From the NCBI RefSeq assembly GCF_000166135.1, contig NC_014666.1, positions 3,162,001 through 3,226,000 of the forward strand: a stretch of DNA of 64,000 bases. The letters are read 5' to 3'. The stretch is from Pseudofrankia inefficax. GTDB lineage: Bacteria > Actinomycetota > Actinomycetes > Frankiales > Frankiaceae. Below are positions 1 to 64,000 of the stretch, piece after piece (positions within the stretch are counted from its first letter, which is position 1; every line of letters starts with the position of its first letter). Under the pieces are notes generated by a model. It was not told the origin of the DNA and made no database searches. It saw only the letters and a list, made by a program, of their open reading frames with translations. Made by a program: the position numbers and the translations under genes.

Positions 1-1253
1 TGCTGGCTGACGGTCAGGCCGTCGGCGGGGAAGAAGCCCGGCGCCTGCTTGACGATCTCGGGCCGCGCTCCGATGTCGCCGCGGTACAGCGTCGCCGGCT
101 GGGTGTAGCCGCTGGCGTTGAGGTAGTACTCGTCGTCGACGTCGGAGCTCGTGTCGCAGATGGCCGCCGAGCCGGTGTCGGGGAGGTCCGCCAGCGGCGC
201 CGAGGCCCAGCCGGCGGCGCCCGGCGTCAGCACGGTGAGCTGGCTGCGCACGTCCCGCAGCGTGGCGACGATCAGGTGGTCGCGGGTCCACGCGTGGTAG
301 GCCAGCGAGGTGTGCGCGTCCGGCTCGAACAGGACGTCGAGCTCGCGCCGCCCGGCGAGGAAGGCGTCGAGGTCGGCGGCGAGCAGAGCGCCGGCCGGAT
401 GGACCCGCTCCCCGACGGCCCACGGCGACCGGGTGGTGATGAGCAGCCAGTCCCGGTGCACCGAGGTCTCCGCGTCGTCCGGGACGTCGAGGCGGACCAG
501 CCCGGCCGGCGTGCGCAGGAACGTCTCGGTGCGGTAGAAGTCGACGTTCCGGTAGACGAAGTCGCGGGCGAAGCCCTCGGTCGGGTCGTGGTAGGCGCCG
601 ACCGAGACGTCGTCCGCCTCGCCCTCGAAGACGGTGACGGCGTCGTCGAGGGGCGTGCCGCGCCGCCATTCCCGGATGACCCGCGGGTAGCCGGAGGTGG
701 TCAGCGAGCCGGGCCCGAAGTCGGTGCCGACGTAGATCCGGTCCGCGTCGATCCAGCTGGCCGAGCTCTTGGCCTCGGGCAGGACGAAGCCGTCGGTCAC
801 GAACGACTTCGTGACCAGGTCGAACTCCCGGACGACCGAGGCGTCCGCGCCACCGCGGGACAGCTCGACGAGGGCCAGCCGATGACCGGGCCGCAGCACC
901 CGCGCGCCGTGCCAGACCCAGTTCTCGCCCTCGAGGTCGGCGAGCGCGTCGACGTCGAGCACGACCTCCCAGTCCGGGACGTCGTCGCGGTAGGACCCGG
1001 GCGAGGTGCGTCGCCACACGCCACGCGGCTGCGCCGCGTCGCGCCAGAAGTTGTAGAGGTACTCGTCCCTCCTGACCGGATAGGGAATCCGGTCGTCCGC
1101 GTCGAGGACCTCGCGCAGCCGCGCGCGCAGCTCGGCGAACCCGGCGGACGGGGTGAGCTCGGCGAACGTCTCGGCGTTGCGGTCTCGCACCCAGTCGAGC
1201 GCGGCCTCCCCGAGGACGTCCTCCAGCCAGCGGTATGGATCGTCCTGGGCCAC
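1..1253 (-). CDS. Prolyl oligopeptidase family (S9A) serine peptidase, C-terminus cut by window edge
   Basis: The reading frame is open from a GTG at 1253 to the left edge. It begins VAQDDPYRWLEDV, the typical N-terminal signature of prolyl oligopeptidases, followed by about 410 residues with the repeating beta-propeller character of the family (for example YLYNFWRD and a YVGTDFGPGSLT-type blade). The C-terminal alpha/beta hydrolase domain with the catalytic Ser-Asp-His lies outside the window, so activity cannot be judged. Family members cleave after proline in short peptides and are usually cytosolic. The GTG was chosen because it directly precedes the conserved DDPYRWLE motif; an ATG at 1281 is in another frame. 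It lies 49 bases downstream of the ROK gene on the same strand and could share its transcript. Confidence 0.85.
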   Translation of the reverse strand, partial: MAQDDPYRWLEDVLGEAALDWVRDRNAETFAELTPSAGFAELRARLREVLDADDRIPYPVRRDEYLYNFWRDAAQPRGVWRRTSPGSYRDDVPDWEVVLDVDALADLEGENWVWHGARVLRPGHRLALVELSRGGADASVVREFDLVTKSFVTDGFVLPEAKSSASWIDADRIYVGTDFGPGSLTTSGYPRVIREWRRGTPLDDAVTVFEGEADDVSVGAYHDPTEGFARDFVYRNVDFYRTETFLRTPAGLVRLDVPDDAETSVHRDWLLITTRSPWAVGERVHPAGALLAADLDAFLAGRRELDVLFEPDAHTSLAYHAWTRDHLIVATLRDVRSQLTVLTPGAAGWASAPLADLPDTGSAAICDTSSDVDDEYYLNASGYTQPATLYRGDIGARPEIVKQAPGFFPADGLTVSQ

Positions 1254-1302
1254 TGGCCAATTCTGCCTGATCGCCCGGCATTTCCGACGTGTCCCGGAAC
1301 GT

Positions 1303-2250
1303 TCACCCGCCCAGCAGCCTGGCGGCGAGCAGGCCCGCGCCGACCAGGGCCGAGCGGTCGCCGAGCGCGGAGCGCACCAGGGGCGGCGCGGGCCCCAACG
1401 TCACCCGGTCCGCGAGCGCGCCGCGCAGCGGCCGCAGCAGGAGGTCCCCGGCCAGGCTCAGGCCACCGCCGATCACCACCGCGGCCGGGTCCACGACGAG
1501 CTGGCAGATGGCCAGGGCCTCGGCGAGCGCGTCGACGGCGCGGGCCCACACGGCGGCCGCGTCGGCGTCGTCGGCGAGCCGGCCGGCGACGTCGGCGGCC
1601 GTGACCGTCCGGCCGGTCCGCGCCCGGTAGGCCAGGGCGATCCCGCGCGCCGACGCGACGGTCTCCAGACAGCCGACGGAGCCGCACGGGCACGCCAGGT
1701 CGGCGCCGGCGACGCGCAGGTGCCCGATCTCGGCCGCCCGCGCGTGCGCCCCGGTCAGCGGCACGCCGTCGAGGACGACGGCCCCGCCGACCCCGGTGCC
1801 GACGGCGAGGAAGGCGAAGCTGGCCGAGCCGCGGCCCGCGCCGAGCCGGGCCTCGGCGAGCGCCGCGGCCCGAAGGTCGTGGCCGAGCGCGACGGGGATC
1901 GCGAGCTCCCGCTCGACGATCGCGCGCAGCGGCACGTCCCGCCAGCCGATCCTGGCCGACCGGACCGCCAGGCCGGCGGCCTCGTCGACGAGGCCGAGCG
2001 CGGCGACGCCGATGGCCGCCGGCCGGGCGAGCCGCGCCTGCGCCAGCTCCACGACCTGGCGGGTGACCGCGAGCAGTGCCGCCACCACGGCGTCCGGTCC
2101 CGCGTCGGCCGGGGTCGGCTCCCGCACCTCGACGACCGGCCGCGCCGCGCCGTCGAACAGCGCGGTGTCATCGAACAGCGCCGCCTTGATCGTCGTTCCG
2201 CCGACGTCGACACCGACGAAGCAGGGGCCGCCGGGGCTCAGCGCGCCCAC
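1303..2250 (-). CDS. ROK family sugar kinase or transcriptional regulator-type protein
   Basis: A 315-residue ROK protein. The ATP-binding phosphate-1 motif VGVDVGGTTIKAAL lies near the N-terminus, and the ROK zinc-binding signature CPCGSVGCLE sits in the middle. There is no N-terminal winged helix, so a sugar kinase (glucokinase-like) is more likely than a NagC/XylR repressor. It would phosphorylate a hexose or N-acetyl sugar in the cytoplasm; the substrate cannot be read from the sequence. The frame stays open to an ATG at 2334, but the extra residues are Arg/Ala-rich and unlike the family. The GTG at 2250, about ten residues before the VDVGGT motif, gives the usual family length. Confidence 0.85.
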   Translation of the reverse strand: MGALSPGGPCFVGVDVGGTTIKAALFDDTALFDGAARPVVEVREPTPADAGPDAVVAALLAVTRQVVELAQARLARPAAIGVAALGLVDEAAGLAVRSARIGWRDVPLRAIVERELAIPVALGHDLRAAALAEARLGAGRGSASFAFLAVGTGVGGAVVLDGVPLTGAHARAAEIGHLRVAGADLACPCGSVGCLETVASARGIALAYRARTGRTVTAADVAGRLADDADAAAVWARAVDALAEALAICQLVVDPAAVVIGGGLSLAGDLLLRPLRGALADRVTLGPAPPLVRSALGDRSALVGAGLLAARLLGG

Positions 2251-2590
2251 CGGGACCGCCGTCGCGGCGGTGGCACGGGTGCGCGCCGCTCGGGCTCCTG
2301 GGCGAGGCCGGGGACCATGCCCGCAGCGTCTCACGGGGCCTACCAGCGGTTTGGGCCGCTGAAATGACGCACAGTGTGGCCGCCCTCTCGCGCACCATTC
2401 ATGATCGGGCGGACTCGATCGTCATTTGTGGCGTCTTGGGCGTCTTGTCGTTACTGTCTGATTCGTATTCGCCGCCGGTCCTGGGGAGGGGCCGGCCCGA
2501 TCGCCTCGCGCGCTCGGGCGGGTGGTCGGCGCGCAGGTCAGATCGTCGCGACGGGTTCGCCCGGGCGCGACCGCACCTGGGCGGGGTCAG
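2251..2590. other. Intergenic region, 340 bases, divergent promoters likely
   Basis: This spacer separates the minus-strand ROK gene from the plus-strand membrane protein. The part around 2400-2475 is noticeably richer in A/T than its surroundings and contains a short direct repeat (gcgtcttgg then gcgtcttgt near 2433-2450), which is where promoters would be expected. Short frames that cross it are Arg-rich and do not resemble proteins. No clear operator or hairpin was found. Confidence 0.4.
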
Positions 2591-3361
2591 ATGGGGCATT
2601 GGGAAGATTCGTCACGGGACGGGGAGAACTCCGCGGCCTTAGGCGGCGGCGCTCGCCACGGCGAGGCCGACACGGTCGAGATCCTGCGCGCCGAGGCTCC
2701 CACCGGACCGCGGTTCGACGCCGACCTGTACGACGTCGACCGCCCGGAGGTCCTGGACTACTGGGACGGCGAGGTCGAGGCCCGCGACGACGCGCTCGCG
2801 CCCCACCTGGCCAATGCCGCGGTCGTGATTCCCGCCGCGACCCGGTTCGGCGGCCGTCACGCCGACGCCTACCGTGACGACGACCCGGCGCACCGGCGGG
2901 CGATGCTCGTGTGGCGCTCGGCGGTCGCCACGAGCGCGGCGTTCGTGCTCGCGCTGATCATCGTCAGCGTGGTCACCACGGTCCACCACACCGGCGCCAC
3001 GGCGGACGCCGGCGCTGCCCTGCCGGACAGCGTCGCCAGCTCGCCCGCCTCGGTCCCCGAGACCGCCCCGGCGGTGGCGCCCACCGACCAGCTGCCCGCG
3101 GGCGCGCTGCCGCCGGCCGCGGGGCCGACCCAGGCCGAGGTGTCGGCCCCACCCGCGGTCGCCGCGGCGGCCCCGGGCGGCGCGGGAACGGGCCCCGGCG
3201 GCGGCCCGGCCCCGGCCCAGACTCAGACCCAGACCAGACCGTCCGCGGGCCCGGTCAGCGCCGGGCCGACCGCCGCGCCGGCCGGGTCGGCGCCCCGCTG
3301 TGGCCCGGTCGCCACCGTGCTGTTCCTGTTCTGGACGCTGCTGGGCCTCGGTCCCTGCTGA
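2591..3361 (+). CDS. Hypothetical single-pass membrane protein with Pro/Ala-rich extracytoplasmic tail
   Basis: A 256-residue protein with no recognised domain. Residues 1-115 are acidic and presumably cytoplasmic. One strong transmembrane segment follows at about residues 116-140 (AFVLALIIVSVVTTV). The rest is a long Ala/Pro/Gly/Thr-rich low-complexity tail that ends with a short hydrophobic stretch (TVLFLFWTLLGLG). The ATG at 2591 was preferred over an upstream start at 2522 because the upstream extension is Arg-rich and atypical. The tail contains a QTQTQT repeat. The last codons and the stop lie in a perfect tandem duplication. Function unknown. Confidence 0.6.
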   Translation: MGHWEDSSRDGENSAALGGGARHGEADTVEILRAEAPTGPRFDADLYDVDRPEVLDYWDGEVEARDDALAPHLANAAVVIPAATRFGGRHADAYRDDDPAHRRAMLVWRSAVATSAAFVLALIIVSVVTTVHHTGATADAGAALPDSVASSPASVPETAPAVAPTDQLPAGALPPAAGPTQAEVSAPPAVAAAAPGGAGTGPGGGPAPAQTQTQTRPSAGPVSAGPTAAPAGSAPRCGPVATVLFLFWTLLGLGPC

Positions 3362-3380
3362 GTCTCGGTCCCTGCTGAGT
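3347..3380. repeat. Perfect 2 x 17-bp tandem duplication spanning a stop codon
   Basis: The unit ctcggtccctgctgagt occurs at 3347-3363 and again at 3364-3380 without mismatch. The first copy contains the TGA that ends the preceding gene, and the second repeats it in another frame. The following bases, about 3383-3420, are an almost pure G/C alternation that could fold into a hairpin between two convergent genes. Confidence 0.85.
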
Positions 3381-3425
3381 CGGTCCGCCGCCGCCGGCGG
3401 CGCCGCCGGCGCCGGCCCCGGCCGC

Positions 3426-4280
3426 TCAGGCGGTCGGCGGACCCGGGGCGGCCAGGGCGGCGTCGGCCGCGGCGGCGACCTGGGGGATCCGCCGGCCCGG
3501 CGTGCGGGTCAGGCCGGGAATCGAGCGGAAGTTCGCCTCGACCACCCCGTCGCCGACGAGGTACTCGACGTAGCCGATCTCGCCGAGGCCGCCGCGCCTC
3601 TCGTGTTCATCGGTGATCACGAACGCGGTCGACGGCGCCCAGACCTCGATGACCTGGCCGCGCCGTCGCTGGCGGTAGGTGTGCAGGTGGCCGGAGCCGA
3701 CGGCGCGCAGCGCGACCGCGTCGAGCAGGGCCAGCAGCCGGTCCCGGGCCACCGGGTCGACGTCGAGCTGCTGCTCGGTCGGCTCGTCGAGCACCGGCCA
3801 CAGCGGCTTGTGCAGGAACAGCAGGACCGGGGTGGCCGTGGGCAGCTCGGCGACGGTCCGTTCCAGCCAGGCCCACTGCCGCGCCTCGGCGGCGAGCCCG
3901 GAGCCGAGCAGCTCGCTGTTCACGCCGAGCAGGACGGCACCGACACCGTCCTCGCGCCAGTAGCTGGGCCCCCAGGTGGCCTCGAAGGCCGTGACCCGCT
4001 CGTCGGTCACCCGAAGGCCGGCCCAGGGGTGCTCGGCCGGCTCGCCGACGTCGTGGTTGCCCGGGACCGCGCGGAACGGGACGTCCAGCAGGCCGGCCAG
4101 CGACCGGGCGTACGCCCGGTCGTCGGCGTCGTCCGGGTGCATCACCTGGATGTCGCCGGTGATCACGACGACGTCCGGGCGCGCCACCTCGTTGAGGTAC
4201 GCGATCAGGCACCGGAGGTTCGTCTCGGTCAGGCCGCCCCGGTGGGTCAGGTGCGTGTCCGAGATCTGCGCGATCTGCAT
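3426..4280 (-). CDS. Metallophosphoesterase, CpdA-like (cyclic nucleotide phosphodiesterase family)
   Basis: A 284-residue calcineurin-like phosphoesterase with the metal-binding blocks in order: DTHL with its preceding Asp (residues 8-11), GDIQ (about 42), GNHDVGE (about 75), and GHLHTY near residue 195. The full dinuclear metal site appears to be present. The length and the opening MQIAQISDTHLT match CpdA/Icc-type 3',5'-cyclic-AMP phosphodiesterases, but specificity in this superfamily is broad and cannot be assigned. The protein has no signal peptide. A GAGGAG ribosome-binding sequence lies upstream of the ATG at 4280. It is followed on the same strand, 114 bases upstream, by nothing that suggests a partner. 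Confidence 0.85.
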   Translation of the reverse strand: MQIAQISDTHLTHRGGLTETNLRCLIAYLNEVARPDVVVITGDIQVMHPDDADDRAYARSLAGLLDVPFRAVPGNHDVGEPAEHPWAGLRVTDERVTAFEATWGPSYWREDGVGAVLLGVNSELLGSGLAAEARQWAWLERTVAELPTATPVLLFLHKPLWPVLDEPTEQQLDVDPVARDRLLALLDAVALRAVGSGHLHTYRQRRRGQVIEVWAPSTAFVITDEHERRGGLGEIGYVEYLVGDGVVEANFRSIPGLTRTPGRRIPQVAAAADAALAAPGPPTA

Positions 4281-4394
4281 GGGGCGAGATCTCCTCGTCG
4301 GCCGGCGTCCCTCGATTCACCGCAGGCGACGTGGCGGGCCGTGAACGTGGCCTCGACCCCGAGATGAATACTCGGCGAGCATCGGCGGAGCCGG

Positions 4395-5123
4395 TCAGGC
4401 CAGCAGCGCGAGAATCCTTTTCATGGCGTCGTCGCGGGCATCGCGATCGAAGGCGGGTGTGCCGGCCCAGAAGAACGCGTGTTGAACGCCCGGGTAGACG
4501 ACGAGCTCGTGCTGGACCTCATTCGAGCGCAGGGCCGTGGAGATCCGCTCGAGCTGGTCGGCGTCGATCAGCGCGTCGTTCCCGCCGTACAGGCAGAGAA
4601 CCTGGCCGCTGATTCCCGGGGTGAGCTCCAGGGTGGGCTCGGGACGGCTGAGCGGGATGTCGGTGGTCGGAAGCCAGCCGCCGTACAGTACGGCTGTCCG
4701 GGAGATGGGCAGGCTGGCCGCGGCCAGATAGGCGAGATGGCCCCCGGCGCTGAATCCCACCAGGGCGACCTCGCGAACCGCGTAACGGCTCGTCAGCGTC
4801 GTCATGGCTGCCCTTACGTCGGCGATCGCGCCGGCACGGCTCAGCTTGTGCAACAGAGCGAAACCCGCGCGCCGGCCGTCGTCGTCCCGGGCCAGGTACC
4901 GGCCCTGCTCGGCGTCCCGATGGTAGAACTCCGGCGCGATCACCAGATGACCGGCGGCGGCGATCTCGTCCACGATGGATCGGATATCCGGGTTCACCCC
5001 GAACAACTCATGCGCCACGATCACCCCGACCGGCGCTATCTCGCCGGCCGGGCGAGCGAGATAGCCGGCCATCGCGGTGCCATCCGGCACCGGAACCTCG
5101 ATTCGCTCCCGAAGAATGTCCAT
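4395..5123 (-). CDS. Dienelactone hydrolase family protein
   Basis: A 242-residue alpha/beta hydrolase of the dienelactone hydrolase family. Visible elements are IVAHELFGVNPDI after strand 3, the nucleophile elbow GFSAGG, an acid in GGNDALID and a histidine in GVQHAFFW. The nucleophile is Ser, while classical ClcD/DLH enzymes use Cys, so it may act on other esters. The frame runs on to 6086 but that part is antisense to the neighbouring regulator; the ATG at 5123 starts the conserved MDILRERIEVPV region. It is divergent from the XRE regulator only 60 bases away, which suggests control by that regulator. Confidence 0.85.
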   Translation of the reverse strand: MDILRERIEVPVPDGTAMAGYLARPAGEIAPVGVIVAHELFGVNPDIRSIVDEIAAAGHLVIAPEFYHRDAEQGRYLARDDDGRRAGFALLHKLSRAGAIADVRAAMTTLTSRYAVREVALVGFSAGGHLAYLAAASLPISRTAVLYGGWLPTTDIPLSRPEPTLELTPGISGQVLCLYGGNDALIDADQLERISTALRSNEVQHELVVYPGVQHAFFWAGTPAFDRDARDDAMKRILALLA

Positions 5124-5183
5124 GGAGCCCAGTCTGTGCATCGCACCGGGGGGTGACCACAGCATGTCTTTACTAGCATCGCC

Positions 5184-6032
5184 GTGACTATGCTCGCGGG
5201 CGTGGAGTCCAACGGAGACCCGGTCACGCTGGGTGAGCTCCTGCGGTCCCGGCGGGCCCGCCTCAGCCCCGCGGCCGTCGGGCTGCCGCCGGGAGAGCGG
5301 CGCCGTACACCCGGGCTGCGCCGCGAGGAGGTCGCCGCGCTGGCGAACCTGTCGCCGACCTACTACGCGTTCCTCGAACAGGGCCGCCAGGTAAGCCCCT
5401 CCGCGCAGGTGCTCGACGCCCTCGCGGCGGCGCTTCGGCTGAATCCGGCTGAGCGCCAGTACCTCGACGTTCTCGCGAACGGCCGGCCCGCGAGCGCGCA
5501 GCTGCGCCGCGAGACCGAGTGGCGGGCGCGGCCCCCGGCCGAGACGATCTCGCCCGACGTCGCGGACCTCGTCGAGCGCCTCGATCCCTATCCGACCTTC
5601 GTCAAGGGACGCTGCTGGGATGTCCTCGCGGCGAACCCGGCGGCACGTGAGCTTTTCACCGACTGGGAGACCCGGGCACCCGAGGACCGGAACCTGGTGC
5701 GGTGGATGTTCACCAGCGACGAGGCGACGCGGGTCTACCTCGACTGGGAGCAGGAGGCGCGCGCCATGCTCGGGCGCTTCCGGCTGGCCACCGCGGCCCA
5801 CCTGAACGAGCCGAGCGTCGCGGCCCTCGTCGGCGAGCTCCAGCGCGACAGCGCGTACGTGCGGAAGTGGTGGCCGGAGCTCGACGTCGCCTCGATAGGC
5901 AATGGCGTGAAGAGGCTCCGCCATCCTCGCCTCGGCCCGCTGGAGTACGCGCACGTCGTGCTCCAGGTCGCCGACCGGCCGGAGCAGACACTGGTCACGT
6001 ACACCGCGCGGCCTCCCGGGCTGACTGGCTGA
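5184..6032 (+). CDS. XRE-family regulator with MmyB-like ligand-binding domain
   Basis: A 282-residue regulator. An N-terminal helix-turn-helix (residues about 10-90) has the actinobacterial signature GLRREEVAALANLSPTYYAF. It is followed by an MmyB-type ligand domain (PTFVKGRCWDVLAANPAAREL onward) that in related proteins binds hydrophobic ligands. It is divergent from the dienelactone hydrolase, the usual arrangement for a local repressor or activator. The start could be GTG 5184, ATG 5190 or GTG 5202. A TAGCAT box at 5174-5179, just before the start, fits a leaderless transcript. Confidence 0.85.
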   Translation: MTMLAGVESNGDPVTLGELLRSRRARLSPAAVGLPPGERRRTPGLRREEVAALANLSPTYYAFLEQGRQVSPSAQVLDALAAALRLNPAERQYLDVLANGRPASAQLRRETEWRARPPAETISPDVADLVERLDPYPTFVKGRCWDVLAANPAARELFTDWETRAPEDRNLVRWMFTSDEATRVYLDWEQEARAMLGRFRLATAAHLNEPSVAALVGELQRDSAYVRKWWPELDVASIGNGVKRLRHPRLGPLEYAHVVLQVADRPEQTLVTYTARPPGLTG

Positions 6033-6120
6033 AAGCGCCGGCGGATCGCCGCCCGCGCGTGTTCGTGCGCGAGGTAGACCGGACACGGATCACCGGGAGC
6101 CGGCGCATAGCATCGCTGGC

Positions 6121-6585
6121 ATGCTCGACCCGGGTGCCCGCCTTCCGGCGTTCGCGTTGCCGGACCAGGACGGGACGCTGGTCTCCTCGACGTCGCTCGC
6201 GGGCCACTGGGCGCTGCTGTGGTGGTATCCCCGGGCCGGGTCGCCCGGCTGCACGATCGAGGGCCAGGAGCTTCGCGACCGCGCCGAGCAGTTCCGGGCG
6301 GCCGGCTGTCTCATCGTCGGCCTGTCGTTCGACACACCCGAGGAGAACCGGGCTTGGGCCGAGGAACAGGGCTTCGAGTTCCCGCTGCTGTCCGACGTCG
6401 ACCACAGCGTGGGGCGCCTGTTCGGGGTCGAGCGGGCGCCGGACGACCAGTACGCCGCCTTCCCGTTGCGCGTCTCCTACCTGGTCGATCCCGCCGGCGT
6501 CGTGCGCCGGACCTACGCCGTCGCGGGCGTCCAGGACCACGCCGTCTCGGTGCTGTCCACCCTCACCGGGCTGCGCAGCCCGTGA
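6121..6585 (+). CDS. Peroxiredoxin, BCP/PrxQ type
   Basis: A 154-residue thioredoxin-fold peroxiredoxin. The peroxidatic cysteine motif is SPGCTIE near residue 44, preceded by the WWYPRAG strand typical of BCP/PrxQ enzymes. Members reduce hydroperoxides in the cytoplasm using thioredoxin. A second cysteine at residue 62 (AAGCLIVG) is too far for the common PrxQ C-x4-C resolving pair, so a 1-Cys or atypical cycle is possible. Length is normal. No Shine-Dalgarno sequence is obvious; a TAGCAT box lies at 6108-6113, seven bases before the ATG. VIT1 follows nine bases downstream. Confidence 0.85.
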   Translation: MLDPGARLPAFALPDQDGTLVSSTSLAGHWALLWWYPRAGSPGCTIEGQELRDRAEQFRAAGCLIVGLSFDTPEENRAWAEEQGFEFPLLSDVDHSVGRLFGVERAPDDQYAAFPLRVSYLVDPAGVVRRTYAVAGVQDHAVSVLSTLTGLRSP

Positions 6586-6594
6586 GCGCCGCCC

Positions 6595-7431
6595 ATGAGT
6601 GAGGACGCCGCGGCGACGGCCATCCCGGCCCCGGTCCCGGCCACCGGCCATCGCCCGTACCGGCCGCACCAGCCGGCCCGCCCGCTGCACACGACCTCCA
6701 CCGGCGCGCCCGCCGACCCGGCGGCCGACGCCGCCGAGCTCGCCAGCCAGGTGGCCAAGGTCGCCCGGGGCGGCGCGCGGGCGGCCGTGCTCGGCATCAG
6801 CGACGGCCTCGTCACCAACATCTGCCTCATCCTGGGCCTGGCCGGCGCGCACGCCTCGCCCAGCGCGGTCCGCCTGGCGGGGTTCGCCAGCCTGCTCGCC
6901 GGCGCGCTGTCGATGGCCGCGGGGGAGTGGGTCTCCGTCCGCAGCCAGGCCGAGCTCTACGACGGCCTCCTGGCCCAGATCCGGCGGCTGGTCACGCACA
7001 ACCCACGGCTGATGCTCGGCGAGCTGTCCTCGCGCCTGGAGGCCGCCGGGCTCGCCCGCGCGACCGCGCAGGCCGCGCCCTCGGAGCTCGCGCTCGACGA
7101 GGAGCGGTTCCTCGCCTTCACCGCCCAGATCGTGTTCGGCATCAGCCCCGCCGGGCTCGGCTCGCCGCTGACCGCCGCGACCACGTCGCTCGCCTACTTC
7201 GCCGCGGGAGCCCTCGTCCCGCTCGCGCCCTGGTGGTTCCTGCACGGCGTTCCCGCCGTCGTCGTGTCCATCGCGCTGACCGCGGCCGCGAGCGTCCTCG
7301 TCGGAGCCGTCGTCGCGCACTCCGGCGGCCGCCCGCTTCGCCGCGGGGCGCTGCGCCAGCTGGCGATCATCCTCGTGGCGGCGGCCGTCACCTACGGCAT
7401 CGGGAAGCTGTTCGGCTCGACGGTCAGCTGA
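6595..7431 (+). CDS. VIT1/CCC1-family transporter (iron/manganese type)
   Basis: A 278-residue membrane protein. After a Pro-rich tail of about 60 residues, it carries the VIT1 signature LGISDGLVTN in the first helix and SMAAGEWVSVRSQAEL at the end of the second. Three further hydrophobic helices lie in the C-terminal third. VIT1 proteins export Fe2+ or Mn2+ from the cytosol; the metal here is not known. It starts nine bases after the peroxiredoxin stop, so metal handling and peroxide defence are probably co-expressed, a sensible pairing because free iron drives peroxide damage. Confidence 0.85.
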   Translation: MSEDAAATAIPAPVPATGHRPYRPHQPARPLHTTSTGAPADPAADAAELASQVAKVARGGARAAVLGISDGLVTNICLILGLAGAHASPSAVRLAGFASLLAGALSMAAGEWVSVRSQAELYDGLLAQIRRLVTHNPRLMLGELSSRLEAAGLARATAQAAPSELALDEERFLAFTAQIVFGISPAGLGSPLTAATTSLAYFAAGALVPLAPWWFLHGVPAVVVSIALTAAASVLVGAVVAHSGGRPLRRGALRQLAIILVAAAVTYGIGKLFGSTVS

Positions 7432-7481
7432 CCGGCCGCCCCGAATCCACCCGTCGACCATCCAGAAGAGAAGACACGTCC

Positions 7482-8366
7482 ATGAATCCAACGGTCGCGG
7501 TGGTGGGTCCCGGGGCGATCGGCACCACGGTCGCGGCGGCGCTGCACGAGGCCGGCCGCACCCCGCTGCTGTGTGGTCGCACCGGTCGTGAGCACCTGGA
7601 GCTGCGGGCCGCCGACGGCGTCGTCGTCGTGCCGGGACCCGTGCGGACCGATCCGGCGCGGACCGAGGAGGCGGTCGACCTCGTCTTCCTCGCGGTCAAG
7701 TCGACCCAGGTCGCCGCGGCGGCACCGTGGCTGGCGGCGTTGTGCCGGCCGGGGACGACCGTCTGCGTCCTGCAGAACGGCGTCGAGCAGGAGGCGACCG
7801 TCGCGCCCCACGTCCCCGGCTGCCCGGTCCTGCCCGCCGTCGTGTGGTTCCCGGCTGTGGCCCAGCCCGACGGTGCCGTGTGGCTGCGCGGCGCGGCCCG
7901 CCTGACCCTGCCGGACCTGCCCGCGGCCCAGGTGGTGCTCGCGGCGCTGGACGGCACACGGTGCTCGGTCGAGCTGGCCGTGGACTTCCCGTCCGTGGCG
8001 TGGCGCAAGCTGCTCCAGAACGCGGTCGCCGGGCTCATGGTGCTCAGCGGCCGCCGGTCCGGCATGTTCGGCCGCGAGGACGTCGCCCAGCTGTCCCTGG
8101 CCTACCTGCGGGAGTGCCTCGCGGTCGCCCGGGCCGAAGGCGCGGTCCTGGGCGACGAGGTGCCGCGGGAGATCCTCGAGAGTTTCCAGGCCAACCCGGC
8201 GGACCTGGGGACCTCCATCCTCGCCGACCGTGAGGCCGGCCGGCCGCTCGAATGGAACACCCGCAACGCCGTCATCGGGCGCCGCGGCCGGGCCCACGGC
8301 ATCCCGACGCCGATCAGCGACGTGGTCGTGCCGCTGCTGGCGTCCGCGAGCGACGGGCCCGGCTGA
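7482..8366 (+). CDS. 2-dehydropantoate 2-reductase family (ApbA/PanE)
   Basis: A 294-residue Rossmann-fold reductase. The NADP-binding motif GPGAIGTT is at residues 9-16, the segment FLAVKSTQ matches the PanE KxxD-type substrate region, and WRKLLQNAVAG contains the conserved Lys/Asn of the C-terminal helical domain. PanE makes pantoate for coenzyme A synthesis, but actinomycetes have many paralogs acting on other 2-oxo acids, so the pathway role is uncertain. The upstream frame to 6927 is a shadow of VIT1; the ATG at 7482 follows an AGAAGAGAAG ribosome-binding stretch. Confidence 0.85.
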   Translation: MNPTVAVVGPGAIGTTVAAALHEAGRTPLLCGRTGREHLELRAADGVVVVPGPVRTDPARTEEAVDLVFLAVKSTQVAAAAPWLAALCRPGTTVCVLQNGVEQEATVAPHVPGCPVLPAVVWFPAVAQPDGAVWLRGAARLTLPDLPAAQVVLAALDGTRCSVELAVDFPSVAWRKLLQNAVAGLMVLSGRRSGMFGREDVAQLSLAYLRECLAVARAEGAVLGDEVPREILESFQANPADLGTSILADREAGRPLEWNTRNAVIGRRGRAHGIPTPISDVVVPLLASASDGPG

Positions 8367-8384
8367 CCCGCGGACCGCCGACGC

Positions 8385-9317
8385 TCAGGCGTGGGCGGGT
8401 ACCGGCAGGAACTCGTCCCGGTGCGCGGCGACGTAGGTCTCGACGGTCTGCGCCTGGGTGCCGGTGACCTGCTCGACCGTGTCGGTATGACGGTCGAAAC
8501 GGTTCTCCCGGTGCATGCGCGCCAGCGTGACCAGGTGCTGGCCGACGTGCGCGGTCAGGCCGGCCGTGGGCAGAACGGACTCGGCCCACCAGCCGGGAGC
8601 CACGTCCACGTAGGGCACCGGCCGCCCGAGCGCCCGGGAGTACTCCGCGGCGATCGCCGTCAGGTCCTGGCTGACCGGACCGGTCAGCTCGTAGACGTGG
8701 CCCTCGTGGCGGTGCGGCTCGTCGAGCAGGGCCGCGACGACCCGGGCGACGTCGTGGGCGGCGACCGGCGAGGTGCGGCCCGAGCCGAGCGGAAGCGCGA
8801 GCGTCCCGTCCTGACGGATCGACGCGGCGGCCAGTCCTGTGAAGATCGGGTTCTCCAGGAACACCGTCGGGCGGACGTGCGCCACCGGCAGGCCGGACCA
8901 GTCGAGCACCTGTTCGGACAGCCAGTGCAGCCGCTGCTGGCTGGACTCGTCGACCCGCAGCGCGGTCATCCGGGACACCGTGAGCTGCGACATCGCGACC
9001 AGTCGGTCCAGACCGCCCAGGGCCCGGCAGACCGTGGCGACGGTCGTCGCCGCCTCCAGATACGTCGGCGAGACGCTCATGGCGAAGTACATCCGCCGGC
9101 AGCCGGTCAGCGCGCGGGCGAGGTCCTCCGGCCGGGTGAGGTCGCCGACGACGACCTCGGCGCCGAGGTCGCGCAGCGCCTGCGCCCGCTCGTCCTCCCG
9201 GTGGGTCATCGCCCGGACGGTGCTCGCCCGCCCGAGCAGCAGCTCCACCACCGTCCGGCCGACGCCACCGAGTCCGCCGGCCGCGCCCGTCACAAGGATC
9301 GGATCCGGGCCCGTCAT
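8385..9317 (-). CDS. NmrA-like NAD(P)-binding protein
   Basis: A 310-residue atypical SDR. It opens with ILVTGAAGGLGGVGR, an extended glycine-rich nucleotide motif, followed by a GDLTRPEDL segment and the NmrA-type domain that includes VRPTVFLENP. No YxxxK dyad is evident, as in NmrA/HSCARG-type sensors and related quinone oxidoreductases. It may bind NAD(P)H to sense redox state or reduce a small ketone or quinone. A GGGGAGG sequence precedes the ATG at 9317. It is divergent from the LtrA gene across 172 bases. Confidence 0.8.
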   Translation of the reverse strand: MTGPDPILVTGAAGGLGGVGRTVVELLLGRASTVRAMTHREDERAQALRDLGAEVVVGDLTRPEDLARALTGCRRMYFAMSVSPTYLEAATTVATVCRALGGLDRLVAMSQLTVSRMTALRVDESSQQRLHWLSEQVLDWSGLPVAHVRPTVFLENPIFTGLAAASIRQDGTLALPLGSGRTSPVAAHDVARVVAALLDEPHRHEGHVYELTGPVSQDLTAIAAEYSRALGRPVPYVDVAPGWWAESVLPTAGLTAHVGQHLVTLARMHRENRFDRHTDTVEQVTGTQAQTVETYVAAHRDEFLPVPAHA

Positions 9318-9489
9318 CGTCGCCTCCCCCGCTCCCCGTCCCGCCTTCCGCGTGCCCGGCCCCACCCGGGTGAAACGGGGTCGCCCGTTGGCTACCCGGC
9401 GCCGACGCGCTGACGGGTGCCGTGGCCCTGCCTCGCCGCGATCGCGGGCCGGGCATTCGGGCCGTCGGGCCATCAGGTCAAATAGGCCG

Positions 9490-10710
9490 GTGTCCGAGGA
9501 AACGGTGGGGAAGCGTGTCTCCTGGGTCGAGCTGTACTTCGACCTGATCTTCGTGTTCGCCGTGGGCCAGACGACCCACATCATGGAGGTCGACCCACGC
9601 TGGAGCGGCTTCGGGCGCGCGCTCGGCCTGTTCGTCCCGCTGTGGTGGGCGTGGGTCGGTTTCGTCGTCCTCTACAACCGCCACGGCGAGGACCGCGCGG
9701 CCCAGCGGCTGTTCGTGCTGGCCGGCACGCTGCCGTGCGCGGTGGCCGCCGTCGAGACCCACGCGGCCGCGGGCGGGCACGGGACGGTGTTCGTGCTGGC
9801 CCTCGCCGGGGTGCGGCTCGTCCTCGCGCTGGCCTTCGCCCACACCGGCGGCCAGGCCCGATGGGTGGCCGGCGGGTACGGCCTTTCCACCGTGGCCTTC
9901 GCCGGGTCGGCGTTCGTGCCCGGTCCGGCGCGGATCACCCTGTGGGTCTTCGCCCTGCTCCAGGAGGCCGGTGTCCTGCTGCTGCGGGACGCCGGCCGGA
10001 CGCGCCAACGAGCGGGCGAGCGCCCCCGCCGCGGCCGGGTCGAGGCGCTGCGGGCCATGCTCCGGCCGCCGGCCGACCCGGCCCGCCGGGTCGACGCCGC
10101 CCACCTGGCCGAGCGGTTCGGCCTCATGATGATCATCCTGTTGGGCGAGGTGGTGGTGGCCGTGGCCGGCTCGGCGGTCGACGCCGACGCCGGCCACGAC
10201 GCGCGGTACTGGCTCGGGCTGCTGGCCGGCCTGGTGCTCGCGGCGGCCCTGTGGTGGATCTACTTCACCGCGTCCGCGCCGATCAACGAGTCCGTGCTGC
10301 GCGCGTCGGGCGGCAACCCGTCGCTGGCGTACGGCCTCTATGCCGGCGGTCACCTGAGCCCGGCCTTCGCCCTGCTCACGATGGCGGCCGGGGTGAGCCT
10401 GGTCCTGTCCGGCGAGGCGCCGACGGCCGCGGTCTGGTTCGTCACCGGCGGGCTCGCGGCCTACCTGCAGGGCACCCGGAGCCTGGTCACCAACCGGTCC
10501 CTGCGGGTCGGCCCGCCGCTGCGGGCGGCGGTCATCGCCGCGACGGTCTGCCTCGCCCTGCTGCGACCGCTGATCTCGACCACCGGCGTCGTGCTGGCCA
10601 CCGCCGCCTGGGCGGTCGCCCTCGCCGGGTACGTCACCTGGCGCACGCCCGGCCGGCTCAGGGACGTCGCCGCCGACCCGCTCGCCTACTTCCGCTCGGC
10701 CGCCAGCTGA
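9490..10710 (+). CDS. Low temperature requirement protein A (LtrA) family membrane protein
   Basis: A 406-residue polytopic membrane protein. It opens with KRVSWVELYFDLIFVFAVGQ, the hallmark of LtrA, and contains the paired motif AERFGLMMIILLGEVVVAVAG near residue 210. About ten hydrophobic helices are visible. The family is named for a Listeria gene needed for growth in the cold, but its biochemical activity is unknown. A GTG at 9490 is used; the longer frame from 8839 is antisense to the NmrA-like gene. Confidence 0.85.
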   Translation: MSEETVGKRVSWVELYFDLIFVFAVGQTTHIMEVDPRWSGFGRALGLFVPLWWAWVGFVVLYNRHGEDRAAQRLFVLAGTLPCAVAAVETHAAAGGHGTVFVLALAGVRLVLALAFAHTGGQARWVAGGYGLSTVAFAGSAFVPGPARITLWVFALLQEAGVLLLRDAGRTRQRAGERPRRGRVEALRAMLRPPADPARRVDAAHLAERFGLMMIILLGEVVVAVAGSAVDADAGHDARYWLGLLAGLVLAAALWWIYFTASAPINESVLRASGGNPSLAYGLYAGGHLSPAFALLTMAAGVSLVLSGEAPTAAVWFVTGGLAAYLQGTRSLVTNRSLRVGPPLRAAVIAATVCLALLRPLISTTGVVLATAAWAVALAGYVTWRTPGRLRDVAADPLAYFRSAAS

Positions 10711-10735
10711 GCCGCCGGCGCGCTCGGCGGCGCCG

Positions 10736-11185
10736 TCAGCCGGCCGGCAGGGCGGTGTGCCAGCGTGGCCGGTGGTCCCGGCTCCACCCGTGGATCATCG
10801 CGGTGAGGGCCGGCGGGCGCAGCTCCAGGTCGGCCAGCTCGTCGAGCGCGACGGCGGTGAGGTGGAAGTCGGGCCGGTTGCTGATGATCTGGGCCCCCCA
10901 CGGCAGCCGGGCGGCGAACACGGTGCTCAGCTCGTGCACCAGGACGCCGTCCGCGAGGTAGCTGTGCTCGGCGCAGCCGACGAGGTCGACCGCGTCGATG
11001 TCGAGCCCGGCCTCCTCGTCGGCCCGGCGCCGCAGCGCCGCCTCGACGGTCTCGCCGGGCCCGACCGGGCCCCCGGGCAGGAAGTACCAGGCCTGCCCGC
11101 GGCGACGGACGAGCAGGGCCCGGTCGCCGGTCAGGACGAGCAGCCGAGCGCTGATCTCGGTACGCGTGGGCGGGGGCAGGGGCAT
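10736..11185 (-). CDS. Nudix hydrolase
   Basis: A 149-residue Nudix protein with the box G-x5-E-x7-RRADEEAGL (residues about 38-60). The catalytic EE pair is present, but the Glu usually found in RE is Arg, which may lower or change activity. Nudix enzymes hydrolyse nucleoside diphosphates linked to other moieties; the substrate is unknown. The start at the ATG 11185 gives a typical single-domain length; the frame upstream runs into a tandem repeat and the nitroreductase. It converges on LtrA with 25 bases between stops. Confidence 0.8.
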   Translation of the reverse strand: MPLPPPTRTEISARLLVLTGDRALLVRRRGQAWYFLPGGPVGPGETVEAALRRRADEEAGLDIDAVDLVGCAEHSYLADGVLVHELSTVFAARLPWGAQIISNRPDFHLTAVALDELADLELRPPALTAMIHGWSRDHRPRWHTALPAG

Positions 11186-11267
11186 GAGGTCTCCAGAGTC
11201 AGGGTGATCCCCACCAGGATGCTCGGCGACCCGGCGCCCGGCGCGCAAGGTCTCGCCCGCGCGGCGC

Positions 11268-11313
11268 CGCGCCGACAGCACCGCGCGTGCCGCGCCGACA
11301 GCACCGCGCGTGC
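11268..11313. repeat. Perfect 2 x 23-bp tandem repeat between Nudix and nitroreductase genes
   Basis: A 23-base unit beginning cgcgccgacagc and ending cgcgcgtgc is repeated exactly at 11268-11290 and 11291-11313. It lies just downstream of the nitroreductase stop on the minus strand and upstream of the Nudix start. Confidence 0.8.
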
Positions 11314-11318
11314 CGCCC

Positions 11319-12002
11319 CTACCGGGGCACCGCGGGGCCCGCGTCCGGCGGCCAGAGCGGGGCGGGCACCTCGAAGCCCAGCGGGCCGGTCCAGCTGTTG
11401 CGCGCCGCCACCTCGTGGACCGGGCGGCGGCCGGCGACACCCCAGCGCCCGGTCGGGTAGCCGAAGCTGACGCAGCAGGCGTTGATCCACCCCTCGTCGC
11501 GCGGAACCTCGAGGATCTCCAGCACCTCGTCCTTCGCGAAGACCCCGAGCACGCTGGTGAGCGAGCTCCCGATGCCCTCGGCCCTGGCGGCGAGCTGCGC
11601 GTTCCAGACGGCTGGGTAGATGGAGCCGCCCGTCGGGTCACGCTGCACGAACGCGAACAGGAACAGCGGCACCTCGGCGAAGTGGTCGGCCAGCCAGTCC
11701 GACGAGCGCTGGATCCGCAGCAGGGTGGCGCTGTCCTCGCTGTCGGGAGTGGCTCGGGCCGCGGCGAGGCGCTCGGCGTAGAAGGTCTCCCACAGGGTCG
11801 TCAGCGCCTTGCGGTAGAGCGGCGCCAGCCGGCCCTTGACCGCGGGGTCGTCGACGAGGAGGAACCGCCAGCCCTGCGTGTTGCCTCCGCTGGGCGCCCT
11901 GATGGCCGCGTCGAGGATGCGGGCCTGGGCGTCCGCCGGGATCGGGTCCGGCCGCACCCGGCGCATCGCCCGCGTCGTGTAAAGCGCCTCGTGCACTTCC
12001 AT
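11319..12002 (-). CDS. Nitroreductase family flavoprotein
   Basis: A 227-residue FMN-binding nitroreductase. The N-terminal MEVHEALYTTRAMRRVRPDPI provides the Arg residues that contact FMN phosphate, APSGGNTQGWRFLLV is the central flavin motif, and SLTSVLGVF and ACCVSFGYP fit the C-terminal half. These enzymes reduce nitroaromatics or quinones, or act as NAD(P)H oxidoreductases; a specific substrate cannot be named. The frame continues to 12194 but only the ATG at 12002 matches the family start. It follows the epimerase gene by 73 bases on the same strand. Confidence 0.85.
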   Translation of the reverse strand: MEVHEALYTTRAMRRVRPDPIPADAQARILDAAIRAPSGGNTQGWRFLLVDDPAVKGRLAPLYRKALTTLWETFYAERLAAARATPDSEDSATLLRIQRSSDWLADHFAEVPLFLFAFVQRDPTGGSIYPAVWNAQLAARAEGIGSSLTSVLGVFAKDEVLEILEVPRDEGWINACCVSFGYPTGRWGVAGRRPVHEVAARNSWTGPLGFEVPAPLWPPDAGPAVPR

Positions 12003-12075
12003 GTCGCTTCTCCGCTCTCTTCGAGGCCGCCACCAGCCTCCGACGTTCTTCCCGCCGGCGCCGGGGCAAGGCCGA

Positions 12076-13026
12076 TCATCTCGGCTCGACGGCGGCCAGC
12101 CGGTCCGGGAACAGCTGCTGGGCGACCCGGCGGAAGCCGTCGCGCCAGCCGACCCGGCACGGGCCGGTGATGGAGGCTCGGCGGGTGTGGTCACCCACCG
12201 AGCCGACAGACGCGCCCGGGATCGGCTCGACCGCGACCTCGGCCGGGGCCCCGAGAAGCTCGCCGAAGTACGCCGCCCACTGCTGGACGCTCACCGCGTC
12301 GTCGCCGGCCCAGTTCACGATCGTCGCCGGCACGCTCGCGGCACCCAGCAGCGGTTCGACCTGCGCGCAGATGTCGTCGTCGTGGATCGGGCTGTACGGC
12401 ATCGGGTCCCAGCGGGTCCGGACGGGCTCGCCGGCCGCGACCGCCGCCAGGTGCCAGATCGGGAGGCCGCCCTGGTCGCCGTAGGCGCAGCCCATCCGGG
12501 CGATCGTCACCGGCAGGCCGAACGACCGGGCGCAGTACCGGGCCACCGCCTCCTGGGCGATCTTGGACACCGAGTACGGGGCCGACGGCGGCGCCATCGA
12601 GTCCCCGAGCGGATCGCCCTCCGCGAAGGCGTGCCACGGGTCCGGATGCGGCTTGTACGTCGAGACCGTCGACATCACGAGCGCCGCCCGCGCCCGGCGG
12701 CAGTGCTCCAGCAGCCGGCCGGTCGCCTCGGCGTTCACCCGGATCGCCCGGTCGTAGTCGTCCGGGCTGAAGTCGGCCGCCAGGTGCAGCAGCACGGTGA
12801 AGTCGGTGGGCAGCGCGTCTAGCGGGCCGTCGGCGAGGTCCACGGCCCGGGTCGTCACGCCGAGCGCCTCGACCTTGGCGCGCGAGTCCGGGTCGCTGAA
12901 CCGGGCGATGCCCCACACCTCGTTGTCAGCCGCCAGCGAGCGGGCCAGCCCGTACGCGATCCGGCCCGCCGGGCCCGTGATCAGGATCTTCTCGCCGGTC
13001 AGCACGGTAATCGCCCGTCGTGGCAT
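12076..13026 (-). CDS. NAD-dependent epimerase/dehydratase (extended SDR)
   Basis: A 316-residue extended SDR. The nucleotide motif is ITGPAGRIAYGLA near residue 16, a downstream HLAADFS matches the NAG-type structural motif region, and the catalytic YSVSK follows a Ser/Thr-rich STVSTY strand. The substrate is likely a nucleotide sugar or a related hydroxy compound, but the protein has no diagnostic substrate residues that I can identify. Start ATG 13026; a GTG seven codons inside is possible. Confidence 0.8.
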   Translation of the reverse strand: MPRRAITVLTGEKILITGPAGRIAYGLARSLAADNEVWGIARFSDPDSRAKVEALGVTTRAVDLADGPLDALPTDFTVLLHLAADFSPDDYDRAIRVNAEATGRLLEHCRRARAALVMSTVSTYKPHPDPWHAFAEGDPLGDSMAPPSAPYSVSKIAQEAVARYCARSFGLPVTIARMGCAYGDQGGLPIWHLAAVAAGEPVRTRWDPMPYSPIHDDDICAQVEPLLGAASVPATIVNWAGDDAVSVQQWAAYFGELLGAPAEVAVEPIPGASVGSVGDHTRRASITGPCRVGWRDGFRRVAQQLFPDRLAAVEPR

Positions 13027-13110
13027 CTCACGGACCGTGCAGCCTAGTTTGGGGCGCGGACGGCCGCCACCTCTTGAATATTTGATCCAAAAGGCCCCGG
13101 AGGTCCGGGC

Positions 13111-14448
13111 TCAGCCCGGCTCCGCCGGGAGGGCGGCCGGCTCGCCGCCGGTGACGAAGGCGTCGCGGGGGCGCTGCACGGCGGCGAGGGAGAGGATGTC
13201 GCGGCCGAACAGGGCCGCGGTGGCCCAGACCGCGAAGACCCGGACCTTGCGTTCCCAGGTGGGGATCGCCAGCACGTGGTAGCCGCGGTGCATGAGCCAG
13301 GCGGGCAGCCCGGTGATGACCAGGCGCCGGTACTGGAAGATACCCCGGCCGATGCCGAGGGTCGCGACGGTGCCCAGGCTGTGGTGGACGTACGCCTTCG
13401 GCTCCCGGCCGCGCAGCGTCGCGATGACGTTGCGGGCCAGCAGCTTCCCCTGCCGGTAGGCGTGCTGGGCGTTGGCGACCGTGTGCGCGCCCGCGACGGG
13501 GGAGGCGAGGTCGGGCACCGCGGCGTCGTCGCCGGCCGCCCACGCGTCGGGCACCGGGTCGCTCTCCGTGCCGACGCGCAGGTCCGGCCGGACGACGACC
13601 AGGCCGCGCTCGTCGACGGGCAGGTCGGTGTGCCTGCCGATGACGGGGTTCACCCCGTTGCCCGCCGTCCAGACGATCAGCTCGGCGTCGAACTCGTCTC
13701 CGGTGGAGAGCACGACGTGGCCGTCGACCGCGGACGTGACCTGGGTGTTCAGATGGACCCGCGCGCCCCGTCGTTCCAGCGAGCGCACCACCCACCGCCC
13801 CGGCCGGTCGGTGACCTCCGGCAGGATCCGGCCGAACGCCTCGACGAGGTGGAACCGCAGCTCGTCGCGGCGCAGCTCCGGGTAGCGCTTCAGCAGCGCC
13901 GTCGCCAGCGACAGCAGCTCACCGAAGGCCTCGACCCCGGAGAAACCGCCGCCCACGACGGCGACCGTCAGCAGGCGCTGGCGGCGGGGTCCCGGCGCGA
14001 GCGCGGCGGCCCGGTCGAACGCGGTGAGCAGCCGGTCCCGGATCGCGACGGCCTCCTCGACGTGCTTGAGGCCGATGGCCTGCTCCGCGATGCCCGGCAC
14101 CGGGATCTTCCGGGTGACCGCGCCGGCGGTGACGACGATCAGGTCGTAGCCGAGGGCGCGGGTCTCGCCGTCGGGAAGCTGGACGGTGACCGACCGGTGG
14201 GCGTGGTCGACGGCGGTCACCGTCGCGGCGACGACGCGGGTGCGGCGCAGGTGGCGGCGCAGCGAGACGGCGGCGTGCCGCGCCTCGACCGAGCCGGCCA
14301 TGACCTCGGGCAGGAACGGCTGGTAGGTCATGTAGGGGCGGGGGTCGACCAGGGTGACCTCGGCCTCGCCCGACCGCAGTTTCCGCTCCAGCCGCCAGGC
14401 GGCGTAGAAGCCGGCGTAGCCACCGCCGACGATGAGGATCTGGCGCAC
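13111..14448 (-). CDS. ndh: Type II NADH dehydrogenase (NDH-2) / NAD(P)/FAD-dependent oxidoreductase
   Basis: A 445-residue flavoprotein. The FAD-binding VGGGYAGFYAA is at the N-terminus, the NADH-binding VVGGGFSGVEAFGEL is near residue 170, and AWAAGDDAAVPD completes the FAD site. The C-terminal WLMHRGYHVLAIPTWERK region resembles the membrane-anchoring part of NDH-2. The enzyme would pass electrons from NADH to menaquinone without pumping protons. The GTG at 14448 is preferred over one at 14463 because GGAGAGGA lies at the right distance. A 17-base duplication (ccactggcccgtcgg twice, 14460-14495) sits just upstream. Confidence 0.85.
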   Translation of the reverse strand: MRQILIVGGGYAGFYAAWRLERKLRSGEAEVTLVDPRPYMTYQPFLPEVMAGSVEARHAAVSLRRHLRRTRVVAATVTAVDHAHRSVTVQLPDGETRALGYDLIVVTAGAVTRKIPVPGIAEQAIGLKHVEEAVAIRDRLLTAFDRAAALAPGPRRQRLLTVAVVGGGFSGVEAFGELLSLATALLKRYPELRRDELRFHLVEAFGRILPEVTDRPGRWVVRSLERRGARVHLNTQVTSAVDGHVVLSTGDEFDAELIVWTAGNGVNPVIGRHTDLPVDERGLVVVRPDLRVGTESDPVPDAWAAGDDAAVPDLASPVAGAHTVANAQHAYRQGKLLARNVIATLRGREPKAYVHHSLGTVATLGIGRGIFQYRRLVITGLPAWLMHRGYHVLAIPTWERKVRVFAVWATAALFGRDILSLAAVQRPRDAFVTGGEPAALPAEPG

Positions 14449-14551
14449 GGATGTCCTCTCCACTGGCCCGTCGGATCCACTGGCCCGTCGGTCCGGGCGG
14501 CGCCGCGGGTCCGCTCGCCGCGGCGCCGCGCGTCCCGGCGCGATGGTCGGG

Positions 14552-15286
14552 CTACCGCGACCGTAGCCAGTCGCGGTAGCGCGTGGTGGCCAGATGCGCG
14601 CCTTCGCCCGTCGTGAGGACGTCTCCCTTCACGGGGGCGAACAGCCCGGCCGTGTCGTCGGTGACGACCGTGCGGCCGTCGCCGGTCGCGGCCACGGTGA
14701 TCCGGCCCAGCTCGTCGAGGGCGAAGACCTCGGGGCCGCCGAGGTCGCGGGTGCCCCGCAGCGGCGCGCCGGTGGCGACCTCGGCGACGGCGGCCGCGAC
14801 CTCGGCGGCGGCGATCGGCTGGATCGGCGTGGCCGGGAGGCGCACCACGTCGCCGTCGGTCGTCAGGTCGAGCACCGTGGGGACGAACTCGTGGAACTGG
14901 GTGGCGCGCACGATCGAGTAGGGGACCGGCCCCGCCTTGATCAGGTCCTCCTGCAGCGTCTTGGCCCGGTAGTAGGGCAGGTCCGGCACCTGGTCGACGC
15001 CGACGATCGACAGGGCGACGACGTGGCTGGCGCCCGCCTTCGCCGCGGCAGCCAGCAGGTGCGTGACGGAGGAACGGAAGAACTCCAGCGACGCGTCGTC
15101 GAAGGTCGGCGAGTTGGTCACGTCCACGACCACCTCGGCGCCGTGGACGGCGTCGTCGAGCCCCGCGCCGGTCAGCAGGTCGACCCCGGTCGAGCGCGAG
15201 TGCGCGGCGACGTCGTGACCCGCCGCCGTGAGATCCCGCGCGACCTGTGCTCCGATGAGGCCGGTGCCGAGAACCGTGATCTTCAT
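14552..15286 (-). CDS. NAD(P)-binding atypical SDR (NmrA/ycf39-like)
   Basis: A 244-residue protein. It starts MKITVLGTGLIGAQVARDL, a Rossmann nucleotide-binding motif, followed by VVDVTNSPTF and the YYRAKTLQEDLI segment that occupies the YxxxK position in related NAD(P)H-binding proteins. It probably reduces or senses a small carbonyl or quinone. It is divergent from the Rrf2 regulator across a 94-base spacer that holds a perfect palindrome, so it is the most likely target of that regulator. Confidence 0.8.
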   Translation of the reverse strand: MKITVLGTGLIGAQVARDLTAAGHDVAAHSRSTGVDLLTGAGLDDAVHGAEVVVDVTNSPTFDDASLEFFRSSVTHLLAAAAKAGASHVVALSIVGVDQVPDLPYYRAKTLQEDLIKAGPVPYSIVRATQFHEFVPTVLDLTTDGDVVRLPATPIQPIAAAEVAAAVAEVATGAPLRGTRDLGGPEVFALDELGRITVAATGDGRTVVTDDTAGLFAPVKGDVLTTGEGAHLATTRYRDWLRSR

Positions 15287-15315
15287 GCCTTACCCCTCCC
15301 AAACTCGGATGCATC

Positions 15316-15356
15316 GTGTCCGGGTCACGATACCCGGACACTTGTTGTCCGGGTCA
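15316..15356. promoter_or_regulatory. Palindromic operator plus third half-site in the Rrf2/SDR divergent spacer
   Basis: A perfect inverted repeat has arms GTGTCCGGGT (15316-15325) and ACCCGGACAC (15332-15341) separated by CACGAT. The sequence TGTCCGGGTCA inside the left arm recurs as a direct copy at 15346-15356. The sites lie between the divergent SDR and Rrf2 starts and overlap the likely -35 of the Rrf2 promoter, as expected for autorepression together with control of the SDR gene. Confidence 0.75.
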
Positions 15357-15374
15357 AGGGTTTGTCGATACGCT
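15345..15374 (+). promoter_or_regulatory. Candidate leaderless promoter of the Rrf2 gene
   Basis: TTGTCC at 15345-15350 and TACGCT at 15369-15374 are spaced by 18 bases. The -10 box lies exactly six bases before the GTG at 15381, so transcription would start at or next to the start codon. No Shine-Dalgarno sequence is present. Confidence 0.5.
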
Positions 15375-15380
15375 GGCTTT

Positions 15381-15860
15381 GTGAGGTTGTCCGGCGGGGT
15401 CGAGACGGCGCTGCACTGCTGCGTCGTGCTGACCGCCGCGGCCGAGCCGGTGCCGGCGGCGCGCCTCGCCGAGCTGCACGGGGTCTCGGCGACCTACCTG
15501 GCCAAGCAGCTGCAGGCGCTGTCCCGGGCGCGGCTGGTCCAGTCGGTGCAGGGCAAGGCCGGCGGCTACGTGCTGACCCGCCCGCCGGAGGAGATCAAGG
15601 TTCTCGACGTCGTCGAGGCGGTCGACGGCGCGGCGCCGACGTTCGTGTGCACGGAGATCCGCCAGCGCGGCCCGCTGGCCGCGCCGCCGGAGGCCTGCGC
15701 CGCACCGTGCGCGATCAAGCGCACCATGATCGCGGCCGACCAGGCCTGGCGCGCCGTGCTGCGCGAGGTCTCGGTCGCCGACCTGGCGCGGATGGTCGGC
15801 CAGGGCTACGACACCGACGTGATGGGCTCGGTCGGCGCCTGGCTGGCGGCGGGCGCCTGA
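15381..15860 (+). CDS. Rrf2-family transcriptional regulator
   Basis: A 159-residue winged-helix regulator. The recognition region is AELHGVSATYLAKQLQAL, and the wing is GKAGGYVLTRPPEEI. Three cysteines lie at residues 90, 106 and 110 (C-x15-C-x3-C). Their spacing differs from the C-x5-C-x5-C of IscR and NsrR, so an iron-sulfur cluster is possible but not assured. It is divergent from the NAD(P)-binding protein and likely autoregulated through the palindrome in the spacer. The frame extends upstream, but only the GTG at 15381 leaves the operator outside the gene. Confidence 0.85.
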   Translation: MRLSGGVETALHCCVVLTAAAEPVPAARLAELHGVSATYLAKQLQALSRARLVQSVQGKAGGYVLTRPPEEIKVLDVVEAVDGAAPTFVCTEIRQRGPLAAPPEACAAPCAIKRTMIAADQAWRAVLREVSVADLARMVGQGYDTDVMGSVGAWLAAGA

Positions 15861-15876
15861 CCCGAACCGGGTGGCG

Positions 15877-16878
15877 CTAGCTGACGATGTCCTTGCGCTG
15901 GAACCGCCACCAGGCGAGGGCGAAGAACGCGGCCGAGTAGACCAGGGCGACGCCGGTGCCGCGCATCATGTTGTCCCACTGGATGTCGGGTCCGAGGGCG
16001 TCGAGCCAGGCGTACTGGAAGTGGGTGGGCAGGAACCGGCGGTACGGGTCCAGCGCGGTGATCGAGTCGAGGATGGTCGACAGGACCATGACCATGGTCG
16101 CGCCGCCGACGGCGCCCAGCGGGGCGTCCGTGACCACCCCGAGCAGGAACGCGAGCGCCGCGACCAGCAGCGACTGCAGGCTCACGTAGGCCACGACGAT
16201 CAGCAGCCTCGTCAGCCCTTCCCCGGTCGTGAAGGACCCGCCCGTGCCGGACTGCGCCCGCGCCCACCCGAAGAAGAGCCCACCGACGACCAGCGCCCAG
16301 CCGGGCAGCAGGACGTTCGTGCTGAGGCTCAGCGACAGGGCGACGATCAGCTTCTGCCGCAGTAGCCGCGGCCGGGGGACCGGGATCGCGAGCAGGTACC
16401 GCAGCGACGACCAGCTCGCCTCGCTGGCCACCGTGTCCCCGCAGAACAGGGCGACCAGCACGACGAGCAGGAACGAGGCCGAGGCGGACTCGGTGAACAG
16501 CGCGAAGTTGATCGCGCCCTTCGTCGCCAGGGTCACCAGCAGCTGCCCCTGGAAGTTGCCGCTGTCCTGCTGTGACGACGAGTCGGGCGAGCTGACCTGG
16601 AAGGCGAGCGCGATCGCCAGCGGCAGCAGCAGCAGGATGAGCCCGACGAAGAGGGTCCGCCGGCGCCGCAGCTGGCGGACGAACTCGACCCGGGCCCGCA
16701 GCGTGCGCTCGGGCCGGAAGCCGTTGTCGTGGGCCTCGGCGACGTCCATCAGCAGGTCGTGCGCGCCGCGCTGGGTCGGCGGCGGCCGAAAGCCGTCGAG
16801 CGCGTCCCTGGGTGGCAGCGAGTCCGTGGCTGGCGGCGCGTCCGTAGGTGGCGGCGCGTCCGTGGGTGGCACTGTCAT
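15877..16878 (-). CDS. ABC-2 type transporter permease
   Basis: A 333-residue membrane protein with a Pro/Thr/Asp-rich N-terminal tail (repeats of PPTDAPP) and about six transmembrane helices. The first is FVGLILLLLPLAIALAFQV near residue 75, followed after a loop by SFLLVVLVALFCGDTVASE, a segment typical of ABC-2 permeases. Its ATG overlaps the stop of the upstream ATPase gene as ATGA, so the two are translationally coupled. It would form the membrane channel of an exporter. The substrate is unknown. The N-terminal tail is encoded by imperfect in-frame tandem repeats at about 16795-16875. Confidence 0.85.
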   Translation of the reverse strand: MTVPPTDAPPPTDAPPATDSLPPRDALDGFRPPPTQRGAHDLLMDVAEAHDNGFRPERTLRARVEFVRQLRRRRTLFVGLILLLLPLAIALAFQVSSPDSSSQQDSGNFQGQLLVTLATKGAINFALFTESASASFLLVVLVALFCGDTVASEASWSSLRYLLAIPVPRPRLLRQKLIVALSLSLSTNVLLPGWALVVGGLFFGWARAQSGTGGSFTTGEGLTRLLIVVAYVSLQSLLVAALAFLLGVVTDAPLGAVGGATMVMVLSTILDSITALDPYRRFLPTHFQYAWLDALGPDIQWDNMMRGTGVALVYSAAFFALAWWRFQRKDIVS

Positions 16879-19529
16879 TGATCCGCCCCGACCATCCTGA
16901 GGAACACTTCCTCCAACGAGCGCTGCGCCGGCGTGACCTGCGCGCTGACCCCCGCGGTGGCGAGGATCTGGCGCGCCTTCTCCGCGTCGTCGACGACGAG
17001 CCGCGGCGCCCCCGCGCCGACGATCTCCCGCACCGACCCGGCCGCGACCAGCTTCCCCTTGTGCATGACCACGACGTGGGTGCAGGTCTGTTCGACCTCG
17101 GCGAGCAGATGGCTGGAGATCACCACCGTGCGCCCCGTCGCGGCGTAGCGGCGCAGCACCTCGCGCATCTCGGCGATCTGCGGCGGGTCCAGGCCGTTGG
17201 TCGGCTCGTCGAGGACGAGCAGCTCGGGCAGCCCGAGCATGGCCTGCGCGATCGCCAGGCGCTGGCGCATGCCCTGGCTGTAGGTCTTGACCCGCCGTTC
17301 CACCGACGTGCCGAGCCCGGCGATCTCCAACGCTGCGTCGAACTGGGCGTCCCGCGCCGGCCGGCCGGTCGCGGCCCAGAACAGGCGCAGGTTGTCCCGC
17401 CCCGACAGGTGCGGCAGCAGGCCCGGGCCCTCGATGAACGGGCCGACCTTGGACAGCACCGGCGCGCCGGCCTCCACCCGCTCGCCGAACACGTGGACCG
17501 TGCCGGCCGTCGGCCTGATCAGCCCCATGAGGACGCGCAGCGCGGTGGTCTTCCCGGCCCCGTTCGGCCCCAGCAGCCCGACGACCTGGCCGCGCTCCAC
17601 CCGGAAGCTCACCCCGTCGACCGCGCGGAACCCGTCGCCGTACTCCTTGACCAGGCCGTCGATCACGACCGGGACCGCCGCCAGCTCGTCCACCACGACG
17701 CGCCGCGCCCGGCGCCGCGCGCCCGACACGAGAACGCCGGCCAGCAGCAGCGCCATGGCCGCGACGCCGGCCAGCAGCCAGCCCCATGGCAGGCCGCCGG
17801 CCCGCGCGGTCCGCCCGTCGATCCCGGCGACCGTGAGGTCACCCTGCAGCGACGCGTTGTCCAGGGCGACGGTGTAGGCGCGGGGCGACGTCGGCAGCTG
17901 GTAGGCGGAGTCGGTGGTGCCGACGGTGACGACGAGGCGGTGGCCGGCCGGGACCGACGTGACGATGGCTGGCAGCGTCACGGTCACGGTCCGCGTGACG
18001 CCCGGTCGCAGCCCGGTGAGGTGGATCGGCGCCACCAGGCCGTTCGGCAGCCGCAGCCCCTCGTCCGGGTCCAGGTCGGCGAGCGACGCGAACAGGGTCG
18101 CGTCCGTCGCTCCCCGCGCGGCCACCTGGATGGTGATCGTCGAGGAGCCGGCGACGAGCATCGACCTGGGCAGTGGCGCGGACGCGAAGGCCGCCACCTG
18201 GCCGGGAATCGTGGCGAGGCCCGCCGACCCGGACAGCGGCGCCGTCGCCCCGCCGAGCGCGGTCACGGTCGACAGCAGCGCGCCCAGGCCCGGGACGGAC
18301 GTGACGGCGGCCGGGCTGCCACCGGCGGGCGCGTAGACGGTCTGGGGCGGCCCCGCGACGGTGAGGTGGCTCGTCCGCCGGCTCGTCGTGGCGTCGTCGG
18401 CGCGCAGGGTGCGCGCGACGGCCTGCCCGGTGTCGGTCGAGATGGCGCTGCCGGGCACGGCGACCTCGAACGACGTGTCGGGCTGCCCGTGGCGCAGCAG
18501 GACCGGGCCGAACCAGTCCGCGACGTACCCGGCCAGCTCCTTGGCGGACGTCGTCCCGTCGTGGCCGCCGGAGCGCCAGATCTCCTTGACCGGTGTGCCG
18601 TGGGCGGCCAGGCCGCGGGCGTTCGCGTCGGCCTGGCCGAGCGGGAACAGCGAGTCCTGCTCGCCCTGGATCAGCACCGTCGGGGCGGTGATCCGGTCGA
18701 GCACGGTCGCGGGGCTGGACGCGCGCAGCAGCGAGAGCATCGCGCCGTCGCTCTGCCCGGTGGTGGCCGCGTGCTGGTAGGCGGCGCACAGGTCCGGCGC
18801 GAACCGGCCGCACGCGCCGGGCTGCTGGCCAGCCGCGGAGCTGAACAGCACGCCGGCCCACTGCTTCTTGAAGACGCCGGGGTCGGTGGCACCGGCGTTC
18901 GGGAACAGCGCGGTCGACAGGTCGTTCCAGGTGATGTCCGCGGCGACGGCGTCGACGCGCTTGTCCTGGGCGGCGGCCAGCAGCCCGAGCGCCCCGCCGT
19001 AGGACGAGCCGGCGACCCCGACCCGCGGGTCGCCGGGGGAGTCCTTGAGTACCTGGGGCAGCGTCGCCAGGTAGGTGACCAGCTTGCTAGCGTCGGCGAC
19101 CTCGTAGGCCGGCGCGTCCAGGTGGACCAGCCCGCCCGACCGGCCGAAGCCCCGCGCGGTGTAGGCGAGGACGACGTACCCGTGGGTCGCCAGGGCGTGG
19201 GCCGCGGTGTCGAGGTCGTCCTTCGAGCCGCCGAACCCCTGGGCGAGCAGGATCGCCGGCGCCGGCGTCGAGCGCGGCAGGTAGAGCGTGGTGTCCAGCA
19301 TCACCCGCCCGCCGTTCTCCGGGGTGCCGGTGACGAACCGGGACTGGGTGCGGATCGCGGCGTCGGGGCGGGACACGGCCACGGCGATCAGGGCGGCGAG
19401 CACGGCCAGGACCACCGCCGCGGCGATGGCGGCGGGCCGGCGCCGGCCCGTGAGGAACGCCCGCACCGCGGCCGGCCCGGATCCGGCGCGCCCCCGCCGT
19501 CGACCACCGATCGAGCCCACACGTGCCAC
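16875..19529 (-). CDS. Fusion of extracytoplasmic CocE/S15-type hydrolase and ABC transporter ATPase
   Basis: An 884-residue two-part protein. A transmembrane anchor (about 32-52) is followed by an alpha/beta hydrolase of the CocE/X-Pro dipeptidyl-peptidase type (about 60-330): nucleophile motif GSSYGG with Ser176, an Asp in GEQDSLFP and a His in SGGHDGT. A beta-rich C-terminal domain follows, then a second transmembrane helix (about 580-602). The rest is a cytoplasmic ATPase with Walker A GPNGAGKTT (about 653), signature YSQGMRQRLAIAQ and Walker B LLVLDEPTNGLD. The topology puts the hydrolase outside and the ATPase inside. It is coupled to the ABC-2 permease by a 4-base overlap. Start GTG 19529. 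Confidence 0.85.
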   Translation of the reverse strand: MARVGSIGGRRRGRAGSGPAAVRAFLTGRRRPAAIAAAVVLAVLAALIAVAVSRPDAAIRTQSRFVTGTPENGGRVMLDTTLYLPRSTPAPAILLAQGFGGSKDDLDTAAHALATHGYVVLAYTARGFGRSGGLVHLDAPAYEVADASKLVTYLATLPQVLKDSPGDPRVGVAGSSYGGALGLLAAAQDKRVDAVAADITWNDLSTALFPNAGATDPGVFKKQWAGVLFSSAAGQQPGACGRFAPDLCAAYQHAATTGQSDGAMLSLLRASSPATVLDRITAPTVLIQGEQDSLFPLGQADANARGLAAHGTPVKEIWRSGGHDGTTSAKELAGYVADWFGPVLLRHGQPDTSFEVAVPGSAISTDTGQAVARTLRADDATTSRRTSHLTVAGPPQTVYAPAGGSPAAVTSVPGLGALLSTVTALGGATAPLSGSAGLATIPGQVAAFASAPLPRSMLVAGSSTITIQVAARGATDATLFASLADLDPDEGLRLPNGLVAPIHLTGLRPGVTRTVTVTLPAIVTSVPAGHRLVVTVGTTDSAYQLPTSPRAYTVALDNASLQGDLTVAGIDGRTARAGGLPWGWLLAGVAAMALLLAGVLVSGARRRARRVVVDELAAVPVVIDGLVKEYGDGFRAVDGVSFRVERGQVVGLLGPNGAGKTTALRVLMGLIRPTAGTVHVFGERVEAGAPVLSKVGPFIEGPGLLPHLSGRDNLRLFWAATGRPARDAQFDAALEIAGLGTSVERRVKTYSQGMRQRLAIAQAMLGLPELLVLDEPTNGLDPPQIAEMREVLRRYAATGRTVVISSHLLAEVEQTCTHVVVMHKGKLVAAGSVREIVGAGAPRLVVDDAEKARQILATAGVSAQVTPAQRSLEEVFLRMVGADQ

Positions 19530-19643
19530 CGAGAGGTCACTCCCTTCGCGCGATCGTGCGACTGGCTGTGTCGACCGTAACGGGCCGGGGCCTCCTGGCG
19601 TCCGTCGCGTCGGTGGGAAGCCTTCTGGGAGAGGCCCTTTGGG

Positions 19644-20249
19644 TCAGGCGCCGTCGAAGAGCCGGTGCAGGTGCTGGTCCAGGAGCGCGCGGGCCTGGTC
19701 GGGCGAGAGGTGGCCCAGCACGAGCGGGGCGCGCAGGCCCTCGACGAGGACCTGGGTCTCGTGCGCGGCCAGCTCGGGGTCGGTGCCGGGCGCGAGGCCG
19801 GCGGCGTCGTGCAGGGCGGTCAGCTGACGGCGGAAGAAGTCGAGTGCGCCCGCGTACCAGGTGTCGCGGACGATGGGCGCGAGAGCGGCGTCCTCGGCGG
19901 CCATCGCGAGGAACGCGAGGCCGCCGCGCGCCTCGACCCGGGTCTCGTCGTCGAGCGGGACCAGCTCGATCAGGACGGCGCGCAGCAGGTCGCGCGGCGT
20001 GGCCGGCGCGGGCAGCCGCGCCACCCGGGCCTGGAAACGCTCGGTCAGCCGGACGTTCACCTGCCCCAGCGTGAACGTCATCATCGCCTCCCTGCTGTGG
20101 AAGCAGCGCTGGACCGCGCCGACGGACACGCCGGCCTCGGCGGCGACCGCGCGGATGCTCGCCGCCGCGAGCCCGCGGCTGCCGACGAGGCGCATCACGG
20201 CCTCGGCGATGTCGCGCCGACGTGCCTCCTGGTCGACAGCTCTGGGCAC
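19644..20249 (-). CDS. TetR-family transcriptional regulator
   Basis: A 201-residue TetR protein. The N-terminal helix-turn-helix reads LAAASIRAVAAEAGVSVGAVQRCF (given here only as the region, residues about 25-48). The C-terminal ligand domain has no recognised specificity. It is divergent from the alpha/beta hydrolase across 97 bases that hold two near-identical palindromes, so it most likely represses itself and that operon. It could also read through to the ABC exporter 114 bases downstream. The GTG at 20249 was chosen because longer versions would run through the operators. Confidence 0.85.
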   Translation of the reverse strand: MPRAVDQEARRRDIAEAVMRLVGSRGLAAASIRAVAAEAGVSVGAVQRCFHSREAMMTFTLGQVNVRLTERFQARVARLPAPATPRDLLRAVLIELVPLDDETRVEARGGLAFLAMAAEDAALAPIVRDTWYAGALDFFRRQLTALHDAAGLAPGTDPELAAHETQVLVEGLRAPLVLGHLSPDQARALLDQHLHRLFDGA

Positions 20250-20269
20250 ACGCCCTCCTGACACGTAGG

Positions 20270-20323
20270 CGATACAAGCGTATCGACTCGCCGCGGGAAC
20301 CGGGTTACGATACGATCGTATCG
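20270..20323. promoter_or_regulatory. Pair of TetR-type palindromic operators
   Basis: Two inverted repeats share the same arms. CGATAC-aagc-GTATCG lies at 20270-20285 and CGATAC-gatc-GTATCG at 20308-20323, the second a perfect 16-base palindrome including its centre. Their centres are 38 bases apart. They sit between the divergent TetR (start 20249) and hydrolase (start 20347) genes, with the hydrolase ribosome-binding site GGAGG at 20336-20340 just downstream. Confidence 0.85.
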
Positions 20324-20346
20324 GTTCGGTCGATCGGAGGTCACCG

Positions 20347-21270
20347 GTGAGCGTCGCGTATGCCCACAACGGCTCGGTGGAGCTGGCGTACGAGCGGATC
20401 GGAGCGCCGGACGGTGAGCCGCTGCTGCTCGTGACCGGGCTCGGCGGCCAGCTGCTGGACTGGCCGGACGGGTTCTGCGCCGCGCTGGCCGCCGAGGGCT
20501 TCTCGGTGATCCGGTTCGACAACCGCGACTCGGGCCTGTCCACCCACTTCGACGACCGGGCGGCGCCGTCGCACTGGTCGTCGCTGGCCCGGGGCCGGTC
20601 GCGCCGGGCGCCGTACGAGGGCACCGCGTTCGCCGACGACGCGGTGGCCGTGATGGACGCGGCGGGCTGGCCGTCCGCGCACGTCGTCGGGATCTCGATG
20701 GGCGCGGCGATCGCCCAGCTGGCGGCGGTGCGCCACCCACGGCGGGTCCGCAGCATGAGCCTGATCGGCTGCCTGCCGCCGGTCGGCGTCCGCACGCTGT
20801 TCCACCTGCGCTACGGGGTGTTCGTCAGCATGGCCAGGAAACGCTTCCCCGAGACCCGGGAGGGCGCGGGGGAGCGGATGGTCGCGCTGGCGCGTGCCCT
20901 CGCCTCACCCGGGCATCCGTTCGACGAGGAGTGGGCGCGCGAGGTGGGGCTGCGCTGCCATGACCGCCGGCCGCACGACATGCGGGCGGAGCGCCGCCAG
21001 CTCGCCGCCGCCCGCGCGGCCCGCGGCTGGAAACCGGGCCGGATCAGCGTGCCGACGACCGTCCTCTACGGCGCGGACGACCCGATCATCCGCCCGGGCG
21101 GCGCCCGCGCCGTCGCCCGGGCCATCCCCGGCGCGCGGCTGCGGACCCACCCGGACATGGGCCACGAGATCCCCGAGAACCGGTGGCCCGACCTGGTCGC
21201 CGACATCGTGGCCACGACCGCCGAAGCCCCGGGCGTCGCCGCCGGCCTGGCGTGGGACCCGGTCACGTGA
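20347..21270 (+). CDS. Alpha/beta fold hydrolase
   Basis: A 307-residue hydrolase. LLLVTGLGGQLLDW forms the oxyanion region, RFDNRDSGLS is typical of this subgroup, GISMGAAIAQ is the nucleophile elbow (Ser near residue 118), an Asp lies in YGADDPII and a His in MGHEIPEN. The RFDNRDxGxS pattern is shared with aclacinomycin methylesterase RdmC-like and related proteins, but the substrate is not determinable. GGAGG precedes the GTG start by six bases. It is divergent from TetR and ends in a GTGA overlap with the next gene. Confidence 0.85.
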   Translation: MSVAYAHNGSVELAYERIGAPDGEPLLLVTGLGGQLLDWPDGFCAALAAEGFSVIRFDNRDSGLSTHFDDRAAPSHWSSLARGRSRRAPYEGTAFADDAVAVMDAAGWPSAHVVGISMGAAIAQLAAVRHPRRVRSMSLIGCLPPVGVRTLFHLRYGVFVSMARKRFPETREGAGERMVALARALASPGHPFDEEWAREVGLRCHDRRPHDMRAERRQLAAARAARGWKPGRISVPTTVLYGADDPIIRPGGARAVARAIPGARLRTHPDMGHEIPENRWPDLVADIVATTAEAPGVAAGLAWDPVT

Positions 21271-21563
21271 CCCGGCCGGGTGTCTGCCCGGCCGGCGCGG
21301 CCACCGTCGTGGTGTTCCTCCTTTACCTGCTCGTCTACCTGCTCGTCCTGCTGGGAATGCTTCTGCTGGGCGGCTCGCTGTGGCCATCCCGGGCGGTGTC
21401 CTGGTGGCAGGCCGCTCTGGTCGGGGTGGGCGCGCTGCTGGGGTTCGCCGGTCCCGAGGGCCCGTCGGCGCGCGGTTCACCGTTCCGCTCGCCGTCGGGC
21501 TGGCTCTGGCCGCCCGCGGGCTCCCGCGGGCGGCGCACTGCTGAGGCCCGGACGAGCCGGTAG
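21267..21563 (+). CDS. Small hypothetical membrane protein, possibly frameshifted
   Basis: A 98-residue frame starting at a GTG that overlaps the hydrolase stop (GTGA). It has one strong hydrophobic helix (VVVFLLYLLVYLLVLLGMLLL, residues about 12-32) and a second at about 46-62. After about residue 66 it becomes Pro/Ser/Arg-rich. In the +2 frame the same DNA (about 21465-21544) would encode a further hydrophobic segment, TVPLAVGLALAARGL, before a stop, so a frameshift near 21460 is possible. Function unknown. Confidence 0.5.
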   Translation: MTRPGVCPAGAATVVVFLLYLLVYLLVLLGMLLLGGSLWPSRAVSWWQAALVGVGALLGFAGPEGPSARGSPFRSPSGWLWPPAGSRGRRTAEARTSR

Positions 21564-21599
21564 TCCCCGGCCGCGCGGCCCAGGACGACGGAGGCGCAG

Positions 21600-22175
21600 A
21601 TGGGCACAGGAGCACACGGAGTCCTCAGTCAGGGAGGCCTGAGTGAGGCGACGGTCGTGGCCTACGAGGCCCGCCGGCTCACGATCGTCGCCTCACTCGG
21701 CTACGACGTGTTCGTGGCGCGGTTCGAGGCCGCCGTCCCCGTCCTCGAACTGGCCCGGTTCGAGGCTCTCGTGGACAGCGGCCGCGGTTGGGACGACGTG
21801 CTCGCGGCCGCCGACGAGAACGCGCCGCATGGCTTCATGCGGTTCTGGCAGGCCGACGTCACGGCGATGATGAGCCCGCTGGGCCTCCCCTGGCGGTGCG
21901 TCGAGTACCTGATGGGCAACCAGACCATCGCCGCGCGCATGTATCGCCACGACCCGGCCGTCATGCTGTACGCGCCGCTGCGCGTCACGATCCACACCGG
22001 GCTGGACGGCGCCGCCTGCTTCGGGATCGACCGGCCCGGCGCCCAGCTCGGGAGCTTCACCGACCCGCGGATCGCCTCGGTCGGCCTGGAGCTGGACCGG
22101 AAGGTGGCCCAGCTGCTCGACGCGATCGGCGTCCCGGCGCCGGGCGAGCTCACGGCCGATGACCTCCCGGCGTGA
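21600..22175 (+). CDS. DUF302-like protein
   Basis: A 191-residue soluble protein. The central part (YLMGNQTIAARMYRHDPAVM, then LYAPLRVTIH) and the C-terminal IDRPGAQLGSF-type strand recall the DUF302 family, whose function is unknown. The N-terminus has an extra helical region (RFEAAVPVLELARFEALV). The assignment is from memory of family appearance and not from a search. GACGGAGG lies upstream of the ATG. Its stop overlaps the GTG of the NAD kinase gene, so they are coupled. Confidence 0.6.
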   Translation: MGTGAHGVLSQGGLSEATVVAYEARRLTIVASLGYDVFVARFEAAVPVLELARFEALVDSGRGWDDVLAAADENAPHGFMRFWQADVTAMMSPLGLPWRCVEYLMGNQTIAARMYRHDPAVMLYAPLRVTIHTGLDGAACFGIDRPGAQLGSFTDPRIASVGLELDRKVAQLLDAIGVPAPGELTADDLPA

Positions 22176-23239
22176 CCCGTCCGGTGAGCCTCCCGAGCCC
22201 GACCCCGCCGCGCACGGTCGGAATCGTGCTGCACCCGCGGCGCGACTCCGCCGACGCCGTGGGTGCCATCCTCGACTGGGCCGCCGGCCGCGGCGTCCAG
22301 GTGCTGGGCGTCGACGAGGAGATCAGCCGGCTGCGGTGCGCCGCCCTGCCGGTGTCCGCCCCGGAGCTGGGCGCGCGCAGCGACCTGGTCGTGAGCCTTG
22401 GTGGCGACGGCACCATGCTGCGGGCGATGCGGCTGGCCGACGGCGGGCCGGCGCCCGTGCTCGGCGTCAACCTCGGCCGGCTGGGCTTCCTGCCCGAGGT
22501 CGACGTGCCCGACCTTCCCGCGGCCCTGCGCGCGATCGACCAGCGTCGGTACACGGCCGAGCCCCGCCTGGCGGTCGACGCCGAGCTGTGCGGCCGGACG
22601 GTCAGCGCGTTCAACGACGTCGCGGTCGTGCGGGTGCCCGGCCACGGCGGCAGCGCCGCGGTCTGCCTGCGCGTCGACGGCCGGCCGTTCGTCAGCTACG
22701 CCGCCGACGCGGTCGTCGTCGCCACCCCGACCGGATCGACGGCCTACAGCTTCTCCGCGGGCGGGCCGATCGTCAGCCCGTCGGTCGAGGCGCTTCTCGT
22801 CACCCCGGCGGCGCCGCACTCCGCGTTCAACCGCGGTCTCGTCCTGTCGGTCCGGGACGACCTGGCTCTCGAGGTCCTCCCGGCGAGTGGCCGGCTCGCC
22901 GTCGAGGTCGACGGCCACGTGTGCGGCTACGTGGAGCCCGGCGCGAGCATCAGCCTGCGGTCCCGGCCCGCCGCCGCGCACGTCGTGCGGCTCGGCCGGA
23001 TGACCTTCTACGAACGCGCCCAGCGCAAGCTGCGGCTGATGGGCTCCGCCGAGGTCGAGGCGGCACCGTCCAGCGCCCCCGCCGGCCAGCCTGGCGAGCT
23101 GACCGGTCGGTCGGTCGTATCCGGTGGTGCGGAGGCGGCACCGCCCAGCGCCCCGGTCGGCCAGCCCGCCGAGTTGCCCGGTCGGTCGGTCAGGCCCGGT
23201 GGCGTCGACGCGCTGGGTGCTCGCGACCACCGGGTCTGA
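22172..23239 (+). CDS. nadK: NAD kinase
   Basis: A 355-residue NAD(H) kinase that makes NADP. The conserved GGDGTMLRA is near residue 75, GVNLGRLGFLPE follows, FNDVAVV is the NAD-contacting motif, and ATPTGSTAYSFSAGGPIV is the C-terminal signature. Family members are usually about 290-300 residues; this one has an extra tail of about 55 residues made of two imperfect copies of a 25-residue unit (AAPSSAPAGQPGEL and AAPPSAPVGQPAEL), encoded by tandem DNA repeats at about 23050-23202. The GTG start overlaps the upstream stop. It may be a second NAD kinase beside a housekeeping copy, which cannot be checked here. Confidence 0.9.
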   Translation: MTRPVSLPSPTPPRTVGIVLHPRRDSADAVGAILDWAAGRGVQVLGVDEEISRLRCAALPVSAPELGARSDLVVSLGGDGTMLRAMRLADGGPAPVLGVNLGRLGFLPEVDVPDLPAALRAIDQRRYTAEPRLAVDAELCGRTVSAFNDVAVVRVPGHGGSAAVCLRVDGRPFVSYAADAVVVATPTGSTAYSFSAGGPIVSPSVEALLVTPAAPHSAFNRGLVLSVRDDLALEVLPASGRLAVEVDGHVCGYVEPGASISLRSRPAAAHVVRLGRMTFYERAQRKLRLMGSAEVEAAPSSAPAGQPGELTGRSVVSGGAEAAPPSAPVGQPAELPGRSVRPGGVDALGARDHRV

Positions 23240-23319
23240 CTCGCCCGGGTGAGCTGGACTCTGACCAATCGTTGTCCGCTTTCGGGCCTGTTCGGACCCG
23301 CTGTTGCTACTTTTCGAGA

Positions 23320-24021
23320 GTGACCGACCTGACCGAGGACGACGACCCGCGGGCCGCGAAGCTGCTGGACGCGCAGGCCAAGGCCGTCGAGCTGTTCGCC
23401 GCCGTCGAGCGGCGCGGTCTGCTCGCGCCCGGCGTGACCGAGGTACAGGCCAGCGACGCGATCCGCGACCTGGCAGCGCGGCTGTTCGGCGTGAGCCGGC
23501 ACTGGCACAAGCGCATCGTGCGAGCCGGCCCGAACACGCTGCTCCCGTACGCCGAGAACCCGCCCGACCGCCCGATCGGCACCGACGACATCGTGTTCTG
23601 CGACCTCGGGCCGATCTTCGAGGAGTGGGAGGCCGACCTCGGGCGGACCTACGTCGTCGGCGACGACCCGGTCAAGAAGCGGCTGCTGGACGCGCTGCCC
23701 CAGGTCTGGAACGGTGGCCGGGAGTTCTTCGAGACCCACCCCGACGTCACGGGCGAGCAGCTGTTCGCCCAGCTCACCCTGCTCGCCGAGCAGGCGGGCT
23801 GGGAGTTCGGCGGCCCGATCGGCGGGCACCTGATCGGGCAGTTCCCGCACGACCGGATCCCGGGGAACAAGATCGAGCTGTATGTCACCCCCGGCTCCGA
23901 CAAGCCGATGCGCCGCACGGACCAGGCCGGCCGCCCGTGCCACTGGATCCTCGAGGTCCACCTCGTCGACCGGGACCGCCAGATCGGTGGCTTCCACGAG
24001 GAGTTGCTGGACCTCGGCTAG
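23320..24021 (+). CDS. M24 family metallopeptidase-like protein
   Basis: A 233-residue pita-bread-fold protein. The candidate metal ligands are both Asp in FCDLGPIFEEWEADLGRT, the His in GGHLIGQF, Glu in ILEVHL and Glu in GGFHEELL, so a dinuclear site looks possible. The family includes methionine aminopeptidase, Xaa-Pro peptidases and creatinase; the short length and lack of an N-terminal domain fit the small M24 group. Substrate unknown. The longer frame upstream is a shadow of NAD kinase. A TACTTT box at 23308-23313, six bases before the GTG, suggests a leaderless transcript. A strong hairpin follows the gene. Confidence 0.8.
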   Translation: MTDLTEDDDPRAAKLLDAQAKAVELFAAVERRGLLAPGVTEVQASDAIRDLAARLFGVSRHWHKRIVRAGPNTLLPYAENPPDRPIGTDDIVFCDLGPIFEEWEADLGRTYVVGDDPVKKRLLDALPQVWNGGREFFETHPDVTGEQLFAQLTLLAEQAGWEFGGPIGGHLIGQFPHDRIPGNKIELYVTPGSDKPMRRTDQAGRPCHWILEVHLVDRDRQIGGFHEELLDLG

Positions 24022-24046
24022 GGGCTCGCCCCCGCTCGACGCTCGC

Positions 24047-24085
24047 CGCGGCCGGCCAGGCTGAGTCCGAGCCTGGCCGGCCGCG
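24047..24085 (+). terminator. Strong terminator hairpin after the M24 gene
   Basis: Perfect 16-base arms, cgcggccggccaggct at 24047-24062 and its complement at 24070-24085, enclose a 7-base loop. It starts 25 bases after the stop. No U-tract follows, as is usual in high-GC actinomycetes. Confidence 0.8.
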
Positions 24086-24156
24086 ACCGGCCGGTCAGCC
24101 CGGAACCCGGGCCTCAGACGGTAGGGCTGGTCCCGCGCCGGGTAGCTTCGGGATTG

Positions 24157-24993
24157 ATGTACGACGAACGGCGGGCCAGGACGGTGGCGGCCACGGTATG
24201 GCGAGCCGTCGCGGACGGTGGCGCACGCCCAGCCGGCGGATCGGGACCCGGCCGCTCGGCCGCCGCGAGCGCCCCCGGTGGCCTGGGCGTTGCCGATGGC
24301 GCGGGCGGCTCCGGCCCGATCGGGGCGGGAGCCGCCGGTCCGGGGCCAGCGGCGCACCGCGTGCTGCCGGACGGCTGCATGGACCTGATCTGGTCACGGG
24401 CCGGGCTCGGTGACATCGGCCAGATCATCGTCGCCGGTCCGGACACCGCCGCGACGGTGACGCTCTGGCGGCCGGGCGTGGTCCACCTCGGCCTGCGGTT
24501 CGACTCGGCGGTCGGCCCGGCACACATCGGTGTGCCGGCCAGCGAGGTCCGCGACCGCAGGGTGCCGCTCGCGGAGATCTGGGGCCGGGCCGAGGCGGCC
24601 CGCCTGGCCGAGCGGCTCGCCGCCGCCGACGCGTCGGCGGCCACGTTCGAGGCCGAGATCGTCCGCCGCGGCCGCCGCGACGGCCTGGCAGATCTGCTGG
24701 CGCCGTCGGCGCTCGCCAGCATCCGGGCAGGGGCACCGGTGGCCCAGGTCGCCAGGACCGCGGCGCTCAGCGAGCGCCAACTCCTGCGCCGCTGCCAGCT
24801 CGCCGTCGGCTACGGGCCTAAGACCCTCGCCCGGATCGTCCGCTTCCGCCGCGCCCTGGCGCTCGCCCGCGGTGGCACGCCCTTCGCCGCCGTGGCCGCC
24901 GAGGCCGGCTACGCGGACCAGGCTCACCTCGCCCGCGAGGTCCACTCCCTGGGCGGGGCGCCGCTCGGCGAGCTGATCGCTCCGACGGCCTGA
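24157..24993 (+). CDS. AraC-family transcriptional regulator (DUF6597-like N-terminal domain)
   Basis: A 278-residue regulator. The N-terminal domain contains HRVLPDGCMDLIW, characteristic of AraC proteins with a DUF6597-type sensor, interrupted by a Gly/Ala/Pro-rich insertion at residues 25-70. The C-terminal AraC domain has two helix-turn-helix units, VAQVARTAALSERQLLRR and FAAVAAEAGYADQAHLAREV. Target genes are not evident; it converges on the methyltransferase. The ATG at 24157 is preferred over a TTG one codon earlier. Confidence 0.85.
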   Translation: MYDERRARTVAATVWRAVADGGARPAGGSGPGRSAAASAPGGLGVADGAGGSGPIGAGAAGPGPAAHRVLPDGCMDLIWSRAGLGDIGQIIVAGPDTAATVTLWRPGVVHLGLRFDSAVGPAHIGVPASEVRDRRVPLAEIWGRAEAARLAERLAAADASAATFEAEIVRRGRRDGLADLLAPSALASIRAGAPVAQVARTAALSERQLLRRCQLAVGYGPKTLARIVRFRRALALARGGTPFAAVAAEAGYADQAHLAREVHSLGGAPLGELIAPTA

Positions 24994-25045
24994 CGGCGCT
25001 GCCCGGGACATCGGGGCAGGCTCGCGAGCCGGCCCGGTGGCGGGT

Positions 25046-25831
25046 TCAGGCCTCGCGGAAGGCGAAGTACGCGGCGAGGCGGACGGGCTCGGTGAACCTG
25101 TGGTCCGAGGAGTGGCGGGTCAGCACCTCCGTCATCTCCTTCTCGAAGCTGGTGCGCCGGTCGCCCAGCAGGCGCCTGATCGGAACCGAAGTCGAGTACA
25201 TGTAGCCGATGATCTGCTCGACAGTCCACTGCCGTTCGAACTCGTAGACAATCCGGTCGATGCGGCGGAACGCGGATCGCCTCAGGACGGTTTCCATGGA
25301 TTCCGCTGGCGGCAGGAGGACGCCGTTGCCCGCGCGGCCCACGGTTCCGACGAACTTCTCCTGTATCGCCTCGACGGAGCGTTGCCAGTCGGTCTCGGGC
25401 CGGACCAGGCAGCTGTCATTGACGATGGCCAGTCCGCCCGCCGGAGCGACCATCTCGGCGAGTGACTCCAGGACCCGGTCCTGCCGCATCCAGTGGAACG
25501 ACCGGCCCATCGTCACCAGCTGAAACACGCCGAGATCCGGGGCAAGGTCCTCCGCGTGTGCCTTTACCCATCGGACATTCTGGATGCCGGCCAGGTCCGT
25601 CTGTCGGGCCGCCTCCGCGAGCATGTCGGGTTCGGGGTCGACACCGATGACCTCGCCCACCTGGCCGGCGAGAGCGAGCGCCAGCGTGCCGGGCCCGCAA
25701 CCAAGGTCTAGAAGCCGTCCCGCCCCTGAGAGGGAGAGTCGCTGGCCGATCTCGGCCAGGAACGCGGGCGGATAGCCTGGCCGGTGACGTGCGTAGTACT
25801 CGGCGGTTCCGGTGAACAGGTCGCCAGCCAT
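25046..25831 (-). CDS. Class I SAM-dependent methyltransferase
   Basis: A 261-residue methyltransferase. It begins with the YYARHRPGYP motif common in a group of actinobacterial methyltransferases. Motif I is LLDLGCGPGTLALAL, an acidic residue at the end of strand 2 lies in GVDPEPDML, and MGRSFHWM follows strand 4. The methyl acceptor is unknown. The codon usage is slightly less GC-biased than its neighbours (for example tcgagtaca). It stands at the edge of a less dense region. Confidence 0.85.
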   Translation of the reverse strand: MAGDLFTGTAEYYARHRPGYPPAFLAEIGQRLSLSGAGRLLDLGCGPGTLALALAGQVGEVIGVDPEPDMLAEAARQTDLAGIQNVRWVKAHAEDLAPDLGVFQLVTMGRSFHWMRQDRVLESLAEMVAPAGGLAIVNDSCLVRPETDWQRSVEAIQEKFVGTVGRAGNGVLLPPAESMETVLRRSAFRRIDRIVYEFERQWTVEQIIGYMYSTSVPIRRLLGDRRTSFEKEMTEVLTRHSSDHRFTEPVRLAAYFAFREA

Positions 25832-26382
25832 CGCTCAGACCAATCAGATCGTCATGGTGCGCATGTAGGCGGAGGTGAGGCGGGGGGTGGGCCGCACGGT
25901 CCCGCTAGGTTGTGCGCGCCACCGCTCGCGCGGTGGGTCGTCAGGAACTCCGCCTCTCCGGTCCGGCTCGACGCGTCGGATCGATTGCACCACCGTGAGG
26001 ACCAGCAAGACCGCCGTTCGCGGTAGCCCCGCCTCCAGGGTGGGCCGTTGTTGAGGCAGCCGGCCCGCGAAGGGCCTGTCAGGGCCGGCGCTGGGCGACC
26101 TTCCTGGGCGAAGCCTGCCGCGTCAAGCCCTACTCTGACTGGGCCCTGATGCTTGGCGAAGAGGCCAGACCTCAAGTGACCGCAGGGTAGGACGCTCTAT
26201 CTAGAAAAGCGCGCTGGAGGCATTCGTCAGTTGAGAATTCCCGTGCGCGATGCGTGTTTACTGGATTGCTTCTTTAGTCTTCCTCGGCAAGTGATCTGAC
26301 CGAGTTCCAGTGCAATCGGTGGATTGCGGGCGGCGCGGTTGTGGCCGGTTGCGCGTTTCCGGAAAGGCGCTATTGTGGGCGC
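25832..26382. other. Intergenic region, 551 bases, lower GC, promoter at its right end
   Basis: This spacer separates the methyltransferase from the DUF222 gene. GC content drops after about 26120, and the two ends look different in composition. No convincing ORF exists; a minus-strand frame at 25852-26175 lacks protein-like composition. No tRNA or clear terminal inverted repeats were found. A promoter for the DUF222 gene is likely at 26349-26376. Confidence 0.4.
26349..26376 (+). promoter_or_regulatory. Candidate leaderless promoter of the DUF222/HNH gene
   Basis: TTGCGC at 26349-26354 and TATTGT at 26371-26376 are separated by 16 bases. The -10 box ends six bases before the ATG at 26383, and no Shine-Dalgarno sequence is present between them. 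Confidence 0.5.
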
Positions 26383-27972
26383 ATGTTCGATTCGCTGGAC
26401 GGCCGTGATCCGCCGCCCGACAGTCCGTTGCCCGATGGCCAATTTCCCCGCAGCGGGCGTGCGGCTGATGCCCGATTCGCGGGGGCGCGGATAGGTGCTG
26501 AAGCGACGACCCGGCTTATCGGCGATGGCGTCGCCGATAGCCTGTCTACCGCCGGCCCGCCAACGTCTGACCGCGATCCCGCTGGTTCTCCGGTTGCCGG
26601 CGGTTTTTCGGTGCCCGCTGGCGAGGTGGTCGATGATCTTCTCGGGCGGTTGGGGTTGGTCGATGGGGTGTTCGATGAGGTGCTGGCTGGGCTGGGCTCG
26701 TGTGACGCGTCGGCGACGGTGGCGTTGGCGGGGCGGCTCGCGCGGTTGACGGCTCGGTTGGAGGGGGTGGCGATCCACGTCCAGGTGCAGCTGGCCCGTC
26801 AGCGCCCGGCGAACCCCGCTGTGGGGGACGGGGAGGGTGGTGACGCGTATTCGCCGTTCGTCGCCGATGAGTTGGCGGCGGCGCTGGGACAGTCGCCGCG
26901 CACGATGTCGGGCCGACTCGCGACGGCGTGGGAGATCGCCAACCGACTCCCCGCGGCGTTGGCCGACCTGACCGCGGGGATGCTTGATCACACCCGGCTG
27001 GCCGCGCTGCACCAGCTCACGACCTGCCTCACCGACGGGCAGCGCGCGGTCGTTGAGGCGGCGATGCTCGCTGGTAGCCGGTTGGCGTCCCCACCCCGGT
27101 GGCGTCGCAAGATCCACCGCCTCGTCGCCCGGCTCGACCCGGACGCCGCGGCGAAACGCCGCCGCCACGCCCACACCCAGCGCGGCATCGCCATCCAGTC
27201 CCTGCAGGACGGCACGGCCTGCCTGACCGCGATCCTCGCCGCCGAGGACGCCCAGGCGATCTACGACCGGATCAACCACATCGCCAGGACCGACGCCCAC
27301 ACCGACCTTCACACCGACGGAGGCGTCCGGCCGATCGACGCCCGCCGCGCCGACGTCCTGACCGCCCTGCTCCTGGGCAACCGCCGTGAGCACGTCAGCG
27401 TCGAGCTTCAGGTCATCGCCCCCGTCGGCACACTGGCCGGCCTGGACGACAACCCCGCCGAACTCGTCGGCTACGGCCCGATCCCCGCCGAGGTCGGCCG
27501 GGCACTGGCCGCCGACGCCCGCTGGCGACGCGTCCTGACCGACCCCGCGACCGGCACCGTCCTCGACCTCGGCCACCGCCGAACACCCACCCCAGCCCTC
27601 GCCCGCCTCGTCCGCCACCAACAAACCCGCTGCGTGTTCCCCGGCTGCGGCATGCCCGCCACCCACACCGACCTCGACCACACCACCGCCCACTCCCACG
27701 GCGGCCGCACCGCGCTGGACAATCTCGGGCTCCTCTGCAGACGGCATCACACCGCAAAACATCGCGGCGGTTGGAAGCTGCACCAACCACGGCCCGGCGT
27801 GTTCACCTGGACCGCCCCGACCGGCCGGACCTACACCACCGACACGACCACCAACCAGGAGGAAGCGAACAGTCAGACCGCCGCGTGCGCGACCGCCTGT
27901 GTCAATTCTCGACCGACTCCGCCCACCATCCCTAACCAGCGCGTTTCCTCGGGTACCCGATACCCATTCTGA
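26383..27972 (+). CDS. DUF222 / 13E12-repeat family HNH endonuclease-like protein
   Basis: A 529-residue protein. A variable acidic N-terminus precedes the DUF222 helical domain (about 90-380), which includes LAGRLARLTARLEGVA. A C-terminal HNH motif reads CVFPGCGMPATHTDLDH, then AHSHGG and CRRHHTAKH, with the zinc-like Cys pair and metal His residues intact. Such 13E12 genes are multicopy in mycobacteria and other actinomycetes and are thought to be mobile or recombining, but no function is established. The first third uses more G- and T-ending codons (gttggggttggtcg) than the C-rich last two thirds, which suggests a mosaic origin. Confidence 0.85.
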   Translation: MFDSLDGRDPPPDSPLPDGQFPRSGRAADARFAGARIGAEATTRLIGDGVADSLSTAGPPTSDRDPAGSPVAGGFSVPAGEVVDDLLGRLGLVDGVFDEVLAGLGSCDASATVALAGRLARLTARLEGVAIHVQVQLARQRPANPAVGDGEGGDAYSPFVADELAAALGQSPRTMSGRLATAWEIANRLPAALADLTAGMLDHTRLAALHQLTTCLTDGQRAVVEAAMLAGSRLASPPRWRRKIHRLVARLDPDAAAKRRRHAHTQRGIAIQSLQDGTACLTAILAAEDAQAIYDRINHIARTDAHTDLHTDGGVRPIDARRADVLTALLLGNRREHVSVELQVIAPVGTLAGLDDNPAELVGYGPIPAEVGRALAADARWRRVLTDPATGTVLDLGHRRTPTPALARLVRHQQTRCVFPGCGMPATHTDLDHTTAHSHGGRTALDNLGLLCRRHHTAKHRGGWKLHQPRPGVFTWTAPTGRTYTTDTTTNQEEANSQTAACATACVNSRPTPPTIPNQRVSSGTRYPF

Positions 27973-28291
27973 CTGCCAGCCAGAGGTGACGGGACAGGAA
28001 AGACGGTATCGGAGTGGTCCTGGGCTCCCTGGCATTCTTCGCGCAATCGTGGGTACATGATCGTTCAGAGAGAAGGTCGATCCGCTCAGCTGGGTCTGGT
28101 GGTTTGAGTGTTCTATTGGAGTTGAGATCTTCGGCTCTCGGACGATCGACCGGTGATGCCGTTGCTGTCGGCGAAGATGTTCGGCGCCTCGACATCCTTG
28201 CCCGCCGGGCCTGGTCGCGACAACGCAGGCACGGCTCGTCACGATCGATCCGCTGGCCTACCGGGGCGCTGCTCAGGGCCAAGGGCCAGCC
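27973..28291. other. Intergenic region, 319 bases, relatively AT-rich
   Basis: The spacer between the DUF222 gene and the convergent VOC gene has lower GC than the flanks, including a stretch around 28050-28150 with several TTG- and GAG-rich segments. No ORF, tRNA, operator or strong hairpin could be supported. Confidence 0.35.
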
Positions 28292-28684
28292 TCAGGCGCC
28301 TGCGAGCGGGGCGTGCAGGTCGACGTGGTTGCCGTCGGGGTCGGCGACGGTGGCGTATCGCTGGCCCCAGAAGGCGTCCCACGGCGGACGTTCGCCGGTG
28401 TAGCCGGCGTCGGTCAGGTCGGCGTAGACCTTGTCGACCTCGGCCGGGTCGGCGCAGGCGAACGCGAGGGCGACCCGGGGCGAGCCGGTGCCCGCACGCC
28501 AGTCGGGGTCGAACGAGCGGATCGTCGCGTCGGTGTCGAAGGCGAGGCGTCCGTTCGGCGTCGTCACCTCGACGTGCGGCTCCGTGTCGGCCGCCGCCGG
28601 GATCTCCAGGCCGAGCCGGCGGTAGAACGCCAGGCCCCGCGCCATGTCGGACACCACGATTCCGGTCAGTGAGAACGTAGGCAT
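28292..28684 (-). CDS. VOC family protein (glyoxalase/bleomycin-resistance fold)
   Basis: A 130-residue protein with the paired beta-alpha-beta-beta-beta modules of the vicinal oxygen chelate fold: FSLTGIVVSDMARGLAFYRRLGL at the N-terminus and YATVADPDGNHVDLHAPL at the C-terminus. The divalent-metal residues of active enzymes (a His or Gln at the start of each module, Glu in strands) are only partly evident, so it could be a binding protein. It converges on the DUF222 gene. The start at ATG 28684 matches the conserved fold; the longer frame is spurious. Confidence 0.8.
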   Translation of the reverse strand: MPTFSLTGIVVSDMARGLAFYRRLGLEIPAAADTEPHVEVTTPNGRLAFDTDATIRSFDPDWRAGTGSPRVALAFACADPAEVDKVYADLTDAGYTGERPPWDAFWGQRYATVADPDGNHVDLHAPLAGA

Positions 28685-29090
28685 GCGTAGACCGTAGGGG
28701 CACCGGTCCCGGGCTGGCTTGAACGAATCGGACGTCGCGCCGACGAGGTCCACGTGCGGGCGCCGTCCGCGAGCGGGATGGGCCGCGTCGTCCGCGAGGC
28801 CGATCGGCGACGTCGTCCCGCGGGGGGGGGATGGAATCCCGCCTTCGTGCCGACGTGGTGCGCCACCCGCGTGGTGGATGGGCGCGCGCCGTTCGGGTGG
28901 CGGTGAGCGGCACCACCCGATCGGCTCACTGGCGAACACCGCCAAGCGACGGTGGGCGGCACCGCCTGCGTGGTCGACGTGGTGCGCCGATCGCGTGGCC
29001 GACGCGCGGCACCGCCCGTCGGGCCGATTGGTGGCAACCGTTGGCGTGAGCGGTTCCCGGCCGCGGGGCCGCCGTCGGTACCATCCCCGC
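28685..29090. repeat. Intergenic region, 406 bases, with diverged direct repeats and a G9 run
   Basis: This divergent spacer lies between the VOC and LLM genes. It holds two imperfect copies of a segment beginning cgacgtggtgcgcc and continuing to cgcgtgg, at about 28850 and 28976 (126 bases apart), with related ggcaccgcc and ggtgagcgg pieces between. A run of nine G lies at 28822-28830. Long frames across it are Arg/Pro-rich and not credible. A TACCAT box at 29079-29084 probably serves the LLM gene. Confidence 0.5.
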
Positions 29091-30113
29091 GTGCGTTACG
29101 GGATCTCTGTGCCGAATCTCGACGAGTTCGCGGATCCACGTCGGGTCGCCGAGCTGGCCCGCCGGGCCGAGGAAGCCGGATGGGACGGCTTCTTCGTCTG
29201 GGACCACGTGGTCTTCCCGTATGGGACACATGAGGTGGCCGACCCCTGGGTGGTGCTCACCGCGGTGGCTCTGGCCACCGAACGCATCAGGTTCGGCCCG
29301 CTGGTCACCGCCGTGGCCCGACGGCGGCCCGGCACTCTGGCCCGCCAGACGACGTCGCTGGACCGGCTCTCCAGCGGGCGGCTGGTGTTCGGTGCCGGGC
29401 TGGGGTTCACGCTGGCGGCGGAGTTCGGCACCTGGGGCGAGCCGGTGGCGCCCAAGGTCGTCGCGCGGCGGCTGGACGAGGGCCTGGAGGTGCTGGCCGG
29501 GCTGTGGTCCGGCCAGCGGGTGGACTTCCGCGGCGAGCAGATCACCGCCCTGGACGTGACGTTCCAGCCGACACCCGTGCAGCGGCCGCGGCCGCCGGTC
29601 TGGATCGGCTGCAACTGGCCGGCCCGCCGGCCGCTGCGGCGGGCAGCCCGGTGGGACGGCGTCGTGCCGATGGTGGTCGGCCCGGAGGACGGGTCCTGGA
29701 ACCCGACCCCGGCCGTCGTCACCGAGATCGTCGCGGCGGTCCGGGAGCAGCGGACCAGCACCGGGGCCGGGATCGATTCCGGCCCCGGCATCGGCCCCGG
29801 CATCGGCCCCGACCACGGCCCCGGTCGCGGCCCCCGCGCCGGTTCCGGCATGGGCCCCGGCATTGATCCCAGCGCCGGCCCTGGGATCGTTCCCGGCACC
29901 GATCCCGGCACCGATCCCGGCCTCGACCCCAGCACCGATACCTTCGATGTGGTCATCACCGGCCGGACCAGGCCGGACCAGCCGGCCGAGGCACGCGAGA
30001 CGGTCGAGTCGATCGGCGCGGCCGGGGCGACCTGGTGGCTGGAGGGGTTCCGGCCAGCGCCGGACGAGTACGCCGCGGCGCTACGACGGATCGAGGCCGG
30101 CCCGCTGCCCTGA
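29091..30113 (+). CDS. LLM-class flavin-dependent oxidoreductase with Gly-Pro repeat insertion
   Basis: A 340-residue luciferase-like monooxygenase. The TIM-barrel start is RYGISVPNLDEFAD, with EEAGWDGFFVWDHV and ARQTTSLDRLSSGRLVFGAGLG as family segments. The enzyme would use reduced FMN or F420; the substrate is unknown. At about residues 224-285 the barrel is broken by a Gly/Pro/Asp repeat (GPGIGPGIGPDHGPG-like, then PGTDPGTDPG), coded by tandem 12-18-base DNA units. It lies in a surface loop region before the last strand, so the fold may survive. The GTG start has a TACCAT box six bases upstream. The stop lies in a tandem duplication, and the last 33 bases overlap the convergent P450 gene. 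Confidence 0.85.
   Translation: MRYGISVPNLDEFADPRRVAELARRAEEAGWDGFFVWDHVVFPYGTHEVADPWVVLTAVALATERIRFGPLVTAVARRRPGTLARQTTSLDRLSSGRLVFGAGLGFTLAAEFGTWGEPVAPKVVARRLDEGLEVLAGLWSGQRVDFRGEQITALDVTFQPTPVQRPRPPVWIGCNWPARRPLRRAARWDGVVPMVVGPEDGSWNPTPAVVTEIVAAVREQRTSTGAGIDSGPGIGPGIGPDHGPGRGPRAGSGMGPGIDPSAGPGIVPGTDPGTDPGLDPSTDTFDVVITGRTRPDQPAEARETVESIGAAGATWWLEGFRPAPDEYAAALRRIEAGPLP
29761..29945 (+). repeat. In-frame Gly-Pro minisatellite in the LLM gene
   Basis: Tandem units based on ggcatcggcccc and gatcccggcacc encode a collagen-like run of PG/GP dipeptides inside the LLM enzyme. Unit copies are near-identical at the left (ggcatcggccccggcatc) and diverged to the right. Confidence 0.8.
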
Positions 30114-31616
30114 GCCCCGGCCGGCCAGGCGCCCTGAACCCCGGCCAGCCGCCAGGCGCGGCGCCGGGACGCCGGGCTCCTCGAAGCGGACGGGGAGGCT
30201 GGCGAGGCCGCGTAGGACGAGGTTGCGGCGGTAGGCGAGGCGGTCGGTGAGCAGCGTCATCGTGAGGCCCCGCCGCAGCAGCTCCCGCAGCACGAGCTCC
30301 ATCTCCAACCGGGCGAGCGGCGCGCCGAGGCAGTAGTGGATGCCGAGGCTGAAGGTGAGATGACGGCGCGCCGGCGACCGGCCCGCGTACCGGGTCACGT
30401 CGAACCGCTCCGGGTCCGGGAACGCCGCCGGGTCCCGGTTGGCCGAGCCGAAGAGCAGCGCGACCCCGTCACCGGCCTCGAACGTCCGCCCGGCGAGCTC
30501 GGTCCGCCGATGCGCGAGGCGGGTCGTCAGGTGCACCGGCGAGTCGTACCGCAGCATCTCCTCGACGGCCGGCACCACCAGCTCGGGGGACGAGCGCAGC
30601 AGGGCGTACTGGTCGGGGTGGCGGATCAGCGCCAGCAGCCCGTTGGCGACCAGGTTGACGCTCGTCTCGTGCCCGGCGACCAGCAGGGTGACACAGGTCG
30701 CGAGGACCTCGTCCTCGGTGAGGACGTCGCCTCGCTCCTCGACGGCGGCCAGCTCGCTGATCAGGTCGTCGGCCGGCTCGGCGCGCCGCCAGGCGATGAG
30801 GCCACGGAAGTAGGCGACGAACTCCCGCGCCGCCGCGGAACGCCCCTCCCGTTCCTCGGGCGTCAACAGTGGGTCGGGGTCGAAGCCGCGGGCGAGCGCC
30901 CGCGACCATCGCTGCAGGTCGGGGTGGTCGGCGGCGGGCGCGCCGATCAGCTCGGCGATCACCGTCAGCGGCAGCGGGTAGGCCAACGCGGTGATGGCGT
31001 CGGCCTCACCGGCGTCGCCAGTCTCGCCGGCCGCCAGGATCGCGTCGAACAGCTCCCGGACGAGCCGCTCGACGCGGGGGCGCAGCGCGGCCACCGTGCG
31101 CGGGGTGAACGCCTTGCTGACCAGCCCGCGCAGTCGGGTGTGGTCGGGCGGGTCCATCCAGAGGAACGACGCGGGCAGGTCCGTCGTGTCGACGCCGGGA
31201 TGGAACAGCTGCGCCTCGTGCGCGTGGCTCCAGGTGTCGTCCTGCAGGATCGCGGCGCAGTCCTCGTAGCGGGTCACCAGGTGCACGCCCAGGGGAGTGG
31301 GGAACAGCGGCCGGGCCGCGCGAGCGACCGCGTAACGGGGATACGGATTGGGCCAGTGCTCGGAGTCGAACGCGTCGAAGACGACTTCGGGCGCGTAGGC
31401 GTGGGGCGCGTAGCCATGGGACGCGCCGCTCGGCTGGGCGATGGCGGGCTGGGCGATGGCTGGCCGGGTGGCCGCGGGCTGGGCGGCGGCTGGCCGGGCG
31501 ATGGCCGGCTGGGTGGTGGCCGGCTGGGTGGTGGCGGCCTGCTCGGCGATGGCGGGCTGGGTGGCGGCTGGCTGGGCTGCGACGGCCGGGCCGGCCGCCG
31601 TTTCATGGGCGCTCAT
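30081..31616 (-). CDS. Cytochrome P450 (pair member A1)
   Basis: A 511-residue P450. A repetitive N-terminal tail of about 65 residues (QPAATQPAIA-type repeats) precedes the P450 core. The I-helix is LLVAGHETSVN, ExxR lies in VEEMLRY, and the heme loop is FSLGIHYCLGAPLARLE. It is closely similar to P450 A2 at 42.7 kb (both have WSHA, DLPASFLWM and PPDHTRLR). The C-terminus adds RLAAGRGSG and RLAGRGSG repeats that overlap the convergent LLM gene. It lies 40 bases after B1 on the same strand with AGGGAGA before the ATG. Redox partners are not encoded nearby; the substrate is unknown. Confidence 0.9.
   Translation of the reverse strand: MSAHETAAGPAVAAQPAATQPAIAEQAATTQPATTQPAIARPAAAQPAATRPAIAQPAIAQPSGASHGYAPHAYAPEVVFDAFDSEHWPNPYPRYAVARAARPLFPTPLGVHLVTRYEDCAAILQDDTWSHAHEAQLFHPGVDTTDLPASFLWMDPPDHTRLRGLVSKAFTPRTVAALRPRVERLVRELFDAILAAGETGDAGEADAITALAYPLPLTVIAELIGAPAADHPDLQRWSRALARGFDPDPLLTPEEREGRSAAAREFVAYFRGLIAWRRAEPADDLISELAAVEERGDVLTEDEVLATCVTLLVAGHETSVNLVANGLLALIRHPDQYALLRSSPELVVPAVEEMLRYDSPVHLTTRLAHRRTELAGRTFEAGDGVALLFGSANRDPAAFPDPERFDVTRYAGRSPARRHLTFSLGIHYCLGAPLARLEMELVLRELLRRGLTMTLLTDRLAYRRNLVLRGLASLPVRFEEPGVPAPRLAAGRGSGRLAGRGSGQRAGLDPS
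30107..30157. repeat. Imperfect tandem duplication spanning the LLM stop codon
   Basis: Units gccctgagccccggccgg (30107 onward) and gccctgaaccccggccag (30131 onward), 24 and 27 bases long in full. The first contains the LLM TGA. On the other strand the same repeat encodes the duplicated RLA-GRGSG end of P450 A1. Confidence 0.8.
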
Positions 31617-31656
31617 GGGTCTCCCTGGGAAGCCTGGTCCGGGCACCGGCGGGCGG

Positions 31657-32874
31657 TCAGTTCCGGAGGCGGACCGGAAGCGTGTCCAGCCCGTGGATGG
31701 CGACCGTGTCGCGCCAGACGGGCTCGCCGGCGAGCCGCAGCGCGGGGGAGCGGCGCAGCAGCGTGTCCACCGCCAGCTGCGTCTCCAGCCGGCCGAGGTG
31801 CGCGCCGAGGCAGTAGTGCAGGCCCTCGCTGAACGACAGGTGGCGGGGCGCGGGGCTGCGGCCGGCGAACCGGGTGATGTCGAGGCGCTCCGGGTCGGTG
31901 TACACGGCCGGGTCCCGGTTGGCGGCGGCGGTCAGGATGACGATGCCCTCGCCGCGGGCGAACGTGTGCCCGGCCACCTCGCGTTCGGCCAGCGCGACCC
32001 GGTGGGTGAACTGCACGGGCGGCTCGTAGCGGAGCAGCTCGTCGACGGCGGGCCCGGCCAGCTCGGGGTCGGCGAGCCAGAGCGCGATCTGGTCGGGGTT
32101 GCGCAGCAGCGCGACGACACCCTTGCCGATGACGTCGGAGACCGTCTCATACCCGCCGATCAGCAGCCCCGACGCGAGCCCGAGCGCCTCCCGGCCGGTC
32201 AGCTCACCGCGGTCCTCGGCCGCGGCCATCCCGGTCAGCATGTCCTCGCGAGGGTCCGCGCGCCGAAGCGCGAGGAGCCCGGCGAAGTACGCCTCGAACT
32301 CCAGCATCGCCTCGGACCGGCGGGCCAGGCACTCGGGCGACTGCAGGATGTCCGGGTCGGTGCCACGGACGATCTCCAGCGACCACTTCTGGACCTCGGG
32401 GTAGTCCGCGGGCGGGATGCCGAGCAGGTCGCCGATGATCGTCAGCGGCAGCGGCCGCGCGAACGCCTCCATCAGGTCGACCTCGCCGGCCTCGATCGCC
32501 GCGTCCAGCAGCGTGCCGACGAGGCCCTCGATCCGGCCGCGCAACCCCTCCGTGGTGCGCGGGACGAAGGCGCGTTTGACCAGCCCGCGAACCCGGGTGT
32601 GGGTCGGCGGGTCCATCCGCACCATCGAGCCCGGCACGTCGTCGGGCGCCACCCCCGGGCGGAACGGGTTGATGCCGTCCTCATAGCCGTGGCCCCACAG
32701 CGCGTCCGTGAAGACCGCTGAGCATTCCTCGTACCGGGTCGCCATGAGAATATCCGGCCTGATCGGGTACAGTGCGGCGAATTCACGGACGGCCGCGTAC
32801 CGCGGATACGGATTCGACCGGTGCACGGGATGAAAAGCGTCGAAGACAACCTCTGGCGCAGTGGACACGTCCAC
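31657..32874 (-). CDS. Cytochrome P450 (pair member B1)
   Basis: A 405-residue P450 of usual length. The heme loop is FSEGLHYCLGAHLGRLE and ExxR lies in VDELLRY. The I-helix reads LLIGGYETVSD; the acid-alcohol pair ET is kept, but the usual A-G-x-E/D-T-T has Gly and Val changes. It shares the unusual string DGINPFRPGVAP with P450 B2 (DGLNPFRPGVAP), marking them as paralogs. It is the first gene of a two-P450 operon, divergent from the amidohydrolase across 100 bases. GAGAGGGG precedes the GTG start at 32874. Confidence 0.9.
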   Translation of the reverse strand: MDVSTAPEVVFDAFHPVHRSNPYPRYAAVREFAALYPIRPDILMATRYEECSAVFTDALWGHGYEDGINPFRPGVAPDDVPGSMVRMDPPTHTRVRGLVKRAFVPRTTEGLRGRIEGLVGTLLDAAIEAGEVDLMEAFARPLPLTIIGDLLGIPPADYPEVQKWSLEIVRGTDPDILQSPECLARRSEAMLEFEAYFAGLLALRRADPREDMLTGMAAAEDRGELTGREALGLASGLLIGGYETVSDVIGKGVVALLRNPDQIALWLADPELAGPAVDELLRYEPPVQFTHRVALAEREVAGHTFARGEGIVILTAAANRDPAVYTDPERLDITRFAGRSPAPRHLSFSEGLHYCLGAHLGRLETQLAVDTLLRRSPALRLAGEPVWRDTVAIHGLDTLPVRLRN

Positions 32875-32974
32875 GCCCCTCTCTCGGCACGGATGCCTTA
32901 GGGTAATTCCGTCAGAATGCCGCCGATGGCCGCCGTTCGGTCCGCCGGGCGGTCGGCGAGAAAAGGGGACGGCC

Positions 32975-33787
32975 GTGCCGGTCATCGACGCGTGGCTGCA
33001 GCACCCGACGCTGCGCCACGCCAACCATGAGATGTTCGAGCCCCTGCGCAGGTGGACCGGGCGCGAGGCGCCGATCGAGGCGCCGCCGGTCGAGGCGACG
33101 CTCGCCGAGCTGCGGGCGGCCGACGTGGAGATCGGGCTCACGACCGCCTGGTACGGGCCGCAGGGACCGCTGATCAGCAACGACGAGGTGGCCGGGTTCG
33201 TCGCCCAGTCCGGCGGACGCCTGCGCGGGGTGGCCGGCGTCGACCTCACCCGGCCGGTCGAGGCGGTGCGGGAGCTGCGCCGCGCCGTGCGGGAGCTCGG
33301 CTTCGTGGCGCTGCGGGTCCTGCCCTGGCTGTGGCAGCTCCCGCCGACCGACCGGCTCTACTACCCGCTGTACGCGGCCTGCGTCGACCTCGGCGTTCCC
33401 TTCTGCACCCAGGTCGGCCACACCGGCCCGCTGCGCCCGTCCGAGACCGGGCGGCCCATCCCGTACATCGACCAGGTCGCGCTCGACTTCCCCGAGCTGA
33501 CCATCGTCTGCGGGCACATCGGCTACCCGTGGACCACCGAGATGATCGCCGTCGCCGACAAGCACGCCGGGGTCTACATCGACACCAGCGCCTACACCAC
33601 CCGCCGCTACCCGGCGGAGCTGGTGGACTACCTGCGCGGTCGGGGGCGCCACAAGGTCCTCTTCGGCTCGAACTATCCGATGATCACGCCCGCCCGGGCG
33701 CTGGAGCACCTGGCGGATCTGGGGCTCGACGAGCAGGCCCGCGAGCTGTTCCTGGCCGGCAACGCCCGCCGCGTCTTCTCGCTGTGA
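32975..33787 (+). CDS. Amidohydrolase-2 family protein with altered metal site
   Basis: A 270-residue TIM-barrel protein of the ACMSD/amidohydrolase-2 family. Histidines remain in TQVGHTGPL and VCGHIGYPW. Two usual metal ligands differ: the N-terminal HxH is replaced in VIDAWLQHPT, and the C-terminal Asp of the FGSDYP motif is Asn (FGSNYPM). The enzyme may be metal-independent, use a different chemistry or be inactive. The family includes decarboxylases and hydrolases of aromatic acids. It is divergent from the P450 B1/A1 operon, so it may act on the same compound. AGGGGA precedes the GTG start. Confidence 0.8.
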   Translation: MPVIDAWLQHPTLRHANHEMFEPLRRWTGREAPIEAPPVEATLAELRAADVEIGLTTAWYGPQGPLISNDEVAGFVAQSGGRLRGVAGVDLTRPVEAVRELRRAVRELGFVALRVLPWLWQLPPTDRLYYPLYAACVDLGVPFCTQVGHTGPLRPSETGRPIPYIDQVALDFPELTIVCGHIGYPWTTEMIAVADKHAGVYIDTSAYTTRRYPAELVDYLRGRGRHKVLFGSNYPMITPARALEHLADLGLDEQARELFLAGNARRVFSL

Positions 33788-33959
33788 GCACCCCGGTCCG
33801 GCGGGCGGCGCCCGTCCAGCGTGGGCGCTCCCGGACGATGGTTCCCGGCCGGACGGCGTTGACCGGCGCCTAGTACGGGAATTACCCGCGGATATTGTCC
33901 GCCGTTCACCTGGGAGATGGTTGCGGGTCAGGTCGCGCCGTTCTACCCCCATCGATTGG

Positions 33960-33973
33960 CGATGGATCCATCG
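33960..33973. promoter_or_regulatory. Perfect 14-base palindrome upstream of the MFS gene
   Basis: CGATGGATCCATCG lies at 33960-33973, flanked by ATCGAT on both sides (33951 and 33970 onward). It is 52 bases before the MFS start, a good position for a repressor or activator site. A CGGG-AATTA-CCCG inverted repeat lies further upstream near 33878. Confidence 0.5.
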
Positions 33974-34024
33974 ATAGGCGCCGCCGCGGCTGGACGGCCA
34001 CTATCCGGCGGCCATGATGAAGGG

Positions 34025-35473
34025 ATGTCGGCGACGGCGTCCGAGATTCAGAGCCCGAGCACCGCGCCCGCGCATATCCAGCTGCCCGGGCGGGCGTTCT
34101 TACCCGTCGTGCTGGCCGGCACCGGAATGGTCGTGCTCGACATCTTCATCGTCAACGCGGCGATTCCCGCGATCGAGCGCGATTTCCACGCGGGGCCGAA
34201 CAGCCTCGAGTGGCTGGTCACCGCGTACAACCTCGCGTTCGCGGCGGCGATGATCCTGGGAGGACGCCTCGGCGACTGCTTCGGGCGCCGCCGGGTGTTC
34301 GCCGCCGGGCTCGCGCTGTTCACCGGGATGTCGGTGCTGTGCGGCGTCGCCGACGGCACGGCGGCCCTGATCGCGGCCAGGGCCGGGCAGGGGCTGGCGG
34401 CGGCGGCGCTCGTGCCGCAGGTCTCGGCGATCCTCAACCTGGCCTATGACGGGCCCGCGCGGGCGCGCGCCTACACCTGCTACGCGCTGACCCTCGGCGG
34501 CGCGGCGGTCGCCGGCCAGATCGTCGGGGGTGGCCTGATCGCCGCGGACGTGGCCGGTCTCGGGTGGCGGGCCTGCTTCCTGGTGAACGTGCCGATCGGC
34601 GTCGCCGCGCTCGCCCTCACCCGCCGTCACGTGCCGGCCGGCCGGCCGACGGGCGTTCGGCCGCGGCTGGACCTGGTCGGGGCCGCGCTGGTGACCGCCG
34701 CGCTCGTCGCCGTCGTGCTGCCACTCGTCGAGGGGCCGGGCGCCGGCTGGCCCTGGTGGTCGTGGGGCTGCCTGGTCGTGGCGGCGGTGCTGTTCGCGGT
34801 CCTGGTCGCGGCGCAGCGGCGGATCGCGGCGCGCGGCGGCAGCCCGATCCTGCCGCCGGCCCTGTTCACCGGGCGGACCTTCGTCGTCGGCCTGGTCAAC
34901 GTCGTCGTGTTCAACGCGTCCGTGGCCTCCTGGTTCTTCGTCCTGGCGCTGTACCTGCAGGACGGGCGGCACCTGAGCCCACTGCGCGCCGGGCTGGTGT
35001 TCAGCGCTCTCGGCGGTGGGTTCCTGGTGACGTCGCTGGCTGGCGGCCGGGTGGTCGCCCGGCTCGGGCGCCAGGGGCTCGCGCTCGGCTCCGGGCTGCG
35101 CGTCCTGGGCCTGCTGGCGCTGTGGGGGGTCGTCCGCGCGCACGGGACGGGCGGCGGCCTTCTCTGGGTCACGCTGCCCCTGGCGGTCGAGGGCGCGGGG
35201 CAGGGCCTCGTGACCGGCCCGCTGATCTCCCGGGTGCTGCTCGGCGTGCGGCCGGCGGTCGCCGGCGCCGGATCCGGCGTGTTGGCCTCCGCGCAGCAGG
35301 TGGGGAACTCGATCGGCGTCGCGGTGATCGGCGCGGTGTTCTTCGCGGCCCGGCACGCGGGCGGGTCGATCGCGGACGCGTTCGGCGCCGGTCTGCTCCT
35401 GCTCGCGGCGCTGAGCCTGGTCGTCGCGGCGCTGGTCCAACTGCTCCCGAATACACCGGCGCGGGGAGGATGA
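34025..35473 (+). CDS. MFS exporter, DHA2 (EmrB/QacA) type
   Basis: A 482-residue membrane protein with about 14 helices. MFS motif A is GGRLGDCFGRRRVF after the second helix, and the DHA2 signature region follows in helix 5 (LGGAAVAGQIVGGGLI). It would export a drug-like or lipophilic product with proton influx. Its position between the P450 pair and the LysR gene suggests export of, or self-protection against, a product of the cluster, but this is inference. GAAGGG precedes the ATG at 34025. Confidence 0.85.
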   Translation: MSATASEIQSPSTAPAHIQLPGRAFLPVVLAGTGMVVLDIFIVNAAIPAIERDFHAGPNSLEWLVTAYNLAFAAAMILGGRLGDCFGRRRVFAAGLALFTGMSVLCGVADGTAALIAARAGQGLAAAALVPQVSAILNLAYDGPARARAYTCYALTLGGAAVAGQIVGGGLIAADVAGLGWRACFLVNVPIGVAALALTRRHVPAGRPTGVRPRLDLVGAALVTAALVAVVLPLVEGPGAGWPWWSWGCLVVAAVLFAVLVAAQRRIAARGGSPILPPALFTGRTFVVGLVNVVVFNASVASWFFVLALYLQDGRHLSPLRAGLVFSALGGGFLVTSLAGGRVVARLGRQGLALGSGLRVLGLLALWGVVRAHGTGGGLLWVTLPLAVEGAGQGLVTGPLISRVLLGVRPAVAGAGSGVLASAQQVGNSIGVAVIGAVFFAARHAGGSIADAFGAGLLLLAALSLVVAALVQLLPNTPARGG

Positions 35474-35598
35474 CGCGGCTGGTCGTGAGACGAATACCAC
35501 TGCGCGGGCAAGGCCGTCGCGTCAGGAAGCCAGCTTCTCTCCATGTCCGCTTCATCTGCGGTTGCACCGGCCTGCCTACAGTCGGGGCGGGAGGTGTG

Positions 35599-36588
35599 AT
35601 GGAGACCAAGCTGGAACTCAGACACCTGGTGTATTTCCTGGCGGTCGCGGACGAGCGGCATTTCGGGCGGGCCGCCGCCAAGCTGTTCATCGGCCAACCC
35701 ACGCTGAGTCAGCAGCTGCAGCGTCTCGAACGCCAGCTCGGCGTGGAACTGTTCGCCCGGACCTCGCACGACGTGCGGCTGACCCCGGCGGGGCACGCCT
35801 TTCGCGCCGAGGCCGAGCAGGTACTCGAACACGCGCGCCGCGCCGTGGAGACGGCTCGCGAGGCCGCCTCCGGCCGGGTCGGAAAGATCACGATTGGTTT
35901 CAACTTCGCCGCCGGCCAGCAGGTTCTGCGCCCGACCTTACGGCGCCTGTCCAGGGATTACCCGGGACTGTCGACCACTCTCTGGGAAGGCCTCAGCGGC
36001 CCCCAGCTCTCGGCCGTGTCCGAGGGCAGGATCGACGTGGCGCTCGTCTATTCCAGTCTCCCGCCCAAGCCCCTGCTGACCCGTCGGGTGTCGACCGCCT
36101 CGCTGTCCGCGATGGTGACCCGCCACCATCCCTGGGCCGGCCGGGAGGAGGTCGCCTTCCGCGAGCTCGCCGACCAGCCGATCGTGCTGCCCCGCCGGGA
36201 ACGCAGCCCCGCCATGTACGACGCGGTGTTCGCCGCCGCGGAGCGGTGCGGGATCCCGCTGACGGTCGCGGCCGAGGTGGAGGACGCCGGGTCGACGGCG
36301 GTCATGGTGGAGGCGCTGCAGGCGGTCGCCTTCATCTCGGACGCGCGGCCGCGCCGGCCGACCGAGGACCTGGTCGCCATCAGAATCGTCAACCCGGTCC
36401 CGCGGGTCGGCGTCCGCGCGGTCTGGCGCCCGGACTCGCAGCCGGCCGTCGGCGCGTTCCTCACCAGCCTGGAGGCGGCGGCCCCGTTCCCGTCGCAGCT
36501 CGGGGAACGGACGGTCCGCGTCCCGGCCCAGGGCGGCGAGGTCGAGCGGGGCGCCGCCGGGCCTGGGGACGAGGACCGGGACGCGTAA
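35599..36588 (+). CDS. LysR-family transcriptional regulator
   Basis: A 329-residue LysR protein. The N-terminal helix-turn-helix (residues 5-65) has HFGRAAAKLFIGQPTLSQQL, typical of the BenM/CatM group, which sense aromatic or dicarboxylic acids. The effector domain follows the linker GRVGKITIGF. It is on the same strand as the MFS gene before it and the MBL/ABC operon after it, so either could be its target. The upstream extension of the frame is a shadow of MFS; the ATG at 35599 matches the family start. Confidence 0.9.
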   Translation: METKLELRHLVYFLAVADERHFGRAAAKLFIGQPTLSQQLQRLERQLGVELFARTSHDVRLTPAGHAFRAEAEQVLEHARRAVETAREAASGRVGKITIGFNFAAGQQVLRPTLRRLSRDYPGLSTTLWEGLSGPQLSAVSEGRIDVALVYSSLPPKPLLTRRVSTASLSAMVTRHHPWAGREEVAFRELADQPIVLPRRERSPAMYDAVFAAAERCGIPLTVAAEVEDAGSTAVMVEALQAVAFISDARPRRPTEDLVAIRIVNPVPRVGVRAVWRPDSQPAVGAFLTSLEAAAPFPSQLGERTVRVPAQGGEVERGAAGPGDEDRDA

Positions 36589-36791
36589 CGCCCGCGTATA
36601 CCACCGGCGGGGCAGCGCCGCCCGACGCCGGTGTGACGCGCCGACGGACGAAAGGTAAACAAACCGAATTCGGATGTGCGATCGTCCCATCATGAAATCG
36701 CGATTGTAGACACGTACCCGCGCTGGGAGCATTTCCCCGGAGTCGACAGGCCAAGGTCGGCTGGCACCGGATCTAGAGAAATGTGAACAGT

Positions 36792-37628
36792 ATGCGGTTA
36801 ACCGTTTTGGGTTGTCGTCAGGGAATGCCCGCGGACGGCCAGGCCAGCTCTAGCTACATGGTCTCGACGGGGTCGGCCCGAGTTCTGCTCGACTGTGGTC
36901 CGGGGGCGGCCACGGCACTCAGCTCCATCGCGCACCCGAGTGATCTCGACGCCATAATAATCAGTCACCTGCACGCGGACCACTGCTATGACCTGCTGAC
37001 CCTCGGCAAGACACTGCTGTCCGGCCGGCTCCGTGACCCGGAGCGTTTCCCGACCCTGCGGGACGCGGCACGGATGGAGTGGCCTCCGGTTCCTCTGTAC
37101 GTCCCGAAGGGGGGCCGCGCGAGACTTGAAATCCTCGCCTCGGCCTTTCCTGTTCCGTCGTTCCCGATGTTGGATCGTTCGTTCGACGTCGCGTTCGAGC
37201 TTCATGAGTACGAGCCTGCGGACGTTTTCACCGTCGGTGACTGCAAGATGACCATGCACCAGACGAAGCACTCGCTGCCGAACTGCGGGACGCGTATCGA
37301 GAGCCCCGAAGGGTCGTTTGCCTTCACAGGGGACACGACGTACACCCCCGACCTCGTTCCGCTCGCCCAGGACGTCGACCTGTTCCTCACCGAGGCGACC
37401 CTCGAGGAGCCCGACACGACCTCGCACGGCCACCTCTGCGCGGCCGAGGCGGGCGAGGTCGCCGCCGCGGCCGACGTGGCGCAGCTCGTCCTGACCCATT
37501 TCATCACCGCCGACGAGACCTGGCTGAAGGCGCGCAAGGCCGACGCCGAGCGCTCCTACGGGGGCCCGGTGCACCTCGCCGCCCCCGGCCGATCCTTCGA
37601 CATACGTCCCGCGGGAGGGACCCGTTGA
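36792..37628 (+). CDS. MBL-fold metallo-hydrolase (RNase Z / phosphodiesterase-like)
   Basis: A 278-residue metallo-beta-lactamase-fold protein. The metal motif is SHLHADHCYD near residue 58, further ligands are His in QTKHSLPN, Asp in FTGDTTYT and His in LTHFI. This set resembles RNase Z, PhnP and related phosphodiesterases. The next gene starts inside its stop (TGATG), so it is coupled to an ABC importer, and it could process the imported compound, for example a cyclic or diester phosphate; this is inference. GTG 36783 is an alternative start. The 5' spacer (36589-36791) is AT-rich and has a CCGAATTCGG palindrome at 36663-36672. Confidence 0.85.
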   Translation: MRLTVLGCRQGMPADGQASSSYMVSTGSARVLLDCGPGAATALSSIAHPSDLDAIIISHLHADHCYDLLTLGKTLLSGRLRDPERFPTLRDAARMEWPPVPLYVPKGGRARLEILASAFPVPSFPMLDRSFDVAFELHEYEPADVFTVGDCKMTMHQTKHSLPNCGTRIESPEGSFAFTGDTTYTPDLVPLAQDVDLFLTEATLEEPDTTSHGHLCAAEAGEVAAAADVAQLVLTHFITADETWLKARKADAERSYGGPVHLAAPGRSFDIRPAGGTR

Positions 37629-39004
37629 TGCACCGAGAGCGTCTGACTCGCCGTTTCGGGCGGGCACGGACCGCCACCGTCGCCCTGGTGGCCGCGTCCT
37701 CGCTGGCCGCCCTGGCCGCCTGTGGCGGCTCGACCACCGGCTCGACGACCGCGTCGTCCTCGACCGGCGCGGCGGCGACGAGCACGGCCGACCCGAAGGT
37801 CACGATCAGCTTCCTGTCCTACAACTACGGGACGCCGGACATCGGCGGCCAGGGCACCCAGGCCCTGATCGACGCGTTCGAGAAGGCGCACCCGAACATC
37901 ACCATCAAGCCGCAGGGCGTCGCGGTCGCCGACGTGCTGACCCACCTGCAGACCGACACCGCGGCCGGCACGCCGCCGGACGTGGCCCAGATCGGCTGGA
38001 GCAAGATGGCGGCCGCCTACCAGCTGCTGCCGATCGTGCCGGTCCAGGACATCCCGACCAAGGCCGACTGGGACACCACGATGGCCGGGTTCTCGAAGAA
38101 CCTGCTGTCCGCGGTGGCGGTGAACGGCAAGGTGAAGGCCGTCCCGTACACGATCTCGATCCCGGTCATCTTCTACAACGCTGACCTGTTCAAGAAGGCC
38201 GGTCTCGACCCCGAGAAGCCGCCGACGACGATCGACGAGCTCAAGACCGACGCGCTCGCCATCAAGAGCAAGGCGGGTGCCGAGGGCGCGTACTTCGCCG
38301 TCGTCGACTCGGGCAAGTCCGACTACCTGACCCAGTCCGTGATCGCCAGCAACGGCGGCCGGGAGATCGGCTCCGACGGCATGCCGGCCTTCGACTCGCC
38401 CGCCGCGGTGAGCGCCCTGGGCGCCATGCAGGACCTGACCACCTCCGGTGCGCAGCCGGCGATCACGGCCACCAGCGCCGTCGCCGCCTTCTCCGCCGGC
38501 AAGCTCGGCATGCTCGTCGGCAGCACCGCCGTCTCGGCCAGCCTGCTGAAGGCGTCGACCGGCAAGTTCGAGCTGCGCACGACCGGCTTCCCGAGCTTCG
38601 GGAGCAAGCCGGCGGCGCCGACCTACTCGGGCGCCGGCCTCGCCGTCCTGGCGAAGGACAAGACCCACCAGCAGGCCGCGTGGACGTTCATCAAGTTCCT
38701 GACCTCCGCCGAGGGTTTCACGATCATCACCTCGAAGATCGGCTACCTGCCGCTGCGGCCGGAGCTCGCGACCGACCCCAAGTACCTCCAGTCGTTCTTC
38801 GCCTCCAACAAGCTGCTGTCCCCGGCCCTGAAGCAGCTCGACAACGTCAGCCCCTACCAGTCGTTCGCCGGCAAGAACGCCAGCCAGGCCGTCGTCGCCC
38901 TGCAGGACGACGCGGTCGAGCCGATCGTGCTGCGCGGCGCCAACCCGGCGTCGACGCTGTCGTCGGTGGCCACCCAGGTGCGTGGCGTCCTGGGCCAGAA
39001 GTGA
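37628..39004 (+). CDS. ABC importer solute-binding lipoprotein (family 1, sugar type)
   Basis: A 458-residue extracytoplasmic binding protein. A lipoprotein signal peptide ends in the lipobox LAAC (Cys33), after RRFGRARTATVALVAASSLA. The mature protein has typical family-1 segments: FEKAHPNITIKP, DVAQIGW, PYTISIPVIFYNADLFKKAGL and AWTFIKFLTS. Relatives bind sugars, polyols or glycerol-3-phosphate derivatives. The ATG overlaps the MBL stop. It is the first structural gene of a complete importer with the two permeases and ATPase downstream. Imperfect tandem repeats span its stop codon. Confidence 0.9.
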   Translation: MHRERLTRRFGRARTATVALVAASSLAALAACGGSTTGSTTASSSTGAAATSTADPKVTISFLSYNYGTPDIGGQGTQALIDAFEKAHPNITIKPQGVAVADVLTHLQTDTAAGTPPDVAQIGWSKMAAAYQLLPIVPVQDIPTKADWDTTMAGFSKNLLSAVAVNGKVKAVPYTISIPVIFYNADLFKKAGLDPEKPPTTIDELKTDALAIKSKAGAEGAYFAVVDSGKSDYLTQSVIASNGGREIGSDGMPAFDSPAAVSALGAMQDLTTSGAQPAITATSAVAAFSAGKLGMLVGSTAVSASLLKASTGKFELRTTGFPSFGSKPAAPTYSGAGLAVLAKDKTHQQAAWTFIKFLTSAEGFTIITSKIGYLPLRPELATDPKYLQSFFASNKLLSPALKQLDNVSPYQSFAGKNASQAVVALQDDAVEPIVLRGANPASTLSSVATQVRGVLGQK

Positions 39005-39046
39005 CTGGGTCGGCAGTGACTCGGCGACTCGGCCAGAAGTGATCGG
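38993..39046. repeat. Imperfect triplicate repeat spanning the binding-protein stop codon
   Basis: Related units ggccagaagtgactgg, gtcggcagtgactcgg and cgactcggccagaagtgatcgg follow one another. Each carries an agtga element; the first holds the TGA of the binding-protein gene. The next gene starts at 39047. Confidence 0.65.
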
Positions 39047-39988
39047 ATGAGTTCTCCGTCTCTGACGGCGGCGGGGGAGCGTGGCGCGGGCCACGCTCCC
39101 CCGTTCGTCCGGCCGCGCGACCGCGCCCGCCCGTGGCTGTACCTGGCCCCGCTGATCGTCACGCTGCTCGTCTGGGTGTACGGGCCGCTGGTGTTCACCG
39201 GGGTCCTGAGCTTCATGAGCTGGAACCTGACCGCGCCCCATCCCTCCTGGCTGGGCACGGCGAACTACTCACGCCTGGCGCACGAGGCGAAGTTCCACCA
39301 GGCCGGCTGGAACACGCTGACCTACGCGCTGGAGATGCTGCCGTTCGCGACCGTCGTGCCGATGGCGCTGGCGATCGCCCTGTGGAAGCGGCCCGGCCGG
39401 GTCAGCAAGATCTACCGGACGCTGCTGTTCCTGCCGGTCGTGGTGGCGCCGGTGGCCACGGCCATCACCTGGCAGTTCCTGCTCGACCCGCTGTCCGGGC
39501 TGGTCAACGTCGTCGGCGGCTGGTTCGGGTTCGGCCCGCGCAACTGGCTCGGTGACCCGTCCAGCGCGCTCTACGTCATCGTGCTGATCACCGCCATGAA
39601 GGTCGTCGCGCTCAACGTGCTCCTGTTCGGCGCGGCGCTGGCGAACCTGGACCGCTCGGTGGTCGAGGCGGCGCGGCTCGACGGCGCGACCGAGTGGGAG
39701 ATCACCCGGCACCTCGTGCTGCCGCACCTGCGGCGCACGGTCGTGCTGCTGGCGATGCTGTCGTTCGTCGTCGTCTGGCCGTGGATCTTCGCGAACGTCG
39801 CCGTGCTGACCCAGGGCGGCCCGGACGGCGCGACGGACAACCTCTACTACCGGCTGTTCACGTACGCCTTCACCTTCTTCGACGCGGGCACGGCCTCGGC
39901 CGCCGCCGTCGTCATCACCGGCGGGCTCGCCGTGGTGCTCGGGCTCGGGGCACTGGTCACCAGGCGGAGGCAGCATGCCATCGGTTAG
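39047..39988 (+). CDS. ABC importer permease, MalF/UgpA type
   Basis: A 313-residue permease with six or more helices. The EAA loop is VEAARLDGATEWEITRHL, which docks the ATPase. It begins after a short hydrophilic tail with LYLAPLIVTLLVWVYGPLVF. It pairs with the following MalG/UgpE-type permease, whose start lies 14 bases inside this gene. Substrate not determinable. Confidence 0.9.
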   Translation: MSSPSLTAAGERGAGHAPPFVRPRDRARPWLYLAPLIVTLLVWVYGPLVFTGVLSFMSWNLTAPHPSWLGTANYSRLAHEAKFHQAGWNTLTYALEMLPFATVVPMALAIALWKRPGRVSKIYRTLLFLPVVVAPVATAITWQFLLDPLSGLVNVVGGWFGFGPRNWLGDPSSALYVIVLITAMKVVALNVLLFGAALANLDRSVVEAARLDGATEWEITRHLVLPHLRRTVVLLAMLSFVVVWPWIFANVAVLTQGGPDGATDNLYYRLFTYAFTFFDAGTASAAAVVITGGLAVVLGLGALVTRRRQHAIG

Positions 39989-40877
39989 TGCTGTGACTGT
40001 CACCCGGGACACGAAGCCGGCGCTGGCGCCTGCCTCGCTACGCTCGTCGGCCGCCCTGCGGGCCCGGCCGGTCGTCCGGGCCGTCGTTCATCACGGGTTC
40101 CTGCTGGTCGCGGTGGCCATCATGGTGCTGCCGGTGCTCTGGGCGCTGCTGGCGTCGTTCAAGACGCCGGGCGGGATCTTCGACCAGAACCCGCTGCCGC
40201 TGCCCCCGACCGTCGACAACTACCGGGTGGCGACCCAGGCCTTCCCGGTCTGGCGCCTGCTGCTCAACACCACGGTGATGGCGGCCGGGGTCACGCTGCT
40301 GCAGCTGCTGGTCGCCGTGCCCGCCGGGTACGCGCTGGTCCGGTTCCCGCCGCGGGCCCACCGGGTGCTGACCGCGCTCACCGCGGTGACGCTGCTGGTG
40401 CCGACCCAGTCGCTGGTCATCCCGCTGTTCCTGATGGTCTCGCACCTGGGCTGGCGCAACACCTTCCCGGGACTGATCCTCCCGCAGCTGTGCGGCACAG
40501 GCCTCGCGGTGATCCTGCTGCGCGACCACATCCGGGCGATCTCGCCGATGGTGCTGGGCGCGGCCGTCCTCGACGGCGCCCGGCCGGGGGAGGTGCTGCG
40601 GCTGGTGGCGCTGCCGATGCTGCGCCCGGCCCTGGGCGCGGTCTCGATCCTGCTGTTCATCAGCGCCTGGAACGAGTACCTGTGGCCGAGCCTGGCAGCC
40701 CCCGACGTCGACCACGCCACGATCCAGCCCGGCCTGGCGATCTTCCTGACCCAGGAGGGCCCGGAGTACGGGCCGCTGCTGGCCGGCTCGATGCTGGCGA
40801 CGCTGCCGATCGTCGCCGTCTACTTCCTCGCCTCCCGCCGCGTCACCGACGCCTTCATGCATAGCGGACTGAGATGA
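39975..40877 (+). CDS. ABC importer permease, MalG/UgpE type
   Basis: A 300-residue permease with six helices. The EAA loop is LGAAVLDGARPGEVLRLVAL, and SAWNEYLWPSLA in the penultimate helix region is typical of the CUT1 family. The stop overlaps the ATPase start by four bases (ATGA), so stoichiometric expression is likely. Confidence 0.9.
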   Translation: MPSVSAVTVTRDTKPALAPASLRSSAALRARPVVRAVVHHGFLLVAVAIMVLPVLWALLASFKTPGGIFDQNPLPLPPTVDNYRVATQAFPVWRLLLNTTVMAAGVTLLQLLVAVPAGYALVRFPPRAHRVLTALTAVTLLVPTQSLVIPLFLMVSHLGWRNTFPGLILPQLCGTGLAVILLRDHIRAISPMVLGAAVLDGARPGEVLRLVALPMLRPALGAVSILLFISAWNEYLWPSLAAPDVDHATIQPGLAIFLTQEGPEYGPLLAGSMLATLPIVAVYFLASRRVTDAFMHSGLR

Positions 40878-42151
40878 CGTACACAGCGACCACCAACCCG
40901 ACTGGCAGCGCGGCTGAAAGCGTGCCTGACAGCCCGGATACGACCCAGGCTGACAGCGCGAGCGCCAGTCCGGCGCTGGCCCCCGTGCCCGACGGGATCA
41001 CGCTGGCCGGGGTGGTGAAGCGCTACGGCGGCAGCCGGGCCGCGCTCGACGTGCCGCACCTCGGTATCCCGGCCGGCTCGTTCACGGTCGTGGTCGGGCC
41101 GTCCGGGTGCGGGAAGTCCACCGGGCTGCGGGTCATCGCCGGCCTGGAGACGGCCGACGCCGGTCGGGTGGTCATCGACGGCGCCGACGTCACGGGGCTG
41201 CCGGCCGGCGAGCGCGGCGTCGCGATGGTCTTCCAGGACTTCGCGCTGTACCCGCAGATGACCGTGGAGCGCAACATCTCGTTCGGCCTGCGGCTCGCCG
41301 CCCGGCACGACCGGCGCCACGGCCCGAGCCGCGACGAGATCGAGAGCCGGGTCGCCGAGGTCTGCGCCCGGCTCGGCCTGAGCGACCTGCGCCGCCGGCT
41401 GCCCCGGCAGCTGTCCGGCGGCGAGCGCCAGCGGGTCGGGCTGGCCCGGGCCATCGTGCGCCGCCCGGCCGTCCTGCTCCTGGACGAGCCGCTGTCCAGC
41501 CTCGACGCGCAGCTGCGCCAGCGGGCCCGCGCCGAGCTGGTCCGGCTGCACCGGGAGCTCGGCAACACGGTCGTGCTGGTCACCCACGACCAGCTCGAGG
41601 CGCTGTCGATGGGCACCAACCTCGTCGTCATGAACCGCGGCCGGGTGGTGCAGACGGGGCCGCCCGAGCAGGTCTACCGATATCCGGCGGACACCTTCGT
41701 CGCGACGTTCCTGGGCAGCCCCCCGATGAACCTGCACGCCGTGACTCCGAGTGACCCCGGGCCGGTACTGACCGGACCGGGGTTGGCCGCGAGGCTGCCT
41801 GAGGGGCCTCGGCCCGGGCCGGTGCTGCTGGGGTGGCGGCCGGCCGACGGGCTGGTCGAGCCGGCGGACGGGCTGACCGAGCCGGCGGACGGGCCGGCTG
41901 CCCCGGCTGATCATGGGGTCGTGCTGCGTGGTGTGGCGGACGTCGTCGAGTTCACCGGGGACGGCACCGTGGTGACCTGCGTGAGCCCTGGCGAGGACAC
42001 CCCGTGGGCCGTGAGCCTCCCCGGCCGTGACCGGGTGCCCGCGGTCGGGGACCCGGTGCGGGTCCGCGTCCCGGCCGAGCGGGTGCACCTGTTCGACCCG
42101 GACAGCGGGCGGCGGCTGGACGAGCGGACCGCCGGGGCCGTCGAGCACTGA
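40874..42151 (+). CDS. ABC importer ATPase, MalK/UgpC type
   Basis: A 425-residue ATPase. Walker A is GPSGCGKST, signature LSGGERQRVGLARA, Walker B LLLDEPLSSLDA and H-loop VTHDQLEAL. A C-terminal TOBE domain of the MalK type follows. The linker to TOBE holds an in-frame heptad repeat (GLVEPAD, GLTEPAD, GPAAPAD; DNA about 41845-41905). Such CUT1 ATPases often serve one importer, as here, but can serve several. A strong terminator directly follows, ending this operon. Confidence 0.9.
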   Translation: MTYTATTNPTGSAAESVPDSPDTTQADSASASPALAPVPDGITLAGVVKRYGGSRAALDVPHLGIPAGSFTVVVGPSGCGKSTGLRVIAGLETADAGRVVIDGADVTGLPAGERGVAMVFQDFALYPQMTVERNISFGLRLAARHDRRHGPSRDEIESRVAEVCARLGLSDLRRRLPRQLSGGERQRVGLARAIVRRPAVLLLDEPLSSLDAQLRQRARAELVRLHRELGNTVVLVTHDQLEALSMGTNLVVMNRGRVVQTGPPEQVYRYPADTFVATFLGSPPMNLHAVTPSDPGPVLTGPGLAARLPEGPRPGPVLLGWRPADGLVEPADGLTEPADGPAAPADHGVVLRGVADVVEFTGDGTVVTCVSPGEDTPWAVSLPGRDRVPAVGDPVRVRVPAERVHLFDPDSGRRLDERTAGAVEH

Positions 42152-42153
42152 AC

Positions 42154-42190
42154 CGCGGCCCGGGCGCCCCACCGGGGTGCCCGGGCCGCG
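42154..42190 (+). terminator. Terminator of the ABC importer operon
   Basis: A 17-base stem, with arms at 42154-42170 (cgcggcccgggcgcccc) and 42174-42190 and one G-T pair, encloses the loop acc. It begins three bases after the ATPase stop. Confidence 0.85.
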
Positions 42191-42740
42191 AACATTCGCG
42201 CGCCAGAATTCGACCGGCTGGTTGCGTGATAGAAAACATTTGGTTGCCCCGCGGTGCCCGCCATCGACCGTCCGTATGCGCTGGAGCCCGCCGGTCTTCT
42301 TTTACCTCATCGTTACTTTTACCCGGCGGCGGCCGGGTGGCGTTGGTATGGCGATAGATCGATTGTATCGATCCGGCCGGCCTTGACTGCGCACCGGGCC
42401 GCGACAGAAACTCGACACAGGCCAGCGGATATCGGCCAGCACACGGATATCAACCAGCACCGGACAGCACTCCGTCACCCGGACAGCGTCACGCCACGCG
42501 TAAACCACGCCGTGACCAGTCGATCTCCGGCGGAATTTCGCCGACGCCGACCCCCATTTTCTGTCCGCCGCCCAGAGTCAGCCGGTCCGTTGTCAAAGCG
42601 ACCGGAATCGGGCCCGCGTCAACGGTGTGAACCGTCCCCGAACAATGCGCTCGCGAAATGGATGACGAGCGGCCCGCGCATGAACGCCTGGCCTCAGCCG
42701 AACCCGCGCCACCGGCTGATCCGCACGAGAGGAAGCGCAC
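42191..42740. other. Long regulatory spacer before the P450 A2 operon, with a palindrome
   Basis: About 550 bases without a credible gene, lower in GC than the flanking genes. A perfect inverted repeat, GATCGAT-tgt-ATCGATC, lies at 42357-42373. Its ATCGATTG core also occurs near the palindrome before the MFS gene (33951). Several AT-rich patches (42220-42245, 42295-42330) could hold promoters for the biosynthetic operon. The ribosome-binding site of A2, AGAGGAAG, is just before 42741. Confidence 0.5.
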
Positions 42741-44012
42741 GTGGAGCCCACCACAACGCAGACGATCGCGACGCCGACCGAGACCCCCGCCGCGACCGGC
42801 TCGCTCTCCGTCGAGGAGGCGATCCTGGCCTCGTTCGTCCCCGAGTCCCGGCACAACCCGTACCCCGCCTACGACGTGCTCCGGGAGACCGGCCCGTTCG
42901 TTCCCGGCCCGTTCAACCTGCAGATCGTCACGCGGTACGCCGAGGCCGACGCCGTCCTGCAGGACCACGCGTGGAGCCACGCCGCGGAGCCCGAGTTCCT
43001 GCACCCGGACAGCGACGGCTCGGACCTGCCCGCGTCCTTCCTCTGGATGGAGCCGCCGGACCACACCCGGCTGCGTCGCCTGGTGAGCAAGGCCTTCACG
43101 GCCCGCGGCCTGGAGAACATGCGCGGCCAGGTCGAGAAGGTCGCCGCCGAGGTCGTCGGCAACGCGATCGAGAAGGGCGAGATCGACGTCGTCGAGGACC
43201 TCGCCTACCCGCTGCCGCTCGCGATGATCGCCGAGCTGATCGGCGTGCCCCCGGAGGACCTGCCGTTCGTGCGGGCCAACTCCGCCGGCGTCGCCCGCGG
43301 CCTGGACCCCGACACCCTGCTGACCGCCGAGGAGCTGAAGGCCCGGGCCGACGGCGCGCAGAACTTCCGCGACTACTTCGAGAAGATGGTCGCCGAGCGG
43401 CGCGCCCGGCCGAAGGACGACCTCATCACCGCCCTGGCCCAGGTCGAGGCCGGCGGCGACCGGCTGACCACCGGCGAGATGATCGCCACGCTCACCGTGC
43501 TGCTGATCGCCGGCCACGAGACCACCGTGAACCTGCTGGCCAACGGCGTGCTGTCGCTGACGCGTAACCCCGACCAGTTCGAGGTGCTGCGCGACAATCC
43601 CGACCTCGCGCTGCCCGCCGTCGACGAGCTGATGCGTTATGACGGCCCGTCGCACGCGACCACCCGCAAGGCCGTCCAGGACATCGAGATCTCCGGCCAC
43701 AGCTTCAAGGAAGGCACCGGCGTTCTCATCCTGCTCGCCGCCGCCAACCGCGACCCGCGCGCGTTCCCGAACCCGAACAAGCTCGACCTCACCCGTTACG
43801 CCCAGTCGACGGCCGTGCCTCGGCATCTCGGTTTTGGTGTCGGACATCACTACTGCATCGGCGCGCCGCTGGTTCGGCTGGAAATGGAATGCATGTTGCG
43901 GGAGCTGGCTCGCCGCGCCCCGGTCATGACGCTGCTGGCCGACCCGCCGCCCTATCGGCCGAACATCGTCGTGCGCGGCATCGCGGAACTGCCCGTGCGA
44001 TTCGAGATCTAG
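42741..44012 (+). CDS. Cytochrome P450 (pair member A2)
   Basis: A 423-residue P450. I-helix LLIAGHETTVN, ExxR in VDELMRY, heme loop FGVGHHYCIGAPLVRLE near residue 370. It matches P450 A1 over long stretches (DLPASFLWMEPPDHTRLR). It is the first gene of the cluster after a 550-base regulatory spacer and precedes P450 B2 by 52 bases. P450s oxidise C-H bonds with O2 and two electrons; with an acyl-AMP ligase and carrier protein downstream, fatty chain hydroxylation is plausible. No ferredoxin or reductase gene lies in the window. Confidence 0.9.
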   Translation: MEPTTTQTIATPTETPAATGSLSVEEAILASFVPESRHNPYPAYDVLRETGPFVPGPFNLQIVTRYAEADAVLQDHAWSHAAEPEFLHPDSDGSDLPASFLWMEPPDHTRLRRLVSKAFTARGLENMRGQVEKVAAEVVGNAIEKGEIDVVEDLAYPLPLAMIAELIGVPPEDLPFVRANSAGVARGLDPDTLLTAEELKARADGAQNFRDYFEKMVAERRARPKDDLITALAQVEAGGDRLTTGEMIATLTVLLIAGHETTVNLLANGVLSLTRNPDQFEVLRDNPDLALPAVDELMRYDGPSHATTRKAVQDIEISGHSFKEGTGVLILLAAANRDPRAFPNPNKLDLTRYAQSTAVPRHLGFGVGHHYCIGAPLVRLEMECMLRELARRAPVMTLLADPPPYRPNIVVRGIAELPVRFEI

Positions 44013-44064
44013 GCACCTCAGGATCTGAGCACCGACCCGACAACGAGATCGGAGCGAAGGCTCG

Positions 44065-45324
44065 ATGGTGAACGATGCCGTGGTCGAGAATGTCGTCGAG
44101 TTCGACGCCTTCGACCTCGAACACCGGGCCAACCCGTATCCCCGGTACCGGGTGCTGCGGGAGACGGCGCCGTTCTGCCCGGTCCGCCTCGGCGCGGCCC
44201 GGGTGACGGTGGCGACCACCTACGCGGGCTGCGCCGCGGTGCTGCAGGGCTCCGAGTGGGGCCGGGGCTACGCCGACGGGCTGAACCCGTTCCGGCCCGG
44301 CGTCGCCCCCGGCGAGGTTCCCGGCGGCTCGTTCCTCGGGATGGACCCGCCCGACCACACCCGGCTGCGGGCGCTGGTCAGCCGGGCCTTCACCCCACGG
44401 GCGAGCCTCGCCGAGACCCCGTTCGTCCGCCTGGTCGTCGACCGCCTCGTCGCGGCGGCGGTCGACGACGGCGGCCTGGACGTCGTCGCGGGCCTGGCCA
44501 GGCCGCTGTCGGTCGCCGTCATGTGCCGGCTGCTCGGCGTCCCGGTCGCCGACGCGCCGTCCTTCCTGGGCTGGATTCAGGGGATCGCCCGCGGCACCGA
44601 CCCCGACTACCTGCTCTCCCCGGCGGACATCGTGGTCCGCACGGCCTGCGCCAGGGACCTCGGCCGGTACCTGTTCGAGCTGGTCACCGTCCGGCGCGTC
44701 GCCCCGCGAGACGACCTGGTCAGCCGGCTGGTCGCGATCCAGCGGGACCAGGACGTGCTGACCGAGGTGGAGATCGTCGAGCTCTGCGCGCTGCTGCTGG
44801 CGGCGGGGCTCGACACGACGGCGAACCTGGTCACGAACGGGGTGCTGGCGCTGCTGCGCCACCCCGACCAGCTGGAGCTGCTGCGCGAGCGGCCCGAGCT
44901 GATGCCCGCCGCCGTCGACGAGATGCTCCGCTACGACCCGCCGTCCCAGTTCGTCACCCGGGTGGCGCTGGCCGACACGACCGTCGGCGGGCAGAGCTTC
45001 CGCCGCGGCGACGGTGTGGTCGTGCTGAGCGCCGCCGGGCACCGCGACCCGGCCGCGTTCCCGGACCCGGACCGGTTCGACGTCACCCGGTACGCGGCGT
45101 CCCCGCCCGCGCGCCGCCACCTCGGCTTCGCGCTCGGGCTGCACTACTGCCTCGGTGCGCCGCTCGCCCGGATCCAGGCCGAGGCCGCGATCGGGACGCT
45201 GCTGAGCCGCGCTGGCGAGCTGCGGCTCGCGACCGAGGACGTCGAGTACCGGCCGAACGCGGCCCTGCGCGGGCCGGCGTCCCTGTTGGTGAACATCAAG
45301 GGAGACAGCGATGCTCACCGGTAG
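44065..45324 (+). CDS. Cytochrome P450 (pair member B2)
   Basis: A 419-residue P450. I-helix LLLAAGLDTTAN, ExxR in VDEMLRY, heme loop FALGLHYCLGAPLARIQ. It shares DG-NPFRPGVAP with B1. It lies downstream of A2, and its last 14 bases overlap the acyl-AMP ligase start, so the two are coupled. Its substrate may be carrier-bound or a free fatty acid; this is inference. An AGATCGGAGCGAAGG stretch precedes the ATG at 44065. Confidence 0.9.
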   Translation: MVNDAVVENVVEFDAFDLEHRANPYPRYRVLRETAPFCPVRLGAARVTVATTYAGCAAVLQGSEWGRGYADGLNPFRPGVAPGEVPGGSFLGMDPPDHTRLRALVSRAFTPRASLAETPFVRLVVDRLVAAAVDDGGLDVVAGLARPLSVAVMCRLLGVPVADAPSFLGWIQGIARGTDPDYLLSPADIVVRTACARDLGRYLFELVTVRRVAPRDDLVSRLVAIQRDQDVLTEVEIVELCALLLAAGLDTTANLVTNGVLALLRHPDQLELLRERPELMPAAVDEMLRYDPPSQFVTRVALADTTVGGQSFRRGDGVVVLSAAGHRDPAAFPDPDRFDVTRYAASPPARRHLGFALGLHYCLGAPLARIQAEAAIGTLLSRAGELRLATEDVEYRPNAALRGPASLLVNIKGDSDAHR

Positions 45325-46999
45325 CGCCGGCAACCTCACCGACGCCCTGGCGGCGGTCGTCGCCGCCGATCCCACCTGCCCGGTGTCCTTTCCCTCCACC
45401 GGCCGGGACCTCACCGTCCGCGAGCTCGCCACGCTCTCCCAGGCCGTGGCCGGCGCGCTGGCCGGGCGCGGGGTCGAGGGCGGTGAGCGGCTCGGGGTGC
45501 TCAGCCGCAACAGCCCGGACTTCCTCGTCGCGCTGTTCGCCGCCGTGCGGGTGGGCGCCGCCGCCTGCCCGCTGCCGCTGCCGACCTCGGCCCGCGACCT
45601 GTCCGGCTACGCCAGCCGGCTGTCCGGGATCGTCGCGGCCGCCGGCATCCGGCGCATCCTCGTCGACGACAAGCTCGGCGGGGTCGCCAGTCGGCTCGCG
45701 GGGGTGCTCGCCGGGGTGGAGCTGATCCCGCTGGGCAGTCTCACCGCCGAGGGCAGCGGCGCCGCCGGCGCGCCGCGGCTGCCCGACGTCGAACCGGACG
45801 AGCTCGCGGTCGTCCAGTTCACCTCGGGCAGCACGGCGGCGCCGAAGGGGGTGCGGCTGACCCACCGCAACGTCCTCGCCGGGCTCGCCGCGATCGCCGA
45901 GGGCATCGACATCCGCCCGGGCGAGGACCACGGCGCCCTGTGGCTGCCGATGTTCCACGACATGGGCCTGTTCGGGACCCTGGCCGGCATGTTCGCCGGG
46001 ATCCCGATGACGGTCTGGAACCCCGGCGCGTTCGTGAAGGACCCGGCCCGCTGGCTGCGCGAGTTCGCCGCCCGCGGCGGGACGATCTCGCCGGCCCCGA
46101 GCTTCGGGTACGAGACGCTGGTCGAGGCCGTGCCGCGCGACGAGGTCCCCAAGCTCGACCTCAGCCGCTGGCGGGTCGCGCTGAACGGGGCCGAGCCGAT
46201 CCCGATGGCCGGCATCGAGAGCTTCCTGGAGCACTTCGCGCCGGCCGGCCTCGCGCCGACGGTGATGCTGCCGGTCTACGGGATGGCCGAGGCGACGCTC
46301 GCGGTCACCTTCCCGCCGCTGGGCCGGGTCCCGACCGCGCTGTGGGTGGACCGGGACCGGCTGGCCTCGGACGGCCGGGCGGTCTTTGTCGCGGCGGACG
46401 ACCAGCGGGCTCGGGGGCTGCCCGCGCTCGGTGGTCCGGTCCGCGGGGTCCGGGTCCGGGTGGTCGGCGCGGATGGGCGGCCGGTCGCGGACCGCGAGAT
46501 CGGCGAGGTCGAGATCGCCGGCGAGCCGGTCACCGCCGGCTACCTCACCGCGCCGGGTGCGCCCCCCGCGCCCGTGCCCGACGCCGACGGCTGGCTCGGC
46601 ACCGGCGACCTCGGGTTCCAGCACGAGGGGGAGCTGTACGTGACCGGCCGGCGCAAGGAAATGATCATCGTGCGCGGCGTGAACTTCTACCCGGAGGACG
46701 CCGAGAGCGTGATCCGGGACGCGCCCGGCCTGCACCGGCGGCGCTGCGTCGCGTTCGCCGACACCGGCGACGGCGGCGGCGAGCTGATCACCATCGTCGG
46801 CGAGAGCGCGCTGGAGGACCCGGCCGACCGGGCCCGGCTCGCCGCCGACCTGCGGGCCGCCGTGTCGGGCGCGCTCGGCCTGCCGGACGTGGCCGTGCAC
46901 CTCGTCGGCCCCGACGACCTGCCCCGCACCTCCAGCGGGAAGTTCCAGCGGCTCGCCGCCCGGGAGCTGACCCGGGAGGCGGCCCGCCTGGACGCCTGA
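45311..46999 (+). CDS. Fatty acyl-AMP ligase (FAAL-like)
   Basis: A 562-residue adenylate-forming enzyme. A3 motif QFTSGSTAAPKGVRLTHRN (about 173-191), WLPMFHDMGLFG typical of FAALs, A5-like YGMAEATLAVTF, A8 GTGDLGFQHEGELYVTGR, and A10 lysine in PRTSSGKFQR. The stretch LWVDRDRLASDGRAV to GGPVRG corresponds to the insertion that makes FAALs form acyl-AMP but not acyl-CoA. It would load a fatty acid onto the free carrier protein encoded at 48.5 kb. GGGAGA precedes the ATG, which lies inside B2. Confidence 0.85.
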   Translation: MLTGSAGNLTDALAAVVAADPTCPVSFPSTGRDLTVRELATLSQAVAGALAGRGVEGGERLGVLSRNSPDFLVALFAAVRVGAAACPLPLPTSARDLSGYASRLSGIVAAAGIRRILVDDKLGGVASRLAGVLAGVELIPLGSLTAEGSGAAGAPRLPDVEPDELAVVQFTSGSTAAPKGVRLTHRNVLAGLAAIAEGIDIRPGEDHGALWLPMFHDMGLFGTLAGMFAGIPMTVWNPGAFVKDPARWLREFAARGGTISPAPSFGYETLVEAVPRDEVPKLDLSRWRVALNGAEPIPMAGIESFLEHFAPAGLAPTVMLPVYGMAEATLAVTFPPLGRVPTALWVDRDRLASDGRAVFVAADDQRARGLPALGGPVRGVRVRVVGADGRPVADREIGEVEIAGEPVTAGYLTAPGAPPAPVPDADGWLGTGDLGFQHEGELYVTGRRKEMIIVRGVNFYPEDAESVIRDAPGLHRRRCVAFADTGDGGGELITIVGESALEDPADRARLAADLRAAVSGALGLPDVAVHLVGPDDLPRTSSGKFQRLAARELTREAARLDA

Positions 47000-47041
47000 G
47001 CCCCACCCGAGTCCCAGCCCGAACGCTGAAGGAGACCCAGG

Positions 47042-47830
47042 ATGCACAGCTTCGACGTCTTCCACCACTACGAACGCAAGCACTGGCGCCTGGCGGACGT
47101 CCCGTGGCACGAGGTGCGCAAGGACCTCGTCCGGCCCGAGTACGTCACGATGGCCAAGAGCGCCGTCATGGGCGAGGCGAACTCGATCGCCGCGCAGCAC
47201 GGCTTCCTCAACGAGTTCGACGACTACGACTTCTCGGCGTTCGTGGCGATCTGGGGCTACGAGGAGCTCCAGCACCACTTCGCGTTCCGGACCTGGCTGA
47301 ACGCGGTCGGCGCCGAGGTCAAGCCCGCGGCGGTCGAGGCGATGCGCGAGCCGTACGACCCCGGCAGCACCCCGTGCGCCACGCTGGCGACGAACATCAT
47401 CTCCGAGCTGACCGTGAACCACATCTACCGCGCGGTCGCGGCCTGGGTCGAGGAGCCGGTGCTGCGCGGGATCATGAGCAGCGCCAGCATCGACGAGGCC
47501 GGGCACGCCAGGGAGTTCCTGCACTTCGCGCGCAAGCGGCTGGAGGCGCACCCGGAGGAGCTCCCGTCGGTGCTGGAGACGCTGCACGTCTACACCGGCG
47601 AGCAGCGGATCAAGCACCCGGTCGGGGTGTTCAAGAGCGAGCTGGTCGCCCTGAAGGACCACGAGACGATCGACACCGCGTTCGAGATGTTCCTGGAGCA
47701 GGTCGCCACCACCGGCGAGCTGGAGAAGCTCCAGGACAACATCCGCCGCGCGTTCGCCTCGCTGACCGGGATGGACGTCAGCTCCAACGCCCGGGTCCGC
47801 CGGCGGCTCGCGGAAGCCCTCGCCGCATGA
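47042..47830 (+). CDS. Ferritin-like diiron enzyme (acyl-ACP desaturase/oxygenase-like)
   Basis: A 262-residue four-helix-bundle protein. The diiron ligands fit E45 (GEANS), E75-x-x-H78 (EELQHH), E122 (ISELT) and E152-x-x-H155 (DEAGHA), the E, ExxH, E, ExxH pattern of soluble desaturases and AurF-like oxygenases. It probably acts on an acyl chain held by the ACP, by desaturation or hydroxylation. A strong AAGGAGA lies before the ATG. The thioesterase start overlaps its stop (ATGA). Confidence 0.8.
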   Translation: MHSFDVFHHYERKHWRLADVPWHEVRKDLVRPEYVTMAKSAVMGEANSIAAQHGFLNEFDDYDFSAFVAIWGYEELQHHFAFRTWLNAVGAEVKPAAVEAMREPYDPGSTPCATLATNIISELTVNHIYRAVAAWVEEPVLRGIMSSASIDEAGHAREFLHFARKRLEAHPEELPSVLETLHVYTGEQRIKHPVGVFKSELVALKDHETIDTAFEMFLEQVATTGELEKLQDNIRRAFASLTGMDVSSNARVRRRLAEALAA

Positions 47831-48504
47831 CGGTCGAGGACCAGGTCACCCACGAGCACAGCACCCACGAGCACCTGACCCACGAGCACGCCGGCCATGA
47901 CCGCGCCGGCGCCGGTCACGCCTCGGCGGATCACATCGAGCTGCCCTGGTACGTCCTGCCGGACTACCGGTGCTTCGGCTGCTCGCCGCACAACCCGAGC
48001 GGGGTCCAGCTGCGGTTCACCCACCACGGCGACGGGCTGCGGACCGTCTTCCGGCTGGGGCGGGCGCACGAGTCCTACCCCGGCGTGGTCCACGGCGGGC
48101 TGCTCGGCGTGATCGCCGACGAGATCATGGGCAACCTGATCGTCCTGCGGACCGGCCAGATCCCGTTCACCACCGGCATGCGGGTGCGCTACGTCCTGCC
48201 GGTGATCGTCGGCGGCGGCTACGAGTGCGTCGCGACGGTCCGGGCCGGCAAGGGACCGCTGCTCCATACCGAGGCGGAGATCCGCGAGGAGGGTGGCGAC
48301 CTGGTCGCCACGGCCACGGCCAGCTACCAGACCGTCTCGCTCGACGAGGCCCGCGGCCGCATCTCGCTGGACGCCCCGGAGGTCGAGCGCCTGCGCCAGG
48401 CGCTGTCGGCCGCCGTCGCGGCCGCCACCACCAGCCACCCAGCCAGCCCCCACCCAGCCAGCACCAGCGTTCTCGCGGAGGAATCCCATGTCAGTGTCGA
48501 CTGA
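47827..48504 (+). CDS. PaaI-type hotdog thioesterase with His-rich N-terminus
   Basis: A 225-residue protein. The first 35 residues are a His/Glu-rich run (THEH three times, then HAGHDRAGAGHASADH) coded by short repeats, and could bind metal. The hotdog domain follows: CFGCSPHNPSGVQLRF, SYPGVVHGGLLGVIADEIMG (the HGG motif holds catalytic elements) and YVLPVIVGGGYE. It could release the product from the carrier or remove wrong acyl groups. The C-terminal tail (HPASPHPAS) reads through the ACP ribosome-binding site and overlaps the ACP gene by 17 bases. Confidence 0.8.
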   Translation: MTVEDQVTHEHSTHEHLTHEHAGHDRAGAGHASADHIELPWYVLPDYRCFGCSPHNPSGVQLRFTHHGDGLRTVFRLGRAHESYPGVVHGGLLGVIADEIMGNLIVLRTGQIPFTTGMRVRYVLPVIVGGGYECVATVRAGKGPLLHTEAEIREEGGDLVATATASYQTVSLDEARGRISLDAPEVERLRQALSAAVAAATTSHPASPHPASTSVLAEESHVSVD

Positions 48505-48751
48505 CGAGCTCATCACCGAGATCACCGGCATCGTGGCCGAGGAGCTCGGCGTCTCCACCGAGGCCGTCTCGCCGGACGCCGACCTGCGCGCCGTCGAGGG
48601 CGCCGACTCGGTCAAGGTCCTGCGGGTCATCGCCCGCATCGAGCGCGCCCACGACGTCGAGCTCGAGGACGAGGAGGTCTTCGGCGCGTCGACGGTCCGC
48701 GAGGTCGCCGAGGTCCTGCAGCGCGCGCTCGCGGAGACGGCCGCCGTATGA
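48488..48751 (+). CDS. Acyl carrier protein (discrete)
   Basis: An 87-residue acidic carrier protein. The phosphopantetheine serine lies in EGADSVKVLRV (Ser near residue 39), with helix 1 ITEITGIVAEELGV and helix 3 STVREVAEVLQ. It lacks the usual DSL and has DSV. It is presumably the partner of the FAAL and the carrier for the diiron enzymes, methyltransferase and oxoamine synthase. GGAGGAA precedes the ATG, and the next gene starts in its stop (ATGA). A phosphopantetheinyl transferase is not encoded in the window. Confidence 0.85.
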   Translation: MSVSTDELITEITGIVAEELGVSTEAVSPDADLRAVEGADSVKVLRVIARIERAHDVELEDEEVFGASTVREVAEVLQRALAETAAV

Positions 48752-49620
48752 CCGCCGTGACGGACCTGACCACAGGCACAGCCGCTGCCGCCGAGACCGC
48801 GCAGACCAACCAGCACTATGACCTCGACCCGCGGATCTTCGGGCTGTTCCTCGACCCGATGCGCAAGTACTCCTCGGGCTACTACCGCAAGCCCGACCTG
48901 ACGCTGGCCGAGTCCCAGGTCGAGAAGCTGCACTTCGTGGCCGACCGCCTCGGCCTGCGCCAGGGCGACCGGCTGCTCGACGTGGGCTGCGGCTGGGGCT
49001 CGCTGATCCTGTTCATGGCCGAGCACTACAAGGCGCGGGTCGTCGGGATCAGCCCGGCGGGCAACCAGCACGCCTATATCGCGGGGCGGGCGGCTGAGCT
49101 GGGTGTCGCGGACCGGGTCCAGACGGTCCAGGGCCATTTCGAGCAGGCCGACCTGCCCGACGGCCCGTTCGACGCGGTGACGATGCTCGGCTCGATCGTG
49201 CACATGCCCGACCTCGTGCACGTGATGCGCCGGGCCCGCTCGATGCTGCGCAGGGGCGGCCGCTACTACGTCTCGGAGAGCTGCTTCCGCAACGCGGCCA
49301 CCCGCGAGACGTTCGACCGCACGGTCGGGCTCGAGTTCGTCCGCAACTCGATCTTCGGCTGGGGCGACATGCGCCCGCTCTCGGACCTGGTTCGCGCGGC
49401 CGAGGACGCCGGGTTCTCCATCGTCAGCGTCGACGATCTGACCGACGACTACCGCCTCACGATCGACGAGTGGATCCGCAACGTCGACGCCAACGCGGAC
49501 GCCATCGAGGAGATCTCCCCGGGGATGTCGGCGACGCTGCGCCGTTACCTGGAGGTCGCCAACGCCGGCTGGGGCTACACGACCAAGCACTACGCGCTCG
49601 TCTGCCAGAAGTCCCGGTAG
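48748..49620 (+). CDS. CFA synthase/MmaA-like SAM-dependent methyltransferase
   Basis: A 290-residue methyltransferase related to cyclopropane fatty acid and mycolic acid synthases. The family blocks are HYDLDPRIFGLFLDP, MRKYSSGYY, TLAESQVEKLHFV and motif I LLDVGCGWGSLILFMAEHY. Canonical enzymes have HYDxGNDFY; here it is HYDLDPRIF, so the reaction may be methyl transfer other than cyclopropanation. It would act on a double bond made by the diiron enzymes. Its start overlaps the ACP stop. A short hairpin (ggcccgg/ccgggcc, 49620-49641) follows. Confidence 0.8.
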   Translation: MTAVTDLTTGTAAAAETAQTNQHYDLDPRIFGLFLDPMRKYSSGYYRKPDLTLAESQVEKLHFVADRLGLRQGDRLLDVGCGWGSLILFMAEHYKARVVGISPAGNQHAYIAGRAAELGVADRVQTVQGHFEQADLPDGPFDAVTMLGSIVHMPDLVHVMRRARSMLRRGGRYYVSESCFRNAATRETFDRTVGLEFVRNSIFGWGDMRPLSDLVRAAEDAGFSIVSVDDLTDDYRLTIDEWIRNVDANADAIEEISPGMSATLRRYLEVANAGWGYTTKHYALVCQKSR

Positions 49621-49712
49621 GCCCGGGCCGTTCACCGGGCCCGCGGCCGAGGCGTCACCGCACCCGCGGGTCGCCGACAGGCCAGGCCCACCGCCGCTCC
49701 GGGAGGACGGAC

Positions 49713-50609
49713 ATGAGTTTGGACAGCAACCGCAGGGCCGCGGCGGAGCCGGTGGGCCAGGCCGCCGGGCCGCTGCTGCCCCCCGCCGACGTCGCCGACG
49801 CCGTCGGCACCTTCATGCGCTCGTCGCCGATCGAGCGGCGCTGGGACGTCGAGTCGGCCTTCGCCTGGGAGCGGGCCGACGCCGGCAGGCTCACCGAGGG
49901 CCAGCGCTCGGCGGTCCAGTTCATCACCTACATCGAGGACCACCTGCCGGGTTACTTCGGCCTCTACGCCCGGCGGTTCCCGCTCGACGAGTCGGTCGAC
50001 GTCGACACCTTCACGCACAACCGCGAGCTGTACCACTTCACGGTCCGCTGGGCCGAGGAGGAGGACGTGCACGCCCGGGCGCTGTTCGCCTACCAGGTGG
50101 CGTCCGGCCTGTCCGAGCCGGCGAAGCTGCGGGCCGAGCTCGCCGTCGAGGGGCGCAAGCCCTTCACCTCGCCGCTGGAGCACGGCGTGTCCCTGTTCGC
50201 CTACGCGCTCGTCCAGGAGAAGGCGACCCAGATCTACTACCAGCAGCTGCGCGCCGTCGTCGGCGACCCCGTGCTGGTGGAGGTGCTCAACCGCCTCAGC
50301 CGCGACGAGGCCCGCCACTTCACCTTCTTCGCGGACCTGGTGGAGCGCACGCTGCGCCGGTACGGCGACCAGGTGGTCGACCCGATCCGGGACGTGATCG
50401 CCGGCTTCCGGATGCCGCTGGCGGACACGCTGCGCGGCTACTGGAGGTGGGCGCTGAAGATCGCCGACGCGGCGCACTACGACCACACGGACGCCTACGA
50501 GCACCTCATCCGGGTGGTGAACCGCGCGGTCGACGCCCGCACCGACCGGGTCGACGAGCTGACCCGGTTCGTCGCGGCGTGCCGCACGCCCTTGGCGAGC
50601 CAGGCCTAG
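49713..50609 (+). CDS. Second ferritin-like diiron enzyme (acyl-ACP desaturase-like)
   Basis: A 298-residue helical protein. The ligands fit E75 (ITYIEDHL), E117-x-x-H120 (EEEDVHA), E169 (VQEKAT) and E199-x-x-H202 (DEARHFT). The spacing and TYIEDHLPGYF start resemble the actinobacterial acyl-ACP desaturase (FA_desaturase_2) group. It is distinct from the diiron protein at 47.0 kb, so two separate oxidations of the chain are likely. GGGAGG precedes the ATG at 49713. The next gene begins four bases after its stop. Confidence 0.8.
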   Translation: MSLDSNRRAAAEPVGQAAGPLLPPADVADAVGTFMRSSPIERRWDVESAFAWERADAGRLTEGQRSAVQFITYIEDHLPGYFGLYARRFPLDESVDVDTFTHNRELYHFTVRWAEEEDVHARALFAYQVASGLSEPAKLRAELAVEGRKPFTSPLEHGVSLFAYALVQEKATQIYYQQLRAVVGDPVLVEVLNRLSRDEARHFTFFADLVERTLRRYGDQVVDPIRDVIAGFRMPLADTLRGYWRWALKIADAAHYDHTDAYEHLIRVVNRAVDARTDRVDELTRFVAACRTPLASQA

Positions 50610-50613
50610 CCGG

Positions 50614-51522
50614 ATGGGGGAGCAGATGCGTGCGCAGGCCGGTCAGCCGGGTGTGCTCAAGGGACAGCCGGGTGTGCTCAGGAACAAGGTCGCCGTGATC
50701 ACCGGTGCCACCAGCGGCATCGGGGCCGCGACGGCGGCGGTGTTCCTCGCCGAGGGTGCCAGCGTCGTCATCGGGGGGCGGCGCAAGGATGTGGGCGAGG
50801 CGCTCGCCGCCGAGCTCGGGCCGCGGGCCCGGTTCACCGCGGCCGACGTCCGGGTCGAGGCCGACGTCGAGGCGCTGATGGCCACGGCGGTCGACGAGTT
50901 CGGCGGCCTGGACGTGCTGGTCAACAACGCCGGGGTCGGCGTGGCGAAGCCGCTGCCGCTCCCGGAGGCGGACTACGCGGCGTTCCTCGACACGCTGGCC
51001 GTCCACGCGGGCGGGATGTTCCTCGGCATCAAGCACGCGGCCCGGATCATGGTCCCGCGCGGGTCGGGCAGCATCATCAACATGTCCAGCATCGGCGGGC
51101 ACCGCGCGGGCTGGTCGGACATCAGCTACTCGACGGCCAAGGCCGGGGTGCACCAGCTGACCCGCTCGGCCGCGGTCGAGCTGGGGCTGCGCGGGATCCG
51201 GGTGAACAGCATCTCGCCCGGCCCGATCCCGACCGGGATCTTCGCCAAGAACGCCGGCGTCGACGCCGACCGGGCCGACCGGACGGCCGCGGCGCTGGAG
51301 CCGCTGTTCGTCGAGGCGCTGGCCAGCCACCAGTCGCTGCGGCGGGCGGGCCGGGTCGAGGACGTGGCCGCGGCGGCGCTGTGGCTCGCGTCCGACGCCT
51401 CGTCGTTCGTCACCGGCCAGGACCTCGGCGTCGACGGCGGCATCGCGGCCGGCCGGCCGATCTCGGTCGCGGTGACCGAGCGCCGCCTGCTGGCCGAGGC
51501 CTTCTCGTCCCTGCCGGACTGA
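50614..51522 (+). CDS. Short-chain dehydrogenase/reductase
   Basis: A 302-residue classical SDR. The cofactor motif is TGATSGIG, followed by NNAG (VLVNNAGVG), a catalytic Ser strand (INMSSIGGHRAG) and YSTAK. An NADH/NADPH choice cannot be fixed. The N-terminus has an in-frame duplication (GQPGVLK, GQPGVLR; DNA 50640-50681). It might reduce a beta-keto or amino-ketone intermediate, or oxidise a hydroxyl introduced by the P450s. A stable hairpin follows its stop. Confidence 0.85.
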   Translation: MGEQMRAQAGQPGVLKGQPGVLRNKVAVITGATSGIGAATAAVFLAEGASVVIGGRRKDVGEALAAELGPRARFTAADVRVEADVEALMATAVDEFGGLDVLVNNAGVGVAKPLPLPEADYAAFLDTLAVHAGGMFLGIKHAARIMVPRGSGSIINMSSIGGHRAGWSDISYSTAKAGVHQLTRSAAVELGLRGIRVNSISPGPIPTGIFAKNAGVDADRADRTAAALEPLFVEALASHQSLRRAGRVEDVAAAALWLASDASSFVTGQDLGVDGGIAAGRPISVAVTERRLLAEAFSSLPD

Positions 51523-51578
51523 GCTCGCACCCGGACCGGGGCGGCCACGCCCCCGGCGGCCCCGGTCCGGGCACGAGC
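51523..51578 (+). terminator. Hairpin between SDR and sulfotransferase genes
   Basis: Perfect 13-base arms cccggaccggggc (51530-51542) and gccccggtccggg (51559-51571), extended outward by GCTCG/CGAGC after a 2-base bulge, enclose a 16-base loop. It begins right at the SDR stop and could end or attenuate the first part of the cluster transcript before the sulfotransferase. Confidence 0.65.
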
Positions 51579-51612
51579 ACCGGACCGCTGACGGACTCGA
51601 GGAGCGCATCCC

Positions 51613-52740
51613 GTGACCACGATCGGAACGGTCGAGGAACTCCACGCCACCGCCCGCGAAATCACCGGGCTGTCCGACTTCGGCCCTTCGGACTACCTGG
51701 AGGGACTCAAGGTCGTCCTCGCCGCCTACGAGCGGGAGGCCGGCCTGACGCCGGACGGCGCCCGCCTGATCCGGGACGAGCTGTGCGGGATCCTGGTCGC
51801 CCGCCTGTTCAGCGAGGCCGGCTGGCGCCAGTACCCGGACTACGCCCAGAACCCGGTCGAGCGCCCGGTCTTCATCATCGGCCTGCCGCGCACGGGCACG
51901 ACCACGCTGCACCGGCTGCTGACCGCCGACCCGGCCAACCAGGGCCTCGAACTGTGGCTCACCTACGCTCCCCAGCCCCGGCCCCCGCGCTCGACCTGGC
52001 CCGACAACCCGGTCTTCCGGGCGGTCGAGCAGGGCGTCGACGGCTTCTTCGCGCGGCAGCCCGACTACCGGGGGATTCACGACCGCACGGCCGACGGGGT
52101 CGAGGAGTGCTGGCTGCTGACCCGCCAGTCGATGCTCTCGGCGTACTTCGAGTTCACCGGCTACGTCCCGAGCTACTCCGACTGGCTGGCCGGCCAGGAC
52201 TGGACCGAGGCGTACCTGCGGCACCGGCGCAACCTCCAGCTGATCGGGCTGCGTGACCCCGGCCGTCGGTGGGTGCTCAAGTCCTCCAGCCACCTGCCCT
52301 GCCTGGACGCGCTGGTCGCGGCCTACCCCGATGCGATGATCATCCAGACCCATCGCCGGCCCGCCGGCGCGGTGCTCGGATCGGCGTGCAGCATGGCGAG
52401 CAGGCTCGCCGGCGGCACGTCGTCGACCTTCCAGGGCGCCGCGATCGGCCCCGTCCTGCTCGACCTCGCCGAGCGCACGCTCGCGCGGTTCGCCGCCGAC
52501 CGGGCCAGGCACGACCCCGCCAGGTTCCACGACGTCGAGTTCGCGGAGTTCACGGCCGACCCGCTGGCGGTCGTCGCCGGCATCTACCGCCACCTCGGCT
52601 GGGAGCTTCCCGACGACGTCCGCCCCGCGATGGCCGCCGTCCTGGCCCAGGACGCCAGCCTGCGTTCGCACCGCTACGACCTCGCCGACTTCGGCGTCAG
52701 CGCCCAGGAGGCCGACGCCCGGCTCGGAGCCCTGCTCTGA
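51613..52740 (+). CDS. PAPS-dependent sulfotransferase
   Basis: A 375-residue sulfotransferase. The 5'-phosphosulfate loop is GLPRTGTTTLHRLL near residue 95, and the 3'-phosphate contact is in QTHRRPAGAVLGSACS near residue 245. The protein resembles the actinobacterial Sulfotransfer_3 group, which includes mycobacterial lipid sulfotransferases. It would add sulfate to a hydroxyl of the product, perhaps one made by a P450. GAGGAG precedes the GTG start. Tandem repeats span the stop codon and fill the 81-base gap to the next gene. Confidence 0.85.
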   Translation: MTTIGTVEELHATAREITGLSDFGPSDYLEGLKVVLAAYEREAGLTPDGARLIRDELCGILVARLFSEAGWRQYPDYAQNPVERPVFIIGLPRTGTTTLHRLLTADPANQGLELWLTYAPQPRPPRSTWPDNPVFRAVEQGVDGFFARQPDYRGIHDRTADGVEECWLLTRQSMLSAYFEFTGYVPSYSDWLAGQDWTEAYLRHRRNLQLIGLRDPGRRWVLKSSSHLPCLDALVAAYPDAMIIQTHRRPAGAVLGSACSMASRLAGGTSSTFQGAAIGPVLLDLAERTLARFAADRARHDPARFHDVEFAEFTADPLAVVAGIYRHLGWELPDDVRPAMAAVLAQDASLRSHRYDLADFGVSAQEADARLGALL

Positions 52741-52802
52741 CCAGGCACGACGCAGACCAGGCGCGACCTCTGACCAGGGACGACGTCTGACCAGGCACGA
52801 CG
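52736..52802. repeat. Four-copy 16-17-bp tandem repeat spanning the sulfotransferase stop
   Basis: Copies tctgaccaggcacgacg (52736), cagaccaggcgcgacc (52753), tctgaccagggacgacg (52769) and tctgaccaggcacgacg (52786) follow head to tail. The first contains the stop TGA. They fill the spacer before the ribosome-binding site of the oxoamine synthase. Confidence 0.85.
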
Positions 52803-52821
52803 GACGAGATGAGGAACGATC

Positions 52822-54057
52822 GTGACCACCAGGTCCGCGGATCCGGCCCTTGACCGCTGGGGATTCTCCGCATGGCTGGACGCCACCCGCCGCAGCGGTG
52901 ACTTCGTGATGCCACCCGAGCTCGACGACGTGAACGACGCGGTCATCAGCGTCGACGGCCGCAAGATGATCAACTTTGCCGGCATCGGCATCCTGGGCTG
53001 GCAGCACGACCCGGAGGTGCGCAGGGTCTTCGCCGAGACGGCGGCGACGTACGGCCTGGTCGTCGGCGGCTCCCGGCTGGTCCAGGGGGTGTCCCGGCCG
53101 CACCTGGAGCTGGAGCGGCTGGTCGCCGAGATCAGCGGCAAGGAGAAGGCGCTGACCTTCGCCACCGGGCTGCTGGCCAACGTCGGCTTCGTCAACGCGA
53201 TGAGCGCCGCCTTCTCGTTCGACGACCGGGTCGGCGTGGACAACGCGGACGCCGTGCTCGTGCTCGACCGGCGCAGCCACTGGAGCGTCTGGAAGGGCAC
53301 CGAGGGCTTCGAGCGGGGGCGCAACCTGTTCGCCTTCCGCCACAACGACCCCGCCCATCTCAGGGAGCTGCTGGAGCAGCTGCGCGGCCGGCCGGTGATC
53401 GTGGGGTTCGAGACCGTGTACTCCGCGGACGGCTCGATCGCGCCGATCGGCGCGATCCTCGACCTGTGCGACGAGTTCGGCGCGGTCAGCTTCGCCGACG
53501 ACGCCAACGGCTTCATGGTCTACGGCAACGGCGGCCACCGGTTCGCCGCCGAGTACGAGGCGCTGCGCCGGGTGACCTTCCTGATGGTCTCGTTCGGCAA
53601 GGGCGTCGGGCTCAGCGGCGGCGCCCTGGCCGGACCGGCCGACGCGATCGACGCCTTCCACTACCTGTCGGGCACGTCGATGTTCACCACCAACATCCAG
53701 CCGCCGACCGCCGGCGCCATCGTGCACGTGCTGCGCAGGATGCGCCAGGACCCGTCGGTGATGGAGCGCTACCTCGACCGGGTCGACGGGCTGCGTGCGC
53801 GGCTGCTCGAGATCGGCTGCGCCATCAACCCCACCCCGACCTACGTCACCTCGATCGCGATCGGCTCCCGGGACGTCGGGCTGCGGGTCCGCCAGGAGTT
53901 CCTGGACCGCGGATACCTGGTCCCGATGTTCGGCTACCCCGCGGTGAAGAAGGACGCGGCGGTGATCCGGCTGCTGATGAACGACCGGATCGCCGACAAG
54001 GACCTGAACGGCTTCGTCGACACCCTGGCCGAGCTCAGGCACCGGTACGAGTTCTGA
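52822..54057 (+). CDS. PLP-dependent alpha-oxoamine synthase family enzyme
   Basis: A 411-residue fold-type I PLP enzyme of the AONS/serine palmitoyltransferase group. Lys260 in VSFGKGVGLSGG forms the internal aldimine. Asp226 in ADDANG contacts the pyridine nitrogen. His153 (RRSHWSVWKG) is the ring-stacking His. The usual DxAH motif has Asn (N229) where His is conserved, which should change acid-base properties near the PLP hydroxyl. Family enzymes condense an acyl thioester with glycine, serine or alanine and release CO2 to give an amino-ketone. With the FAAL and ACP nearby, an acyl-ACP donor is likely. GAGGAA precedes the GTG start. Confidence 0.85.
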   Translation: MTTRSADPALDRWGFSAWLDATRRSGDFVMPPELDDVNDAVISVDGRKMINFAGIGILGWQHDPEVRRVFAETAATYGLVVGGSRLVQGVSRPHLELERLVAEISGKEKALTFATGLLANVGFVNAMSAAFSFDDRVGVDNADAVLVLDRRSHWSVWKGTEGFERGRNLFAFRHNDPAHLRELLEQLRGRPVIVGFETVYSADGSIAPIGAILDLCDEFGAVSFADDANGFMVYGNGGHRFAAEYEALRRVTFLMVSFGKGVGLSGGALAGPADAIDAFHYLSGTSMFTTNIQPPTAGAIVHVLRRMRQDPSVMERYLDRVDGLRARLLEIGCAINPTPTYVTSIAIGSRDVGLRVRQEFLDRGYLVPMFGYPAVKKDAAVIRLLMNDRIADKDLNGFVDTLAELRHRYEF

Positions 54058-54094
54058 GACCGGCCCGCTCGACCGCGACGCACGGAGGCTGACG

Positions 54095-57000
54095 ATGGCC
54101 CCACTGTCCGGTGGCCCTGGGCTCGGCAGCCCTGGACCCAGCGGCCCTGAACCCAGCGGCCCTGGACCCAGCAGTCCTGGACCCGGCAGCGCTGGACCCG
54201 GTGACCCTGGACCCGGCGCCCCGGGGCTCGATGCGCGGAGCCGGCGCCGGGTCGCCGAGCTGTACGCGACCGACCAGCAGGTCCGCGACGCCAGGCCGCT
54301 CGCGGCGGTCACGGAGGCGCTCCGGGCGCCGGGGCTGTCGCTGGGACGCATCCTGGCGATCATCATGGCGGGCTACGCGGACCGGCCCGCGCTCGGCGAG
54401 CGCGCGCGGGAGCTGGTCGTCGACTCCGAGACCGGGGTGAGGACGCTTCGCCTGCTGCCGAGGTTCGACACGATCAGCTACCGCGAGCTGTGGTCCCGCG
54501 CCGGCGCCATCGCCGCCGAGTGGCTGCACCATCCAGGCGCCCCGCTGGGTGTCGGCGATCTTGTCGGCGTCCTCGGTTTCACCGGCGCCGACTACACCAC
54601 GATCGAGCTGGCCTGCGTCCGCGGCGGGGCCGTCTCGGTGCCGTTGCAGTCCGGCGCGGCGGCGAGCCAGCTCGTGTCGATTCTGGCCGAGACCCAGCCG
54701 CGGATCCTCGCCGTCACGGTGGACCTGCTGGCGACCGCCGTCGAGGGCGCGCTGGCCAGCCCGTCGGTGCGCAGGCTGGTGGTCTTCGACGACCACGCCG
54801 AGGCCGACGCGCACCGGCAGGCGTGCGACGCCGCCCGCCGCCGCCTGGCCGACGCCGCCCGCCCGACCGAGTCCGGCCACCCGGCCGTGCTGGACTCGCT
54901 GGCCACCCTGGTGGCGCGGGGCGCGCGCCTGCCGGCGCCGCCGGTGCCGGAGGCCGCGCCGGACGACGCGCGGCTCGCCACCGTGATCTACACCTCCGGC
55001 AGCACGGGCACGCCGAAGGGCGCGATGTACCCCAACGGCCTGGTCAAGCTGGCCTGGCGGGCCGGGTTCTGGCCCAGGTCGGACGACCTGCCGGTCATCT
55101 CCTACAACTGCCTGCCGATGAGCCACGTGTCGGCGCGGGCCACGCTGGCCGGGACGCTGGCCGCCGGGGGGACCAGCCACTTCGCGGCGGCGAGCGACCT
55201 GTCGACGCTGTTCGAGGACATCGCGCTGGTCCGGCCGACGGCGCTGCGCCTGGTGCCCCGCCTCTGCGACCTGCTGTTCCAGCGCCACCGCGGCGAGCTG
55301 GACCGGCGGTCGGCCGGCGCGGGCGACCAGGCGGCCGTCGACGCGGAGGTGAAGAAGGAGCTGCGCGAGGACCTTCTCGGCGGCCGCCTGGCCTGGATCG
55401 GATCGGGGTCCGCCCCGTTGTCCGCCGAGATGGCCGCCTTCATCGAGTCGTGCACCCAGCTCCCGGCGCACGACGGCTACGGCTCGACCGAGACCGGGCG
55501 CGTGCTCGTCGACGGGAGGGTGTCCCGGCCCCCGGTGCGGGACTACCGGCTCGACGACGTCCCCGAGCTGGGCTACTCCCGCGCCGACTCGCCGTACCCC
55601 CGCGGCGAGCTGCTGGTCAGGACCGCGGCCCTCATCCCCGGGTACTACCGGCGCCCCGAGCTCACCGCGCGGCTCGTCGACGCCGACGGCTACTACCGGA
55701 CCGGCGACATCATGGCCGAGATCGGACCGGACGAGCTGGCCTTCGTCGAGCGTCGCGCCCACGTGCTGAAACTGGCCCAGGGCGAGTTCGTCGCCGTCGC
55801 CCGGCTGGAGGCGCTGTTCGCCACCAGCCCGCTCGTCCACCAGGTCTTCGTCCACGGCGACAGCGAGCGTGCCTACCTGCTCGCGGTGGCGGTGCCCACG
55901 GCGGCGGCCCTCGACCGGGCCGGGGAGGACGGCCCGGCGCTCAGGTCGCTGATCCTTGAGTCCCTGCGGCGCACCGCGCGCGACGCCGGCCTGAGCCCGC
56001 ATGAGATCCCCCGCGACGTCCTGATCGAGACCGAGCCGTTCAGCGTGGAGAACGGCCTGCTCTCGGGCGTCCGCAAGCCCCTGCGGCCCAGCCTCGAGCG
56101 CCGCTACGGCGAGGGTCTGGAGCGGCTGTACGCCGAGCTCACCGAACGGGAGGCCGACGAGCTGGGCGCGCTGCGCCGCGCGGGCCGCGACCAGCCGGTC
56201 CTCGACGCCGTGACGCGGGCGGCCCAGGCGCTGCTCGGGCGCGTGAACGGCGAGGCGCACCCCGAGGCGCACTTCCTCGACCTCGGCGGCGACTCGCTGT
56301 CCGCGCTGTCGTTCGCCACGCTGCTCGCCGAGATCTTCGCGGTCGACGTGCCGGTGGGCGTCATCACCAGCCCGGCCCACGACCTTCGGAAGGTGGCGAG
56401 CCACCTCGAAACGGCGCTGCGGTCAGGGCCGAGCGGGCCGACGTTCGCGACGGTGCACGGCGCCGACGCCACGCGGGTCAGGGCCACCGACCTCGCCCTG
56501 GACAGGTTCCTCGACGACCGGACGCTCGGCGCGCCGGCGCGGTCGAGCGGCCCGGCCCGCGTCGTGCTGCTGACCGGCGCCACCGGCTACCTCGGCCGCT
56601 TCCTGTGCCTGGAATGGCTGGAGCGGCTGGCGCCGACGGGCGGCCTGCTGATCTGCGTCGTGCGAGCCGCCGACCCCGGCGCCGCGCGTGCCCGGCTCGC
56701 CGGGGCGTTCGACTCGGGCGATCCCGACCTGGTCGCCCGGTTCCAGCGGCTGGCCGCCCGGCACCTGGAGGTCGTCGCGGGCGACGTCAGCGAACCCGGC
56801 CTCGGCCTGGACGAGGCGACCTGGCGGCGCCTGGCCGAGACCGTCGACCTCATCGTCCACTCGGCCGCCCTGGTCAACCACCTGCTGCCCTACGAGCAGC
56901 TGTTCGGCCCCAACGTCGTCGCCACGGCCGGGCTGATCCGCCTGGCGCTCACCGCGCGGACCAAGCGGTTCACCTACGTGTCCACCATCGGCGTGGTCGC

Positions 57001-57769
57001 CGCCCAGTCCGCCGCCCGCGCCGAGGACGCCGACATCCGCCTCGCGAGCCCCGTCCGCGCGCTCGACGGGCGATACGCCAGTGGCTACACGGCGAGCAAA
57101 TGGGCCGGGGAGGTCCTGCTCAGGGCGGCGCACGAACGGTACGGCCTGCCGGTGGCCGTCCTGCGGCCGGACCTGATCCTCGCCCACAGCCGCTACGCGG
57201 GCCAGCTGAACCTCTCCGACGTCGTCACCAGGCTGCTGTTCAGCCTCGCCGCCACGGGCCTCGCGCCGCGGACCTTCGAGGCCGCCGACGCGGGCCGGGC
57301 GCGGGCGCGGGTCGGCGGCCTGCCGGTCGACGTCACAGCGGCCGCCGTCGCCACGCTGGGCGCGTGGCCGGACCAGGGCTACCAGACCTTCAACGTGCTC
57401 CAGCCGTCCGGCGACGGACCGTCCCTCGACACGCTCGTCGACGGGCTCGTCGAGGCCGGCTGCCGCCTGACGCGGATCGAGGACTACGCCCAGTGGCTGG
57501 CGCGGTTCGCGACCGCGGTGCGCGCGCTGCCCGAGCGGCGCCGGCGGTATTCGCTGCTTCCCCTGCTCACCGCGTTCGGGCAGCCCGGCGACCCCGTCGG
57601 ACGCCTCGGATTCCCGACCGACCATTTCGCGACCGGCCCTGTCCCCGCCGACCGCTTCCTCGCCGCCGCGAGCAGGGCCGGGCTTGGCGCCGCGGTGGCC
57701 ACACCCGGAATCTCGGCCGCGCTGCTGCGGAAGTACGTCAGCGACCTGCGCGGGCTGGACCTGCTCTGA
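54095..57769 (+). CDS. car: Carboxylic acid reductase (A-PCP-R)
   Basis: A 1224-residue three-domain protein. An N-terminal Gly/Pro/Ser repeat tail (about 50 residues) precedes the adenylation domain, with IYTSGSTGTPKGAMYPN near residue 297. The carrier domain has FLDLGGDSLSALSF with the phosphopantetheine Ser near 733. The thioester reductase domain starts VVLLTGATGYLGRFL near 823 and has the YTASK catalytic motif near 996. The size and domain order match NADPH-dependent carboxylic acid reductases that turn acids to aldehydes. It could make an aldehyde for condensation with an amine, or release a chain. The start is uncertain because of the repeats. Confidence 0.9.
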   Translation: MAPLSGGPGLGSPGPSGPEPSGPGPSSPGPGSAGPGDPGPGAPGLDARSRRRVAELYATDQQVRDARPLAAVTEALRAPGLSLGRILAIIMAGYADRPALGERARELVVDSETGVRTLRLLPRFDTISYRELWSRAGAIAAEWLHHPGAPLGVGDLVGVLGFTGADYTTIELACVRGGAVSVPLQSGAAASQLVSILAETQPRILAVTVDLLATAVEGALASPSVRRLVVFDDHAEADAHRQACDAARRRLADAARPTESGHPAVLDSLATLVARGARLPAPPVPEAAPDDARLATVIYTSGSTGTPKGAMYPNGLVKLAWRAGFWPRSDDLPVISYNCLPMSHVSARATLAGTLAAGGTSHFAAASDLSTLFEDIALVRPTALRLVPRLCDLLFQRHRGELDRRSAGAGDQAAVDAEVKKELREDLLGGRLAWIGSGSAPLSAEMAAFIESCTQLPAHDGYGSTETGRVLVDGRVSRPPVRDYRLDDVPELGYSRADSPYPRGELLVRTAALIPGYYRRPELTARLVDADGYYRTGDIMAEIGPDELAFVERRAHVLKLAQGEFVAVARLEALFATSPLVHQVFVHGDSERAYLLAVAVPTAAALDRAGEDGPALRSLILESLRRTARDAGLSPHEIPRDVLIETEPFSVENGLLSGVRKPLRPSLERRYGEGLERLYAELTEREADELGALRRAGRDQPVLDAVTRAAQALLGRVNGEAHPEAHFLDLGGDSLSALSFATLLAEIFAVDVPVGVITSPAHDLRKVASHLETALRSGPSGPTFATVHGADATRVRATDLALDRFLDDRTLGAPARSSGPARVVLLTGATGYLGRFLCLEWLERLAPTGGLLICVVRAADPGAARARLAGAFDSGDPDLVARFQRLAARHLEVVAGDVSEPGLGLDEATWRRLAETVDLIVHSAALVNHLLPYEQLFGPNVVATAGLIRLALTARTKRFTYVSTIGVVAAQSAARAEDADIRLASPVRALDGRYASGYTASKWAGEVLLRAAHERYGLPVAVLRPDLILAHSRYAGQLNLSDVVTRLLFSLAATGLAPRTFEAADAGRARARVGGLPVDVTAAAVATLGAWPDQGYQTFNVLQPSGDGPSLDTLVDGLVEAGCRLTRIEDYAQWLARFATAVRALPERRRRYSLLPLLTAFGQPGDPVGRLGFPTDHFATGPVPADRFLAAASRAGLGAAVATPGISAALLRKYVSDLRGLDLL
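54110..54225 (+). repeat. In-frame Gly-Pro-Ser minisatellite at the CAR N-terminus
   Basis: Imperfect 9-21-base units based on ggccctggacccagcag encode GPGPSSPGPGSAGP-like sequence between the start codon and the first folded residues of the reductase. Confidence 0.75.
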
Positions 57770-57814
57770 GCCGGGCTGGACCTGCTCTGAGCAGGCTCTG
57801 GACCTGATCCGAGC
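57751..57814. repeat. Tandem repeat spanning the CAR stop codon
   Basis: The unit cgggctggacctgctctgag plus c is present at 57751-57771 and exactly again at 57772-57792; a diverged third copy (aggctctggacctgatccga) runs to 57814. The first copy holds the CAR TGA. Confidence 0.85.
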
Positions 57815-57872
57815 GGGCTGGCGCGGGCGGACCGGCGGATCCCGGCGGGATTCTCAGGTCCCGGCGGCATTG

Positions 57873-58403
57873 TCAGGCGGCGGTCAGCAGGCAGGTGCAG
57901 CTGCCGTGCGCGACGAGCTTTCCGTCGGCGGCGGTGACGGTCGCCTCGGCGGTCGCCGTGCGGCGCCCGACGTGGACGGGCCGCGCCTCGCACGTCAGGA
58001 TGTCCGCGGTCAGGCCGACCGGGCGGACGAAGTTCACCTTGAGTTCCAGGGTCGTGTAAAAGGTGTCGGCCGGCAGCCTCGTGTAGACGGCGCTGCCCAT
58101 CGCGGTGTCCATCAGGGTGGCGATCACTCCGCCGTGCACGATGAACATGGCGTTCGCCGCCGCCGGCGAGGGCTGAAGGGTCCAGACGGAAAGACCGACC
58201 TCCAGGTCTTTCAGATGGATGCCGAGCGAGTGGCCGACGCCGATCTGGTCGGCCAGGCCCTGGTCCAGCAGAACCCGCAGGTCGGCGATCCGCTGGGCCA
58301 CCTCCGGGGTCGGCTGGGCGCCGCCGCCGTCGCGGGCGGCCCCGTCGCGCTGGCGGATGACAGCCGGGACGCCGTTCTTCGCCGCGATGCCGTCCTGGTC
58401 CAC
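57873..58403 (-). CDS. PaaI-type hotdog thioesterase
   Basis: A 176-residue hotdog protein. The motif is FIVHGGVIATLMDTAMGSAV, followed by TTLELKVNFVRPV and a C-terminal CTCLL. Such proteins hydrolyse acyl-CoA or acyl-ACP thioesters. It converges on CAR and may belong to the lipid cluster by function, but it is on the opposite strand, separately expressed. The GTG at 58403 gives a slightly long N-terminus for the family. Confidence 0.8.
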   Translation of the reverse strand: MDQDGIAAKNGVPAVIRQRDGAARDGGGAQPTPEVAQRIADLRVLLDQGLADQIGVGHSLGIHLKDLEVGLSVWTLQPSPAAANAMFIVHGGVIATLMDTAMGSAVYTRLPADTFYTTLELKVNFVRPVGLTADILTCEARPVHVGRRTATAEATVTAADGKLVAHGSCTCLLTAA

Positions 58404-58789
58404 GGGATCACCCTTTCTGTCGCTATTCCGCCACGATATCGGCCATTCGGCGGGAGGTTCAAGAAGCGCGCAATATGCCGAGGCTCAGGCGAACGGCTGG
58501 CGAACGGTCGGCTGCCGGCGGATTAAAGCCTGGCGCGGCTGGCGAATGTCGCGCCGAAATACCCCAGATGACGGGGTGCCGCCGTGACCGAAGTCGCTTT
58601 CTGGCTCCTTTTCTGGCAATCGGTCCATGGCGGATTGGCTGTTGCGCGCCGGGACCGCGATGGCCTCGGGCGGCCGGGCGAAAGGCTGTGACGCGGGTCA
58701 CAGAGGGGTCGTTTCACGGTTCGGTGGGGCCGTCTCGTCCTCGGGGTGAGCGGCGCCCAGACGGGGCGCCACCCACCGAGGAGGACCTC
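58404..58789. other. Divergent regulatory spacer, 386 bases
   Basis: Between the thioesterase and the NDH-2-like flavoprotein. The left half is AT-rich (58410-58440, 58590-58640) and contains duplicated gcgaacgg segments near 58488-58508. The right half holds a perfect CRP-type site. No gene is supported; longer frames through it are extensions of the flavoprotein frame without family similarity. Confidence 0.45.
58686..58703. promoter_or_regulatory. Perfect CRP/FNR-type site (TGTGA-N6-TCACA)
   Basis: CTGTGAC-gcgg-GTCACAG is a perfect 7-base-arm inverted repeat at 58686-58703. Its core exactly matches TGTGA-N6-TCACA, the consensus for cAMP receptor proteins including actinobacterial Crp. It lies about 90 bases before the flavoprotein start. 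Confidence 0.7.
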
Positions 58790-60082
58790 ATGACAGTGCG
58801 GAAGAACCCGGCCGCGAGCGGCGGAGGAACCCGGATCCTGGTCCTGGGCGGCGGCTACACCGGCCTGATGACGGCGGTCCGGGTGGCCAGGCGGACCCGG
58901 CGCCAGGGCGGCCAGGTGACCCTGCTGAACCCGTCGGACCGGTTCGTCGAGCGCCTGCGGCTGCACCAGCTCGCCACCGGCCAGGAGCTCGCCGACCTGC
59001 GCATCCCACGGCTGCTCGCCGGCACCGGCGTCACGTTCGTGCGGGGCGCGGCCGTCCGGATCGACCGGGCGGCCCACACCGTCGACGTCGAGGGCCCGGA
59101 CGGGCCCGGTCAGCTCGGGTACGACCTCCTCGTCTACGCGCTCGGGAGCGCGGCCGACCTCGGCTCGGTGCCCGGCGCGGCCGACCACGCGTACACCCTC
59201 AACGGCCCGGCAGCGGCGGGCCGGCTGGCGGACCGGCTGGCCGAGCTCGCGCTGCCCGGCGAGGACGTGACTGTCGGCGCTGAGACGCCAGCCGGCGCTG
59301 AGACGCCACCCGGCCAGGCCACGTCAGCGGGGCGGGTCGCGATCGTCGGGGCCGGGCTCACCGGGATCGAGATGGCCGCCGAGATCGCCGAGACGTTTCC
59401 CGCCCTGCGGGTCGTCCTGCTCAGCCGGGACCAGCCGGGGCTCATGATGGGCGCCGCGGCCCGCGCCTATCTGTACCGGGCGCTCGACCGGCTCGGGATC
59501 GAGGTGCGCGCCGGCGTCGACGTCACGAAGGTGCTGCCGGGCGCGGTCGAGGTCGACGGCGACCTGGCGCCGATGGCGGCGGACGCCGTCGTGTGGACCA
59601 CCGGCTTCCGCGCGCCGGCGCTGGCCGCCGAGGCCGGCCTCGCGGTGGACGGCCACGGCAGGGTCGTCGTCGACCAGGCGCTGCGGTCCGAGACGGACCC
59701 GGCGGTCTACGTGATCGGCGACGCCGCCGCGGTACGCCAGCCCTGGGGGACCCTGCACGGCAGCTGCCAGAGCGGGCTGCCGACCGCCGCGCACGCCGCC
59801 GACAGCATCGGGCGCCAGCTGCGCGGCCGGGCTCCGAGGCCGTTCCGGTTCGGCTACATCCACCAGCCGGTGAGCCTCGGGCGCCGCGACGCCGTCATCC
59901 AGTTCACCCACGGCGACGACAGCCCGCGGCGCTGGTACCTGAAGGGCCGGGCGGCCGTGACCTACAAGGAGCTGGTCAGCGGCAGCCCGCCCTGGACCTA
60001 CCGGCTGTCGCGGTGGTTCAGCGCGCCGATGGCGATGCTGGCGCCGGGCACCGGGCCGCGCTGGGCCCGCCGTGGCCGGTGA
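58790..60082 (+). CDS. NDH-2-like FAD/NAD(P) oxidoreductase
   Basis: A 430-residue flavoprotein. The FAD motif VLGGGYTGLMTAVRVA is at the N-terminus, the NAD(P) motif is AIVGAGLTGIEMAAEI near residue 180, and VYVIGDAAAV completes the FAD site. It is distinct from the 13.1 kb NDH-2 and lacks its C-terminal anchor. A linker repeat (AETPAGAETPPG; DNA about 59270-59320) precedes the NAD domain. GAGGAGG lies at the right distance from the ATG at 58790. It converges on an ECF41 sigma gene; similar oxidoreductases commonly neighbour ECF41 genes. A CRP-type site lies upstream. Confidence 0.85.
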   Translation: MTVRKNPAASGGGTRILVLGGGYTGLMTAVRVARRTRRQGGQVTLLNPSDRFVERLRLHQLATGQELADLRIPRLLAGTGVTFVRGAAVRIDRAAHTVDVEGPDGPGQLGYDLLVYALGSAADLGSVPGAADHAYTLNGPAAAGRLADRLAELALPGEDVTVGAETPAGAETPPGQATSAGRVAIVGAGLTGIEMAAEIAETFPALRVVLLSRDQPGLMMGAAARAYLYRALDRLGIEVRAGVDVTKVLPGAVEVDGDLAPMAADAVVWTTGFRAPALAAEAGLAVDGHGRVVVDQALRSETDPAVYVIGDAAAVRQPWGTLHGSCQSGLPTAAHAADSIGRQLRGRAPRPFRFGYIHQPVSLGRRDAVIQFTHGDDSPRRWYLKGRAAVTYKELVSGSPPWTYRLSRWFSAPMAMLAPGTGPRWARRGR

Positions 60083-60120
60083 GTGGAACCGGCGTGGGGC
60101 CGGCGCGCCGCCGTCGGCCT

Positions 60121-60182
60121 CCCGGGTACTCGGCTCTCGGATACCCGGCCTCCGGGCACTCGGGCCCCGGGCACTCGGGCCT
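60121..60182. repeat. Tandem repeats abutting the sigma factor stop
   Basis: Two exact copies of ccgggcactcgggcc occupy 60152-60166 and 60167-60181, with two more diverged copies to the left from 60121. The stop codon of the minus-strand sigma gene (60181-60183) is directly at the repeat edge. Confidence 0.75.
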
Positions 60183-61104
60183 AGCCCAGCGCGGTCAGCT
60201 TCTCGGGGTTGCTGACCAGGTGGACGGTCCGCACCAGGCCGTCCACCAGGTGCAGGGTGATCGCCACCACCGCGGTCGGGCCGGACCGGATCACGATGCC
60301 GGGGCCCGCGTTGAGCGTGACGAGCTCGACGCTCGGCTCCGGCGGCATCCGGCCCGCGAAGGTGGCCAGTGCCCGGGCCACCAGCTCGGCGCCGTGGATC
60401 GCCTTGCGCGGCGCCGGCGCGAGGCCACCGCCGTCGCTGACCAGCTCCACGTCGGGCGCGAGCACCGCCATCAGCGCGCCCAGGTCGCCCCCGGCGGCCG
60501 CGGCCAGGAACCGTTCGGTCGCGGCCGTGCGGGTGGCCAGGTCGGTGTCGTAGCGGGTGCGCCGGGCCTCGACGTGCGCGCGGGCGTGCCGGGCGGTCTG
60601 GCGGGCGGTCGCCTCGGTCCGCCCGACGATCTCGGCGATCTCGCCGTACGGGTAGCCGAACGCCTCCCGCAGCACGAACACCGCCCGCTCGATCGGGGAC
60701 AGCGTCTCCAGCACGAGCAGCAGCGCGGTCGAGACCGAGTCCGCCAGGGCCACGTCCTCGGCCACGTCAGGGCTGGTGAGCATCGGCTCGGGCAGCCAGG
60801 GCCCGACGTAGGACTCATGGCGCGCCTGCGCGCTGCGCAGCCGGTCGATCGCCAGCCGGGTCGTCGTGCGCACCAGGTACGCCTCGGGGTCCGCGACCTG
60901 CCCGACGTCGGCCAGGCTCCAGCGCAGCCAGGCGTCCTGTACCACGTCCTCGGCGTCGCCGGTCCGCCCGAGCACCCGGTAGGCGACGGCCAGCAGCCGG
61001 CCGCGATGGCGCTCGAACTCCCGGACCGTGTCCGTCCCGGCCGTGCCGGCGATGTCCGCCCCGGCCGTGCCGGCGATGTCCGCGGCCTCGACCCCGTCGG
61101 CCAT
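60181..61104 (-). CDS. ECF41-type RNA polymerase sigma factor with SnoaL-like C-terminal domain
   Basis: A 307-residue ECF sigma factor. Region 2 includes AYRVLGRTGDAEDVVQDAWLRW, and region 4 includes LSPIERAVFVLREAFGYPY and a GRTEATARQTARHARAH helix. A C-terminal NTF2/SnoaL-type domain (about 205-305) marks the ECF41/SigJ group, in which this domain modulates activity without an anti-sigma factor. An N-terminal repeat (ADIAGTAG twice) precedes region 2. GAGGAGG precedes the ATG at 61104. ECF41 usually controls a neighbouring oxidoreductase or similar gene; here the convergent flavoprotein is the candidate. Confidence 0.85.
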   Translation of the reverse strand: MADGVEAADIAGTAGADIAGTAGTDTVREFERHRGRLLAVAYRVLGRTGDAEDVVQDAWLRWSLADVGQVADPEAYLVRTTTRLAIDRLRSAQARHESYVGPWLPEPMLTSPDVAEDVALADSVSTALLLVLETLSPIERAVFVLREAFGYPYGEIAEIVGRTEATARQTARHARAHVEARRTRYDTDLATRTAATERFLAAAAGGDLGALMAVLAPDVELVSDGGGLAPAPRKAIHGAELVARALATFAGRMPPEPSVELVTLNAGPGIVIRSGPTAVVAITLHLVDGLVRTVHLVSNPEKLTALG

Positions 61105-61348
61105 CGCGCCTCCTCGCCCGGTCAAGCTGCCACCACGATTCTCCGCCAGCATCCCCGCACAAGCCACGCCCAGCGCGTCCGAGTGGGCAGCCCGACCTCG
61201 GTCCTACGTCGTGGTTGCCGCATTGGTGGGTTCACGACCACCTCGTGGGACCGGTTTGGCGAGAGCGGGCACCCGGGATTTCTCCTCGCGAGGTGGGAAT
61301 CGCGGGACTACATTTCCTGTGCTGGTCCGTGGGCTAAGGGGGCTCGTC

Positions 61349-61807
61349 GTGCGCGCGCGGTGGACGGTGGACAGCGGGGCGCCGCAGCTCTACCTCGGGT
61401 CGGGTTTCGCCGGTGTCGGCGCGTTCCAGCTGCTGGACGGCCTGCGCGGGGGAGAGGCCAGCACCGGCTGGCTGGGCTCCGCGGCCGGCGCACTCCTCTT
61501 TGGAGTCTTTCTTGTCGTCGACGGTTTGCCGCGCGCGTGGCGACGACGGCGATTCGAGACGGTCGCCACGGCACTGGTCGCGGGGAGGGTCGTGACGGCG
61601 CCTGGCCGGGTGGTGCTGAGCACGGTACTGGACCGGGTGATGGCGGGCGTGGGTTACGGTGCCGTGCTCGCCGGCGGCGCCTACCTCCTGCACGCCTTCT
61701 CGTTGTTCCCGGACCTCTGTGTAGCGGCGATCCCGGTGTTGCAGTACCTGACCTCCGGGGATCGGGTCGCGGAGCTGGCCCGCACCGCCGACCTCGCCGA
61801 CGAGTAG
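61349..61807 (+). CDS. Hypothetical membrane protein
   Basis: A 152-residue protein with no known domain. Hydrophobic segments lie at about residues 16-30, 40-58 and 100-125 (VGYGAVLAGGAYLLHAF). The GTG at 61349 was chosen because AAGGGGG lies six bases upstream; an in-frame GTG at 61319 lacks this. The frame reaches back to 61028, but that part is antisense to the sigma gene. Confidence 0.55.
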   Translation: MRARWTVDSGAPQLYLGSGFAGVGAFQLLDGLRGGEASTGWLGSAAGALLFGVFLVVDGLPRAWRRRRFETVATALVAGRVVTAPGRVVLSTVLDRVMAGVGYGAVLAGGAYLLHAFSLFPDLCVAAIPVLQYLTSGDRVAELARTADLADE

Positions 61808-61946
61808 ACCCCTGGCGACTGGCGCGCGCCGGGGGCGCGTCGCGCGCCAGCCCGGTGGGTGGATACTTGCGCGGCGTCTCGTCGGCCAGTGCGCGGGGGC
61901 GGCGTGGCCGCGGGGCGGCGTGTCTCGGCGAAGCGGGGAGCCCCAG

Positions 61947-63002
61947 ATGTTCATCGTGTCCACGGCGATTCTGCTCGCCGTGTATCTCGGCAGCCAGGTG
62001 TTACATGAAGCCGGCCACGCCCTCGCGGCACTGCTGGTCGGCTACCGGGTCCGTGGCTTCGTCCTCTTCGGGTCATCGGCGGAATTCGCCCGGCCCGGTC
62101 GGTTCATCAGGTTCGGCCGGAGTTTCGGTCGGGCAGCCACTATGGTCACCCCGCGCCGCGGCCGGATCCGCGGCTGGCGGGGGATCGTCGTCTACAGCGG
62201 CGGGGTGTTCGTGAACCTGGTGCTCGCGGTGCTCAGCGCGCCGCTGAGCGTAAGCGGGCTGCGGTGCATCTTTCGGTCTGGCTCCAGCAACGGTCCATGT
62301 GTGGCAAGCAGCCCGATGCTTCCGTCTCATCTGGAAGAGATCCTGCCGTCGCACCCGGCGCTCTGGCTTGCCGTCCAGATCCTCTTCTTCGTCAATCTGG
62401 TCGCGGTTTTCACGAATCTCGTGCCGCGGGTCATGCCCGGCAGCGTCTCCGACGGGAAGCACATCCTCGATCTGCTTCGCAACCCGTCCAACACCGAATG
62501 GGTCGTGATGGCCAAGGGTTCTGTCGTCATCGACCGTCCGCGTTCGGAGGTGTGGGATTTCCTGTACGAGCCCAGCAACGTGACGCAGTACGACGACACC
62601 ATCGTGACCGCCTACCGGAAGCCCGGCTCCCCGCTGGGTGTCGGTGAGATCCACGTCAACCACCGTCGACCCGTGCCGCCGGCGACGGAAGGCCGGGTCG
62701 ACGAGACGGAGATCTACGAGTTCGATCCGCCCTCGCTTTTCGTCTTCGGAGCGGCCGGGACCGGGGTGATCAGGACCGAGTTGCGGCTGCACGCGGTCGA
62801 ACCGGGTGTCACCCGGCTCAGCCAGGTTGCCTGGTTTGGCAAATATCCGGCCCAGTCACCCCGCTACGAGGCTCGGGTGCTCGCCGCCCTCGAGGCGAGG
62901 CGGCCTCCGATCGCGGAGGAGCTGACCCGCAACCTCGAGGCAATCGGGCGCACGCTGACCACCGCTGGCTCCGGCCCCGAGGACGCCGTGATCGGGGCCT
63001 AG
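61947..63002 (+). CDS. M50-type membrane protease-like protein fused to an SRPBCC domain
   Basis: A 351-residue two-domain protein. The N-terminal half has the zinc-binding HEAGH motif at residues 20-24 in a hydrophobic helix, about four transmembrane segments, and a second motif, NLVPRVMPGSVSDGKHI (about 156-172), that parallels the N-x-x-P...DG motif of site-2 proteases. From about residue 186 an SRPBCC/START-like domain follows (VVIDRPRSEVWDFLYEPSNV onward), which usually binds lipids or polyketides. The DG is preserved, but the PxxPxDG form is not. GGGGAG precedes the ATG; a GTG at 61920 is an alternative. The stop overlaps the convergent gene by four bases. Confidence 0.75.
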   Translation: MFIVSTAILLAVYLGSQVLHEAGHALAALLVGYRVRGFVLFGSSAEFARPGRFIRFGRSFGRAATMVTPRRGRIRGWRGIVVYSGGVFVNLVLAVLSAPLSVSGLRCIFRSGSSNGPCVASSPMLPSHLEEILPSHPALWLAVQILFFVNLVAVFTNLVPRVMPGSVSDGKHILDLLRNPSNTEWVVMAKGSVVIDRPRSEVWDFLYEPSNVTQYDDTIVTAYRKPGSPLGVGEIHVNHRRPVPPATEGRVDETEIYEFDPPSLFVFGAAGTGVIRTELRLHAVEPGVTRLSQVAWFGKYPAQSPRYEARVLAALEARRPPIAEELTRNLEAIGRTLTTAGSGPEDAVIGA

Positions 63003-63397
63003 CCAGGCGGAGCCGTCCGGGCGGCCCGCTCCACGAGTGAGCTGGGCGGGGCCGGTCGGCGGGCGAGCCGGCCCGCGAGGAGTCTGGCGCCGACGGATGG
63101 GACGGCGGCCCCGACCGCGCCGACCAGGCCGAGCAGGGCGAAGGGCACGAGCCTCGACGCGAGCGACGCGTGGCCGTCGTAGCCGGCGATCATGAAGGTC
63201 ACCGCCAGGGCGAAGCCGAAGAGGCCACCGGTCACGGCGGCCGAACGCCGTCCGCGCGCTGCCAGGCCGAGGGCCGCGGCTAGGAGCCCCCACGGGATGA
63301 GGATCAGGCCGGAGCCGACGAGAACGAGGCGGGCGCCCGCGAAGCCGGCGGCGACGCCGAGCGGCACTGCTACCGGTGGAATCCACGATCTGCGCAT
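62999..63397 (-). CDS. Hypothetical small membrane protein
   Basis: A 132-residue protein with four hydrophobic helices (for example VLVGSGLILIPWGLLAAALGL and LVPFALLGLVGAVGAAVP) and no recognised domain. It is divergent from the PadR gene, with a palindrome between them near the PadR start, so PadR may control it. It converges on the M50-SRPBCC gene with a four-base overlap. Confidence 0.6.
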   Translation of the reverse strand: MRRSWIPPVAVPLGVAAGFAGARLVLVGSGLILIPWGLLAAALGLAARGRRSAAVTGGLFGFALAVTFMIAGYDGHASLASRLVPFALLGLVGAVGAAVPSVGARLLAGRLARRPAPPSSLVERAARTAPPG

Positions 63398-63425
63398 GTG
63401 TTCCCTTCCCCTGGGTCGCGACTAC

Positions 63426-63442
63426 ACCTAGACTATCTAGGT
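63426..63442. promoter_or_regulatory. Palindrome abutting the PadR start, candidate autoregulatory operator
   Basis: ACCTAGA-cta-TCTAGGT is a perfect 7-base-arm inverted repeat ending directly before the PadR ATG. It contains a TAGACT box that may act as the -10, so binding would block transcription; the transcript would be leaderless or nearly so. Confidence 0.7.
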
Positions 63443-63766
63443 ATGGGAGTTGATCGCGCCAAGGGGCATCTCGACACCTTGATCCTTTCCGTGCTCAGCG
63501 CGGGACCGGGCCACGGGTACGAGGTGATCGCGCAGTTGCGCAGGCGCAGCGACGGAGCGTTCGACATGCCGGAGGGCACGGTCTACCCGTCGCTGCACCG
63601 GCTGGAGAAGCAGGGCCTGCTGGAGAGCGACTGGGACACGCATGACGGCCGCCGCCGCCGGATCTACCGGCTGACGGCCCAGGGCGCGGCCGCGCTCGCC
63701 GCCGCCACCACCGAATGGCGGCGGTTCTCCGCCAGCGTCAACGCCGTACTGGGAGTCGCCGGATGA
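63443..63766 (+). CDS. PadR-family transcriptional regulator
   Basis: A 107-residue winged-helix PadR protein: HLDTLILSVLSAGPGHGYEVIAQL, then EGTVYPSLHRLEKQGLLES as recognition helix and wing. Its C-terminus overlaps the next gene by four bases. PadR genes next to HAAS/DUF1700-type genes are a common actinobacterial and Firmicute arrangement. No Shine-Dalgarno sequence is visible. The ATG at 63443 leaves the palindrome intact. Confidence 0.85.
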   Translation: MGVDRAKGHLDTLILSVLSAGPGHGYEVIAQLRRRSDGAFDMPEGTVYPSLHRLEKQGLLESDWDTHDGRRRRIYRLTAQGAAALAAATTEWRRFSASVNAVLGVAG

Positions 63767-64000
63767 CGATCGAGGAGTACCTGGACGAGCTGCTGGCCCG
63801 GTCGACCGGCCCCGCGGGCGAGGTCCGGCGCCTGCTGGTCGAGACCGAGGCGCACCTGCGCGACGCGGCCGACGCGGAGGTCGCGGCGGGACTCGACCCC
63901 GCCGCGGCACAGCAGCGGGCCATCGAGCGGTTCGGCAGCCCGCGCGCGGTGGCCAGGGCGGCACACCGCGCCCGCCGGCCCTTCGTGGTCGTGGCGCTGG
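63763..64000 (+). CDS. HAAS/permease-prefix-domain membrane protein, cut by window edge
   Basis: The first 79 residues start MTIEEYLDELLARSTGPAGE and continue ERFGSPRAVARAAHRAR, the pattern of the HAAS/permease prefix signalling domain that precedes transmembrane helices. It follows PadR with an ATGA overlap. The rest is beyond the right edge, and RRPFVVVAL may begin the first membrane helix. Such proteins act as regulated membrane factors; function unknown. Confidence 0.75.
   Translation, partial: MTIEEYLDELLARSTGPAGEVRRLLVETEAHLRDAADAEVAAGLDPAAAQQRAIERFGSPRAVARAAHRARRPFVVVAL

Follow-up and report, generated by a model that had tools for sequence, protein, structure and literature searches.

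The twelve co-directional genes at positions 42741-57769 of the window (the whole 64,000-nucleotide stretch of Pseudofrankia inefficax contig NC_014666.1 analysed here) form two joined units: a lipid cassette found across the Frankiaceae, in which a fatty acid would be activated and tailored on a dedicated acyl carrier protein (ACP), and an inserted module encoding a sulfotransferase (ST), an alpha-oxoamine-synthase-superfamily enzyme (AONS) and a carboxylic acid reductase (CAR). We propose, with a probability a little under one half (about 0.45), that AONS condenses the tailored acyl-ACP with an amino acid and that reduction and sulfation follow, to give a sulfated amino ketone or amino alcohol.

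All twelve genes are intact by gene calling and profile search, in the order two P450s, fatty acyl-AMP ligase (FAAL), DII1, thioesterase, ACP, methyltransferase, DII2, SDR, ST, AONS and CAR (Table 1). The original prediction had named all but one of the cassette genes, and each gene it listed is present, intact and co-oriented; its remark that a ketosynthase is missing also holds for the twelve genes in profile searches, which likewise matched none of them to membrane desaturase families or acetylenases. The gene left unnamed encodes the hotdog thioesterase between DII1 and ACP, a position conserved in other cassettes. The strong GC3 bias of the reading frames, together with orthologs of high protein identity in other genomes, indicates that these are not chance ORFs. 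Promoter and terminator scans gave matches at chance level.

Table 1. Features of the locus and its flanks (positions in the window).
Feature	Position	Strand	Basis or remark
ABC transporter: solute-binding protein, two permeases, ATPase	37625..42151	+	PF01547, PF00005
Cytochrome P450 a	42741..44012	+	PF00067; variable accessory of cassette
Cytochrome P450 b	44065..45324	+	PF00067; variable accessory of cassette
Fatty acyl-AMP ligase (FAAL)	45311..46999	+	Solved FAAL relatives; first gene of Frankiaceae-wide cassette
DII1, soluble ferritin-like diiron oxidase, acyl-ACP desaturase relative	47042..47830	+	Model fold, ligands
Hotdog (4HBT) thioesterase	47827..48504	+	PF03061 above cut-off
Discrete dedicated ACP	48488..48751	+	PF00550, 54.6 bits; GADSV serine present
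CMAS-family SAM methyltransferase	48748..49620	+	PF02353
DII2, FA_desaturase_2 diiron oxidase	49713..50609	+	PF03405; related to DesA2 1za0
SDR reductase	50614..51522	+	PF13561
Insertion with ST-AONS-CAR, relative to G031	51572..57857	+	Flank DNA homology
Sulfotransfer_3 sulfotransferase (ST), Stf1 (2zq5) relative	51613..52740	+	PF13469, 168 bits
PLP alpha-oxoamine-synthase-superfamily enzyme (AONS)	52822..54057	+	Distinct clade, DDANGF motif
Carboxylic acid reductase (CAR, A-T-R)	54095..57769	+	NF041592, 5msc
PaaI-type hotdog thioesterase	57873..58403	-	PF03061; marks right border of insertion

The enzymes of the cassette are consistent with chemistry on a carrier-bound chain. By sequence, the ligase is closer to FAALs than to acyl-CoA ligases: its nearest solved structures are FAALs (3pbk first, then FadD32), and its top NCBIfam models are fatty acyl-AMP ligases, with scores below their cut-offs. 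It would transfer the chain to ACP rather than to CoA. The ACP is conserved within the cassette across genomes. DII1 has no Pfam match; the top fold matches of its model (pLDDT 89) are stearoyl-ACP desaturases (Z 18.3, rmsd 3.2 over 234 residues), in a fold class that by the same comparison also includes azoxy synthase and oxidases. The diiron ligands are invariant both in DII1 (E45, E75xxH78, E122 and E152xxH155; 18 sequences) and in DII2 (E70, E112xxH115, E164 and E194xxH197; 15 sequences), so that all six E/H ligands are present in each; both enzymes may act as desaturases on acyl-ACP. The methyltransferase had been described as CFA-like, which stands for the family (PF02353) and fails for the active site: in 16 of 16 aligned cassette sequences Ser replaces the Cys of CFA synthase, and Val its Glu, two residues of the bicarbonate site. 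With both missing, a cyclopropane synthase was judged unlikely.

Several neighbours accompany the cassette. Orthologs of P450 a adjoin it at seven other loci (L083, L084, L086, L090, L092, L093 and L099), and orthologs of P450 b with 82-98% identity lie beside FAAL in L041, L084, L091 and L093. The SDR is a member of the cassette in the window's clade, being present in L084 and L093, both of which lack AONS. A PaaI gene is found near the cassette in L083, L084, L086, L089, L092, L093 and L099. The ABC transporter genes keep the same order in L084, L091 and L093 and, in diverged form, also in L042; within the clade of the window they stay in synteny with the cassette, and their membership in it is uncertain.

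In two relatives the same operon runs from SDR directly to the PaaI gene, without ST, AONS and CAR; the three genes are thus an insertion of ~6.3 kb in the window, between SDR and PaaI. Homology of the left flank to L084 stops at ~51571, and homology of the right flank resumes at ~57858. The insertion is clean when set against G031, a genome whose copy of the operon lacks the three genes. Across 34 Frankiaceae genomes and a number of named relatives, the FAAL-DII1-thioesterase-ACP-methyltransferase-DII2 order, with P450s, proves to be a Frankiaceae-wide acyl-ACP cassette (its marker DII1 occurs in 29 of 35 Frankiaceae genomes and in 1 of 359 sampled others), which in most of the family stands without ST, AONS or CAR. 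The ST-AONS pair occurs by itself, without CAR and away from the cassette, in five other Frankiaceae, and also alone in Actinoplanes. One ancient unit is ruled out, as ST-AONS-CAR has a patchy distribution whereas the cassette spans the family.

The two modules might be independent pathways lying side by side, the cassette making the usual Frankiaceae lipid and ST-AONS-CAR a compound of its own from another acyl source, with the operon serving expression only. Each module is found alone in other genomes, the two lie ~100 kb apart in G003, and ST-AONS clusters elsewhere, as in Frankia R82, come with a FAAL, P450, carbamoyltransferase and exporter of their own, all of which would fit such independence. 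However, ST-AONS with CAR recurs in Pseudofrankia, Amycolatopsis and Nocardia, always with cassette genes, in part otherwise arranged. Pseudofrankia BMG5.36 has a single FAAL-thioesterase-ACP-methyltransferase-ST-AONS-CAR run (L042), with both diiron enzymes and SDR absent at that site; the modules are adjacent in Nocardia alba (L044), in a different arrangement; and Amycolatopsis GM8 has CAR beside ST-AONS, with the cassette on a separate contig. Both genomes outside the Frankiaceae that have CAR with ST-AONS also carry the DII1 marker, against 1 of 359 others. Since ST-AONS-CAR recurs only beside or with cassette genes, the comparison favours functional coupling of the modules, and we regard two separate pathways as unlikely, if a serious competitor. 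Even so, the association could come down to chance combined with shared ancestry, since few joinings are seen to be independent. The gaps at L042, and the five Frankiaceae whose ST-AONS pair stands apart from the cassette and has no CAR, also count against the proposed pathway. The original prediction, which treated the locus as one unit, is thus right about an association that is not random and recurs in three genera, and wrong about a unit whose neighbours do not separate; the check it suggested, for FAAL, ACP, AONS and CAR together in other actinomycetes, finds them in Pseudofrankia and Nocardia alba and, on separate contigs, in Amycolatopsis.

AONS falls outside the BioF, Kbl, ALAS and SPT branches of its superfamily. 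In the tree it has a clade of its own (support 100/100), which leaves out ALAS, SPT and an oxoamine synthase of BioF/Kbl type, and its profile scores are far under the cut-offs for bioF (204 against 426), ALAS (157 against 339), Kbl (146 against 460) and the SPT models NF047599 (154 bits against 500) and NF047600 (146 against 640). Tree and cut-offs together rule out BioF, Kbl, ALAS and SPT, and so also the grouping with BioF or Kbl that would have spoken against the original prediction; a CAI-1 synthase is equally out of range (113 against 428). The nearest folds to the AONS model are KBL and ALAS (Z 42), and H153 (the stacking His), D226, K260 (the Lys) and R383 (the carboxylate Arg) are invariant in 17 aligned members. 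However, the His of the D-x-[AV]-H motif, which lies in the PLP pocket of the ALAS, SPT and AOS references, is replaced by Asn (N229, motif DDANGF) in 18 of 18 clade members. This is treated here as a variant trait within the superfamily, and the chemistry may be altered. In other genomes, too, relatives of AONS have FAAL, ACP, ketosynthase or PKS genes close by, a setting that indicates carrier-bound acyl substrates.

The ST adjoins AONS in 12 loci, the window included, and these STs group together in the tree, beside mycobacterial Stf1 (Rv3529c; structure 2zq5). Stf1 is by far the closest relative, and its homology spans almost the full protein (400 bits, E 1e-118). In Tsukamurella an Stf1-like gene adjoins an SDR, with no AONS annotated beside it. 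Sulfation might alternatively serve as activation, the sulfate leaving to yield an alkene, or an aziridine or other cyclic amine from the AONS amino alcohol, with no sulfur in the end product. The ST is 34% identical to an ST domain within a cyanobacterial type I PKS, an arrangement known from CurM/Ols-type enzymes, in which sulfation of a hydroxyl group precedes elimination; the sulfate ester of a beta-amino alcohol would likewise be a natural starting point for an aziridine. The far closer match to Stf1 makes this improbable, as does a locus in which no dedicated cyclising or decarboxylating enzyme is apparent.

CAR is a full-length A-T-R enzyme (NF041592, 1627.7 bits against an equivalog cut-off of 1300, residues 51-1224; 1369 bits to 5msc), with the carrier serine in LGGDSLS and the NADPH motif GATGYLG. 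It shares this architecture with the solved CARs 5msc and 5mso, but falls in a sub-clade tied to ST-AONS and distinct from the second CAR of the genome; the AONS-linked CARs form one clade (98/97). The second option of the original prediction, in which the AONS amino ketone and an aldehyde from CAR would condense to a heterocycle or imine, is very improbable: CAR and AONS are near neighbours in the window and in L041-L044, and AONS clusters of Nonomuraea and Streptosporangium contain an AMP-ligase/aldehyde-dehydrogenase-like fusion that could fill such a role, but CAR, surveyed across the family by its reductase domain, is absent beside most ST-AONS pairs and no dedicated condensing or oxidising partner was found in the locus.

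In the pathway that we prefer, with sulfated amino-lipid formation from a tailored acyl-ACP, FAAL would load a free fatty acid onto ACP, DII1 and DII2 would oxidise or desaturate it, the methyltransferase would add a methyl group, and the P450s and SDR would tailor the chain, which the hotdog thioesterases could free. AONS would then condense the acyl-ACP with an amino acid, with loss of CO2, an SDR would reduce the ketone, and ST would place a sulfate on a hydroxyl group. CAR may convert a carboxylic acid (the released chain or another) to an aldehyde. This route, whose order of steps we infer, would end in a long-chain amino ketone or amino alcohol that carries sulfate.

Known systems offer partial parallels. 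Polyyne and terminal-alkyne clusters combine FAAL, ACP, desaturases and thioesterase, oxidising a fatty acid on ACP before its release; the locus shares loading, oxidation and release, but has soluble desaturase-fold diiron enzymes, a methyltransferase and P450s, with no membrane desaturase matched. Amycomicin, a fatty-acid antibiotic with three P450s, is a further candidate for kinship with the cassette. Mycobacterial DesA and MmaA modify meromycolate on AcpM. Here too acyl-ACP desaturase relatives and a CMAS-family methyltransferase would act on ACP-bound chains, but the methyltransferase lacks the two CFA-synthase residues and the locus genes include no mycolate machinery. There are precedents for the use of acyl-ACP: SPTs of rhodobacteria, found together with a dedicated ACP and an acyl-ACP synthetase, prefer acyl-ACP (PMC9386255), and SulA, the cysteate acyl-ACP transferase of sulfonolipid synthesis, uses acyl-ACP (PMC9304779). 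The rhodobacterial loci (SPT, AcpR and AasR) and the present one share a ligase, a dedicated ACP and an alpha-oxoamine synthase; unlike theirs, AONS is no SPT by profile and tree and has Asn for His, the ACP and ligase are part of a cassette that also stands with no AONS at all, and the locus further holds ST, CAR, diiron enzymes and P450s. The locus is best read, by analogy, as sphingolipid-like FAAL/ACP/AONS logic with these additions. The sulfonolipid system offers the likeness of a sulfur-bearing amino-lipid made by a PLP condensing enzyme with acyl-ACP; AONS is ~24% identical to SulA by structure comparison, and the sulfur there comes from cysteate as sulfonate, whereas here ST would add sulfate. 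In a limited open-access set, no paper was found that links a FAAL, a CAR or a gene cluster with a sulfotransferase to an oxoamine synthase.

A sulfated amino-lipid is a plausible product, and the window strain may make one that close relatives do not. More tentatively, the AONS clade with Asn for His and the Stf1-like ST may define a new class of sulfated amino-lipid natural products, whose pathway in Frankiaceae, Nocardia and Amycolatopsis would have combined with the acyl-ACP cassette and with a CAR dedicated to it. The clade offers an opportunity to test the role of a conserved PLP-pocket histidine, and operons that are nearly identical except for the three-gene insertion constitute a natural experiment on lipids. 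If the proposal is true, a lipid cassette present in nearly all Frankiaceae would be turned into a source of sulfated amino-lipid by a movable add-on.

The gene content originally predicted for the locus, namely P450s, a fatty acyl-AMP ligase (FAAL), an ACP, two diiron enzymes (DII1, DII2), a reductase (SDR), a sulfotransferase (ST), an alpha-oxoamine-synthase-superfamily PLP enzyme (AONS) and a carboxylic acid reductase (CAR), is borne out by profile searches and, for DII1, by fold and ligands. Eleven of the twelve genes are backed by Pfam and NCBIfam; the exception, DII1, found no Pfam match in the profile search. The genes are co-directional but do not form one unit: the locus very probably (about 0.9) consists of two. 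The first is a cassette, FAAL-DII1-TE-ACP-MT-DII2 (TE, hotdog thioesterase; MT, CMAS-family methyltransferase), which recurs without ST, AONS or CAR in the DII1 neighbourhoods of Frankiaceae, genome after genome, often accompanied by P450s and a PaaI-type thioesterase. DII1 is found in 29 of 35 Frankiaceae genomes, and AONS orthologs (73-97% identity) in only eight, including the window genome (a single contig of 8,815,781 bases; nearest named relatives Frankia sp. AgB1.9 and Pseudofrankia sp. BMG5.36). The compared genomes G031 and G029 both show transporter-P450-P450-FAAL-DII1-TE-ACP-MT-DII2-SDR-PaaI, the gene order of the window minus three genes. DNA homology to G031 is interrupted at these three (table), so that ST-AONS-CAR represents either an insertion of ~6.3 kb or a loss in the others. 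The SDR is part of the cassette and not of the AONS module.

Coordinates of the locus and of related loci in other genomes (window-relative unless prefixed with a locus name)
Feature	Position	Content
Co-directional genes	42741-57769	P450, P450, FAAL, DII1, TE, ACP, MT, DII2, SDR, ST, AONS, CAR
Window MT	48748-49620	
Homology gap to G031	about 51571 to about 57858	ST, AONS, CAR
Frankia sp. R82	L045:8818-20298	ST-AONS-SDR-MFS, then carbamoyltransferase, P450, different FAAL (33% identity), another P450
Frankia sp. AgB32	L031:773-3166	MMPL-family transporter immediately preceding ST-AONS
Tsukamurella plasmid	L113:2144-9146	Stf1-like ST and SDR pair near sulfate-activation genes cysC, cysD
Eleftheria terrae plasmid (betaproteobacterium)	L052:18529-24923	AONS (47% identity), SDR, methyltransferase, GNAT-flavin oxidoreductase fusion, SMR exporter
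Solihabitans fulvus	L048:8227-15583	Row of GNAT, AONS, FAAL, MFS
Genome G202	L035:8073-19999	Distant AONS (40%) with DDANGF, directly between type I PKS genes

Within the cassette, the best solved-structure relatives of the FAAL are FAALs. The predicted structure of DII1 (pLDDT 89) has the acyl-ACP-desaturase fold, best matched by stearoyl-ACP desaturases (Z 18.3, rmsd 3.2, 234 residues), and all six ligands are complete in every aligned ortholog of both DII1 and DII2. As oxidases and an azoxy synthase share this fold, the two enzymes are best termed putative desaturases. Genomes G003 and G001 carry second, partial cassette copies (DII1-TE-ACP-DII2 or DII1-ACP), whose DII1 identity of 52-53% suggests an older duplication. 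In CFA synthase, a Cys and a Glu form part of the bicarbonate site. Among 16 aligned cassette methyltransferases, YSCA is replaced by YSSG (YSAG in one) and GMFEHV by GSIVHM or GSVVHI, and the window enzyme and all orthologs read lack both residues. The predicted CFA-like assignment holds for the enzyme family, but cyclopropanation is unlikely, and the methyl group may go to some other acceptor.

The AONS scores far below every equivalog cut-off and, rather than grouping with BioF or Kbl, falls in a separate clade of 18 sequences (support 100/100) that extends to a Chloroflexota genome and the Eleftheria terrae plasmid. Its predicted model is nearest KBL and ALAS (Z 42). Four residues are invariant in the clade: H153 corresponds to the stacking His, D226 to the PLP Asp, K260 to the Schiff-base Lys and R383 to the carboxylate Arg. 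All members, however, carry DDANGF where ALAS, SPT and AOS have DEVH, DDAH or DEAH. Some distant members have FAAL, KS plus ACP or type I PKS genes in their neighbourhood, and several are close to genes for an SDR and for an exporter of the MFS type. These surroundings suggest that the acyl substrate is carrier-bound and the product secreted. Use of acyl-ACP is proven for rhodobacterial SPTs (PMC9386255) and for SulA (PMC9304779). In Nonomuraea and Streptosporangium, the clusters that hold clade members encode a discrete ketosynthase and an ACP, besides SDRs, an MFS exporter and a fusion protein in which an AMP-ligase is joined to an aldehyde-dehydrogenase-like domain. The GNAT of Solihabitans fulvus might N-acylate the product, and the position of the G202 enzyme hints that an oxoamine synthase releases the chain.

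ST-AONS is a tight stand-alone pair in five other Frankiaceae and also occurs in Actinoplanes, with the ST on the opposite strand; the Frankia sp. R82 locus is a second cluster, built differently, around this pair. A CAR accompanies the pair in AgB1.9, BMG5.36, Amycolatopsis GM8 and Nocardia alba. The locus CAR is a true full-length enzyme (1627 bits vs a cut-off of 1300, NCBIfam), and its carrier serine and NADPH motif are both present. One clade (98/97) comprises the AONS-linked CARs; the ordinary Frankiaceae CARs, among them a second CAR of the window genome, fall outside it, and within Frankiaceae the cluster type occurs only with ST-AONS. The AONS-linked STs cluster beside Stf1 (fork 93/94), with Stf9 and the PKS domain as long branches.

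The rival reading, that cassette and module are two neighbouring pathways, seems rather unlikely. In relatives the units do separate, as free variation of neighbours would have it, but they also recur together. The co-occurrence of FAAL, ACP, AONS and CAR, proposed earlier as a check, was found in BMG5.36 (FAAL-TE-ACP-MT-ST-AONS-CAR in a single run, without diiron enzymes and SDR), Nocardia alba (CAR and ST-AONS adjoining an inverted FAAL-DII1-TE-ACP-MT-DII2) and Amycolatopsis GM8 (CAR and ST-AONS on one contig, the full cassette on another). Outside Frankiaceae, DII1 is present in 1 of 359 sampled genomes, vs both genomes with CAR and ST-AONS; the chance of 2/2 among 3/361 is about 5e-5, a hand calculation that ignores relatedness and the small number. 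DII1 is absent from Actinoplanes, Nonomuraea, Streptosporangium, Ktedonosporobacter and G202, which have AONS and no cluster-type CAR seen nearby. The joint occurrences and the DII1 distribution favour, but do not prove, functional coupling, and a joint pathway is held with moderate confidence.

In such a pathway, the acyl chain would be held by FAAL and ACP and tailored by DII1, DII2, MT and P450s. Thioesterases would free it in loci without AONS; at the window locus, AONS would take acyl-ACP and an amino acid, followed by SDR reduction and ST sulfation, and CAR would turn a released acid into an aldehyde. The other main rival, a role of the sulfate as leaving group, is improbable but has support from a related ST domain that sits within a cyanobacterial PKS. 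The combination of a ligase, a dedicated ACP and an AONS is already known from sphingolipid loci. A limited open-access literature collection gave no match for AONS paired with a sulfotransferase cluster, CAR or FAAL. New to the author are the AONS clade and the ST paired with it, as well as the CAR and the joining of these genes to a Frankiaceae-wide diiron cassette.
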